Shown: positions 1 through 41,428 of the stretch, in pieces | Numbering within the stretch: position 1 is the first letter of the stretch | Layout of the letters: the number at the start of each line of letters is the position of its first letter | Virus record (IMG/VR): IMGVR_UViG_3300046804_000318 | Location: 1 to 41,428 of that record | DNA: 41,428 nucleotides | DNA from: a virus | Reading direction: 5' to 3' (one strand) | The notes under the pieces: model-generated | The model's input: the letters and a program-made list of their open reading frames with translations, nothing else | Databases searched by the model: none | Told to the model about the DNA's origin: nothing | Made by a program: the position numbers and the translations under genes

Positions 1-127
1 CAGTATTTCCTAAAGTGAATCCACCAGAACCAATAACAGGTCTATTTGCTCCAACTAAATAACTATTTGTATCTGTATATGTAGAGCCAACTTGAGTTCC
101 ATTAACAAACATTTTTGTTGAAGTACC
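1..127. repeat. 127-bp exact direct repeat, copy 1 (contig start)
   Basis: Bases 1-127 are identical to 35882-36008. The first mismatch is base 128 (a) against 36009 (g). The repeat starts at the very first base of the window and lies in the C-terminal coding part of a LamG fibre gene. Its length equals the largest default k-mer of a common de Bruijn assembler, so it looks like an assembly-graph junction rather than a biological repeat of chosen length. Confidence 0.95.
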
Positions 128-1936
128 ACTTCTTGATAATGCAAAGTGATACCAAGTATTTGTTGATATAGTTGTGGTCCCTGTTATACGAGTACCAGCA
201 CTTACATCTAAAATTATAGAACCACCACCAGAACTTATATAAATTAATGGATAAACACCATCTGTACTTGCAGGTCTAAAATCTATTAATGCTTGAGCAG
301 ACGCTGTTGTGGTTACATAAAACCACATTTCAATTGTGAAATCTCCTGTGCCGAAAGTAAAATTCTGTCCGGCTTGAAGTAACAAATAATCCCCCGTTCC
401 ATCAAAGTACATCGACGTAGTACCCCACTTCGCCTGTGTAGTACTTACCTGTGCATTGCCTACAGTCTGCAAATCATTCTTTGCTGCAGAGTCGTATATT
501 CCACCGTTGGTATAGTTGAGCAGCAATACTGTATTAGTGATAGCTGTAGGTGGTGTAGTTGGCAAATTTAAAGTTGACGAAGAAGGACTATAAACAGCAG
601 TTCCTTTGACAAACCTAGCCGAAGAAATATATCCATTTATATATTGATTACCAGCACTTGTAGTGTAACGTCGCCCAATATACGCAGATGTACTTGTAGA
701 TAAGTTTGTTGTGTCTGTTAATTGTTTTGTTCTAGTGCCATTGAGAAATACGCCAACATTATTTGTTCCGCTACCAGAACGAACAATAGCAACGTGATTC
801 CATGCATTCTTAATTGGAGTGCCAGATGCTTGATCACCAAACCCACCAAAACCTATATACATAACACTGTCTGCATCGCCTATGTACGCATACAGAGTAG
901 TAGTGCTTTCAGAGCCAGACGTTCTAAAATCAAAAAGCCAATGCTGATTTGACCCTGAATGATAAAACCAACATTCAGCCGTTATGTCACCAGAACCCAT
1001 CGCCAAATTAGCGCTACTAGGAGTAGTTAAATAATCACTAGAGCCATTAAAATATCCACTACCACCTACTACAGCAGTATCGTATGCAGCGGTTGGCGCA
1101 AATGGGCTGAAGGCTTGGACTGATGGGGTGCCTGTCGTAGTTATTGCAAATGCGTTGCTGCTGTTGTCGATGAATCGGTTTGACTGACATGTTAAAAGCT
1201 GCGTATTCGTAATAGCCGTTAATGGTGTAATGCTTGGCGTGAAATTACTTGTATATACAGCAGAGCCAATAACTATTCTTGCGTTAGAAATATAACCAAC
1301 GAAGTAACGACTACCCGGAGCATACCAACCAGTACCTATGTATAGAGAGCCTGCCGAAGTAACAGTATAAGAAGCTGTTGCAGTGGATGCAGAAGTTCCG
1401 TTTATATAAAGAGTATGTGTAGTTCCATTTCTAACAACAGCAACATGATTCCAAGCATTTAAAGTTACAGCACCAGTAACTATAGGAGATGCCCAGCCAT
1501 TGTATGCGCCACTACCAAACCCTAATGTACCTGTTGTGTTAGTCCATTCTATAGACCATGCTTCACTACTAAGACTGCTTGTATTTCCTTTGCTAATAAT
1601 TCCATTCGGGCTTGTAGAAGAAGGGGCATAAATCCAAAATTCAATAGTAAAGTTTGAACTTCCCAAATTAAGATTCGCATTATTTGCGATACTTAAATAA
1701 TCGCTGCCACCAAAATAGTTTGACCATCCCGTCTGACTAAACGGCGTAAACGTACCCTGAGTCGTATTACCATTTCTAGTAATAGTGAAGTTGTTAGTGC
1801 TAGAGTCTAAGAACGTATTGTTCTGTGCTCCGTTAGTGCTGCTCGTATTTAACAGCAATGTCGTTAGATAGAACTGCGGATCACTAACAGAGCCAGACGC
1901 TACCATTGCTTGCATTAATTTAGTAAAAGCAAACAT
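1..1936 (-). CDS. LamG-domain tail fibre/adhesin, copy A (3' end cut by window edge)
   Basis: The start ATG at 1936 has a good ribosome site (AAGGAG, 6 nt away) that overlaps the stop of the preceding gene. The 645 visible codons begin MFAFTKLMQAMVASGSVSD and hold concanavalin/LamG-like beta-sandwich modules, with the recurring pattern of a W-x-H-V-A-type strand followed by a GYI-x-N/D-LR strand. It is a paralogue of the gene at 35787-37781, sharing the LLLNT...NGAQNNTFLDSS start and an identical end. It has no stop inside the window. If position 1 is joined to 35881 the frame stays open and stops at 35787, giving 676 aa, close to the 664 aa of copy B. The role is probably receptor or glycan binding at the virion surface. 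This is inferred from the fold and the late-operon position. Confidence 0.85.
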   Translation of the reverse strand, partial: MFAFTKLMQAMVASGSVSDPQFYLTTLLLNTSSTNGAQNNTFLDSSTNNFTITRNGNTTQGTFTPFSQTGWSNYFGGSDYLSIANNANLNLGSSNFTIEFWIYAPSSTSPNGIISKGNTSSLSSEAWSIEWTNTTGTLGFGSGAYNGWASPIVTGAVTLNAWNHVAVVRNGTTHTLYINGTSASTATASYTVTSAGSLYIGTGWYAPGSRYFVGYISNARIVIGSAVYTSNFTPSITPLTAITNTQLLTCQSNRFIDNSSNAFAITTTGTPSVQAFSPFAPTAAYDTAVVGGSGYFNGSSDYLTTPSSANLAMGSGDITAECWFYHSGSNQHWLFDFRTSGSESTTTLYAYIGDADSVMYIGFGGFGDQASGTPIKNAWNHVAIVRSGSGTNNVGVFLNGTRTKQLTDTTNLSTSTSAYIGRRYTTSAGNQYINGYISSARFVKGTAVYSPSSSTLNLPTTPPTAITNTVLLLNYTNGGIYDSAAKNDLQTVGNAQVSTTQAKWGTTSMYFDGTGDYLLLQAGQNFTFGTGDFTIEMWFYVTTTASAQALIDFRPASTDGVYPLIYISSGGGSIILDVSAGTRITGTTTISTNTWYHFALSRSGTSTKMFVNGTQVGSTYTDTNSYLVGANRPVIGSGGFTLGNT

Positions 1937-1945
1937 CCTGACTCC

Positions 1946-2647
1946 TTATGGGGTGTAACCTTGAGCAATCGAGCCGTACCAGTTAGTACCGTCAGCAACA
2001 AACGTCAGAATATCCATCTTGCCAGCCGTTGATGTAATCGTAGGCGCACCAGCAGTACCCCACTTAACACCAGTAAACGTAGCCGTACCTGCACCAGTAG
2101 TAGCAGCTTGCTTTAATAATAAGATAAATGACTTACCAGCCGTAGCAGTAGGCATCGTAAATGTACAAGCCGTAGAAGCTGTGAGAGTAGCTGTCTGAAC
2201 TGTACCGTTAGTCAGAGATAGTGTACTTGCAGTGGTAACCGTGCCAATAGCAACAACGCCTTCGGTATAGTTATTTACCGTAGGATTAGTTAGTGTTTTG
2301 CTAGTAAGTGTCTGAGATGAACCTAAGTTAACTAACGTATCAGTAGCAGCAGGAAACGTATAAGAATACGCACCACTTACTACAAAAGTAGATGCATAAG
2401 CACCAGAAATAGTTAATGTACTAGATGCATTATTAGCCACACCAGTACCACCATTAGCAGGAGGCAAAATACCTGTTACACCAGTCGATAAAGGCAATCC
2501 TGTGGCATTTGTTAATGTCGCTGATGCAGGAGTACCTAATGCGCCACCAGACTGATATTTGTCCGTATTAAGATTAGTGAAGTTGCTATCAACTTCGGTA
2601 TAACTAAGTGCCGAACCTTTGCCAGCACGAGTAACGATAGTGGACAT
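1946..2647 (-). CDS. Tail fibre-like protein
   Basis: A 233-aa protein rich in Thr, Ser, Ala and Gly. The N-terminus (SALSYTEVDSNFTNLNTDK) is the type seen at the start of many phage fibre proteins. It is followed by the phrase GILPPANGGTGVANN and low-complexity beta-strand repeats (LTSKTLTNPTVN). No catalytic motif is visible. It lies between a 128-aa virion-type protein and LamG fibre A, 9 nt upstream of the latter, and its stop overlaps that gene's ribosome site, so the two are probably co-translated. In the overrun segment a similar small fibre-like gene (37783-38457) also precedes a LamG gene. The exact virion position is unknown. Confidence 0.7.
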   Translation of the reverse strand: MSTIVTRAGKGSALSYTEVDSNFTNLNTDKYQSGGALGTPASATLTNATGLPLSTGVTGILPPANGGTGVANNASSTLTISGAYASTFVVSGAYSYTFPAATDTLVNLGSSQTLTSKTLTNPTVNNYTEGVVAIGTVTTASTLSLTNGTVQTATLTASTACTFTMPTATAGKSFILLLKQAATTGAGTATFTGVKWGTAGAPTITSTAGKMDILTFVADGTNWYGSIAQGYTP

Positions 2648-2657
2648 AATTTACCCC

Positions 2658-3044
2658 TTATGCCAAAGTTACTGACAAGTTCGTCGATGTTATCTTAAAT
2701 ATATCACCATTACTAATAGTCTTACTGGTATCTAGTGGTGTGTGATACAAGAGATTACCGCTAGTAACAGCATCACGAATACCAACGTGAGTAATTGTTC
2801 CCCAATCAGCCGTAGCTTGTGGGAATTCAATCGCTGAACTGTTAGAAGTCGCACCGTTAGATGGTGAGCTAAATGTGATCGATTGACGAACATACGAGCC
2901 ACCAGTAATTTCTGTGCCTGTATCCGCATCAGTCGGATCGTTAGTGTACAAAGCTAAATAAGTCGTAGTCGGACTTGTATAGCTAGTATTACGTAACGTT
3001 GCATTAATCAATGCGTTCTCTAAAAAATTACTCATTTCAGCCAT
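2658..3044 (-). CDS. Conserved phage virion-type protein
   Basis: A 128-aa protein of a family I recognise from many environmental phages. It begins with an N-terminal helix (MSNFLENALINATLRNTSY), continues with the TTTYLALYTNDPTDAD segment and IEFPQATADWGTITHVGIRD, and ends in beta strands. Copies elsewhere usually sit among tail-fibre genes and are annotated as fibre or hypothetical. The start has a strong GAGGAG site inside the end of the preceding HNH gene. The residue pattern suggests a small beta-sandwich structural protein. Its function is not demonstrated. Confidence 0.65.
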   Translation of the reverse strand: MAEMSNFLENALINATLRNTSYTSPTTTYLALYTNDPTDADTGTEITGGSYVRQSITFSSPSNGATSNSSAIEFPQATADWGTITHVGIRDAVTSGNLLYHTPLDTSKTISNGDIFKITSTNLSVTLA

Positions 3045-3047
3045 AAT

Positions 3048-3596
3048 TTACTCCTCAAATCTGTTTTGTTTACTACGGTTTTCAAACTGGGTTATAACTC
3101 TTAAATTCCAAGGAACATGCAAACCACATACTTTTTTACCAGTTAATGGAACTATGTGATCTACTTCGTACTTAGTTCCTGTATCCCTAGTCTTTAACCT
3201 TGCTTCAACATAAAACTTTTGTATCTCTTGTTTTAATTCTTCGCTCATCCATTTTGGAACTGCATTTCTTCTTGCCGCTCTCTTAAATGCTTCATAAGCA
3301 AATTTATTGTGTTTTGTTCTTTCATAACAACGCTTTGATTTTTCAGCGTATTTTTCTTTGTTTTCTCTTTGCCATTTTATTACTTTTTCTTTAATTTTTT
3401 CTTTATTTTTATCATAGTTTTCATAATGATATTGCATTGCTTTTTTGCGCTCTGTTTCTGCATTTTTTATGTACCAAGCATCTTTATGCTTTTTTCTACA
3501 AGGTTTGCACCATCTGCTAAATCCATCACTTACAGCCTTTTCTTTACTAAACATCTCATAAGGCTTGATTTCATTGCATTTGCTGCAATTCTTCAC
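3048..3596 (-). CDS. HNH endonuclease with N-terminal zinc ribbon
   Basis: A 182-aa protein starting at GTG (3594-3596) after a GAGGT site. Residues 1-35 hold two CxxC pairs (CSKC, CKPC) as in a zinc ribbon. The middle is a very basic, Lys/Glu-rich helical linker. The C-terminal part carries the HNH core YEVDHIVPLTG followed by HVPWNLRVIT and N-R-S-K-QN. This layout is typical of free-standing or homing-type phage HNH nucleases. The gene is more A/T-rich than its neighbours and sits between the adaptor and a fibre-type gene, where an inserted selfish nuclease would be tolerated. The target site is unknown. Confidence 0.85.
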   Translation of the reverse strand: MKNCSKCNEIKPYEMFSKEKAVSDGFSRWCKPCRKKHKDAWYIKNAETERKKAMQYHYENYDKNKEKIKEKVIKWQRENKEKYAEKSKRCYERTKHNKFAYEAFKRAARRNAVPKWMSEELKQEIQKFYVEARLKTRDTGTKYEVDHIVPLTGKKVCGLHVPWNLRVITQFENRSKQNRFEE

Positions 3597-3600
3597 AGAT

Positions 3601-4209
3601 TTACCTCACTGACATTGACATAGGTTGACCGCCGTATTCACCATTTTGGTCGGCAGTAGAAATTGCTGTAATGCTACGATCATACAAAGCAGCCCATGTC
3701 TGAAGTCGTGCATCATTCATCAAATAGGGTTCAGCCTCTCCCAATGCCGCATACAGCAAAGCATCAGGATAATTACTTAGGAATACGTTAACGATATTGC
3801 TATCAGATAGATAAGCAGGTTTGCCGTAATACAGCATCTGAATACTATAAGCAGTATCAGGTATAGGAGCGAATTGAATCTCTGACGCTAGAATCGTATA
3901 GTTAACTGGAGCACCAGAATCTGTCGTTCTAGCTGTTGCAAAGAAAGCATTAGGTGAAAGGTACGATACTGACGTTACTGGAGTAGTACGCAGATGTACG
4001 TCACGCATCTCTAGGAAGTCCGTAGGCAAGCCGACAGTCTCATCACCTGCTGTGGTACTAGCACGAGCCACAACGAGCATCTGGCGCGTTCTGAGGTCTC
4101 TACGGAGCCGTTCCTCAGCCAATTGGATAAAGTCCGGTATCTGTGCTGTCAGATCACTACGACCTAGATAATTAGCTATCGCAGTTTTTAACGAACTATA
4201 ATCCGTCAT
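3601..4209 (-). CDS. Head-tail adaptor (connector) protein
   Basis: A 202-aa protein whose N-terminus (ANYLGRSDLTAQIPDFIQLA, then EERLRRDLRTRQM) matches the helical start of the SU10-like/gp11-like adaptor family. The middle is beta-rich (VGLPTDFLEMRDVHL, then FAPIPDTAYSIQMLYYGKPA) and the end is helical (LLYAALGEAEPYL, then DARLQTWAALYDRSI). Family members form the ring below the portal that joins head to tail. It lies downstream of portal, scaffold and capsid, as expected. A second, longer member is at 40439-41284, in the overrun segment. The start has an AGGGAAA site. Confidence 0.8.
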   Translation of the reverse strand: MTDYSSLKTAIANYLGRSDLTAQIPDFIQLAEERLRRDLRTRQMLVVARASTTAGDETVGLPTDFLEMRDVHLRTTPVTSVSYLSPNAFFATARTTDSGAPVNYTILASEIQFAPIPDTAYSIQMLYYGKPAYLSDSNIVNVFLSNYPDALLYAALGEAEPYLMNDARLQTWAALYDRSITAISTADQNGEYGGQPMSMSVR

Positions 4210-4211
4210 AA

Positions 4212-4898
4212 CTATTTCCCTGAGTTGTGTCTCTCCACAGCCCCATCTTCTACATCATCCCATCGGTATTCATACGTTCCAATGTGACCAATATGCATAG
4301 ACAGACTGTGATCTACATACGTCTGGAATCCGTTATCTAAAGCCTTGACGCAGAAATGTACATCTTCGCCAATAATGCCCTTAGAACCCCATCCAACGTC
4401 ATACCACGGCTTTTTAGTAGCCTCGAATACATCTTTGTGAATCATTACTACACCACCACCAACTGCCGTACAAGGCTCAATACCTTCTTTGCCTTTAGAA
4501 TCTATTTTATGCCAAGCGTGACTAATAATGTTGCCATTTTCGTCTTTTTCTAGCTGTAGATTCAATGCTGTTGGTAATGTAGGCTTGCGACGAGTAACTG
4601 CATTAACTCCGACAATCGGTACATTCCTGCTTAACAATATCTCTATCGTATCGCTAGGGAACCGCATATCTGAATCAATGAACAGAATGTAGTCACAACC
4701 CTCTTTTAACGCAGCCTCAACCAGCTTTTCACGCTGATCGAATATCAACGTACCAGCCATTGTGTATAACTTCAGACCATTTTCACCTGTTCCACACCGA
4801 AACTTGCTATCTCGTCCAACCATCTTCGCAAAATCAAACGCGAATCCTGTATGAACCTCGTCTCTAGCTGGAACACATACGCCAACTGTTATACCCAT
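4212..4898 (-). CDS. GT-A type glycosyltransferase in the head module
   Basis: A 228-aa GT2-like fold. It starts with VGVCVPARDEVHTGFAFDF. The metal and nucleotide-sugar binding motif is in CDYILFIDSDMRFPSDTIE (DSD, a DxD type), followed by VPIVGVNAVTRRKP. The acceptor-side region has TAVGGGVVMIHKDVFE and a GIIGEDVHFCVKALDNG segment with ED. It starts at a TAATG junction with the preceding gene. A glycosyltransferase between the capsid and adaptor genes suggests it may modify a virion protein, but cell-surface or other substrates cannot be excluded. The sugar donor and acceptor are unknown. Confidence 0.8.
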   Translation of the reverse strand: MGITVGVCVPARDEVHTGFAFDFAKMVGRDSKFRCGTGENGLKLYTMAGTLIFDQREKLVEAALKEGCDYILFIDSDMRFPSDTIEILLSRNVPIVGVNAVTRRKPTLPTALNLQLEKDENGNIISHAWHKIDSKGKEGIEPCTAVGGGVVMIHKDVFEATKKPWYDVGWGSKGIIGEDVHFCVKALDNGFQTYVDHSLSMHIGHIGTYEYRWDDVEDGAVERHNSGK

Positions 4899-5194
4899 TA
4901 GATATTTCCCCGGTAGACCTTAAATTGCGCATTATCGGAATCATTAAGCCATCGAGCAAACGCCACATCATCAACGATATTAAATCCCCTCATAATCCCT
5001 TTTTTATTCAAGTCATCAATGACCGTAAAAGGAATACGAGCTACATGGTGCAAATCGTTTAAATGTCCTCGTCGTTCTTTGTCTGCCTCTAAGATTTGTT
5101 TATTACTTTCAAGAATCTCAGTAATATCCTGTTTAGTCTCGATGATTAAGCCGCCATCACCGTCCGCATGCACAACTTGTTGTCTAAAGGTCAT
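4898..5194 (-). CDS. Small protein downstream of capsid, function unknown
   Basis: A 98-aa protein that I do not assign to a family. I chose ATG 5194 (MTFRQQVVHADGDG...) because it has an AGAGGAT ribosome site. A longer frame back to 5242 would run through the post-capsid hairpin at 5209-5234 and lacks a good site. The centre (TKQDITEILESNKQILEADK, then ERRGHLNDLHHVARIP) is charged and probably helical. The C-terminus (DDVAFARWLNDSDNAQFKVY) is compact. It sits immediately after the capsid gene, so a minor virion or assembly role is possible. Confidence 0.7.
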   Translation of the reverse strand: MTFRQQVVHADGDGGLIIETKQDITEILESNKQILEADKERRGHLNDLHHVARIPFTVIDDLNKKGIMRGFNIVDDVAFARWLNDSDNAQFKVYRGNI

Positions 5195-5208
5195 AAATCC
5201 TCTTAAAT

Positions 5209-5234
5209 GCCCCCAGAGACGAATCCCTGAGGGC
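5209..5234 (-). terminator. Hairpin after the capsid gene (possible attenuator)
   Basis: On the transcribed strand, GCCCTCAG pairs with CTGGGGGC (8 bp, one G-U pair) around a 10-nt loop, followed by ATTTAAG rather than a long U run. It lies 16 nt past the capsid stop and just before the next gene's ribosome site. It could be a weak terminator or an mRNA-stabilising 3' hairpin giving more capsid transcript than downstream transcript. Confidence 0.55.
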
Positions 5235-5249
5235 ATATACAAACATACG

Positions 5250-6206
5250 TTACAGAGCCATGTTCAGATCGGCCACGATGCCATGAGCGGCTTCGTTCTT
5301 AACTTCCAGCGTAACTTCAACCAAAACCTGAGTCTTGTCAGAGTCACCAGCTTTTGCAAGCTCGTTAGTCTGGAATGGACGCAGGTAAGCCAAAGCAGCG
5401 TACTCAGGATCAAGGATCAGAGCATCGCGTGTACGCATGAAACGGTTAGGAACAACACTCATTGAGCCGAAGTCCGACAAGTAAACGTCAGCAGCACCAA
5501 CGATAGTAGCTTGTGAGCCACCGTTACCACCATTGACGTTATAACGATAAGCCGACAGACCTGTAAAGCTAGATACTTTCTGTTTACCAGTAGCACCAAC
5601 CATCAGAATCTTAGGTACACCACCCGAAGCAAATACCTCAGCAACTACCGATTTCAGCAGAGTCTCAGTAAATGTACGTGTGTTACCGTCTGTACGAGTC
5701 GATACACCGATAGTTGTAGGATCAGCACCGTTAGTCTGAGCATCAGAGTTGGTTTTGATCCATGACAGCAACGAACCCATCTTACGAGCAGTTGAGTTAG
5801 TTGTACCAGCAGTACGACCTTGATTGCTCAACAGGATAGTTTCCAAGTCACGCTTGAGTTCTTGCGAAGCCTTAGCCAATTGATAAGCCTTTTCAGACTT
5901 ACGACCAGCTTTGTTAACTGCATCCAGAGTGCCAGAGACTTTGATAGTCTTTTGCAGAATCTGAGTGTAGTTACCCAAACGAGTTGTTGGTGACAAAGTA
6001 GCGTCAGAAGCATCAGCACCTTCAACAGCAGCGTTAGCCGTAGTTGCAGCAGCCAATGAGTCAGTTTGCCACTCGTGATAAACAGCAGTAGCCTTAGTTT
6101 TGCCAATAGAACTCATGAATGGAGTTTCTGTAGGCGAAATATCATAAATTACATCGGTCAAATCTTCACGCTGACCAATTGCGTCATAAGCATTATAAAT
6201 TGCCAT
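5250..6206 (-). CDS. Major capsid protein, SU10/DUF5309 type
   Basis: A 318-aa protein matching the HK97-fold family of phage SU10 (DUF5309). It has an N-arm (DLTDVIYDISPTETPFMSSI), an E-loop-like part (HEWQTDSLAAATTANAAVEG), then LGNYTQILQKTIKVSGTLDA and the spine helix (QLAKASQELKRDLETILLSN). The P-domain sheets include SMSVVPNRFMRTRDALILD and the conserved end EVTLEVKNEAAHGIVADL. Its place after portal and scaffold supports the call. The ribosome site is AAGGAT. Gene length is in the family's usual range. Confidence 0.9.
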   Translation of the reverse strand: MAIYNAYDAIGQREDLTDVIYDISPTETPFMSSIGKTKATAVYHEWQTDSLAAATTANAAVEGADASDATLSPTTRLGNYTQILQKTIKVSGTLDAVNKAGRKSEKAYQLAKASQELKRDLETILLSNQGRTAGTTNSTARKMGSLLSWIKTNSDAQTNGADPTTIGVSTRTDGNTRTFTETLLKSVVAEVFASGGVPKILMVGATGKQKVSSFTGLSAYRYNVNGGNGGSQATIVGAADVYLSDFGSMSVVPNRFMRTRDALILDPEYAALAYLRPFQTNELAKAGDSDKTQVLVEVTLEVKNEAAHGIVADLNMAL

Positions 6207-6217
6207 GATTCAATCCT

Positions 6218-7177
6218 TTATAAAAATCGTTCAAATACACTTGCTGCATCTCGTGGACTACCACTAGACTTAACTCGTGCCTTTAGTTTCCTAATTTCTT
6301 CAGCATTACTATCTCTAGGTTTGCTTACGCCTGACTTAATCGCTTTAGGAGCCTCTGTAACCTTCTTGGTTATAGCTGGCTTACTAGCAACTAACTTGTC
6401 GTACTGCATTGCCTTATACAGAGTTAGTACAGCCCGACTATCATAGACAGCCGCTAATTCTTGGTCTGAGAACCCGATCTGCTTACCAAAAGCGCGTATA
6501 TCATTTCTGATAGCCTCACCCTTAGTAGGATCAGTAAATTCAGGGATAAAGCTAGACAATTTCTGCATTTCCTCAGCCACTACGGACTGCATCTGTGCCT
6601 GTCTATCCTGCTCCTGTTGCTGATTAATCCGTGATCTTTCAGCTTGTACAGCAGCTAGTTGCTTCTCTCTCTGAACCATCTCTGCAACCTTTACAGAGTA
6701 TCCAATAGGATCAGTCTCTTTCAGGTATTCGAGATTTTCCTCTTGCTGAGGCTGTAGCATTTGCTCAATCATCTCAAGTCTCTGCGCGTACGTATCACGC
6801 ATTTGCTTGGCTTCCTGAACAGCTTGACGCTCTGCCTCTACGGCTTTGCGTTCCTCAGCTACTGCTTGCGATTTCTTGGTGTAATCCGTGCCAAGTTGAT
6901 AAGACTTGATAAGCTCATCAAGCGTTACCTCACGTTCTTCTCCGGCTGCTTTAACCAGATACGTAGGCTGCTCTTGCTCTTCACCGTCATCTTCCTGTTC
7001 TACCTCAGACTCATATTCGTCTGATTCGGCCTCGCTTTCGTTAGCTTCTGAAGCGGATTCTGGTTGTTCCTTTTGGGAGCCATCTTCACGTTCCATCATG
7101 CTCAAGAAAGCGTTAGCTGCACCTTCTACCGTTAACTCACCACTACCTTCCGGTGTCGTGTTCTGAGTATCGCTCAT
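6218..7177 (-). CDS. Scaffolding protein
   Basis: A 319-aa protein with no globular enzyme motif. Residues 30-75 are strongly acidic (EANESEAESDEYESEVEQED). Next comes a short conserved segment (LDELIKSYQLGTDYTKKSQA) and a long Glu/Gln/Arg coiled coil (about residues 105-210). The C-terminus is basic (KKVTEAPKAIKSGVSKPRD, then KLKARVK). This acidic-start, coiled-coil, basic-end plan and the position between portal and capsid are standard for internal scaffolds, which bind coat protein through the basic end and leave before DNA packaging. The ribosome site is AAGGAAA. Confidence 0.88.
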   Translation of the reverse strand: MSDTQNTTPEGSGELTVEGAANAFLSMMEREDGSQKEQPESASEANESEAESDEYESEVEQEDDGEEQEQPTYLVKAAGEEREVTLDELIKSYQLGTDYTKKSQAVAEERKAVEAERQAVQEAKQMRDTYAQRLEMIEQMLQPQQEENLEYLKETDPIGYSVKVAEMVQREKQLAAVQAERSRINQQQEQDRQAQMQSVVAEEMQKLSSFIPEFTDPTKGEAIRNDIRAFGKQIGFSDQELAAVYDSRAVLTLYKAMQYDKLVASKPAITKKVTEAPKAIKSGVSKPRDSNAEEIRKLKARVKSSGSPRDAASVFERFL

Positions 7178-7217
7178 TTATGTTTCCTTAATTATATCGC
7201 CAACCGGACGATTCGGA

Positions 7218-7448
7218 CTACAAAATCTTTAACTTTTTTTCGTCAATGATCTTCTGATCTGCTAATCCTTGAATGTAGTTATCAATGGATTCTAAGACTC
7301 TAAGACGTAGATACGCTTCCTCGCGTGTCTCTATATCCCCATAGCCGCTATTCAAAAACTTAGCTATTTCCATACCTCTAAGTTCCTCCATCATATCGAT
7401 GAAGTAATCGTCTCTTAGTAAGTTGTTAGCCCAGTCTGATTTCTTCAC
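7218..7448 (-). CDS. Small protein between portal and scaffold, unknown
   Basis: A 76-aa charged, helical protein (DWANNLLRDDYFIDMMEELR, then ETREEAYLRLRVLESIDNY). It starts with GTG in a 4-nt GTGA overlap with the portal stop, so translation is coupled to the portal. I do not recognise a family. Its position suggests a minor head-assembly factor. Confidence 0.7.
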   Translation of the reverse strand: MKKSDWANNLLRDDYFIDMMEELRGMEIAKFLNSGYGDIETREEAYLRLRVLESIDNYIQGLADQKIIDEKKLKIL

Positions 7449-9547
7449 GCCATACCTTTAGTCAATGCACCAAGTTCACGCAATGCTTTTAGTGTTAACT
7501 CTGCTTGCTTATTCTTTGTGTCCTCGTCAGCCAAGTCCATAGCCAGTACAGCTTGCAATTGCTTAACTGCTAACTCAGCTTCTCTAATGCGAATCTCAGC
7601 AGAATCACGCTGATTCTTCATCTGCATCTCTATACCTTTGCGGGTATATTCGGCTTCGAGTGTTTGCTTCTCAAGGTCAAGTTTTGCCGCATCGATCTGA
7701 GCCTTAGCCTGAGTCTTTTCTCTTTCAACCTGAGCCAGCATCTCAGCAACCTGTGCCTGTGCGTCCGGAGTAGGTGGTTGTGGTTGTGATAAAGCAGCAT
7801 TTTGCTCCGGTGTGATCTCATTCATAAACTCGTTAGCATCTTTGAAACCTGCCGATTCAATGAACTTCGCTAGAGTATTGCGGTATTGACCGATAGATAC
7901 CAATGGATTAGATGGACCATATTGCTGAATGATCTGCTCTTGTTTAGCCAAAATCATCTGAATCATGGCTAACTTTTGCTCTCTGTCACCTGAACCTAGA
8001 CCAACATTAACGCTAATATCGTACTGATTAGCCCACGTTCTAGGATCAAATGTCACGTACTTACCACGCATACGAACGATACGAGGCTTGTCCTGATACT
8101 TGCCTAATAGATGCAAAATGCCTTTAAACAGACTCTTTACGCCTGTCTCAGCAAATATACGAGCGATTAACTCTAGCTTGCCTGAACCTGACTTCATCAT
8201 GGCAGCCACAGCAGTAGCCGTAACATTGTTCAATACGTCTGGATCAAGTCCTGATTGAGCATCGCTAACGCCAGTACGTTTAGCCTGAACTGCATCCAAG
8301 TATTCCAGCATTGGCATGGCTTGACCAAACGTACTCTGCACCGTTAAAGGAACCAAAGCATTCGGATTCTTCATGCGGATAACGCCACCCGGAGTAGCAT
8401 TAAGCAAGTCATCTAGGTTTACCTGACCATCTACCGCACCTACTCGATTGTTGTTAGTTAGATACAGATTGTCTAGGCTTTGTCGAGTAATCGTGGACTT
8501 CTGTAGCTGAATATCCATCGTCCGATCTGCCAACGATTGACCGAAGAACTTATGCGGAATAGGTATAGGACAGATAGAGTGGAATGGAACATAGTCGGTT
8601 TCTTCGTCCTCAAGTATTTCTGAACCGCAATAAACAATGCGGCGCAACTCAGCAATACCGTCATCATCCTCATCAATACGTATATAGCACTCGTACACCT
8701 CTAGCACCTGCATAGAGAAGTCTAGGCTTGAGTTTTGATCTGGCTGTTCACCATTAGGGAAACGAGCAATGCGCTCAGGGCTAAACTCTAAATCGTTATA
8801 TGTTGGCAATTCGTCAACTACATCTTGATCGTAGCCAATAGCAATTAACTCTGAGCGAGTCATTAAGCGACGATGCGCTACGAAGTTAGCCTCCTCAATA
8901 TTACGAGCAGACTTGGATATTAGGAATTCCTCAGGCGGTACATTCTCAATCTTTACTTGACCTGATTCTTTAGTGCGCTGGACATAGACTTCAAACTTAG
9001 GGACTTGTACAACATTGCCCATCATGTCCGACATTTCCGTATATTCTATTTCCTGCTTGACAACTTTAAGAGACTGATCTGATAGCAAGAAAGCAAGCTC
9101 ATCCTCAGATAGATTCTTATACTCTTCTTTGATTACGTCTGTTTTCTCATCCCAATACGATTTAACTACACCTACCTTTTGCAGTAGAGCATCTTTAAAC
9201 CAGTTGTGCAGGATAATTAGACCGTCATTATCACGATAGAAAGCCCAGTTACAGTAGTCTGTAGCCTGTTTAGCTGATTCCTCATCACCCGGACTCTTAG
9301 GCTCAAAGTAAACAATATCTTCAGTCGTAGTAAACACGCGCATCAATTGTGGCAATGCGCCATCGATAGCCTCAGCCACTTCGCCTGTAACGATCTGGCT
9401 GCGACCTTCTTGTTCGTTACCATACGGATTACGCAGGTAATACTCTAGTGCCCTACGACGATCTTCTGTAGTTTCGGTATCTAAATAGCCTATCGAGTTA
9501 TCTATTTCATTCTCGATAATGCCTTTTACTTTGCCTTCATCCATCAT
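7445..9547 (-). CDS. Portal protein, P22-like
   Basis: A 700-aa protein, the length expected for P22-type portals. The N-terminal part (SIGYLDTETTEDRRRALEYY, then LRNPYGNEQEGRSQIVTGEV) and EAIDGALPQLMRVFTTTEDI match the wing/clip region of that family. Further motifs are VPPEEFLISKSARNIEEANF, then VAHRR and PFHSICPIPIPHKFFGQSLA. The C-terminal third is a long Gln/Glu/Lys coiled coil (about residues 590-690) as in P22 barrel tails. The portal forms the dodecameric DNA channel and the packaging motor docking site. It lies directly after the terminase. The ribosome site is AGAGGAA. Confidence 0.92.
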   Translation of the reverse strand: MMDEGKVKGIIENEIDNSIGYLDTETTEDRRRALEYYLRNPYGNEQEGRSQIVTGEVAEAIDGALPQLMRVFTTTEDIVYFEPKSPGDEESAKQATDYCNWAFYRDNDGLIILHNWFKDALLQKVGVVKSYWDEKTDVIKEEYKNLSEDELAFLLSDQSLKVVKQEIEYTEMSDMMGNVVQVPKFEVYVQRTKESGQVKIENVPPEEFLISKSARNIEEANFVAHRRLMTRSELIAIGYDQDVVDELPTYNDLEFSPERIARFPNGEQPDQNSSLDFSMQVLEVYECYIRIDEDDDGIAELRRIVYCGSEILEDEETDYVPFHSICPIPIPHKFFGQSLADRTMDIQLQKSTITRQSLDNLYLTNNNRVGAVDGQVNLDDLLNATPGGVIRMKNPNALVPLTVQSTFGQAMPMLEYLDAVQAKRTGVSDAQSGLDPDVLNNVTATAVAAMMKSGSGKLELIARIFAETGVKSLFKGILHLLGKYQDKPRIVRMRGKYVTFDPRTWANQYDISVNVGLGSGDREQKLAMIQMILAKQEQIIQQYGPSNPLVSIGQYRNTLAKFIESAGFKDANEFMNEITPEQNAALSQPQPPTPDAQAQVAEMLAQVEREKTQAKAQIDAAKLDLEKQTLEAEYTRKGIEMQMKNQRDSAEIRIREAELAVKQLQAVLAMDLADEDTKNKQAELTLKALRELGALTKGMA

Positions 9548-9574
9548 AATGCGTTCCTCTTAGGATTTTCGCAA

Positions 9575-10831
9575 TTATACAATCCATTTAGTAGAAATGG
9601 GCAAATCTGACTGCCACGAAGTTTCGTCTTGGTCAAGACTTATTGCAAGATACCTGAAAGCGTCTGAAGCATGGCTAGACCAGTCGTGTAACGGCTTGTC
9701 GTAGAACACTTGCTGACGCTCGTTATATTCCCTACGATAGTTCCTGAGAGCATCCAGACCTGTCTTAGTCTTGTGATCGAACCAGCATTGCGGCAATAGC
9801 CTTCTAACGGCTTGTATGCCATCTGCAACCGACAATCTAGGAGCTACAGTTATATCGAGTCCAGCTTCTTGCAAAACCTCTTTACGGCTCTTTCCTGTGC
9901 CTAGTTCTCTGACTTCGACGTCATGAGGCAAGAACTGCGTGAAGCCTTCGTAGCCGTTATCTTTGAGCCAGCGTACATACCAGTCCAGACCGACACCGTG
10001 GTTTTCCGTAAAATCAATGAGACGTACTTCTTTTCCAACCACCTGAGCAACCCACAGACTAGTAGAATCGCTAATCCCCAAATCCCAAGCAACATAAGAG
10101 CGACATAAGTCATCACGTTCGATAGTGGTGATCCGGTTCTTCGCCTCAAGATCGTTGATAATCTTGCCATAGTAGCTACCTTCAATGGGAGAATCAAAAT
10201 TGCACTCGAACTCCTGATTATACTTATCGTCACCCATCTCCTTACGGGCAGCGTCTAGTTCTTTCTGGTCAATTATGTTGGTTTCACTAGCTTTGAACTC
10301 AACCAAAGCCCAATCTTCTGACTTTGCGGCTCTCTCTTTGAACTCTTTAAAGTGATTGTTCCCTTTAGGAGTGCCAATAAACAAAGCCCATCCTAATCGA
10401 TCAGCTAATGCAGGTCTAATAACTTCGTTCCAGACTTTAGGGTTCATATCGCCAACTTCGTCTAAGGCAACCCCATCGAGATAACCGCCCCTCAATGAGT
10501 CTGGATTATCTGCCCCATACAAAGATATACGCCTACCCCAAAAGTCCACCCTAAGTTCAGATATGTTGACCGTTGCACCTAATGGTCTCGTGTATTTGAC
10601 CAAGTAATCAAAAGCAATCCTCTTGGCTTGTGTATATGTTGGTGCTATATAAGCATATCTAGGTTGCTCTAATTCGCACTCAATAGCTCGTTTTATGATC
10701 TGGTTGATAGCAGCCACAGTTTTCCCGAACCTCCTGTGCATAACCCCAACAACAAATCTATTTGCGTCTAAAGTATTGTGTAGGATTATTTGCTGCTCTC
10801 TAGGAGCGTATGGGATTATTATTTCTGCCAT
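9575..10831 (-). CDS. terL: Terminase large subunit
   Basis: A 418-aa packaging ATPase/nuclease. The Walker A variant is MHRRFGKTVAA near residue 31. Walker B is GVALDEVGDMNPKVWNEV with catalytic Glu, and the coupling motif is LFIGTPKGNNHF. The nuclease domain begins around residue 240 with SYVAWDLGISDSTSLWV (first acidic residue), continues with QFLPHDVEVRELGTGKSR, and ends with the acidic DAFRYLA. All main motifs are intact. It overlaps the small subunit by 13 nt, the usual coupling. With a P22-like portal, headful packaging is likely but not shown. Confidence 0.95.
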   Translation of the reverse strand: MAEIIIPYAPREQQIILHNTLDANRFVVGVMHRRFGKTVAAINQIIKRAIECELEQPRYAYIAPTYTQAKRIAFDYLVKYTRPLGATVNISELRVDFWGRRISLYGADNPDSLRGGYLDGVALDEVGDMNPKVWNEVIRPALADRLGWALFIGTPKGNNHFKEFKERAAKSEDWALVEFKASETNIIDQKELDAARKEMGDDKYNQEFECNFDSPIEGSYYGKIINDLEAKNRITTIERDDLCRSYVAWDLGISDSTSLWVAQVVGKEVRLIDFTENHGVGLDWYVRWLKDNGYEGFTQFLPHDVEVRELGTGKSRKEVLQEAGLDITVAPRLSVADGIQAVRRLLPQCWFDHKTKTGLDALRNYRREYNERQQVFYDKPLHDWSSHASDAFRYLAISLDQDETSWQSDLPISTKWIV

Positions 10832-11151
10832 GTAACCACATGCTGTTGTGGCGCACCGTCTATACCTGTCACCTCAGTCCTAGCCAGCTTAGGTATATGG
10901 TACTCACTGAGCTTTTGCATCAAGTCCAATGCCTTAGCAGGATCAGGCTTTAGTCCATAAACCTCATCGCCCTCAGCTACCCTCTGTAGCCATCTATCCA
11001 TATAAGGCACGTTCTTCTCTAGTAGCGTAGCAATAGCATTACGTACTACTGCCGTACTCTTATTAGGTACTCCAGCAGGTCTGCCCTTGCCAGCATTAGT
11101 TAAGCCGGGATGCGCTGTAGTCTTTTCTTCTTTACTGACTTCTGTTTCCAT
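10819..11151 (-). CDS. terS: Terminase small subunit (putative)
   Basis: A 110-aa basic protein immediately upstream of and overlapping terL. The N-terminus carries the linker-like phrase GKGRPAGVPNKSTAVVRNAI, common in one family of phage small terminases. It is followed by helices (LEKNVPYMDRWLQRVAEGDE, then DPAKALDLMQKLSEYHIPKL). Small subunits recognise the packaging site and stimulate the large subunit. The assignment rests mainly on position, size and the N-terminal motif. Confidence 0.8.
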   Translation of the reverse strand: METEVSKEEKTTAHPGLTNAGKGRPAGVPNKSTAVVRNAIATLLEKNVPYMDRWLQRVAEGDEVYGLKPDPAKALDLMQKLSEYHIPKLARTEVTGIDGAPQQHVVTWQK

Positions 11152-11177
11152 TTTTGCATTATCCTCTGGATGTCATG

Positions 11178-12293
11178 CTATTCGTTATACCCAAACTCAT
11201 AAGGGTATCCTTCTGATGATAAAGTCTTTGCTTTTACTTTTTTAGTAATAATTTCATATTCACCATTTAATGCACTTTCTCCATGATCTTGAGCATATCT
11301 TTTACTTGTTGTTACCCAATCACCATTATTTATATTTTTTACGCCTTTAGGAACTGCACGATATACAGTTATTTCAGCATCTGGCTTTCCTTTTGCTCTA
11401 TACGCAGCAGAAAACCATTGAGAATCTATTTCTGGATTACCAATTCCATATAACCTAGTTCCTTTAGATGAATAAACATCCATAGGCATTATTCCACCTA
11501 GATTATCTATAGTAGCTCCGTAAACATTTGCATTAGGAGCAGTATGAGAACCTTTATATGATAAATCTTCAGTAGCTCCTAATAATCCACCAGTTTGAGA
11601 GCCTGAGAATCTTTTTTGCATTTCAGGAGATACTAAATTTACTGACGAATCTTGATCTATTGCTTTAAATACATCATCTAATGTTGCATTAGGCTGTCCT
11701 ACTGGTCTGCGTCCTAATCTATATGCTGTTTTTGCAGCAGCCTTGGATGATATTTGACCTTGCATTTCTGGAAAGTCTTGCATAACTCTAGCTTGCAAAC
11801 TTTCACCTATTTTTTGACCTCTAAACTTTTCAGGAACTTCTAAACTCAAAACAGATGCGCTTTTATCTGGCTTAGACAATATTTCAATAGTTCCACCACT
11901 TTTAGGGTCTGTATATCTTATTTTTTCTGCTCCAGAACCAAAAATATCAGAAGCATCTCTTTTTACTATATTAAAAACATTCTCTAATGGCTTACCTAAA
12001 ATAGTTCCAGCCGCTAATAAACCACCCTTAGCTAATGCTGCTTTTGCGGCTGTTGCTGGATTTATTGCACCTGATAATAATTCTGTAGTCTGGTTTAACA
12101 ATCCTTGTTGCTCAGGAGGAAGTAACCCCTTAGACGTTAGGTAAGCTGTCGATCCTACCGCTTCTTCAGGCTTTAACATACCTGTCGCTGTAAATGGCAA
12201 TGCAGCCAAATCAACAAATCCTGTGGCTAATTGAGGAATACCCCTAGCGGCTGATAATCCTAAACTTCTTAGCGTTTCCTCAAGTGTTGCCAT
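11178..12293 (-). CDS. Multidomain effector-like protein: GNAT-like plus ADP-ribosyltransferase-like domains
   Basis: A 371-aa protein. Residues 1-110 are hydrophobic and Ala/Gly-rich (RGIPQLATGFVDLAALPF), resembling starts of ejected virion proteins such as the one at 28148-29614. Around residues 140-195 there is a GNAT-like acyl-CoA loop (SLEVPEKFRGQKIGESLQAR) and an AAAKTAYRLGRRP segment like the GNAT C-terminus. From about residue 300 it resembles the ART family of phage polyvalent proteins: ITVYRAVPKGV (Arg), GDWVTTSKRYAQDHGESAL (Ser/Thr) and GEYEIITKKV (Glu). I infer an injected or early protein that modifies host targets. The codons look more A/T-rich than its neighbours. It sits between a glycosyltransferase and terS, overlapping the former by 14 nt. 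Confidence 0.65.
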   Translation of the reverse strand: MATLEETLRSLGLSAARGIPQLATGFVDLAALPFTATGMLKPEEAVGSTAYLTSKGLLPPEQQGLLNQTTELLSGAINPATAAKAALAKGGLLAAGTILGKPLENVFNIVKRDASDIFGSGAEKIRYTDPKSGGTIEILSKPDKSASVLSLEVPEKFRGQKIGESLQARVMQDFPEMQGQISSKAAAKTAYRLGRRPVGQPNATLDDVFKAIDQDSSVNLVSPEMQKRFSGSQTGGLLGATEDLSYKGSHTAPNANVYGATIDNLGGIMPMDVYSSKGTRLYGIGNPEIDSQWFSAAYRAKGKPDAEITVYRAVPKGVKNINNGDWVTTSKRYAQDHGESALNGEYEIITKKVKAKTLSSEGYPYEFGYNE

Positions 12294-12996
12294 AGAAAAC
12301 CTCGTACATATCTGGTCTGTTAGTCTTTATCCACTCTCTTGGTTCTTCATGGCACTTAGCAAAGTCGTTTCCAACTGTCTGACTTCCTGCATGATGAACA
12401 TATCCACGACTAACAAAGTGGAAATACCCTGCTTTGCCTAAGTCATGGCATATTATATTGTCTGAATACCAATTAGTGCTAGGGAATTGTGCTACACCCC
12501 ATGCCTCTTTACTTATAGCCGCGAAAATAGGAGCAATCACATCAGCCATCTTTATATGTAACTCGCTCTCCCACTTTAACGCTGAAAATACGTCATCTTC
12601 CTCAGCTACTCGTATATTCTGTGCTGGTAATACGTAATCTGATCTTGCCCCTAAGAATCCAACCTTAAATGACTTACTGACGTACTTATAATCAGCTTGC
12701 ATCTTTTCAATAGTATCGGGCGTCAATACTACATCGTCATTAGCAATGATTAATGAATCGTAATGCCCTGTGTTAAAGGCATAAGAGACAATTGAGTTAT
12801 ACGCATCTCCGAAATTGGTAGCAATATTTGGTCTGAATATGACTCTATCGTTGCCAAGTCTCTTTCTAACTTCTCCCCACAACTCCAGACTATTTGCACT
12901 AATGTAAACTGGCAATTCTCTTGCATATTGATTAATGCTCTCCAATAGTACGTGGATGCTTGGACTACCGACAGTAGCGATTACGATTGCTTGCAA
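12280..12996 (-). CDS. GT2-like glycosyltransferase
   Basis: A 238-aa GT-A fold protein. It has QAIVIATVGSPSIHVLLESI at the start, RPNIATNFGDAYNSIVSYAF, and the metal site DSLIIANDDVVLTPDTIEKM (NDD in place of DxD). The later part (MADVIAPIFAAISKEAWGVA, then SDNIICHDLGKAGYFH) fits the acceptor half. It is translationally linked (16-nt overlap) to the methyltransferase gene upstream. The pair could build a modified sugar on the virion, on phage DNA or on host glycans. The substrate is unknown. Confidence 0.75.
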   Translation of the reverse strand: MQAIVIATVGSPSIHVLLESINQYARELPVYISANSLELWGEVRKRLGNDRVIFRPNIATNFGDAYNSIVSYAFNTGHYDSLIIANDDVVLTPDTIEKMQADYKYVSKSFKVGFLGARSDYVLPAQNIRVAEEDDVFSALKWESELHIKMADVIAPIFAAISKEAWGVAQFPSTNWYSDNIICHDLGKAGYFHFVSRGYVHHAGSQTVGNDFAKCHEEPREWIKTNRPDMYEVFYGNT

Positions 12997-13520
12997 AGGA
13001 TCACCTTCATAGAATCTACTGCTCTAGGAGTACGCAGAATTTCATCGTCAGAAATGCCTTTATCCATCATTTCCTGACCTAATCCTGACATCATAAATTC
13101 CATTGACGTTAGGTTAAATCTATCTTCCCAACCTAAATACCAATGCCACTCAGTATAGTACAACCAGCTATTCTCGTTAAACGCTCTAACATGAGTAGGG
13201 TCTTGCCATGCACCTAAACTAAGCTCATACGGAACACTTATATGGAATTCACCACCAACTTCTAGCAAGTCCTTACAGTTAGTCATTGCTTGAATTAAAT
13301 CCGGTATATGCTCTAAAACGTCATTTGCGACGATTTTTTTAAACATTCCCTTTTCTATCGTTACCTTACCAAACCTATGGCTATCAATAACGCTACCAAA
13401 CTCGACATTAGATATGTCGCACCACCAATCAGGATTAACTCTAAGCAATATGTCAGCATTAAAGTATGAATCCTTCCAGTCTTTGCCTGATCCTAAATTA
13501 AGAGTTGTCGGTATCGCCAT
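12981..13520 (-). CDS. SAM-dependent methyltransferase, class I
   Basis: A 179-aa protein. The SAM-binding motif I is TTLNLGSGKDWKDSYFNAD, with an acidic residue at the end of strand 2. The post-I region is VANDVLEHIPDLIQAMTNC, then LLEVGGEFHISVPYELSL, which is the pattern of small-molecule or glycan methyltransferases, not of DNA methylases (no DPPY or PCQ motif). It overlaps the genes on both sides. Next to a GT2-like gene it may methylate a sugar. That link is inferred. Confidence 0.75.
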   Translation of the reverse strand: MAIPTTLNLGSGKDWKDSYFNADILLRVNPDWWCDISNVEFGSVIDSHRFGKVTIEKGMFKKIVANDVLEHIPDLIQAMTNCKDLLEVGGEFHISVPYELSLGAWQDPTHVRAFNENSWLYYTEWHWYLGWEDRFNLTSMEFMMSGLGQEMMDKGISDDEILRTPRAVDSMKVILCKQS

Positions 13521-13950
13521 TGGAATATTCTAGTTTAGCCATTTTTAACATTGTCTTTTGCTTATCAGTCATTGGCTTAGTTACAGGCCCACCAACGAGC
13601 CAAGCTGAACACGTACGATCAGCAGCACACTTGAATTCGAGCAACTCACAATAGCCAAGTTTTGCGCTATCTACGACCTCGTTAGCATACGTCTCGTTAT
13701 CCGATTCTTCGCCCTGAATACCGTCAACAATACATTTCATCATTTCAGGAGTCTGGATAAATGCAGAGCAGTTGCCACAATGCATCGTCTGAGCATTCTT
13801 TTCGCTAGTGTTCCATTCCTTAGCGCGAATCTTCCAGAAGTCCTCTGGTGACTCAGGATTAGCAGGACCATAGCCTACGTTCTTAAATGCCCAATCACGA
13901 TTCTTGAGATTTAGCGGTATGTCTGAACAGACTTTAGGACATTCTTTCAT
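13498..13950 (-). CDS. Cysteine-rich phage protein, unknown
   Basis: A 150-aa protein that I recognise only as a type seen in environmental phages. It has MKECPKVCSDIPLNLKNRDW, then AFKNVGYGPANPESPEDFW, and a Cys-rich centre (MHCGNCSAFIQTPEMMKC, then GYCELLEFKCAADRTCSAW) that could bind zinc or an Fe-S cluster. It overlaps the methyltransferase gene by 23 nt and lies 3 nt after a small basic protein gene. No function is assigned. Confidence 0.65.
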   Translation of the reverse strand: MKECPKVCSDIPLNLKNRDWAFKNVGYGPANPESPEDFWKIRAKEWNTSEKNAQTMHCGNCSAFIQTPEMMKCIVDGIQGEESDNETYANEVVDSAKLGYCELLEFKCAADRTCSAWLVGGPVTKPMTDKQKTMLKMAKLEYSNGDTDNS

Positions 13951-13953
13951 AGA

Positions 13954-14205
13954 TCACCATTTAACTTTGTTAGCCCAATAAGCAGCAGACATCTTACCTT
14001 TAGCAATATTAGCCGCATGACGAGCCTTAAACGCCTCATTACGCTTACTACCGTCTGGACTGCCAGTAACGCCTTGCTGACCAAAACGAATCAATTTAAC
14101 CTCGTCTCCTGACTTGGCTAGTACGGCATGACTCTTGGTAGGATGATTAGGAGTCTTTTTAGGCTTGTTATAGCCAGTAAACTCCTCTTTACCACGCTTA
14201 ATCAT
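13954..14205 (-). CDS. Small basic conserved phage protein
   Basis: An 83-aa Lys/Arg-rich protein with the conserved stretch SHAVLAKSGDEVKLIRFGQQ, then GVTGSPDGSKRNEAFKARHA and GKMSAAYWANKVKW. The same pattern occurs in many phage genomes without known function. It starts in an ATGA overlap with the DUF6496-like gene. Its charge suggests nucleic-acid binding, but that is a guess. Confidence 0.7.
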   Translation of the reverse strand: MIKRGKEEFTGYNKPKKTPNHPTKSHAVLAKSGDEVKLIRFGQQGVTGSPDGSKRNEAFKARHAANIAKGKMSAAYWANKVKW

Positions 14206-14360
14206 TTCTTTTTCTTTGCCTTTCCAGCAACAGATAGCATTATTGCGGTCGCTTGTTTCTTAGACTTAACTACAGGACCACCTTTACCGCTATGCAGAGT
14301 GCCAGCCTTGAACTCGTTATAGACCTTGCTCATCTTTTTATCGGCTTTGGTTTTCTTCAC
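14202..14360 (-). CDS. DUF6496-like small basic protein
   Basis: A 52-aa protein read as GTG AAG AAA... with its start in a GTGA overlap with the HNH gene and its stop in an ATGA overlap with the next gene. The sequence pattern EFKAGTLHSGKGGPVVKSKK, then QATAIMLSVAGKAKKKK matches DUF6496, a short Lys-rich phage and bacterial family of unknown role. The two tight overlaps make this a secure gene despite its size. Confidence 0.85.
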   Translation of the reverse strand: MKKTKADKKMSKVYNEFKAGTLHSGKGGPVVKSKKQATAIMLSVAGKAKKKK

Positions 14361-14662
14361 GATTTAACCTCTAAGTGTTCGTTATCAAAAAGTAATCCTA
14401 TCGTTTTTCGATGCGCTTCTTCCCACATTTCTACTCGCTCAAGTTTAGATAAATCTTTCCCCTGATCTAGCTCCATATGGCATCTATAGCATAGTGCAGC
14501 AACTCGATAATCATTAGCCTTTATACCACGACCTTTACCATCTCTCAACTGGTTTGAGTGAGCAGCTACAACAGTTCCATCCTGTATCAAGCAATGTTGG
14601 CAAGGAAAATTCCTTACTAACTCAAGCAGTCGTTTGCTTCGATACATTGACGCTTTCTCCAT
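14357..14662 (-). CDS. HNH-like nuclease, DUF1364/YbcO type
   Basis: A 101-aa protein: RSKRLLELVRNFPCQHC, then TVVAAHSNQLRDGKGRGIKA, NDYRVAALCYRCHMELDQGK and a C-terminal helix. The CxxC...CxxCH zinc site plus the AHSN segment match the YbcO/DUF1364 group of small phage recombination nucleases. It overlaps an upstream zinc-ribbon gene by 46 nt and the DUF6496 gene by 4 nt. A role in recombination or in processing replication intermediates is likely. Confidence 0.75.
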   Translation of the reverse strand: MEKASMYRSKRLLELVRNFPCQHCLIQDGTVVAAHSNQLRDGKGRGIKANDYRVAALCYRCHMELDQGKDLSKLERVEMWEEAHRKTIGLLFDNEHLEVKS

Positions 14663-14808
14663 AACGATTTAACTGAAGATATTGTCTCTGCATGATTGCA
14701 CTCAGGACATACATCCACGGCATCATCAAATACATATCCGCAACGTACCCTCAACACTTCATCACGCTCACCAATCCAGTTGCAATTATCGCAATAAACT
14801 TTATCCAT
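14617..14808 (-). CDS. Small zinc-ribbon protein
   Basis: A 63-aa protein from ATG 14808, chosen for its AAAGGT site. A frame extended to 14838 has no site. It holds YCDNCNWIGERDEVLRVRCG and DVCPECNH, which form a two-knuckle zinc ribbon. It overlaps the YbcO-like gene by 46 nt. The function is unknown; such proteins often bind DNA or partner with nucleases. Confidence 0.65.
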   Translation of the reverse strand: MDKVYCDNCNWIGERDEVLRVRCGYVFDDAVDVCPECNHAETISSVKSLWRKRQCIEANDCLS

Positions 14809-14872
14809 ATTATTACCTTTATTTAACGTAAATTTCATTTAGGTTTGCTACTATTTTGGTACGGAGGCTGCT

Positions 14873-15172
14873 ATGTACGGCATATCTATCGATGGTCAAG
14901 ATTTCTGGTTTGAGGCTGAAGAAGTCGAACTCATGGAAATGGACGAGGATGGTATTGTCTGGAAATACGATAGAGAAGCCTGTGTCTGGATGTACTTTGA
15001 TGAAGATGCAGACGAGTGGTTATTGTTTGACGAGAACAATTTCGATCCCTTTACAAAGTCGCTCTTTCGACAGCCCGATTCGACGCTTCCATCGACCTCC
15101 AGCAATCAACACGAGCCTGAGCAGCCACAAGCATCCAACGTAATTTCTCTGCCTCAGCAACGGCTTCTCTAA
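14873..15172 (+). CDS. Acidic orphan protein on the opposite strand
   Basis: A 99-aa protein preceded by a strong ribosome site (ACGGAGG, 6 nt from ATG). Residues 8-58 are dominated by Asp, Glu and aromatic residues (FWFEAEEVELMEMDEDGIVW, then WMYFDEDADEWLLFDENNF) and give a strongly negative protein. The tail is Gln/Ser/Pro-rich. It is the only gene facing right inside the leftward operon, and its last 122 nt overlap the end of the gene at 15051-15377 on the other strand. A DNA-mimic or anti-restriction role is possible but rests only on charge. I see no convincing promoter. Confidence 0.6.
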   Translation: MYGISIDGQDFWFEAEEVELMEMDEDGIVWKYDREACVWMYFDEDADEWLLFDENNFDPFTKSLFRQPDSTLPSTSSNQHEPEQPQASNVISLPQQRLL

Positions 15173-15377
15173 GCCCTTCTACGCACGTCTTATAATCATC
15201 CGTAGTGTATGCATCAGCTTCCTTCTCAGCCATCGTGCTTTTAAGGCTACGCTGGAATCCAAGTGCCTTAACTGTCTTTCTATGCTCCGTTAAATACGTT
15301 ACTTGTGCCTTAGCTTGTGCATAAGCCTCAGCATTCTTAATCATAAAATCAATTGCAGAATTAGGATCGATAGTCAT
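15051..15377 (-). CDS. Conserved helical phage protein
   Basis: A 108-aa protein of a family common in phages of Proteobacteria: AIDFMIKNAEAYAQAKAQVT, then REAVAEAEKLRWMLVAAQAR and CWRSMEASNRA. It is almost all helix, with the characteristic WRS.EA.NR end. It is usually found near replication or nuclease genes, as here next to VRR-NUC. It overlaps the VRR-NUC gene by 17 nt and a gene on the other strand by 122 nt. No function is known to me. Confidence 0.75.
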   Translation of the reverse strand: MTIDPNSAIDFMIKNAEAYAQAKAQVTYLTEHRKTVKALGFQRSLKSTMAEKEADAYTTDDYKTCVEGLREAVAEAEKLRWMLVAAQARVDCWRSMEASNRAVERATL

Positions 15378-15648
15378 CTGTTAGTTTCCATAATAGTAAT
15401 TTAGCATCATCAACACTTGTAACTACGTGTACCTGACCTTTCCAGAGCTTGTGCCAATTAACTTGGTCTGGAGTAAGTACCTTTTTATCACCATCCTTGA
15501 TTTCAAGCAACAAGTTTTTACCTTTAAAGCCAACAACAATATCAGGACAACCTTTTCCTACAGCGTGAAGATGCTGAACCGTAGCACCTAAGTCTCTGAG
15601 TGCTTTAACTACTTGAACTTGGCAATTATCTACCCTTTTGTAAACCAT
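15361..15648 (-). CDS. VRR-NUC domain nuclease
   Basis: A 95-aa single-domain protein. The nuclease core is KGCPDIVVGFKGKNLLLEIK with the PD...E-x-K motif, followed by LTPDQVNWHKLWKGQVHVV, the conserved Q and following helix of the VRR-NUC family. Phage members cleave branched DNA and act in recombination or Holliday junction processing. It sits between two small conserved proteins in the leftward operon, with overlaps on both sides. Confidence 0.88.
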   Translation of the reverse strand: MVYKRVDNCQVQVVKALRDLGATVQHLHAVGKGCPDIVVGFKGKNLLLEIKDGDKKVLTPDQVNWHKLWKGQVHVVTSVDDAKLLLWKLTDDYRS

Positions 15649-15842
15649 ACGCCATCTTCTCCATTAGAGCCTAACTGCCATTGTTCCCTACAATCTTTCT
15701 CTAGCAACTGAGCCGTTCTATCTCCGCGTTTTATGCGGACAATAGACAGATATTCAATGGCTTTATTCCTATCCTCAGTACGCCACTTTAATACCTGCCT
15801 TACTTCGCATCGATGCCTGTGTAGTTCGCTATTATCAGGCAC
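15630..15842 (-). CDS. Small conserved phage protein
   Basis: A 70-aa protein starting at GTG 15842. The conserved block is LHRHRCEVRQVLKWRTEDRN, then YLSIVRIKRGDRTAQLLEKD and EQWQLGSNGE. I recognise the HRHRCEVR...REQW pattern from other phages, without known function. Its start overlaps the methyltransferase stop by 8 nt and follows the TGA of the overprinted frame directly, so it is coupled to either frame. Confidence 0.7.
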   Translation of the reverse strand: MPDNSELHRHRCEVRQVLKWRTEDRNKAIEYLSIVRIKRGDRTAQLLEKDCREQWQLGSNGEDGVWFTKG

Positions 15843-16677
15843 TCAAGATTCTCCAAGCTGTTGCTGCACATAATGGAACTTGTCCATTTCCAATGGCTTT
15901 AAGTCTGTCCACCCTATCCACCATCCCATCAACCACTCTGTCCACAGGGGGTTCAACTTGCCACCATTGTGCAGACCCGATACTTGCTCCCCAAGATTCC
16001 CCTTGCCTCTGTCTTTCAATGCGTGACGAGAATCCTGTGCTTTGGGAGTTCCCCATTTGTGCATATTGCTCACCTGATCCCTGAGATTCGCAGGTTTGCT
16101 TCTGCCAGGTCTCGCTACTGTAGCTTCTTTCAATAATGCTGTTTCCGATTTTGGAGGGAGTTTGTCCATCGTTGTTGGAGTTGCCCATTTTTCCGACGAT
16201 CCAGATTCTCTCTCGTCTATGGTTTGCACCAATGTCGGCAGCAGATATAACTCCCCACCGACTGTCATACCCCATCTTGGTAAGGTCTGCAAGGACTCGT
16301 TCAAGTCCTCTAGTAACGAGCATTGGACTGTTCTCCACGAATGCGTATCTTGGTCGTACCTCGCTAATAATCCGTGCCATTTCTCGCCACATTCCGCTTC
16401 GCTCTCCGTCAAGTCCATCTCCCTTTCCTGCAACTGAGATGTCTTGGCATGGAAATCCTCCAGATACAACGTCAACAATTCCTCTCCACGGCTTTCCGTC
16501 AAAGGTTTGAACGTCATCCCAAATCGGGAAAGGCGGGAGAATTTTGTCATTCTGTCTGGCTGCAAGTACGCTTGCTGGATATGGTTCCCATTCGACGGCA
16601 CAGACTGTTCGCCATCCGAGAAGTTTCCCCCCAAGTATTCCTCCACCAGCACCTGCGAAAAGAGCCAACTCATGCAC
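15835..16677 (-). CDS. DNA cytosine-5 methyltransferase
   Basis: A 280-aa protein from GTG 16677 (VHELALFAGAGGG), chosen because GGAG lies 6 nt upstream. A frame extended to 16698 lacks a site and conservation. Motif I is LFAGAGGGILGG, the catalytic motif IV is SGGFPCQDIS, motif VI is AFVENSPML (ENS for the usual ENV), motif VIII is HRRERIWIVG, and motif X is AIGNGQVP. The target-recognition part is Gly/Ser/Gln-rich. All essential residues are present. It probably methylates phage DNA to escape restriction. The same DNA is open in a second frame (15843-16673), and the locus looks more G/C-rich than its flanks. Confidence 0.92.
   Translation of the reverse strand: MHELALFAGAGGGILGGKLLGWRTVCAVEWEPYPASVLAARQNDKILPPFPIWDDVQTFDGKPWRGIVDVVSGGFPCQDISVAGKGDGLDGERSGMWREMARIISEVRPRYAFVENSPMLVTRGLERVLADLTKMGYDSRWGVISAADIGANHRRERIWIVGKMGNSNNDGQTPSKIGNSIIERSYSSETWQKQTCESQGSGEQYAQMGNSQSTGFSSRIERQRQGESWGASIGSAQWWQVEPPVDRVVDGMVDRVDRLKAIGNGQVPLCAATAWRILSA
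15843..16673 (-). CDS. Overprinted ORF inside the methyltransferase gene, Trp-rich phage protein
   Basis: A 276-aa frame on the same strand, nested in the methyltransferase gene. Its ATG (16673) lies 4 nt after the methyltransferase GTG, shares the same GGAG, and forms an ATGA overlap with the helicase stop, the usual coupling signal. The protein is not random-looking: YLEDFHAKTSQLQEREMDL, then TLPRWGMTVGGELYLLPTL, repeated WxTPxxxD phrases (KWATPTTMD, KWGTPKAQD), and the end LNPLWTEWLMGWWIGWTDLK. I recall this pattern from stand-alone phage proteins often linked to cytosine methylases. If confirmed, both frames are coding. The function is unknown. Confidence 0.6.
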   Translation of the reverse strand: MSWLFSQVLVEEYLGGNFSDGEQSVPSNGNHIQQAYLQPDRMTKFSRLSRFGMTFKPLTESRGEELLTLYLEDFHAKTSQLQEREMDLTESEAECGEKWHGLLARYDQDTHSWRTVQCSLLEDLNESLQTLPRWGMTVGGELYLLPTLVQTIDERESGSSEKWATPTTMDKLPPKSETALLKEATVARPGRSKPANLRDQVSNMHKWGTPKAQDSRHALKDRGKGNLGEQVSGLHNGGKLNPLWTEWLMGWWIGWTDLKPLEMDKFHYVQQQLGES

Positions 16678-17671
16678 GAAACGCTCCACGATTATCAAAG
16701 TCTATAGGCTGACCACCTAGCGTCTCAATAAATTGCTGTGAGTTATGCTCAAAGTACATTCCATAAAACTCCTCAGCTTCACCGTTCCTCTGTTTTTGAC
16801 ACATTAGAAACATATCTGGCTGATTTTCGTCATAGTCCTCATTATTCCTACGAGCGTTCTCTTTCTTTTTATTACGCCAGACTAAGAACACGTTATCCAC
16901 TTGATCCGCAATGCTTCCTGAACCCTTTAAATCGGTTTTAGAAGGCTGTATCTCCTCAGACTGCAACTTACGTATGTGGTGAACTAAATGAATGTGTACA
17001 TTATGGTCTCTAGCCAATGCACATAATTCGTCAACAAATGACTTTTGCTCGTTTAATGAGTCCTCTGCGACCACACACTTCATTAATGAGTCAATGAAGA
17101 TATGTTGAATACCTAATTCAACAGCACAATACCTAGCCATTGCTATAGTCTTTTGCGGAGTCGTAGAACCTTGCTGGTCGTAAAGAAATAGATTCTCGTC
17201 AATAAAACCTGTAAAACGACCCAATAAAGCCCGAATGTAACCTTCCTTATCATGCGTTAACGGAAGATTAATATTCTCACCTGCAAACTGTCTAAGCATA
17301 CGGACAATAGTGATAACAGGTTTCATTTCGTAAGAAGCAATACAAACCTTCTTATCCTGCTTAATTAATCCTAGTGCGATTTGACCTGTTACAAGGCTCT
17401 TACCGCCTCCGTTAGAACCAGCATATACAGTAACCTCACCAAGCCTAAATTTAACGTCCTGATGCGTCTTAGACCACGGCATAACAGCATCGTCAGTCTT
17501 AGCAGGGTCAACGTAATTCTGGTAAATCTCATCTAGCCAGCTTGTCGCAGACTTAACCTGTGCCGATAAGTCACTAGCCTTTAGATACTTCTCAACGTCA
17601 ATATCTTGTGACTTGATGATATGACGATCCTCGTAAAGTCGTTCCGCTATTGCAAAAATATTATCCGACAT
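16670..17671 (-). CDS. DnaB-like replicative helicase (RecA fold)
   Basis: A 333-aa protein. The P-loop is VTVYAGSNGGGKSLVTGQIA near residue 85. Walker B is GIQHIFIDSLMKCV, followed by HIHLVHHIRKL (motif 3, His sensor). Motif 4 is DLKGSGSIADQVDNVFLVWR, and QRNGEAEEFYGMYF is the C-terminal Arg-finger strand. The full DnaB N-terminal domain is absent, as in many phage helicases. It overlaps the zinc-finger primase fragment by 11 nt and has a GGAGG site, so the two are made together to unwind and prime the phage origin. Confidence 0.88.
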   Translation of the reverse strand: MSDNIFAIAERLYEDRHIIKSQDIDVEKYLKASDLSAQVKSATSWLDEIYQNYVDPAKTDDAVMPWSKTHQDVKFRLGEVTVYAGSNGGGKSLVTGQIALGLIKQDKKVCIASYEMKPVITIVRMLRQFAGENINLPLTHDKEGYIRALLGRFTGFIDENLFLYDQQGSTTPQKTIAMARYCAVELGIQHIFIDSLMKCVVAEDSLNEQKSFVDELCALARDHNVHIHLVHHIRKLQSEEIQPSKTDLKGSGSIADQVDNVFLVWRNKKKENARRNNEDYDENQPDMFLMCQKQRNGEAEEFYGMYFEHNSQQFIETLGGQPIDFDNRGAFRA

Positions 17672-18065
17672 ATTTAACTGCCTCCATTATCCTAGCCTGT
17701 GCTTTTTTCATCCTAGCTCTATCTTCTTCCGATAGTGGTAGTCCTTGTGCCATTGTGTAAGCTGCTACTGATACTACCCATGCCTCGAATTCGATAACGC
17801 GAAGCAAGTCTGTAGCATAATACTTTCTTTTAACTGGAGGCAAGTCTTTATTTGTGTCTGGAAATAAATCACCAATCTCCATACCAATTGCGCCCATTAT
17901 TTCTTGGACGCTACAGTTAGCAAAACACTTCATTAGGATACGACCATCGTCTAATTCTCTTATCGCTAAGGATGGACTCTTATCTGTATGAGCAGGACAG
18001 CAAGCCGTATATGCTCCGTTACGACCTTTAACTTTCTCTAGGCGGCTGAGTATGTTCTCTATCAT
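17661..18065 (-). CDS. Primase zinc-binding domain protein
   Basis: A 134-aa protein from ATG 18065, which overlaps the initiator stop as ATGA. A GTG 6 nt earlier is less likely. The zinc site is CCPAHTDKSPSLAIREL, then MKCFANCSVQEIMGAIG, the CHC2-type zinc finger of DnaG-like primases. There is no TOPRIM or polymerase core, so it is either a truncated primase or a stand-alone template-recognition part working with host DnaG or the neighbouring helicase. The C-terminal half is helical. Confidence 0.8.
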   Translation of the reverse strand: MIENILSRLEKVKGRNGAYTACCPAHTDKSPSLAIRELDDGRILMKCFANCSVQEIMGAIGMEIGDLFPDTNKDLPPVKRKYYATDLLRVIEFEAWVVSVAAYTMAQGLPLSEEDRARMKKAQARIMEAVKYVG

Positions 18066-18736
18066 TTCCACCCCATCAATGGCTTCTGAGTGGTTCCAGC
18101 TATTTCATCTTCCCATCGTTTAGCGTTAAGCCAAGTAGCTGCATGAGGAATAAATTGCTGTTCTCGTTCAGATAACTTTTGATCTTTTACAGCTTTTGTA
18201 ATTTTCGCAATAAGTTCATCGTTAGGCTTAATCTTTATCCAAGCCTTCTTAGCATTTTCTTTAGATACCTTCTTCGGGTAGATTTTCCAAAAAGTTTCAA
18301 ATTGATCTATATATTTATTTATATGGGTTATGGGTATTGGGTTATGGGTAGCATCAATTTTCATTGCGTTCGCATCGTTATTTAATGCGTTCGCATTGCG
18401 TTCGCTTTGCGTTTGCATAGCATTCGCATTTTTTGACCATCTTGCTTGAGCAGATAATTTAGCCTTGATTGACTTATCGTAGATGTCATTAAGGACTTGG
18501 TCACAACGCTTATGACGATAAACGTCTTGTTCTTTTATAAAGAAAGTATCTAAGATAATTTGAACAGAATCAGGATTAGAACCTATCTTAAACGCAAGTT
18601 TTTTAGCGTCATTAGGTAGTGGAGATTCGGTATCGTAGTACATCCAAATTAGGCGTAAATAAGCCATAGTGTCTGAATCAGACAAGGATGCTGTATCTCG
18701 TTGGAAGTCACCAATATGGTGTGGATAGAAATGCAT
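18062..18736 (-). CDS. YdaU/DUF1376-like replication initiator
   Basis: A 224-aa protein. The N-terminus (HFYPHHIGDFQRDTASLSDS, then DTMAYLRLIWMYYDTESPLP) is the YdaU/DUF1376 winged-helix domain. The C-terminus (FETFWKIYPKKVSKENAKKA, then FIPHAATWLNAKRWEDEI) is the module seen in phage replication proteins that recruit helicase. Between them an Asn/Ala-rich linker is encoded by iteron-like repeats (18363-18429), an arrangement like the origin inside lambda O. It has an AGGGG ribosome site and leads the replication genes. Confidence 0.82.
   Translation of the reverse strand: MHFYPHHIGDFQRDTASLSDSDTMAYLRLIWMYYDTESPLPNDAKKLAFKIGSNPDSVQIILDTFFIKEQDVYRHKRCDQVLNDIYDKSIKAKLSAQARWSKNANAMQTQSERNANALNNDANAMKIDATHNPIPITHINKYIDQFETFWKIYPKKVSKENAKKAWIKIKPNDELIAKITKAVKDQKLSEREQQFIPHAATWLNAKRWEDEIAGTTQKPLMGWK
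18325..18350. repeat. 12-bp direct repeats in AT-rich stretch beside iterons
   Basis: Two exact copies of gggttatgggta lie at 18325-18336 and 18339-18350, next to an AT-rich run (about 18297-18324, atctatatatttatttatat). They lie inside the initiator gene. They may form the unwinding part of the origin together with the iterons. Confidence 0.6.
18363..18429. repeat. Iteron-like repeats, candidate replication origin
   Basis: Copies of WWTGCGTTYGCWT start at 18363, 18384, 18395 and 18406, and a degenerate copy starts at 18417. The last four are spaced 11 bp apart (one helical turn) and the first is 21 bp away. Eleven is not a multiple of three, so the repeats fall in different reading frames of the host gene. 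This argues that the DNA itself, not the peptide, is selected. The initiator made by this gene would be the obvious binder. Confidence 0.65.
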
Positions 18737-18739
18737 ATT

Positions 18740-18836
18740 AACCCCTAGTCGTAGGTCGTAGTCACAAAATGGTGGGATACGGCAGGACGGTGACTAATCG
18801 TCTTTTCGGGTTGCACTCCCTAGCCAATCCCATTAA
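18740..18836. other. Short non-coding stretch
   Basis: About 95 bases between a mini zinc-ribbon ORF and the initiator gene. I see the initiator's ribosome site at its left end and no clear promoter or stable hairpin otherwise. Confidence 0.4.
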
Positions 18837-18935
18837 CTATACTGCAACTTGCCTTTTAGAGCAAGTACGGCAAATTTCTGAAGTCCTGAACTGTATAGCA
18901 CTTCTTGTCTGCTTGCAACTAGGACACTTCTGCAT
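18837..18935 (-). CDS. Candidate 32-aa zinc-ribbon mini-protein
   Basis: ATG 18935 to TAG 18837 encodes MQKCPSCKQTRSAIQFRTSE, then ICRTCSKRQVAV. Two CxxC knuckles 18 residues apart form a minimal zinc ribbon, which is unlikely in random sequence. It lies between the winged-helix protein and the initiator. No ribosome site is visible, so expression is uncertain; coupling to the upstream stop (7 nt away) is possible. Confidence 0.45.
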   Translation of the reverse strand: MQKCPSCKQTRSAIQFRTSEICRTCSKRQVAV

Positions 18936-18942
18936 TGAGAAG

Positions 18943-19320
18943 TTATAAATCGTTTTTTCCTTGGTAACGGACTGTGGATTTACAGGTTTTGAAACTTCGT
19001 TTTTCAATTGGCTGACCTCGTGGACTTACTGTTCTAGGAAATGTTTTAAGTGGTTTGAATGGCATAGGTTCTCTAGGAGGAACAATATTCTCAGGTTCCT
19101 TTTCTACTGGCTTATCCCTATAGACCGGAAAGAATACATTACCTATCTGCTTAATGCACTTGTAGCCGACCAATTTTTTAAGCTCCCTAGTGATATTCCA
19201 GCTATCGGTACAGCCAATCATTCCATGCTTTTCTATTAACCTTTCGACAGTAATTCCGCCAGATTTGTTAACAATTTCGATAAGTTCTGCCCTTCGGCTA
19301 CCTATTCTTGGTACGTACAT
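18943..19320 (-). CDS. Winged-helix-like DNA-binding protein, first leftward gene
   Basis: A 125-aa basic protein. Residues 1-70 look like a winged helix (SRRAELIEIVNKSGGITVER, then MIGCTDSWNITRELKKLVGY, KCIKQIGNVFFPVY). The rest is a Pro/Lys/Arg-rich tail. It is the first gene of the leftward unit, directly beside the divergent promoter region, so a regulator or replication accessory role is plausible. The start at 19320 has no clear ribosome site and follows an A/T run, so a leaderless or weakly translated message is possible. Confidence 0.65.
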   Translation of the reverse strand: MYVPRIGSRRAELIEIVNKSGGITVERLIEKHGMIGCTDSWNITRELKKLVGYKCIKQIGNVFFPVYRDKPVEKEPENIVPPREPMPFKPLKTFPRTVSPRGQPIEKRSFKTCKSTVRYQGKNDL

Positions 19321-19340
19321 AAAATAATTTAAAAAAGTTG

Positions 19341-19370
19341 TTGACAGACAAGATTGACTTACTTTATAGT
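19341..19370 (+). promoter_or_regulatory. Sigma70-type promoter for the rightward early operon
   Basis: A perfect -35 TTGACA (19341-19346) and a -10 TATAGT (19365-19370, five of six consensus) are separated by 18 bp. They are followed by a strong AGGAGGA ribosome site at 19398-19404 ahead of the first gene. This is the only intergenic space between the two diverging operons, so it is the natural control point for both. Confidence 0.75.
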
Positions 19371-19408
19371 TTCCTTACTGCAATTACGCAGCCAACTAGG
19401 AGGATACT

Positions 19409-19714
19409 ATGAAACGCTACGAATTTGAACAGGAAGCATTGCAAGCCATCTTAGAAAAACGTCCAGATGATTTTACGTATGAGTTTACTGATTATGAGAT
19501 GCGTGAAAATCTGAATGAATTTTTAATTATTTGGGCTACTAATCGCCATGATCAAGCAGCTTTATCAGCCAATATATCACGGTATATAGCATGGATGATT
19601 TCATATCAATCAAAGTATTCTAAGCAAGTTGATGACACACTAACTGCTGAAGATTTATGGAACTATCATCAAGATATGAAAACTCAGCAATGGGAAAATC
19701 GCCATGATAAGTAA
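19409..19714 (+). CDS. First early protein, unknown
   Basis: A 101-aa acidic helical protein (MKRYEFEQEALQAILEKRPD, then LNEFLIIWATNRHDQAALSA) that I cannot assign. It has the best ribosome site of the early operon (AGGAGGA) and lies directly behind the sigma70-type promoter, so it is probably made early and in quantity. Host take-over functions are common for such first genes, but nothing in the sequence shows one. Confidence 0.7.
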   Translation: MKRYEFEQEALQAILEKRPDDFTYEFTDYEMRENLNEFLIIWATNRHDQAALSANISRYIAWMISYQSKYSKQVDDTLTAEDLWNYHQDMKTQQWENRHDK

Positions 19715-19901
19715 AATGCATAATTGGGAAATAGCTGAAATAGTCTATGCCTTGCGATTACTAGCAGATAACTTAGACAAGAAGCCAAGAACTACTCAGG
19801 AGCAAGAAATACTAGACATAGCATACGAAGCGTTAATGATTGCTCCTAGAGAAATACACGAACTTGTTAATATTTTAGAATCTAATGATAACTATGAATA
19901 A
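19704..19901 (+). CDS. Small helical early protein, unknown
   Basis: A 65-aa protein overlapping the previous gene by 11 nt. A second possible start, M5 at 19716, follows that gene's stop. The sequence is helical and charged (NWEIAEIVYALRLLADNLDK, then EQEILDIAYEALMIAPREIH). No family is recognised. Its stop lies inside the start of a small membrane protein gene. Confidence 0.65.
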   Translation: MISKMHNWEIAEIVYALRLLADNLDKKPRTTQEQEILDIAYEALMIAPREIHELVNILESNDNYE

Positions 19902-19992
19902 ATTGCTCAACACTAACGATTATTTTGCACAACATCCAATACTTTGTGGTGTAATAATAGTTCTTCTATACATTATTGCGTGTTCATTATGA
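19894..19992 (+). CDS. 32-aa single-span membrane protein
   Basis: ATG 19894 to TGA 19990-19992 encodes MNKLLNTNDYFAQHPILCGV, then IIVLLYIIACSL, a single hydrophobic segment at the C-terminus. It overlaps the previous gene by 8 nt and shares an ATGA with the next. The tight fit in the operon is the main support. The function is unknown. Confidence 0.6.
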   Translation: MNKLLNTNDYFAQHPILCGVIIVLLYIIACSL

Positions 19993-20159
19993 CCGATGAA
20001 AAGAACATACTTTACAAAAAAGACTACGTTACAGCCGCTAAGACGGACATTCGTAAAACTTTCGCTAAATTTAGAAAGGAGCAAAAGGAGGCTGCAAAAA
20101 TATCTACTATTGAGAAAACACAACCTATCAATATCGTTCAGTATAAAAAATTCAGATAA
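19989..20159 (+). CDS. Small basic protein, unknown
   Basis: A 56-aa Lys-rich protein from ATG 19989 (MTDEKNILYKKDYVTAAKTD, then FAKFRKEQKEAAKIS). I chose this start because it overlaps the preceding stop as ATGA. A longer frame from 19944 would run antiphase through the membrane-protein gene. It lies just upstream of the annealing protein and could be a recombination accessory, but this rests on position only. Confidence 0.6.
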   Translation: MTDEKNILYKKDYVTAAKTDIRKTFAKFRKEQKEAAKISTIEKTQPINIVQYKKFR

Positions 20160-20173
20160 ATAAGGAATTCACT

Positions 20174-20839
20174 ATGAATGACTATCAATTGCAAGAGCAA
20201 CACGAAGAACAACAATGGCGCGTATATAGCAAGTTACAAAAAGCCAGAGTTCTACTACAAGAACAACCATTAAAGAAGTCAGGATTCAATTCTTACGCAG
20301 GTTTCAAATACTTTGAGCTTGGCGATTTCCTGAAACAAGCTAATGTTATTTTTGATAACTTAGGATTATGCCCAGTCTTTAGCATTAGCGAAGGTATAGC
20401 TACATTACGTATCTTTGACTCAGAATTCGGTGGCGTAGTTTATTTCCGCAGTCCTACCGCAGATGCCTCGAATGAGAAAAGCAAAGCACCGCCGATCCAG
20501 TCGCTTGGTTCAATGCATTCTTATTTGCGGAGATACTTGTATCTAAATGCACTTGAGCTTATAGAGAACGATGTAGTGGACGCTACTATTGGAAAAGACG
20601 AGCCTAAGTCAGCCAAGCCTATTACTGTAGATGTATTCGACAAAATGGACTCAAAGACTCAAGAACTCATTGAGGATATTGCTATGGATGTACGTATGCT
20701 ATTGCAGAAAAATGACCTGCAAGGAGCCATTGATTACATCACGTTACAGCAGTTTGATGCAGATTCTAAAACAGCATTTTGGAGTAGGTTAGATAGTAAA
20801 GAGCGTAGTGCAATTAAGAAATTTTCAACAGGGAAATAA
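20174..20839 (+). CDS. ERF-family single-strand annealing protein
   Basis: A 221-aa protein. The N-terminal domain has the ERF pattern: QKARVLLQEQPLKKSGFNSY, then AGFKYFELGDFLKQANVIFD, and IQSLGSMHSYLRRYLYLNAL with the trailing ENDVVDAT (acidic). The C-terminal part is helical and ends in Lys. ERF proteins anneal complementary single strands and circularise or recombine phage DNA. It is followed 2 nt later by an SSB-like gene, the usual pairing. The start has an AAGGAAT site. Confidence 0.85.
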   Translation: MNDYQLQEQHEEQQWRVYSKLQKARVLLQEQPLKKSGFNSYAGFKYFELGDFLKQANVIFDNLGLCPVFSISEGIATLRIFDSEFGGVVYFRSPTADASNEKSKAPPIQSLGSMHSYLRRYLYLNALELIENDVVDATIGKDEPKSAKPITVDVFDKMDSKTQELIEDIAMDVRMLLQKNDLQGAIDYITLQQFDADSKTAFWSRLDSKERSAIKKFSTGK

Positions 20840-20841
20840 AT

Positions 20842-21096
20842 ATGGAATACGATAATAAAGATAGAGGTGTCCTCTACCGCAACGAAAATAAAACATCTGA
20901 TAATCATCCAGACTATAGTGGCAGCGTTAACGTAGCTGGTACTGATTACTGGCTATCAGGATGGCTTAAAGAGAGCAAAAAAGACGGTAAGAAGTTCTTT
21001 AGCTTATCAGTTCGTCCTAAGAACGATACCAAGCCAGTTAATAAGCCTGTTAAGGCTGTTGAACCGGATGACTTTGACCAGTCGATCCCTTTTTGA
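20842..21096 (+). CDS. SSB-like protein with acidic tip
   Basis: An 84-aa protein. The body is GVLYRNENKTSDNHPDYSGS, then VNVAGTDYWLSGWLKESKKD and KFFSLSVRPK, a common phage OB-fold-like module. It ends DDFDQSIPF, very like the DDDIPF tip of bacterial SSB that docks partner proteins. Directly downstream of the ERF protein, it probably coats single-stranded DNA and feeds recombination and replication. True DNA binding is inferred from the fold and tail. Confidence 0.7.
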   Translation: MEYDNKDRGVLYRNENKTSDNHPDYSGSVNVAGTDYWLSGWLKESKKDGKKFFSLSVRPKNDTKPVNKPVKAVEPDDFDQSIPF

Positions 21097-21103
21097 TCTC
21101 GCA

Positions 21104-21121
21104 GCCACACTCCTCCGTGGC
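21104..21121 (+). terminator. Upstream hairpin of a tandem terminator
   Basis: GCCAC (21104-21108) pairs with GTGGC (21117-21121) around an 8-nt loop, then TTTAA. It lies 8 nt after the SSB-like stop and just before the stronger hairpin. Confidence 0.5.
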
Positions 21122-21125
21122 TTTA

Positions 21126-21151
21126 ACAGGGGCTTCGGCTCCTGTCTTTTT
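21126..21151 (+). terminator. Rho-independent terminator with UUCG loop
   Basis: ACAGGGGC and GCTCCTGT form an 8-bp stem (one G-U pair) closed by the very stable TTCG tetraloop, followed by CTTTTTATT. It separates the annealing/SSB genes from the HTH and membrane-protein genes, so the latter are probably expressed by read-through, antitermination or their own weak promoter. Confidence 0.85.
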
Positions 21152-21165
21152 ATTCTGGAGTAACT

Positions 21166-21357
21166 ATGAAATTGTTAGATGCAGTTAAAGAACGCTACAA
21201 CATTAAGAATGATGCTCAACTTAGCCGTACATTAGACGTACCACCTCCTACGATAAGTAAGATTCGCTCAGGAAAGGTAAACGTATCAGCAGACATGATC
21301 TTACGTATTCATGAGTGTTTAGGTATGCCAGTAGCAGACATTAGAGAATTATTATGA
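21166..21357 (+). CDS. Cro/CI-type HTH protein
   Basis: A 63-aa single-domain XRE-like helix-turn-helix: DAQLSRTLDVPPPTISKIRS, then GKVNVSADMILRIHECLGMP. The Ala-Gln-Leu-Ser-Arg turn and the TISKIRSG recognition helix are typical. It starts after a GGAG site just past the terminator. It is too short for a cleavable CI repressor, so a Cro-like role in switching early transcription is more likely. No operator repeat was found by eye. Confidence 0.82.
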   Translation: MKLLDAVKERYNIKNDAQLSRTLDVPPPTISKIRSGKVNVSADMILRIHECLGMPVADIRELL

Positions 21358-21548
21358 AAGTAATAACATACGTAATAGCCATATTAGGGGCTTTATGGCT
21401 GTTTTCTGGACTACTTACTGACAGAGTTCAAGTAGCCTATAAAAAAGGCTACAGAGACGGTTTTAATGCCCTTGCTGTGGATAATCAATGCGCTGCATGG
21501 CTAATGAACTCTAATCTTAAAGAAGCAAAAGAAAGAATATGTAAATGA
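21354..21548 (+). CDS. Small membrane-anchored protein
   Basis: A 64-aa protein starting in an ATGA overlap with the HTH gene. Residues 3-21 are a hydrophobic anchor (VITYVIAILGALWLFSGLL). The rest (VAYKKGYRDGFNALAVDNQC) is soluble and charged, with two Cys residues. The function is unknown. Confidence 0.65.
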   Translation: MKVITYVIAILGALWLFSGLLTDRVQVAYKKGYRDGFNALAVDNQCAAWLMNSNLKEAKERICK

Positions 21549-21745
21549 TAACTAAATTTTGTACTAATTGTCAGTCGCAAAGGGAAGTTGAAGGTGGAGT
21601 ATTCCGGAAAAGCCGGACAACTGGTCGATGGATGTGTAAACCATGCTTTGAACGTAAAACCGAAAGCATTTACATGAATCGTTCAGGCAAAGTTGCTGAT
21701 GTGAAAACTATAATGTCAAAACTATATCAAAAGGCTGCAATATGA
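21545..21745 (+). CDS. Small zinc-ribbon protein
   Basis: A 66-aa basic protein with FCTNCQSQREVEGGVFRKSR, then WMCKPCFER, two CxxC knuckles. It overlaps genes on both sides by 4 nt (ATGA). It resembles the short zinc-ribbon starts of phage HNH proteins but has no nuclease core. Confidence 0.65.
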   Translation: MITKFCTNCQSQREVEGGVFRKSRTTGRWMCKPCFERKTESIYMNRSGKVADVKTIMSKLYQKAAI

Positions 21746-21906
21746 CAAATGAAGATAAATTTTTATGTTTTATAACTTCTTTAATTATTGTTTGTTTATT
21801 TATTTATGGCTTTGATTTTAAAAATAATATTTATGAACAAATTGCACTAATTATTTCTGGTTTACTTTTTGGCAATCTTATAACGGTGGCTGATTATGCA
21901 AATTAA
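21742..21906 (+). CDS. 54-aa two-span membrane protein
   Basis: ATG 21742 (ATGA overlap) to TAA 21906. There are two hydrophobic segments (FLCFITSLIIVCLFIYGF and IALIISGLLFGNLITVA) around a short polar loop. Small size and two spans could suit a holin or superinfection protein, but it lies in the early operon, far from the lysis genes. It shares a 17-bp direct repeat with the next gene. Confidence 0.6.
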   Translation: MTNEDKFLCFITSLIIVCLFIYGFDFKNNIYEQIALIISGLLFGNLITVADYAN

Positions 21907-21933
21907 AAACAATATTACAAATGAAGATAAATT
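21745..21933 (+). repeat. 17-bp direct repeat pair
   Basis: The sequence acaaatgaagataaatt occurs at 21745-21761 and 21917-21933, encoding TNEDKF near the start of two adjacent, otherwise unrelated genes. It may be a remnant of local duplication or a recombination point for swapping early genes. Confidence 0.6.
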
Positions 21934-22075
21934 CTTTGAGTGGTGGAATGGCGATGAGATGGCTGACGATCTTGACGTTGTAAAACATACTCCTCTTTAT
22001 TGGGCTATGCAGGGATGGGAAGCTGCATTACGCGAAATGAATAAAGAAGCTGAGAAAAATGGTGAGCCACTATGA
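21896..22075 (+). CDS. Small acidic protein, unknown
   Basis: A 59-aa protein from ATG 21896, overlapping the previous gene by 11 nt and the next by an ATGA. It includes ITNEDKFFEWWNGDEMADDL, then HTPLYWAMQGWEAALREMNK. The A-x-x-GWEAAL phrase recurs in phage proteins of unknown function. It is a secure gene by its overlaps. Confidence 0.65.
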   Translation: MQIKNNITNEDKFFEWWNGDEMADDLDVVKHTPLYWAMQGWEAALREMNKEAEKNGEPL

Positions 22076-22497
22076 TTAACTTAACACGCGAAGAAGCGCG
22101 GCAGGTGCTGACGTTGTTAGAGACACTTGACCCATTTAATGCATTTACTGATGTGCGTGAGCCACTCCGCGCCAAACTAAGCGAACCTGAACCGGAGCCG
22201 GTGGCGTGGATGGATGCACCAGAACGCATCTATTTACAAGTTTGCGATGACGAAAACTGCGATCTTTCTTTTGAGGCTCACGATGATGTTTCGTGGTGTC
22301 AAGACAAGATCAACGACTGCGACATTTTATACGTGCGCTCTGACACCGCCCAACCACAGCGCGAATGGGTAGGGCTGACGGATGAGGAAATTTATGCAGT
22401 TGAAAATGAATATCTCGTTAATTCACGCATACCAGTTGGATGTGGATTGTATTTTGCTAAAGATATTGAAGAAAAGCTGCGGGAGAAAAACTCATGA
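22072..22497 (+). CDS. Phage accessory protein, unknown, distinct composition
   Basis: A 141-aa acidic protein with an N-terminal helix ([20 protein letters not shown]), a [12 protein letters not shown] linker, [20 protein letters not shown] and a C-terminal [13 protein letters not shown]. The [12 protein letters not shown] phrase is frequent in phages and prophages of Proteobacteria. The 5' half is clearly richer in G and C than the early genes around it, which suggests recent acquisition. The function is unknown. Confidence 0.7.
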
Positions 22498-22916
22498 AAG
22501 TATGTAGCAAATGCAATACAGAAAAACCACTAACCGATTATTACGGTCATAAAAAAGGAAAAGACGGATTTGATTCGTATTGTAAAAAATGTATTCTTGA
22601 AAAAAGAAAGATAGATTACAAAAATGGCAAAACAAATGAAAAAGTTTTAAAAAGACTTTACGGGATTACTAATGCAGACTACAACGCTATGCTATTAGCT
22701 CAGAATGGAAAATGCAAAATATGCAATATTAATAAGTGTCTTACTGGCAAACGCCTTGCAGTAGATCACGACCACGCAACTGGCAAAGTTCGCGGTTTAC
22801 TTTGCGGCAATTGCAATAAAGCATTAGGACTATTTAAAGATAGCGCGACAATAATAGAAGCAGCAATAGCTTACCTCATGGTCATAAGGAATGAACAAAC
22901 TTCGGACAATAATTAA
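22494..22916 (+). CDS. Endonuclease VII-like HNH nuclease
   Basis: A 140-aa protein with an N-terminal zinc ribbon ([23 protein letters not shown]), then the recombination endonuclease VII core: [46 protein letters not shown]. The zinc ligands and the DHDHATG catalytic loop are intact. T4 endonuclease VII resolves branched DNA; free-standing relatives are also mobile. It starts in an ATGA overlap, so it is a settled member of the operon. Confidence 0.88.
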
Positions 22917-22946
22917 CCAAAATCCACACGAACGAAAGGTAAGTAA

Positions 22947-23267
22947 ATGAGTTGGAATCAAATAGAAATGAATGTAATCCGTTGGTCTGAAGAACGAGGA
23001 ATCATACCGAATAGCACTTCAATAGCGCAATATCGTAAAGCTCAGGAGGAGATGCATGAACTTCACACAGCACTTATCAACAGAGACAGGACAGGCATTA
23101 TTGATGGACTTGGTGACGTTCTTGTATGTCTCATTAATGTTGCTGCTCTTGAGAACGTCGATCTAACTCATTGCTTACAAGCTGCGTATAACGAGATAAA
23201 AAACAGAAATGGATATCTAAATGCAGGAGGCATCTTCGTTAAGGAAGATCAATCACCTGCCCTCTGA
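22947..23267 (+). CDS. MazG-like nucleotide pyrophosphohydrolase
   Basis: A 106-aa protein matching the all-alpha NTP-PPase group. The metal-binding helix is QEEMHELHTALINRD. The second acidic helix is IIDGLGDVLVCLINVAALEN, followed by LQAAYNEIKNRNGYL. Phage MazG-like enzymes hydrolyse nucleotides or alarmones and may keep the host metabolically active. It is the last gene of the rightward unit and overlaps the facing metallophosphoesterase by 29 nt. The start has an AAAGGT site. Confidence 0.85.
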   Translation: MSWNQIEMNVIRWSEERGIIPNSTSIAQYRKAQEEMHELHTALINRDRTGIIDGLGDVLVCLINVAALENVDLTHCLQAAYNEIKNRNGYLNAGGIFVKEDQSPAL

Positions 23268-24189
23268 AATATACCAAGCCTTCGGAGATAACCTCACACA
23301 GTTCTGGAGGCATGAGCTTTCCATCCCAAAAGGTTAGAACGGCAAAACCTGACCGCCAGTTCTTAGGGTTATCCTCCGCATAATCAAAGGCAGGATCATC
23401 TAAATTAGCCATAGTTCCTGTATCTACACCGTATCTCGTACCTGTGTAATCTGTCCACGGAGTAACTTTAAGGCTGTGCAAATGACCAGTTACTACAGAC
23501 GTTCCTGACTTTAGCGTATTGTTGTAAATAGCATGAATGCCATTATGATAACGATGCTTAATCATTGTATGTCCGTTAACCATAATACTTGTGGAAAACT
23601 TCCATCTAGGGAAATGGTCTGTCAGGTTAAAGCCTTGCACACCTTCAAATGCAGTCCCAACTTGGGACGCTAAACGAGTATTAAAGCGTAAATCGTGGTT
23701 TCCCCATGTCCAATGTAGTTTGGCACTATTAGATGCGCTCTCAATCTCATTTAAACGGTCTGTACAGGCTTCTAGTTCTTGTTTTACGCTAGGTAATGAC
23801 TGCCAGCCTATAGGACTATGCCGACTAACTCCAGCACCGTCAAATACATCGCCATTCATGACGATCATTTTCGGCTTTAATTGCGGTATTAGTTTAACGA
23901 AAGCCTTATGAGCCGTTGATATAATTCCGGGGTAATAATGGCAGTCTGAAGCGACCATAATTACGCCATCATCAAGCTCTACTTTTGCTCTGACTCCATT
24001 ATTAGGTATTGTTATATTAAAGGTAGGACTGCGTTTGTCTGCTGCAAATAATGTAATGCTGTGTCTTTCCTCAATCTTTTTGCGCCTTGTATGAACATTA
24101 CGAACATCTATATCTAATACTTCTGCTACTCTTGCTGCTGAATTATATTTATTCCAAATAGAGATAAATTCTTCGTCAGTCGTTCGCAT
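23239..24189 (-). CDS. Calcineurin-like metallophosphoesterase with HTH-like start
   Basis: A 316-aa protein. Residues 1-45 look like a helix-turn-helix (NKYNSAARVAEVLDIDVRNV, then HTRRKKIE). The enzyme part has the metallophosphoesterase motifs in order: VASDCHYYPG, MNGDVFDGAG, WTWGNHDLR, MIKHRYHNG and VVTGHLHSLK. All metal ligands appear present. Phage relatives can act on DNA ends or cyclic nucleotides. It is the last gene of the leftward late operon and overlaps the facing MazG-like gene. The substrate is unknown. Confidence 0.85.
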   Translation of the reverse strand: MRTTDEEFISIWNKYNSAARVAEVLDIDVRNVHTRRKKIEERHSITLFAADKRSPTFNITIPNNGVRAKVELDDGVIMVASDCHYYPGIISTAHKAFVKLIPQLKPKMIVMNGDVFDGAGVSRHSPIGWQSLPSVKQELEACTDRLNEIESASNSAKLHWTWGNHDLRFNTRLASQVGTAFEGVQGFNLTDHFPRWKFSTSIMVNGHTMIKHRYHNGIHAIYNNTLKSGTSVVTGHLHSLKVTPWTDYTGTRYGVDTGTMANLDDPAFDYAEDNPKNWRSGFAVLTFWDGKLMPPELCEVISEGLVYFRGQVIDLP

Positions 24190-24386
24190 TAATTCACCTT
24201 ACGAGTAAATTCGCCACACCAGTCAGTACGCTCAGTCACAGGAAAGCAACTCTCAAAGTTACCTTCAATTTCAATTAGTGTGGGTGGGTATCGATAGCAA
24301 TAACCTAGATCATCCTTAGGTTCACACGAAAAAAAAGCGCACGAAACGCACGCTGGCATACAGTCTTTAGGGATTTTTACAGACAT
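24189..24386 (-). CDS. Small Cys-rich phage protein
   Basis: A 65-aa protein with PACVSCAFFSCEPKDDLGYC, then YRYPPTLIEIEGNFESCFP and DWCGEFTRK. The C..C...C, C, WCGEF pattern recurs in phage genomes and suggests zinc or Fe-S binding. It is linked to the metallophosphoesterase through an ATG/stop overlap. The function is unknown. Confidence 0.65.
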   Translation of the reverse strand: MSVKIPKDCMPACVSCAFFSCEPKDDLGYCYRYPPTLIEIEGNFESCFPVTERTDWCGEFTRKVN

Positions 24387-24592
24387 TTTGTCGCTTTAAC
24401 GTATTCAAGTTCTTTTTCAAGATGCTGTATTCTCAAGTTCTTATTAATCATTTCTTCATTAATGAGATTCCAACTTGATATAGTCTGCTGAACTTCTTCT
24501 CGACTAAGTACTAAATTGCCATCATCATCAAGTGTTGCAGCATATATCATAAATGATACAAATGACAATATTAAAATGATGACAAATCGCAT
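24377..24592 (-). CDS. Exported coiled-coil protein after the spanins
   Basis: A 71-aa protein with a signal-type start (MRFVIILILSFVSFMIYAAT), a polar stretch, and a coiled-coil end (NEEMINKNLRIQHLEKELEY). It starts at a TAATG junction with the o-spanin stop. A periplasmic or inner-membrane role linked to lysis is inferred from position only. Confidence 0.6.
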   Translation of the reverse strand: MRFVIILILSFVSFMIYAATLDDDGNLVLSREEVQQTISSWNLINEEMINKNLRIQHLEKELEYVKATKCL

Positions 24593-24840
24593 TATTTACT
24601 CCCTTTTTCTGGCTGCTTCGTATTGGGCGTAACATTGTTTGAGGCTGATCCTGAGTTCGTCGGCTTCTCTAGCGATCCCGATAAGAACAGCCCCATCCTC
24701 TCGGTAAAGCTCTTTTCCGGTACATCCATCTTTTCCATTGCTGGCAGTCGTGGACATTCCACTACTCTCGGTGCGGTTGGGACGCTGCTGCAAGCTGTTA
24801 ACCAGAGCGGTATTACGAGCATTAGCTTCTTTAAGTTCAC
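24592..24840 (-). CDS. Rz1: o-spanin (Rz1-like outer-membrane lipoprotein)
   Basis: An 82-aa protein from GTG 24840, chosen for its AGAGG site. A frame extended to 24870 adds 10 residues ahead of the signal. The lipobox is LVIPLWLTACSS with the modified Cys, then a Pro-containing periplasmic part (SVPTAPRVVECPRLPAMEK). It is nested in another frame inside the i-spanin gene, the classic Rz/Rz1 layout. With Rz it fuses inner and outer membranes at lysis of a Gram-negative host. Confidence 0.85.
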   Translation of the reverse strand: MNLKKLMLVIPLWLTACSSVPTAPRVVECPRLPAMEKMDVPEKSFTERMGLFLSGSLEKPTNSGSASNNVTPNTKQPEKGSK

Positions 24841-25060
24841 GATTCTTATCCTCTCGTAGCTTGTCTGCATTACTCTGCATTACCTGCTCTTTTTCACGCA
24901 TTGCAGCCACATTAGCAGCATATTCCTCAGCTAATTTAGCCTTCTCTTTATCCCATTGCGCTTGAACCTTAGCCTGACCTGCTGTGTCACCTTGCCAATG
25001 ACCTGTACCATAAGCACAGACCACGGCTAGGACAGTTCCAGCTATAAAGTATGGATTCAT
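24596..25060 (-). CDS. Rz: i-spanin (Rz-like)
   Basis: A 154-aa protein with an N-terminal membrane anchor (YFIAGTVLAVVCAYGTGHW), then a long Ala/Glu/Lys coiled coil (about residues 25-90) and a C-terminal GIAREADELRISLKQCYAQY end, as in phage lysis protein Rz. It contains the o-spanin gene in an alternative frame. It starts in an ATGA overlap with a small secreted-protein gene. Confidence 0.88.
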   Translation of the reverse strand: MNPYFIAGTVLAVVCAYGTGHWQGDTAGQAKVQAQWDKEKAKLAEEYAANVAAMREKEQVMQSNADKLREDKNRELKEANARNTALVNSLQQRPNRTESSGMSTTASNGKDGCTGKELYREDGAVLIGIAREADELRISLKQCYAQYEAARKRE

Positions 25061-25215
25061 TTAGTCGGAACCTTAGTGCCTTCTAATTTCTTATGAACCT
25101 TGATTACCTTACATACTTCCTTACCTTTTTCCTGATGACAGACTTTCTTCATTTCACCGCCAGCAAAGGTTAAGTTTACAGTCAGCATCAGTAAAGTTAT
25201 CAATGCAATTTTCAT
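25057..25215 (-). CDS. 52-aa secreted protein in the lysis cassette
   Basis: ATG 25215 to TGA 25057. A signal peptide (MKIALITLLMLTVNLTFAGG) is followed by a short basic part with two Cys (MKKVCHQEKGKEVCKVIKVH, then KKLEGTKVP). It is flanked by the holin-like gene (2 nt) and the spanin (4-nt overlap). The conserved HKKLEGTKVP end is seen in other phages of this type, as I recall. It may be a periplasmic lysis accessory. Confidence 0.65.
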   Translation of the reverse strand: MKIALITLLMLTVNLTFAGGEMKKVCHQEKGKEVCKVIKVHKKLEGTKVPTK

Positions 25216-25217
25216 AA

Positions 25218-25649
25218 TTAAATCTCCGGTTGTGGTGCAGCAGGTGGAGCAGGTTTACCGCCAAACCCAATAGATACTACAGGGGCAGTAGAAACAGGCT
25301 CTATGGTCGGTTCTTGACGTACTACAGTCGTGGTAGTTGTCATTACAGGAGCAGGCTTGGACTCGCCTTTCATGGCATCTTCACGCTCTTTAGGAGTCGT
25401 TAGATTAGGTGGTACAAACTGATCCTTACCCTTAACTGCAATAAGTGTAGCCAAAGCACCGAGAATGTACTTAGACATATCAGACAACAATAGGAAGAAC
25501 TGCTTATCAGCAGGAGCCATTCCAGACATAGGCTGTGTCACAAATACAACAGAGTACATAGACAGACTAGCCATCATCATTAGGATAAGACAGAAACAGA
25601 TGCCAATAGCAAACTTTAGCCAAGCATTTAGATTTTCTTCAACTGTCAT
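25218..25649 (-). CDS. Holin candidate
   Basis: A 143-aa protein with two hydrophobic spans (WLKFAIGICFCLILMMMASL and MSKYILGALATLIAVKG) and a long Pro/Thr/Ala-rich polar tail. It lies between the endolysin/lipoprotein genes and the spanins, where a holin is expected, and no better candidate is nearby. The size is large for a simple holin because of the tail. The function is inferred. Confidence 0.6.
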   Translation of the reverse strand: MTVEENLNAWLKFAIGICFCLILMMMASLSMYSVVFVTQPMSGMAPADKQFFLLLSDMSKYILGALATLIAVKGKDQFVPPNLTTPKEREDAMKGESKPAPVMTTTTTVVRQEPTIEPVSTAPVVSIGFGGKPAPPAAPQPEI

Positions 25650-25840
25650 TTCGTCACCTTCTCTGGCTTAGTTACGTCATCTGGACAGGTTTGCGTAGCT
25701 GTACACACAGGAGGCTTACAATCTGCGGCTTCCCAGTTAGCAGGGTCCTGACACTTATATCGAAATCTATCCTCACAAGCACTAAGCACCAAGCACATGT
25801 AAAGCATGCTCATAATGTTTCTTACGATCTTCGAGTCCAA
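25646..25840 (-). CDS. Small lipoprotein overlapping the endolysin end
   Basis: A 64-aa protein with a lipobox (MLYMCLVLSACEDRFRYKCQ) and a Cys-rich remainder (DCKPPVCTATQTCPDD). The frame opens at TTG 25840 behind GGAGG, but that GGAGG also encodes conserved endolysin residues, so an internal ATG (25813 or 25807) is a possible start. It overlaps the endolysin by up to 59 nt. It could be a second outer-membrane lysis factor or act in superinfection exclusion. Confidence 0.6.
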   Translation of the reverse strand: MDSKIVRNIMSMLYMCLVLSACEDRFRYKCQDPANWEAADCKPPVCTATQTCPDDVTKPEKVTK

Positions 25841-26402
25841 TTGTGCCTCCGTTAATGCGCTTAGTTAAACCTAAAATGTCACCAGCATCTGCATACTTAT
25901 TTAAGCCGTTAGTCTCCCAAAACCAACAAGCAGACTGAGCAGCACCTTCAAATGTGGCTAGATACTCAGGAACATCATTAATGTTCATTTCCAGCGAATC
26001 AGCGAAGGATTGATAGTTAGACCGACCTGTAAGTTGGATGAGTCCTCTGCCACAAAAACGATAGCCATCACCACTAGACTCGTCACCATTACCCATACGA
26101 CCGCCATATATACGGTTGGCGATAGCAGCTTGTTTATTAGGTTTTGCGCAGTATTGTTGAGCCAATTCATCGGTAGGGAAGTATTTAGAAAAGAGTTTGC
26201 GAAGGGATGCTGGCTTATAGTTTAGATTCTCTTTAAGAACCATAAATCCACCAGATTCATGACTACATTGAGCGATAAAAGCAGCCATACGTTTAGGCGT
26301 ATTAATATCGTAGTCAGGGAATAATTGTTCTAATGCATGATGCCAATGTTCAACGTATGGGTTCTTCGGTAGGAGTTGTTTTAACTGGCTCAGAGTTAGC
26401 AT
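25782..26402 (-). CDS. Endolysin, GH19 chitinase-like muramidase
   Basis: A 206-aa protein. The catalytic Glu lies in AAFIAQCSHESGGFMVLKEN. The substrate-cleft segments YRFCGRGLIQLTGRSNYQSF and WFWETNGLNKYADAGDI, then LTKRINGGTIGLEDR, are typical of GH19-type phage lysins. No signal peptide is visible, so export depends on a holin. It sits between a membrane-protein gene and the lipoprotein/holin genes. Family members cut peptidoglycan glycan strands. Confidence 0.9.
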   Translation of the reverse strand: MLTLSQLKQLLPKNPYVEHWHHALEQLFPDYDINTPKRMAAFIAQCSHESGGFMVLKENLNYKPASLRKLFSKYFPTDELAQQYCAKPNKQAAIANRIYGGRMGNGDESSGDGYRFCGRGLIQLTGRSNYQSFADSLEMNINDVPEYLATFEGAAQSACWFWETNGLNKYADAGDILGLTKRINGGTIGLEDRKKHYEHALHVLGA

Positions 26403-26652
26403 TTTTGTCCTCTAAATCACGCAACATTAGGTTACGTATTCTTCTCATACGGTCAATTTCAACGATAGCAGCATTAGTCGCATTATTGGCATCCATAATG
26501 GCTAAGCCTACTAATGGCAATGCAATAGCAAGTGTTAGAACCATCGCAAGCAGACAGATCAGTAAAGTCCATGGGATGCTGTCTTGCTCGTCTTTATCAT
26601 TATCAGGACGCTTATTAGCCATAGTGTCACGAACAGAACCGCGCCAAACCAT
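26350..26652 (-). CDS. Single-span membrane protein, late operon
   Basis: A 100-aa protein with one strong span (WTLLICLLAMVLTLAIALPL, then VGLAIM) and a helical cytoplasmic segment (NNATNAAIVEIDRMRRIRNL). It overlaps the end of the 227-aa gene by 94 nt and the endolysin by 53 nt in different frames. A start at 26622 is also possible. Similar proteins occur beside lysis genes in related phages; an accessory holin or antiholin role cannot be excluded. Confidence 0.6.
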   Translation of the reverse strand: MVWRGSVRDTMANKRPDNDKDEQDSIPWTLLICLLAMVLTLAIALPLVGLAIMDANNATNAAIVEIDRMRRIRNLMLRDLEDKNANSEPVKTTPTEEPIR

Positions 26653-27242
26653 GTAACATTTTCCCTAAACTTTCTAATCATTCGTCTGCGTTTAGATGCT
26701 GCGATTTGAGCAATCCTAAGTTCTTCTATTCTTGCTACTTCTTGCTGCTTATTAATGCGTTCAACTGTCTTTTCATACTTTGACCACAATGAACCTAGCT
26801 CTTTAGGAGCCTGATAGACCATAGTCTCTCGTAACTCAGCCATCATTGCATCAAGTCTAGCTTCAATAATAATCTTACGTAATGCCCTACGACCTAATGA
26901 CTCTTGACCTTTATAAACAGTCGTATTTGCTAGTTCCTCTGCCAGCAATGCTTTACCTAATTGATCTTGTGCATCTAATAAAGCACCAAGTTGATTACCA
27001 ATCTCAGTAAATACATCGTTAGGATCAGCCTTAGCTATTTCCTGAACTCTAGCTACTTCTTGGTTATATTGAATCACCTGAGCATTAGTAGGGTTCGGTA
27101 TCTTATGAAACTGAACCTTTAAATCATCTAATACTTCCTTTACATCACCTGCTGCATTTTTAATATCTTTGTAAAGCTGACAGCCTTTCTTTACAGCCGC
27201 TACAGCAGCATTAGCTAACGCTAGTAATGTAAGTGGATCCAC
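26559..27242 (-). CDS. Helical protein with C-terminal membrane anchor
   Basis: A 227-aa protein. It starts MDPLTLLALANAAVAAVKKG, continues with long helices (about residues 20-190) rich in Glu, Gln and Arg, then a basic hinge (ASKRRRMIRKFRE) and a terminal span (TWFGAVLFVTLWLISVLIMI). The family is found in environmental phages near the collar fibre and lysin, with unknown role. Its last 84 nt lie in a region also coding for the next membrane protein. Confidence 0.65.
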   Translation of the reverse strand: MDPLTLLALANAAVAAVKKGCQLYKDIKNAAGDVKEVLDDLKVQFHKIPNPTNAQVIQYNQEVARVQEIAKADPNDVFTEIGNQLGALLDAQDQLGKALLAEELANTTVYKGQESLGRRALRKIIIEARLDAMMAELRETMVYQAPKELGSLWSKYEKTVERINKQQEVARIEELRIAQIAASKRRRMIRKFRENVTWFGAVLFVTLWLISVLIMIKTSKTASHGLY

Positions 27243-27243
27243 A

Positions 27244-27429
27244 TCACTTAGGTAATTGACCGCTACCAGCTAACCAGAACAATAGTCCTAATGCACCAGC
27301 ACCAACGATCCAGAATATCTTCTTAACGACAGAACGACCTACTTCTTCATATATCTTCTTGAAAGCTACTTCGGCTGCTTTCTCTGCAATATGGTCAATT
27401 TGCTGATCTGTGAGTTCAATCTTTTCCAT
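27244..27429 (-). CDS. Small membrane protein
   Basis: A 61-aa protein with an amphipathic N-terminal helix (QIDHIAEKAAEVAFKKIYEE) and a membrane span (VKKIFWIVGAGALGLLFWLA). It lies 2 nt from the collar-fibre gene and immediately before the 227-aa anchored protein. The pair may act together at the membrane. The function is unknown. Confidence 0.65.
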   Translation of the reverse strand: MEKIELTDQQIDHIAEKAAEVAFKKIYEEVGRSVVKKIFWIVGAGALGLLFWLAGSGQLPK

Positions 27430-27431
27430 GA

Positions 27432-28145
27432 TTAAGCCTTCATGATGTAGCAGAGAGCATAGTACGGAGGCAAGTTAGCGTTAGTACCTGATGCACCAGT
27501 TGATTGAATAGAAATACCTGTAGTATTTGAATTTGTTTCAAATGTTGATGATCCAATCGGCTTTTGAGGAATATTTTGAGATTGAATACTTAATGCACCA
27601 TTAGTAACAGCAGCCAGCGTATGAGTATGACCGGGATCATTTATTGAGTGACTATGGCTAACAACAATCGCATCTTTAGAACCACCAGTAGCACCTACAG
27701 AATAGGTAGAACCAGCACCTACTACGAAACGATCACGTAAATCAGGAGTCCCATTAGCTCCATTACATAGATACCAACCACTAGGAATCGATGCAGACGA
27801 TCCAGACCAGATAATAATTCCACCACTAGGGATAGCATTGTTAGCAACATAAGCAGTAGTAGCTACTTTAGTGGAGTTATCACCTGCCGATTGTGTAGTA
27901 GCAGTAGCTGATGCGCCTAACGCCACAGTAGAGCTAAATACAGCAGCACCAGAGCATGTAAATGCGCCACCAACTACTAAGTTATCGCTATCAGAGCCAG
28001 TCTGTAAGTCTTTAACCTGAGACATCAACTCACGAATAGCGTTATTAATACCGGATGGAGCACAACCTTCAGCAATGTTAATTCCGCCAATATCCGTATT
28101 ATTGGATGCGGTAGATGACCATTCGCTAACTTTATTCTTTGCCAT
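27432..28145 (-). CDS. Tail fibre with phage collar domain
   Basis: A 237-aa protein. The N-terminal half is fibre-like (STKVATTAYVANNAIPSGGI). The C-terminal half is the tail-collar domain: IPSGWYLCNGANGTPDLRDR, FVVGAGSTYSVGATGGS, a His-rich knob segment (HSHSINDPGHTHTL) and LPPYYALCYIMKA. These domains trimerise at fibre tips and bind receptors. The HSHS...HTHT motif resembles metal-binding sites of collar tips. It follows the ejection-type genes with an AAAGGA site. Confidence 0.88.
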   Translation of the reverse strand: MAKNKVSEWSSTASNNTDIGGINIAEGCAPSGINNAIRELMSQVKDLQTGSDSDNLVVGGAFTCSGAAVFSSTVALGASATATTQSAGDNSTKVATTAYVANNAIPSGGIIIWSGSSASIPSGWYLCNGANGTPDLRDRFVVGAGSTYSVGATGGSKDAIVVSHSHSINDPGHTHTLAAVTNGALSIQSQNIPQKPIGSSTFETNSNTTGISIQSTGASGTNANLPPYYALCYIMKA

Positions 28146-28147
28146 GA

Positions 28148-29614
28148 TTATTGTCCTTTAATACGACCAGCCTGATACATCAGGTTATATGCTCTAGGAT
28201 CAAAAGCTAATGGCATTGCATTTTCAGCAGTACCAAGTCCTCTACCAAGTAATCCAGCACCATACGCAGCTTCACCCATTAAACGAGGAGAAGAAGTTAA
28301 TAATGATGCACCAGCAGCTAATGGACCACCAGCAGAGAAAGCACCATAAGCAGCAGGAATCGATGTAGCTCGTTGAATACCTTTAGGAGTTAACTCAGAT
28401 AGCGATTGTCCTGCTAATGCTGGCAATATATCCTGACCACCAGCACTCAAAGCCTCACCTAATTTTAGCCGTTGACCAAAGTTAGTGTTTACATTACTAC
28501 GCATAATTGACTGTAATTTACGCAATGCAGTATCAGCAGTAGTTTTTTGACCTAACGATAATGACTTTTCAATCTCTTTAATTAAGTCTGATGCTTCTGA
28601 ATAGCCTTTCATTACATTGGCATAAGCAGGAGCTTGTTTGACTATCTCAGCTTTAATCGAGTCATAGACACCTTTAACGGCTGATCTAGCTTGCTTTTGC
28701 TCGTATGGAATACCTTCCAATACGTCACCAATACGCTGCTTTAGAGCATCTAAGCCTTCTGGAGTATGATATTCAGTAGGATTCTGATTCTTCCAATCTT
28801 CTACGATAGACTGAACATCACCTAACTCTTTAGCTGCACGCTCGTTAACAACCTTACCCTTATAAGATGTCTTATTCTGAGCATTGGCTAAGGCAGAATC
28901 AATTCCAGCAAAATCAAGAACAGTCTTATCATTCTTAATATTTGTCATGCCTGAGCGATACTCAGCTTGTTTTGCTTGATTCATATTAGACAAGTTTTGT
29001 TTAGCCATGTCTAATACATCAGTCATTGGAGCAGTACCAGTAATATTGCTTCTGAATTGTTCAGCAGCAGTACCACCAGCTTTGCCAGCACCGTAAGCCT
29101 GTTTAATAGCCTCTGATCCAGCACCAGTAGTCATACCAAGTACAGGAGCAGTAGCCTTACCAACCGTTCCAACAGTCTTAGCAGCTAACGATAATGGGTC
29201 AACAAATGATGCAGCTTTACCTAGTTGTGGCACTACACCACCACCAGTAGTTAACATAGCTGATACGTCAGACATAAAGCCAGCAGGATCATTAGCAATA
29301 GTACGTTTAGCTTGTTCTATACCGCCATAACGCTTGACATACATTTGACCTACTTGGTTAGCTACATCACGCGATGCTTTATCCTCACCAATAGCTTGTA
29401 CAACGCTCTCAGGAAGGATATTTTGTAGTCCACCAGCACCAATATCTAGCAATGTTTTACCAGTCTGCAATGGGCTAGTAATAGCCTCATACGCACCAGT
29501 AGCCACATTTCTAAATGATGATGGGAAATTGCTAATTGCCTGAGATACGACATCTTTAGCACTTAGTGTTTCTTTTTGTCCTATAGGTTTAGCCGTAGCA
29601 AGATCAAAAGGCAT
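28148..29614 (-). CDS. Putative DNA-ejection/internal virion protein
   Basis: A 488-aa protein rich in Ala, Gly and Lys, with several hydrophobic Gly/Ala segments (AITSPLQTGKTLLDIGAGGL, PLAAGASLLTSSPRLMGEAA) around a helical, charged middle (about residues 200-370). There is no enzyme motif. This composition and the position beside another large Gln/Ala-rich protein resemble P22 gp7/gp20/gp16-type proteins injected with DNA. It starts at a TAATG junction. The assignment is by composition and order. Confidence 0.65.
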   Translation of the reverse strand: MPFDLATAKPIGQKETLSAKDVVSQAISNFPSSFRNVATGAYEAITSPLQTGKTLLDIGAGGLQNILPESVVQAIGEDKASRDVANQVGQMYVKRYGGIEQAKRTIANDPAGFMSDVSAMLTTGGGVVPQLGKAASFVDPLSLAAKTVGTVGKATAPVLGMTTGAGSEAIKQAYGAGKAGGTAAEQFRSNITGTAPMTDVLDMAKQNLSNMNQAKQAEYRSGMTNIKNDKTVLDFAGIDSALANAQNKTSYKGKVVNERAAKELGDVQSIVEDWKNQNPTEYHTPEGLDALKQRIGDVLEGIPYEQKQARSAVKGVYDSIKAEIVKQAPAYANVMKGYSEASDLIKEIEKSLSLGQKTTADTALRKLQSIMRSNVNTNFGQRLKLGEALSAGGQDILPALAGQSLSELTPKGIQRATSIPAAYGAFSAGGPLAAGASLLTSSPRLMGEAAYGAGLLGRGLGTAENAMPLAFDPRAYNLMYQAGRIKGQ

Positions 29615-31248
29615 TATTTAACCTCCTCAAACTTCGTACCGTCAGGACTGACATACGCTTGATTCCCATTAGCATCTGTATGCAATTGCCAACCTTTAGT
29701 ATTACGTTGTGGAGTTGGCTGCTTCTCTGCTGGCTTAGGCGTACCTTTACCTCTGAGAACCACGTTATTAGCGTCAACATTATAAGAATTAGCTAAATCA
29801 ACATATCTTGCAGATGTTCTATCTCTAGTATCTTGAGCAGCACTAAACGCAAGTTGAGCAGCACGTTTAAAGTCTGCACGCTGTTCAGGATTCAATACCT
29901 GACCATTTTGCAGCTTCTGGAAGTAGTTCTGAACTCGATCAATAGCACCTGTAGCGTTCATAGCCATACCCAATTCAGACTCACGAACAACTGAACCCGG
30001 ATCAAGTAGCTTCATAAACTTAGTAGCAGCAGCCAAATCATTAGCAGCACTAGGATTAGAAAGAGCAGAATTAATCTGTTTAAATGCAGTCTCAACAGTT
30101 GTAAATTCTTTAATTTCTGGCAATGCTGAGTATTCTTTACGCAACTCAGTCTCTGTGCTTACTTTAAAGTCTGAGTTTTTCTTACGAATATCCATAGCAG
30201 CAGATTGAATCTCTGCCGAAGTCATATTTGGAGCATTTGCTAAAAGAGTATCTGCTAAAGGCTGCAATAATGGATTTAATTGACCTAAAGATTTACTTAA
30301 ACCACCAACCAATTCATCCTGAGTCTTACGTGAGCGCAATTCTTTAGCAATAGCCTGATATTCTTTAGACTTAACTGCATCATCACCTTCACCAGCCCAA
30401 TATTTAGACAGCAAATCAGCTTGTCTAATTTCTTTATCAAGTGGATGACCAGCAGGAGCAGGAGGAGCAGCTTTAGCAACAGGAGCCGTAGGAGCAGTAG
30501 GCAATGCACCAAATTTACCTGTAAATGGTTCAGGAACAGGAGCAGTCTCTACAGTACCCGGAGCTAATTGACCCATTGGTTCACGTACTGGCGTAGCTTG
30601 TGGAATTACTTGAGTAGCACCACCGCTAGTCGTATAAGGAGACATTTCCTCTTTATAAGCAGCCATTTGATCGTTATACATAGCCATATCAGGAGATACA
30701 GCAGTAGGAGCCTGAACAGGTTGATTCTCACGCTCCATGAATTGCTGCATACCTCTACGCTTAACATACATCTCAAGAGCTTTATCAGGATTACTCAAAA
30801 CCCATGCTTTCATAGCTGGATCAGTAGCAACCTGAGGAGAATTTAATACTTCATTAATTGCAGCTTGTTTTTGCGCTAATTGCTGTTGTGCTAACTGCTT
30901 TTGCATTATGTCTTGCTGCATTACATAGTTCTGTAAGCCTTGCTGATATGCCTGACCTGATGCACCATAACCAGTACCTAAAGCACCTAATATATTTTGA
31001 GCAGCAGAACGTCTAGGACCTTGCCTACCCATGCCAGAAGCTAATGCAGCAGCAGTTCCTAGCAATCCAGCAATATTAGACTGTTGCGATAATGCTTGAG
31101 ACTGTTGTGGTCCTAATAAACCTTCAAACATTGGATTACGTTGAGCAAATACATTCCAATTAACTGGATTAATATAATCAGTCCAGCTAGAGTTACTCCA
31201 CGGTCTGCCTGTTTGTTGTTCCCATTGGGCTTGAATATTATCTGCCAT
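29614..31248 (-). CDS. Large Gln/Ala-rich internal virion protein candidate
   Basis: A 544-aa protein. The N-terminus has Gly/Ala segments (NIAGLLGTAAALASGMGRQG), then a Gln-rich coil (MQQDIMQKQLAQQQLAQKQA), a Pro/Ala linker around residue 260, a helical C-terminal domain (LNPEQRADFKRAAQLAFSAA), and a short end GWQLHTDANGNQAYVSPDGT. It is the biggest protein of the ejection-type cluster and may form part of the injected channel. No lytic domain is seen. Confidence 0.65.
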   Translation of the reverse strand: MADNIQAQWEQQTGRPWSNSSWTDYINPVNWNVFAQRNPMFEGLLGPQQSQALSQQSNIAGLLGTAAALASGMGRQGPRRSAAQNILGALGTGYGASGQAYQQGLQNYVMQQDIMQKQLAQQQLAQKQAAINEVLNSPQVATDPAMKAWVLSNPDKALEMYVKRRGMQQFMERENQPVQAPTAVSPDMAMYNDQMAAYKEEMSPYTTSGGATQVIPQATPVREPMGQLAPGTVETAPVPEPFTGKFGALPTAPTAPVAKAAPPAPAGHPLDKEIRQADLLSKYWAGEGDDAVKSKEYQAIAKELRSRKTQDELVGGLSKSLGQLNPLLQPLADTLLANAPNMTSAEIQSAAMDIRKKNSDFKVSTETELRKEYSALPEIKEFTTVETAFKQINSALSNPSAANDLAAATKFMKLLDPGSVVRESELGMAMNATGAIDRVQNYFQKLQNGQVLNPEQRADFKRAAQLAFSAAQDTRDRTSARYVDLANSYNVDANNVVLRGKGTPKPAEKQPTPQRNTKGWQLHTDANGNQAYVSPDGTKFEEVK

Positions 31249-31255
31249 ATTGCAC

Positions 31256-31654
31256 CTATAGCAATGAAATTGGTTGTGGACGGATAACCGTAGATTGCTG
31301 AGGATTCAATAAACTCATGTAATCCATTGGTTGAATCTGACCACGAGATACTTGACCAGAAGGAGCGTAACGTAATTGTGGTTGCTCCATTGCTTTATTA
31401 GCAGCTTGCATACCAATTTGTGCCGTTATTGGATTCTGATTCATCCATTTATTAGCACCTGAAATGCCTTCCATAATTCCCTGACCAAAACCACCGATAG
31501 TAGGATCAAATCCAAATAATGAACCACCACCCATACCAGCACCAGTAGCCAAACCAGTAGTTAATGCGCCAGTAATCGTAGGAGCAGCTAAAGCAACACC
31601 AGCTTCAGGTAATATCGCAGAGCCTACAACACCTGCCGAAATAGGATCAGCCAT
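31256..31654 (-). CDS. Gly/Ala-rich small virion-type protein
   Basis: A 132-aa protein: ISAGVVGSAILPEAGVALAA, a Gly-rich segment (GLATGAGMGGGSLFGFD), and a polar end (MDYMSLLNPQQSTVIRPQP). It starts after a GGAGG site and a TAATG junction. It lies within the ejection-protein cluster. The hydrophobic Gly/Ala run could insert in membranes during ejection. No family is assigned. Confidence 0.6.
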   Translation of the reverse strand: MADPISAGVVGSAILPEAGVALAAPTITGALTTGLATGAGMGGGSLFGFDPTIGGFGQGIMEGISGANKWMNQNPITAQIGMQAANKAMEQPQLRYAPSGQVSRGQIQPMDYMSLLNPQQSTVIRPQPISLL

Positions 31655-32388
31655 TATTTGCCTCCTGTTGGCGTAGCAGTCTGCGTAGTAGTCGATCCTT
31701 GAGGAACGCTAGAGAACAAGTTAGCAAACTGACTGAGTTTCATCTGTGGCAAGTTTTGCTGGAAGTTAAAGCGATTCATTGCATCTTGTAACTGAGCAGC
31801 ACTCTGAGCCTCTTTAGCACCACCAACGCTAAGTAATCGCTGTATATCAGCATAGTCAGCTTGAGCCATCTGAGGAGCAGCACCAACAGCAGCCATTTGA
31901 CGTTGACGTTCAGCCTCAGCAGATTGATATGCTAAGTTGCCACCCTTTTCAGCTAAATCACGAGCAAAAATGTCTTGAGCCTGACCTGTTAATTGACCTT
32001 GAGCAGCAGAGCCATAACGACCCATTGAGGAAGCACTAGACTGAAGTTTTTGTATATTACGAAGATATTCTTCACCTGCTAAACGATTTGTCTGCTCTAA
32101 AGCACCCGCTAGGAATGGATTAACGCCTTTTCCTTGAATCGTAGCTAATGTTTCAGCCTGTGCAGCACCTGTTAATGGAGAACCTGCTATAGCGCGTTCC
32201 TGAGCCATCTGTAGGGCTTGCTGAGTCTGCTCCGATGGACTGACGTAAGTCTGACCGGGGAAGAATTGCGGAGAGCCTGTTTCGTACAGACGTTTAGCCT
32301 CTTGAAGCCCATATTGAACATACGGAGCAATCGTAGGATCGATACTCGTTGTTGTCGTACTCTTTTGACTACCGCCGCCACCACCCAT
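31654..32388 (-). CDS. Conserved internal virion-type protein
   Basis: A 244-aa protein from ATG 32388 (MGGGGGSQKSTTTTSIDPTI), chosen for GAGGTG. A GTG 12 nt earlier is unlikely. PYVQYGLQEAKRLYETGSPQ, then FFPGQTYVSPSEQTQQALQM is a conserved start in many environmental podovirus-like phages. The rest is Gln/Ala helical. It overlaps no upstream coding essentials and heads the ejection cluster. The precise function is unknown. Confidence 0.65.
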   Translation of the reverse strand: MGGGGGSQKSTTTTSIDPTIAPYVQYGLQEAKRLYETGSPQFFPGQTYVSPSEQTQQALQMAQERAIAGSPLTGAAQAETLATIQGKGVNPFLAGALEQTNRLAGEEYLRNIQKLQSSASSMGRYGSAAQGQLTGQAQDIFARDLAEKGGNLAYQSAEAERQRQMAAVGAAPQMAQADYADIQRLLSVGGAKEAQSAAQLQDAMNRFNFQQNLPQMKLSQFANLFSSVPQGSTTTQTATPTGGK

Positions 32389-32389
32389 A

Positions 32390-32788
32390 TTACACCTCAC
32401 AAATCCATTGTTTTGGACGGAATCCGTAATCAGCCGCCCTTTTAGCCCAACCGCGCCTATGGCTAGAAAATGTTATATATTTGACTTTAGCTTCTGCCGC
32501 CATACCTTTGATATATTTTAAGGCATTTTCGACAACATCATAACTATTTTCTAACGAATAAGCAGCCCATAGATGCATTGTTTCGCCCTGTGGCTGTAGG
32601 ACAAAGAAGCCAGCGTAGTGGTTATTCTCTATCAGTACAAATAACAGACTCTTTTGATTGAAACAGTCTGTATATACATCTTCAACTATCCAGTTTTCTG
32701 GACTCCTACTTTTAATTTTCTCTAAGCCAGTTCTTACACTAGCCCACCATTGTCTTAGTTCCTGTGGAGCAATATATCTATACTCCAT
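32390..32788 (-). CDS. GNAT-like acetyltransferase in the virion operon
   Basis: A 132-aa protein. SLLFVLIENNHYAGFFVLQP and ETMHLWAAYSLENSYDVVEN, then ALKYIKGMAAEAKVKYITFS, SHRRGWAKRAADYGFRPKQW follow the GNAT strand-helix order ending in the Y-G-F segment. The acyl-CoA Q/RxxGxG loop is not evident, so the enzyme may be divergent or inactive. Related small GNAT-like genes occur between gp10-like and internal virion genes in similar phages. The start is a TAATG junction. Confidence 0.65.
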   Translation of the reverse strand: MEYRYIAPQELRQWWASVRTGLEKIKSRSPENWIVEDVYTDCFNQKSLLFVLIENNHYAGFFVLQPQGETMHLWAAYSLENSYDVVENALKYIKGMAAEAKVKYITFSSHRRGWAKRAADYGFRPKQWICEV

Positions 32789-33585
32789 TAACCCACCACA
32801 ATATAGCCATACGTTTTATCTGCCGTGTTATTAGACCAATGTGCAAGAGTAGCACTTCCTTGCGTCTGACTACTTACATATACATTAGAAGATGCGTTAG
32901 GAGAAATATAATTTACTGTAGCAATAGCACTAGGAATAGCTGGTCTAGTTGGACTACTTCCAGATGGATATTGCTCAATAGAAAGACCTGTATCTGATGG
33001 TCTCCACATGATCTGAATATAGTCATTTGCTTGCAATTCTATAAAGAAATTCATTGCAGCAACAATATGACTAGGATCACCTGAACTTTTCCTAGATGAA
33101 ATACCAAATCGACTATTACTATTTGCTACATCTGTCCCATTTTTCCTAAACCAAACATCTACGTCTTGAGTATCATTTGTCGTATTTTTAAACTGTATGG
33201 AAAACTGAATATTGTAAATTCCATAATTCCTAACATTAATATGCGATGTATTAGATACATATATTCCATTAGAGTAGTCAGTAGTATTAAACGCTACAGC
33301 ATAAGCAGTTGTAGTATTCGCAGCAGCTTGGTCTGTAGAGTCCTGAAACGCTCCATATGGCATTGAATCAGCATAAGCAGCAGCAGATACTGGGATTAGA
33401 AAAATTAAGCTCTCATTGCCTATACGACCGTCATAGAGCGTTGTCGTTGTGGCATTGCCAGTCGCTAAAGTAATCGTTCCAGTATTGTTTGTCTTACCGT
33501 CCATGATTCCACGGACAACCTCACTAACAGCACGTTCATCAGCACCGAATACAGGTAGAGTACGAAACTGTACTGATCTAGTCAT
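32788..33585 (-). CDS. Beta-rich virion surface protein, possibly C1q/TNF-like
   Basis: A 265-aa protein. The N-terminus is MTRSVQFRTLPVFGADERAV. From about residue 95 a jelly-roll-like pattern appears: YGIYNIQFSIQFKNTTNDTQ, DVDVWFRKNGTDVANSNSRF, FIELQANDYIQIMWRPSDTG. The N-I-Q-F-S-I-Q strand and the D-Y-I-Q-I-M-W strand are typical of C1q/TNF-like sandwiches used in receptor binding. It starts in an ATGA overlap with the gp10-like gene stop. Confidence 0.6.
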   Translation of the reverse strand: MTRSVQFRTLPVFGADERAVSEVVRGIMDGKTNNTGTITLATGNATTTTLYDGRIGNESLIFLIPVSAAAYADSMPYGAFQDSTDQAAANTTTAYAVAFNTTDYSNGIYVSNTSHINVRNYGIYNIQFSIQFKNTTNDTQDVDVWFRKNGTDVANSNSRFGISSRKSSGDPSHIVAAMNFFIELQANDYIQIMWRPSDTGLSIEQYPSGSSPTRPAIPSAIATVNYISPNASSNVYVSSQTQGSATLAHWSNNTADKTYGYIVVG

Positions 33586-35006
33586 CGAGTACCCTGCGTA
33601 GCTATTTCAATTTCACAGCCGATAATCGTTTCCCAGTTAGCATTAGTCGGAGTTACTTTAATACGATGGTAATTACCGTTAGCTCTCAATGGCACTCGAT
33701 TCTCTGAGTCTGCTGTCGCTGTCGTTCCAAACTCAATACTCTCTGACAATAGTTTTCTACTGGCAACTGCAACTGACGCTGTTCCATTATCAACAATAGG
33801 TTTTGCCAATGTAATAATAGAACGTCCAATATCAATATCTCCAGAAGTAACGTAAGCAGCCAAGTACGCACCAGAGAAAACCACGATTCTCTGATTTCTA
33901 ACACCAACAAATATAAGCTGACCACCAGCCCAAGTACGAGAATCAAGCGGAATATCTAAGGTATCTAAGTTATTGTTATAGTTATCAATCTGCTCAAGTG
34001 TGGCACTAGGTGTCAGACCATACGCAAGATAGTTCGTATCCGTTAAGCCGTAACTCCACTTATTCAAATCAATGGAGTAGTACAGCAAGAATCGCTTACC
34101 GAAGTTATTCTTAAAGTTCCAGATGACTAATTTGCGTACTGGATCAATCGTTGCACTCATGCCAGTTTTAATTTCACTCAAACTGACGTTATTAAAGAAC
34201 CAACGATTAACTTTTTCTAGTCCAATGTTCTTAACTGACTTGCCATCGCAGACATAGAAGCCATCATCAGCCAAAAAGTACGTTAAACCGCCAAATTGAG
34301 TGATAGAACCATTAGACATACAGCCTAACGTCCTAGAAATAGCGTCAAATTGGAAAAAATACGGACTTCCTGAGTACGTCATGCGATAAAGAGCGCGTTC
34401 TAAGAAGATTAGACCGTATTCTCCACCTGCAATACCAGTAATATCGCCGCCATCAGGCATAACTTGTGAGTCAGACTGAGAAGCAGCACTAGGAGTCCAG
34501 TCAGTCTCGTCATTAATATCTGACCAGTAGACCTTATTCTCCTCACCACCTACGTTAGCAGCCACAACAAAGTCACGAACTACCGTTACATACTTAGCAG
34601 CAGGAGCAGCAGCAGCCAAATCAGCAAAATACGTCGATGAACCTAGATCATAAGCCTGTAATTGGTCTGCACCGTTAGCTAAAATCATCTTAGAGCCAAA
34701 CTGAGTCACATCCCATGCATCAACAGCCGTATAACCTGTAGTCGTTAGCGCATCTAAACTAGCATCGCTAGAGTCAAACTTATAAATCTGTGTAGCACCA
34801 GCAGCAAATAACGTCGATGCACCAGCAAATTTACCTGCAAACGTAATAAGCAAGTTCTGGCCAGCATCATCAGAGTAATCTACTGCTTCACGGAGCGGAG
34901 CATAACCGTTAGTAACTGGATAACAATTGTAGGCATCCATTACAGCACCAGTAACGCCCGGCTGATCTGGTAACCACTCACCGAAAATAACTTTTTGTTT
35001 TGCCAT
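33582..35006 (-). CDS. Tail accessory/hub protein, P22 gp10-like
   Basis: A 474-aa beta-propeller-like protein. YNCYPVTNGYAPLREAVDYS, then NKVYWSDINDETDWTPSAAS, GEYGLIFLERALYRMTYSGS, FQFDAISRTLGCMSNGSITQ and GLTYFLADDGFYVCDG are characteristic of the P22 gp10-type stabilisation proteins that close the tail after packaging. The C-terminal part is beta-rich. It is the single copy in the putative circular genome. A second, longer relative sits in the overrun at 38459-40435. Confidence 0.8.
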   Translation of the reverse strand: MAKQKVIFGEWLPDQPGVTGAVMDAYNCYPVTNGYAPLREAVDYSDDAGQNLLITFAGKFAGASTLFAAGATQIYKFDSSDASLDALTTTGYTAVDAWDVTQFGSKMILANGADQLQAYDLGSSTYFADLAAAAPAAKYVTVVRDFVVAANVGGEENKVYWSDINDETDWTPSAASQSDSQVMPDGGDITGIAGGEYGLIFLERALYRMTYSGSPYFFQFDAISRTLGCMSNGSITQFGGLTYFLADDGFYVCDGKSVKNIGLEKVNRWFFNNVSLSEIKTGMSATIDPVRKLVIWNFKNNFGKRFLLYYSIDLNKWSYGLTDTNYLAYGLTPSATLEQIDNYNNNLDTLDIPLDSRTWAGGQLIFVGVRNQRIVVFSGAYLAAYVTSGDIDIGRSIITLAKPIVDNGTASVAVASRKLLSESIEFGTTATADSENRVPLRANGNYHRIKVTPTNANWETIIGCEIEIATQGTR

Positions 35007-35476
35007 TACTGTCTAGCCCAGTTAGTTGATTCTGGAGTAACTACAGTCCATTCATAAGCCGTAGAGCTACCAATAGCGTCAACAGTTCCATTACCTGTAA
35101 TAACAGCACGACCACCAACTACGTAATTACCTTTTGCAGTAACTGTGCCAGTACCTGTAACTCTAGCAACACCAACTGTTACAAAAGTAGCATTAGCTGT
35201 TACCGTAGCATTTCCAGTTATGCGAGCACGTACTGCTGGAGAAGAAACACCGTTAGCAGTTACAGTAGCCGCACCAGTAATATTTGCTATGCCATTATAT
35301 GTACCTTGACCTCTTGCCGATACTGTAGCGTTACCAGTAATAGTCGCACTAATGCCTTCGTTTTCAGCATAGCCAGAATCCCAATAGCCAGCTAAAACAT
35401 AGACATCAGGAGATGATAAGTCACCATCTCCGTAGCCATACGTCCAGTAATCGTAATCAACGTAATTTGTAGCCAT
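35006..35476 (-). CDS. Repeat-rich beta protein in the tail cluster
   Basis: A 156-aa protein with five repeats of about 20 residues. The core is ITGNATVTANG and variants: ISATITGNATVSARG, IANITGAATVTANG, RARITGNATVTANA, VARVTGTGTVTAKG, RAVITGNGTVDAIG. Alternating hydrophobic residues suggest stacked beta strands (solenoid or fibre shaft). The N-terminus is Tyr/Asp-rich. It lies between a 100-aa protein and the gp10-like gene, with TAATG junctions on both sides. Confidence 0.65.
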   Translation of the reverse strand: MATNYVDYDYWTYGYGDGDLSSPDVYVLAGYWDSGYAENEGISATITGNATVSARGQGTYNGIANITGAATVTANGVSSPAVRARITGNATVTANATFVTVGVARVTGTGTVTAKGNYVVGGRAVITGNGTVDAIGSSTAYEWTVVTPESTNWARQ

Positions 35477-35778
35477 TACAATCCACTAATCTGCTCTGAC
35501 GTTAATGCCTGAACATCTGAAGAACTAATTGTATTAATTTGCGTAGATTCTAAAACAGATATATCGGAAACTTCCGGCAATATGTACTCAACCCACTTTT
35601 CTTCAGACTGACTCCATGACCAATTGCCATCTGGCTTAGGATCACGAATAACCCAACCCGGTGGATACCACCAGACTACCTCTTTGCCAGCAGGACATTC
35701 AGGAGCATCAGCCACTTCAATCCAGCCATCTGTGCCATCCGTCTCAGGTTTTGGTATAGAACCATTTTTAGAATACAT
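35476..35778 (-). CDS. Small conserved tail-cluster protein
   Basis: A 100-aa protein with DGTDGWIEVADAPECPAGKE, a Trp-rich stretch (VVWWYPPGWVIRDPKPDGNW, then SWSQSEEKWVEYI), and a Ser/Thr end (SSDVQALTSEQISGL) that looks like a short attachment or assembly peptide. It follows the LamG fibre gene in both contig arms. The start has an AAGGTGA site. No function is recognised. Confidence 0.6.
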   Translation of the reverse strand: MYSKNGSIPKPETDGTDGWIEVADAPECPAGKEVVWWYPPGWVIRDPKPDGNWSWSQSEEKWVEYILPEVSDISVLESTQINTISSSDVQALTSEQISGL

Positions 35779-35786
35779 ACGTCACC

Positions 35787-37781
35787 TTATTGAACAGGGA
35801 AAGCTGCTGTTGGAGCAGTAAAGTTAGCTGTGTAACGTGCGTATTTAGTAATACGTAGGTCATCAATATAACCAGTTAAAGCAGTATTTCCTAAAGTGAA
35901 TCCACCAGAACCAATAACAGGTCTATTTGCTCCAACTAAATAACTATTTGTATCTGTATATGTAGAGCCAACTTGAGTTCCATTAACAAACATTTTTGTT
36001 GAAGTACCGCTTCTTGATACTGCTAAGTGATACCAAGTATTTATTGAAATTGTTGTTGTTCCTGTAATTTGGTCTGCATTACTTACATTAAGCCTAACTG
36101 AACCGCCTCCAGACGCAATATAAATAAATGGATAAAGACCGTCTGTGCTTGTAGGTCTAAAATCTATTAATGCTTGAGCAGAGGCTGTTGTGGTTACATA
36201 AAACCACATTTCTATGGTGAAATCTCCTGTGCCGAAAGTAAAATTCTGTCCGGCTTGAAGTAACAAATAATCACCAGTACCATCAAAGTACATCGACGTA
36301 GTACCCCACTTCGCCTGTGTCGTGCTGACCTGTGCATTACCTACAGTCTCTAAATCATTCTTAGCAGCAGAGTCGTAGATGCCGGAGTTGGTGAAGTTAG
36401 TGAGAAGCTGGGTGTTAGTTACTGCTGTGGGTGGTGCTGTAGGAATAGTTATTGTTGTGCTTGTTGGGTCGTATGGAGTTGAACCAACAATTAATCTTGC
36501 TCCTGATATATAACCTGCAAACTGTCTTGATGCAGAACTATTTAATTCACCAATAGAAGAAGCAGAACCAAAATTATTGGTTAAAGTTTGAGTTCCTGTG
36601 CTTGACCTTACACCATTTAAGAAAATGGTACATACATTAGATGCGTTTCTAACTGCGGCAACGTGATACCACGTATTTACAGACATTGTTGGAACAGTAA
36701 ATGTATATCCAGCAACTCCATATGCATCGATAGATAGAACTGTCGCAGAGTTTTTTCTGACGTTAAACGCACCAGTTGATACTGTATTGTAATTACCTAT
36801 AAGTGCTTGGTCTGAAGCAATACCACTAGTACAGTAAAACCAACATTCAAAACAAAATTGACTAGTACCAATTGATGTTCCTGTCCAAGTGAGAAAATCC
36901 CCACTACCATCAAAATACCCACTACCACCAACACTAGCCGCTGAATAAGCGGCTGTGGGCGCAAATGGGCTGAAGGCTTGGACGGAAGGTGTACCGTTAG
37001 CGGTAAGAGCAAATGCGTTTGTACTGTTGTCTAAGAAGCGATTGCTTTGGCAGGTAAGTAATGATGTATTGGTAATCGCCGTTAGCGGTGTTGTTGGCAC
37101 TGTAAATGAAGCACCAGAATAAACGGCAGTACCTTTTACAACTCGCAAGTTACTAATGTAACCTGCCATGTATCCACCAGCAGAAAAACCAACTCTGCCA
37201 ATGTAACCATTATTTTGCGTTATGTTGAACGATGGTGTTGCCGTTCCTCCGCGGGTTCCATTAATATATCCTGAAAGCGTAGTGCCATCATAAGACCACG
37301 CTACATGATTCCAAGAGTTAGCAGTTACCGCGCTTGTAGTTAAAGCATTGTTCGCCGAACCAGAATAAGACAATGTTCCGTCTGAAGCAATACGACATCC
37401 AACACCAGCAGTTGACGCACTACTTCTTGTGTCAAATACAAGTATTTCTTGAAGCGTAGTTATATATACCCATGCTTCTACCGTCCATGAACCTGTACCA
37501 AAAGCAAACGCAGCATTTGCGGCAGTATTTAAATAATCACTTGAACCATTGAAATAGTTACTCCACCCCGTCTGACTAAACGGCGTAAACGTACCCTGAG
37601 TCGTATTACCATTTCTAGTAATAGTGAAAGCATTACTGGACGAATCTAGGAACGTATTGTTCTGTGCGCCATTAGTCGTGGTTGTATTAAGCAACAACGT
37701 AACTAAATAAAAATAGGCGTCCGATGCTGCCGCAGCAGCCGAACTAATAGAGGCTATTAAGCCCTGAAGTATTCCGCTCAT
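35787..37781 (-). CDS. LamG-domain tail fibre/adhesin, copy B
   Basis: A 664-aa protein with an N-terminal helix (ISSAAAAASDAYFYLVTLLL) and three concanavalin/LamG-like modules at roughly residues 75-215, 285-435 and 490-640. Each has an aromatic entry strand (WTVEAWVYI, FCFECWFYC, FTIEMWFYV), a W-x-H-V/L-A strand and a GYI-x-x-LR/AR strand. LamG modules bind glycans, so this is a host-range candidate. The last 73 codons begin in the 127-bp repeat shared with copy A. Upstream of that repeat the two copies diverge in patches, some of them still identical. Confidence 0.85.
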   Translation of the reverse strand: MSGILQGLIASISSAAAAASDAYFYLVTLLLNTTTTNGAQNNTFLDSSSNAFTITRNGNTTQGTFTPFSQTGWSNYFNGSSDYLNTAANAAFAFGTGSWTVEAWVYITTLQEILVFDTRSSASTAGVGCRIASDGTLSYSGSANNALTTSAVTANSWNHVAWSYDGTTLSGYINGTRGGTATPSFNITQNNGYIGRVGFSAGGYMAGYISNLRVVKGTAVYSGASFTVPTTPLTAITNTSLLTCQSNRFLDNSTNAFALTANGTPSVQAFSPFAPTAAYSAASVGGSGYFDGSGDFLTWTGTSIGTSQFCFECWFYCTSGIASDQALIGNYNTVSTGAFNVRKNSATVLSIDAYGVAGYTFTVPTMSVNTWYHVAAVRNASNVCTIFLNGVRSSTGTQTLTNNFGSASSIGELNSSASRQFAGYISGARLIVGSTPYDPTSTTITIPTAPPTAVTNTQLLTNFTNSGIYDSAAKNDLETVGNAQVSTTQAKWGTTSMYFDGTGDYLLLQAGQNFTFGTGDFTIEMWFYVTTTASAQALIDFRPTSTDGLYPFIYIASGGGSVRLNVSNADQITGTTTISINTWYHLAVSRSGTSTKMFVNGTQVGSTYTDTNSYLVGANRPVIGSGGFTLGNTALTGYIDDLRITKYARYTANFTAPTAAFPVQ
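35882..36008. repeat. 127-bp exact direct repeat, copy 2 (internal)
   Basis: Identical to bases 1-127. Leftward of it (35881 downward) the coding frame of LamG copy A would continue without a break, which makes 1-35881 a plausible closed circle. Rightward of it the sequence leaves the circle into a different version of the fibre gene. Confidence 0.95.
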
Positions 37782-37782
37782 A

Positions 37783-38457
37783 TTAGGTCAATCCCGAACC
37801 AGAAATAATCCACGTAGTCGAAGTCATTTTTACAGCCGTTGCTATACCATACTGAGCAAGCGTTCTGTTACCAGTAGTTCCGGTAGAAGACAAATACATC
37901 GTGTCAGTCGTTACAGCAACAGTCACAGCGTTAGCTGACATATTGATAAACGTAACAGCAGCACCCACAGCAAACGCTACGTTAGAGTTAGCTGGAATTG
38001 TGTACGTAGCAGCAGCCTGACCAACAGGGTGATATAACTGACGTCCAGTATCAGCTAACAAGACGTTGTATGAACCATTCTGTGAGTTCTGAGGAATGGT
38101 CAGATAACCGACCGTGTTGCTTCCGTCAATCGTACTGTTAGCTACGTTAGCGGTTACGTTGCCGCTGCTAATGGTCACATTAGTCAACGTCAAGTTACCA
38201 ATGCTAGAAACCGTAGAGCCAAGCGTTAGTGTCGTATTTCCGACAATGACATTGCTATTGGCAAGATAACCGTTAGGGAACGCACTGGCTACAGAACTAA
38301 TAGTGACGTTAGCAAACGTCATATTATTTAATGTAGTAACAGTATTTCCTAGCTGGATAGCCGTATTACCAAGAGTGATAGTAGTAGCAAAATTACTATC
38401 CAATTGAGACAACGGAAGTTGTCCAGTAGCAGTCGAAAAAGTATATGGAACAGCCAT
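37783..38457 (-). CDS. Fibre-like protein preceding LamG copy B
   Basis: A 224-aa protein. The start (TGQLPLSQLDSNFATTITLG) resembles that of the gene at 1946-2647. The body is Asn/Thr/Val-rich with repeated beta phrases (LGNTAIQLGNTVTTLNNMTF, ANVTISS...). The end (VAVTTDTMYLSSTGTTGNRT) resembles fibre tips. It lies 1-2 nt from both neighbours. It is probably the counterpart of the 233-aa gene in the other arm, and belongs to the overrun segment. Confidence 0.65.
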   Translation of the reverse strand: MAVPYTFSTATGQLPLSQLDSNFATTITLGNTAIQLGNTVTTLNNMTFANVTISSVASAFPNGYLANSNVIVGNTTLTLGSTVSSIGNLTLTNVTISSGNVTANVANSTIDGSNTVGYLTIPQNSQNGSYNVLLADTGRQLYHPVGQAAATYTIPANSNVAFAVGAAVTFINMSANAVTVAVTTDTMYLSSTGTTGNRTLAQYGIATAVKMTSTTWIISGSGLT

Positions 38458-38458
38458 T

Positions 38459-40435
38459 TTAGAACCTCACTCTCAATTCATGTTCGTACTCAAAACCGTT
38501 GTACACAACACCACCATTGGTTGATGTAACGGTCATACCAAGATATTTGCCGTATTGCTTGGCATCTGTTTTGTACAGCGTATATCCCGACGCTGCTGGA
38601 TACCAAGAAACTACTTGCAAACTGTTATTTACCCAAGGAATTACTGCCGAATAATTGTTAATCCACTCAATCGTCTGACCAAGCTGAACTGCTGGGCTTT
38701 GACCAGATTCAGAATCAACAGTTACTGTAATCAATGAAGCATTAGTTAGTGTTGCCTCAATACCTACTTTTAAAGCCTGTTTAGTACGAATTGGGTCTTT
38801 CATTGGATTCAACGACGTCTGCACATAGCTGCTTACATTAGCCGTTGTGTTCGCATACATCTTGACGCACGATGTTCCATCCGTACCGTACAACGTAATC
38901 TTGCCACCTACCGGAGCAGAAACAACGTGTTTTAAATTGTTTCCTGCGCTAGTAAAAAACCATTTCTTCTCAAAGAAAATAGCTTGTATATATCTGTTGT
39001 CGCTTGATGTTCCCAGACCACCTGTGTACCGAAAATTAAACGCAGCACACAAAATGTTGTTTAAAAGAACCTGACCGCCAGTAGTAGTGCCAGTAGTAAA
39101 ATCAATATTGGTAAATATGCCGTCCAGAGAGTCAGAAATCTTTGACGTTGTAGAGCCAACAAGCGCATAGACACCATAATCATTCATAAACAGCACAGAA
39201 CGGAAGTACGGGAAAATGGCATACGCCAATTTGGTACCCACCGATGCACTGACGTTCGTATTCGTAAACAGCGTAGTTCCAGCCGTCGTAACCCTGACAT
39301 CCGAAAACACGTTAATGCTATCGTCGCCAAAGATATACAAAAAGTTATTGGCTGACAATAATTGAATAATGTTTCCGTGCAATGTCGCGTCAGTAAGCAC
39401 TACCGTACCAGCCGACACCGTTACAAAGTCACTGTATGAACCAGCCGCTGAGTAGTAAATAGTCCTACCGCTAGAAATCCAAACACGACCAGAAAACGAC
39501 TGAATACCTGAATTGCTGTTTGTATTAACAATTGCTTTGGCTGTTGCGTTGGAACCGCTACCACCAGAGATGGACACCGTAATGTTAGCTTGATTCGTGT
39601 AGCCAGAGCCTACGTTGGTCATAATGACCTGCGTTACGATGTTGCCGCTAGTAATGGCTTGACCTGCCGCATTAGCCCCTCCACCACCGGAAATAGTCAC
39701 GGTTGGGTTAGACGTATAACCAACGCCACCATTGGTCACTAAAACGGCTACAGTGCCTTGAGCAAATGTGGTGATAGACGCTACAGCATTAGCTCCTGAG
39801 CCTCCACCACCGTTAAACGTAATGGTTGGAGAGGATGTATAACCAGAGCCAGCCTCAAGTAAAGTAACAGACGAAACGGCGTTAGCCGAAATAGTAGCGA
39901 TGGCTGTGGCCTGTACTCCGTTCGTCTGATTCGGTGCTGATATAACGACAGAAGGGGCAGACGTATACCCTGACCCTTTACTGACAATACCAATAGAACC
40001 CACTGAACCAACAGAAATTAAGTCAACCGCATCCCACGTAAAGTAACCTTTAGCCGGGTCAATAATCAGAATACGGTCGTTTTTCCATTGGCTAATGTTC
40101 ATACCGCTGGTTGAGAATGTTCCAGCAGAAGCTAATGTGCCTTTGACATTGGTTGTCAGGTTGACGTATTCGCAGCTTCCGTCATCTTGGAAAGCTATCA
40201 AATAGTCCGTAATTCCAATGTTAGCTGAGAAAAAATTAACAACGGTATGAGCAAAAGTAACGCTGCCAACAGCATCATAGGTCGGAGTAATCTTTAAGTT
40301 GCCATAGCCAATAGGCATGGCGTTTTCAAGCCAGTAGAACTCATCGTCACCGATAGCCGTGCGGTTAGCTTTCGTGTTGACTCCACGAAAGTTCTTAACG
40401 ACTTCATACGATTTTTTCTGTTCTGCCGCTGCCAT
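38459..40435 (-). CDS. Tail accessory protein, gp10-like, with inserted GxGYTS repeats
   Basis: A 658-aa protein. The N-terminus (VVKNFRGVNTKANRTAIGDD, then EFYWLENAMPIGYGNLKITP) and the later GRVWISSGRTIYYSAAGSYS, FLYIFGDDSINVFSDV and NDYGVYALVGSTTSKISDSL fit phage tail hub/stabilisation proteins. Residues about 145-310 hold four repeats of about 40 aa (GSGYTSAPSVVIS, GSGYTSSPTITFNGGGGSGA, GVGYTSNPTVTISGGGGANA, GSGYTNQANITVSISGGSGS) that look like an insertion, since without them the size is near the 474-aa relative. It belongs to the overrun segment. Confidence 0.72.
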   Translation of the reverse strand: MAAAEQKKSYEVVKNFRGVNTKANRTAIGDDEFYWLENAMPIGYGNLKITPTYDAVGSVTFAHTVVNFFSANIGITDYLIAFQDDGSCEYVNLTTNVKGTLASAGTFSTSGMNISQWKNDRILIIDPAKGYFTWDAVDLISVGSVGSIGIVSKGSGYTSAPSVVISAPNQTNGVQATAIATISANAVSSVTLLEAGSGYTSSPTITFNGGGGSGANAVASITTFAQGTVAVLVTNGGVGYTSNPTVTISGGGGANAAGQAITSGNIVTQVIMTNVGSGYTNQANITVSISGGSGSNATAKAIVNTNSNSGIQSFSGRVWISSGRTIYYSAAGSYSDFVTVSAGTVVLTDATLHGNIIQLLSANNFLYIFGDDSINVFSDVRVTTAGTTLFTNTNVSASVGTKLAYAIFPYFRSVLFMNDYGVYALVGSTTSKISDSLDGIFTNIDFTTGTTTGGQVLLNNILCAAFNFRYTGGLGTSSDNRYIQAIFFEKKWFFTSAGNNLKHVVSAPVGGKITLYGTDGTSCVKMYANTTANVSSYVQTSLNPMKDPIRTKQALKVGIEATLTNASLITVTVDSESGQSPAVQLGQTIEWINNYSAVIPWVNNSLQVVSWYPAASGYTLYKTDAKQYGKYLGMTVTSTNGGVVYNGFEYEHELRVRF

Positions 40436-40438
40436 GAC

Positions 40439-41284
40439 CTAGTACGCTCTGGAATAAGGGTCAGGCAGTCTCCGAGTGTAGATGGACGCCTGAACCGCTT
40501 GAATTTGCTGTTTGTACTGCCCTAAATAAATCTCAGCCTCACCAAACGACTGTTCATAGTATTTGGCTAGATAAGCAGCATAAAATTTAACTGGATTAGA
40601 GTACGGGTCATTAATGTTGTCTGTGTCAGACAGATTCACTAAATCTGTCGGCAGAAGAACCGTATCTAAGTCAATTACGTAAGCTATGTCAGGAACAGGT
40701 CCAATATAAATTTGAGATTGCCCATAAATGCTATAGGCAACCGGCGTTCCGATGCGGTTCTGCCAATAACGCAACTGTGCGTTAAAGTCTGTCCAAGGCA
40801 TATAGCGCAACGGTATTCTGGAATTTCCCCAATAGAGGTTAATGTTGATGACGTCCAGAGTAAGATTTCCAGACGGCAAACAAGAATAATTGATTAATTC
40901 TGAGGGTCCGGCGTACTGAATCGTAGCCGTGCCGCTAGTAAACGGTGTGCTTGGCGGGTAAATGTTGTTTGCGGAAGGGTAATTAGGAGCGTCTCCTAAA
41001 ACACCGCCAACAGTTACCGCATAAATATAGATATTGGAAAATACGTAATCACCCGCACTTACAGCCAAGCCGGATGACCAAATAACAGGGGTATTGCCGC
41101 CAGCCACCGGGGTACAAGGCGTTTGGCTTGTTTGGACCGTGCGGAGACACCCTGTGTCACGAACAACACGCGCTCTAGCACCATTAATGTAGTCAGTTAA
41201 CTGACTGTTGGTGTAAAAGTTAGCGTTTGCATCGTGCAGCAGGTATCTAACAGCAGTAATGTAGCTTTGCAGTGTCTGCGCCAT
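40439..41284 (-). CDS. Head-tail adaptor-like protein, second version
   Basis: A 281-aa protein. The start (SYITAVRYLLHDANANFYTN, then SQLTDYINGARARVVRDTGC) and end (ALLAY-type helix AAYLAKYYEQSFGEAEIYLG, then QYKQQIQAVQASIYTRRLP) match the adaptor family seen at 3601-4209. A central beta region of about 80 residues is extra. It lies 3 nt upstream of the gp10-like gene. A phage normally carries one such gene, which supports the view that this segment comes from another genome. Confidence 0.7.
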   Translation of the reverse strand: MAQTLQSYITAVRYLLHDANANFYTNSQLTDYINGARARVVRDTGCLRTVQTSQTPCTPVAGGNTPVIWSSGLAVSAGDYVFSNIYIYAVTVGGVLGDAPNYPSANNIYPPSTPFTSGTATIQYAGPSELINYSCLPSGNLTLDVININLYWGNSRIPLRYMPWTDFNAQLRYWQNRIGTPVAYSIYGQSQIYIGPVPDIAYVIDLDTVLLPTDLVNLSDTDNINDPYSNPVKFYAAYLAKYYEQSFGEAEIYLGQYKQQIQAVQASIYTRRLPDPYSRAY

Positions 41285-41296
41285 TTACGGTCCATA

Positions 41297-41428
41297 TTAA
41301 GCTGCTACATTGACTTTTCCCCCTGCCTCTTTGGAAGGCAGAGGTACTCTTTCAACCACCGGGGATAACGAGTGGACTTTCTTTGGCGGCTGGTCCGTAA
41401 TCAGAATCTTTTCAAGGATTTTTAATCC
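41297..41428 (-). CDS. C-terminal end of an unknown gene, cut by window edge
   Basis: An open frame enters at the right edge (GLKILEKILITDQPPKKVHS, then LSPVVERVPLPSKEAGGKVN, VAA) and stops at TAA 41297-41299, 12 nt before the adaptor-like gene. The Pro/Lys-rich end looks like a flexible protein tail. No family can be named from 43 residues. Confidence 0.55.
   Translation of the reverse strand, partial: GLKILEKILITDQPPKKVHSLSPVVERVPLPSKEAGGKVNVAA

Follow-up and report, generated by a model that had tools for sequence, protein, structure and literature searches.

The window, that is, the whole stretch of DNA that was analysed, is a continuous linear record of 41,428 bp in IMG/VR and contains no Ns. 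An exact repeat of 127 nt, present at positions 1-127 and again at 35882-36008 with base 128 as the first mismatch, separates the 35,881 bp on the left, referred to here as phage A, from an overrun on the right, referred to as phage B. The features of the window are as follows.

1-127, no strand: left copy of the junction 127-mer, a contig end inside LamG1
1-35881, no strand: phage A, whose 35,881 bp form a complete circle, judged by the gene order of its relatives and the closure of LamG1
2-1936, minus strand: LamG1 adhesin, three Laminin_G_3 stretches (1.5e-49); once the circle is closed, the gene runs on to its 3' end through 35881-35787
1946-2647, minus strand: fibre 1, with an N-terminal part that follows lineage A and a C-terminal part common across lineages
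2658-3044, minus strand: 128-aa fibre I protein, Pfam Gp80 (PF23140, 2.7e-51)
3048-3596, minus strand: HNH-type gene (label carried over from the sequence-only reading of this DNA)
3601-4209, minus strand: adaptor 1 (PF24175 SU10_adaptor, 1.4e-35)
5250-6206, minus strand: major capsid protein (PF17236 SU10_MCP, 7.2e-104)
7445-9547, minus strand: portal (PF23899 SU10_portal, 2.6e-224)
9575-10831, minus strand: terminase large subunit (phrog_2, 1.3e-35)
33582-35006, minus strand: nozzle 1 (gp10-like), 474 aa (PDB 8zkm, E 3.5e-11; 8zkk, E 6.5e-11)
35476-35778, minus strand: 100-aa protein, whose relatives come after LamG in 39 fetched loci with A, B and other backbones
35787-37781, minus strand: LamG2, with 36009 to the gene start assigned to phage B
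35882-36008, no strand: internal copy of the junction 127-mer, the putative misjoin between phage A on the left and phage B on the right
37783-38457, minus strand: fibre 2, phage B
38459-40435, minus strand: 658-aa neck/tail protein, phage B; nozzle by position only
40439-41284, minus strand: adaptor 2, phage B (PF24175 SU10_adaptor, 2.3e-13)
41285-41428, minus strand: right contig end upstream of adaptor 2, phage B; a 30-mer from it is exact in 17 contigs

When the left part is closed into a circle, LamG1 reads across the junction in frame for 2031 nt (676 aa) without an internal stop. The circle then runs from adaptor 1 through the HNH-type gene, the 128-aa Gp80-family protein, fibre 1 and LamG1 to the closure point, followed by the 100-aa protein, a 156-aa protein and the 474-aa nozzle. 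From terminase to tail, its genes follow one another as in the relatives L167 and L168; the HNH-type gene is found at the same place in some relatives only, being present in L167 and absent from L168. The 474-aa protein is identified as the phage nozzle by its similarity to the solved nozzles 8zkm and 8zkk. The circle belongs to lineage A, defined by an SU10-type portal, capsid and adaptor and by a relative of the solved nozzle, and is syntenic with many IMG/VR contigs. The lineage also includes two named phages, ctXG6705 (Podoviridae sp., MW202481.1) and Venkman EXVC282S (Methylophilales phage, MT375522.1), with portals 63% and 55% identical, respectively; both share with phage A the order terminase, portal, scaffold, capsid, adaptor, Gp80 protein and nozzle, but the adhesin genes that lie between the Gp80 protein and nozzle are different ones in them. 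Nothing from the overrun at 36009-41428 is needed to complete the circle.

The overrun, which begins at 36009 with the first base after the exact match as the sequence-only reading had placed it, carries on the minus strand adaptor 2, the 658-aa protein, fibre 2 and LamG2, in that order. That reading had described these genes as second copies of single-copy neck genes in a different order, and both gene orders were as it gave them. The second adaptor was borne out by a score of 51.5 bits against the Pfam gathering cut-off of 27 for PF24175, the family that adaptor 1 also matches, and the second LamG gene by three Laminin_G_3 stretches like those of LamG1. Fibre 2 is a second small fibre by its position, but the halves of fibre 1 and fibre 2 showed no mutual match within the window at E <= 1e-4. 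The description of the 658-aa protein as a second gp10-like protein found no support: profile-profile comparison with nozzle 1 returned no match (hhalign probability 0.3%), and neither a PDB sequence match nor a Pfam match was obtained. Its structure model, built from 23 sequences, reached a pLDDT of 48, and fold matches to it are not meaningful. It is gp10-like solely by its place after the adaptor and by its size, and by position it may still be a nozzle. The model of nozzle 1 (22 sequences) also had a pLDDT of 48; the top Foldseek matches to this low-confidence model were 9nwi, 8zkk, 8zkm and 7z47, in agreement with the sequence match even though the model is poor.

Relatives of the overrun genes reach 90-96% identity in a separate and abundant phage lineage, B. 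In the closest B contig, L006, adaptor 2 is matched at 95-96%, the 658-aa protein at 90% (87-90% across the closest B contigs) and fibre 2 at 90%. The overrun carries the signature of this lineage, namely an adaptor followed by a 658-aa-type protein and a lineage-B fibre N-terminus. Lineage B is represented by Bacteriophage sp. ctz7E20 (MW202753.1, 35,640 bp, circular), which has its own terminase, portal and capsid. Like the overrun, ctz7E20 has an adaptor (65%) directly followed by a 658-aa-type protein (72%); unlike in the overrun, other genes come next. Its terminase, portal and capsid are absent from the window, which stops just upstream of adaptor 2. All 13 of the long B loci shown have relatives of these three ctz7E20 genes upstream of adaptor 2, held only in part in some loci (e.g. 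L048, L054 and L064). The second gene set at the right end is therefore most likely the start of a different phage and not a duplication. A single linear and real genome in which adaptor, neck, fibre and LamG genes are duplicated would fit the unbroken contig, but is the least probable of the readings considered here: the second set is no duplicate, given a 658-aa protein that has no detectable homology to nozzle 1, it matches another lineage at up to 96%, the circle closes without it, and the contig starts exactly at the repeated 127-mer.

The length of this repeat was compared with the ends of other contigs. Contigs that meet at a branching node in de Bruijn assembly have exactly k bases in common, and JGI pipelines presumably use metaSPAdes up to k = 127. 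The window alone, among 323 sequences scanned, some of which are loci that stop before their contig's own end, had a terminal stretch of at least 30 nt repeated internally. End-anchored exact matches of at least 30 nt were collected from 238 non-redundant IMG/VR loci of lineages A and B. Six of the 12 matches between distinct contigs of the same sample were exactly 127 nt long, after six rows joining two loci of one record had been left out; these came from three contig pairs in three samples, all other than the window's. Between different samples, 127 nt was the length of 9 matches among 1,026. As 127 nt is also the exact length by which contigs of these phages from a single sample overlap, positions 1-127 are very probably an assembly-graph node. 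The k-mer list of the JGI pipeline was not found in the available text of PMC11237453, PMC11460016 or PMC10390333. An 80-mer taken from the junction had no match in any other IMG/VR contig, in a search from which near-identical records may have been withheld. How phage B really continues beyond the junction was therefore not seen, and the window's own sample yielded no contig. Two kinds of candidate for that continuation were rejected: L344, which starts in a LamG 3' end and matches at 92% over 25 residues of protein but at only 70% in DNA, and other LamG C-terminal relatives, the best of which reached no more than 62%.

Markers of the two lineages did not occur together in the loci and whole records searched. 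IMG/VR was searched with three proteins and 80 loci were taken from each search (the best 80 of 536 for the 658-aa protein, of at least 597 for nozzle 1 and of 180 for the portal). Among the 80 loci that the 658-aa protein retrieved, none carried an A portal, capsid, scaffold, terminase, adaptor 1, Gp80 protein or nozzle, while 76 of them had adaptor 2 at more than 30% coverage. Conversely, neither adaptor 2 nor the 658-aa protein was detected in any of 160 A loci. Across the 341 fetched loci, a count that includes repeats of the same record, A markers were called in 166, B markers in 101, neither in 74 and both in none, a call requiring at least 50% identity over more than 30% of the marker. 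Because the loci have only 10 kb flanks, whole records were also searched. The 658-aa protein was absent from 29 A records (controls: found in 3 of 3 B records and 0 of 2 A records), and nozzle 1 was absent from 24 B records (controls: found in 4 of 4 A records and 0 of 2 B records). The A portal weakly matched frames of 539-551 aa in 6 of 24 B records, at 22-26% along part of its length, and these frames are taken to be B's own portal. Similarly, 4 of 13 A records contain frames of 209-210 aa that adaptor 2 matched weakly (23-35%) and that are taken to be adaptor 1; these cross-matches, in line with the common Pfam family, indicate that adaptors 1 and 2 are distant homologues. A search for a prophage or host lead gave 31 pattern matches in genome contigs, none of them a relative of the 658-aa protein. 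On these comparisons, phages A and B are not close relatives, and strong similarity between them is confined to an adhesin cassette. The sequence-only reading had attributed the overrun either to a related phage sharing the LamG 3' end or to a variant of the same phage within the population whose tail module had been rearranged. Another phage is indicated by the exclusive gene content, the 127-nt junction and the complete circle, but the word 'related' does not hold for portals that match at only 22-26% over part of their length, and the population variant finds no support in the 341 loci, in which the two marker sets never mix.

The shared cassette comprises the fibre tip, LamG and the 100-aa protein. 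N-terminal parts of the fibres follow lineage, with fibre 1 matching 58 loci (52 A, 0 B, 6 other) and fibre 2 matching 88 (87 B, 1 A). The C-terminal parts cross lineages: 57 loci for fibre 1 (26 B, 16 A, 15 other) and 52 for fibre 2 (27 A, 19 B, 6 other). Because A and B queries had been used to collect the loci, these proportions are not natural frequencies. The pair of LamG and a following 100-aa gene was seen in 24 A, 2 B and 13 other loci. One B contig, L029, has genes of 109 aa and 343 aa after this pair in place of A's 156-aa gene and nozzle; because L029 continues differently, the sequence left of the junction is assigned to A, to which the 156-aa gene and nozzle belong. LamG1 and LamG2 are 100% identical over the 127 nt, and over the next 444 nt their identity alternates between 66% and 97% (130 of 190 codons identical). 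At the nucleotide level, stretches of 97-100% alternate with stretches of 66-82%; farther out, identity is roughly 45-75% in 50-column blocks, one block being identical. By its sequence, the LamG2 frame as written is a chimera, with a last part that is indistinguishable between A and B. Exchange of tail fibres between phages is generally known, and this receptor-side cassette appears to be a mosaic exchanged between the lineages.

Such mosaicism, together with the alternating identity of LamG1 and LamG2, suggests that recombination does occur there, and it lends some weight to a real recombinant or population variant in which LamG recombination joined a B-type adaptor-neck-fibre module to downstream A genes, coexisting with the normal phage A. 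This is nevertheless very unlikely, as the recombinant would have two neck sets, its B adaptor sitting alongside an A nozzle, or else would lack a portal that matches, no such mixture of A and B occurred in the 341 loci or in the whole records searched, and the junction length equals the k-like overlap of other contigs. Slightly less credible again is the narrower case of a hybrid in which LamG recombination would have placed the B-type adaptor, 658-aa protein and fibre onto an A-type genome; were it true, connector parts of two distinct lineages would occur in one virion. The extension of the contig into LamG2 implies some support in the data, and a real hybrid would give the same.

The exact 127-nt junction, the lineage-exclusive gene content and the completeness of the circle without the overrun lead us to regard the record as an assembly chimera of two co-occurring phages, the complete phage A (1-35881) and a piece of phage B (36009-41428), with a probability of roughly 93%. 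Both phages would have been present in the same sample, each with a LamG adhesin gene, and towards the 3' ends of these two genes a stretch of at least 127 nt would be identical. At an assembler k of 127, that stretch would collapse into a single graph node with two exits, and the path presumably made one round of phage A and then left by way of B, so that the circle stayed open. For the misjoin it would be enough that two co-occurring phages are identical over a length of k, and a cassette common to A and B explains where the gluing point lies. As an assembly chimera, the finding is an ordinary one. In the available text of PMC5610896, which deals with simulated viromes, chimeric contigs occurred in every assembly and usually made up <5% of contigs >=10 kb. 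The present record resembles the chimeras of co-existing viruses with similar regions in that text in that two distinct genomes appear to be joined at an identical stretch, and differs from those described there in that the stretch lies within an adhesin cassette shared by lineages that are otherwise distinct, and in that one of the two genomes is a complete circle.

Comparison of the k-mer composition of the two parts, which the sequence-only reading had proposed as a check, did not discriminate. The tetranucleotide distance of the overrun from A was 0.275, and none of 72 A windows lay as far. The corresponding segment in four B relatives lay 0.269-0.310 from its own genome, and the overrun was no nearer to B backgrounds than A is. 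Composition was rejected as evidence for a foreign overrun, as the segment is equally deviant within the B relatives' own genomes.

In practical terms, 35882-36008 is the place to cut the record. What lies to the left is a complete phage genome, and the genes to the right should be left out of its inventory. The overrun is also the reason why IMG/VR lists the phage A genome as linear. Short-read assemblies are naturally prone to being glued at adhesin cassettes that distinct phages have in common; apparent duplications starting exactly one k-mer past a contig-end repeat therefore deserve suspicion. At the right end of the window, the terminal 86 nt are identical in the contigs L016, L017, L019, L252 and L261.

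The cassette of fibre tip, LamG gene and 100-aa gene was found repeatedly on the backbones of phages A and B and on those of other phages (related IMG/VR loci L269, L284, L288, L290, L294 and L295). Its places in the window, and the other features discussed here, are as follows.

1946-2647: cassette, fibre 1 of phage A
37783-38457: cassette, fibre 2 of phage B
35476-37781: cassette, stretch containing LamG2 and the 100-aa gene
39512-40018: glycine-rich repeated insert of the phage B 658-aa protein, about residues 140-308
33582-35006: nozzle of phage A
3048-3596: HNH-type gene, between the Gp80 gene and adaptor 1
11178-12293: 371-aa protein, adjoining the small terminase

Among the fetched loci, fibre C-termini are common to different lineages, whereas N-termini track lineage. 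The best PHROG matches of the 658-aa protein (baseplate, fibre and structural proteins) are located in its glycine-rich insert, which is predicted to be beta-rich with good local confidence.

In the records of L200 and L203, relatives of phage A, the nozzle match is split into two pieces within a single 554-aa frame, which suggests an inserted domain. The HNH-type gene occupies the same position in the close relative L167 and is absent from L168, a presence/absence pattern as for a mobile homing-type endonuclease.

A Pfam search of the 371-aa protein returned no match; residues 241-370 matched phrog_2579 (“ParB C-terminal domain”), and L230 carries a relative (88%).
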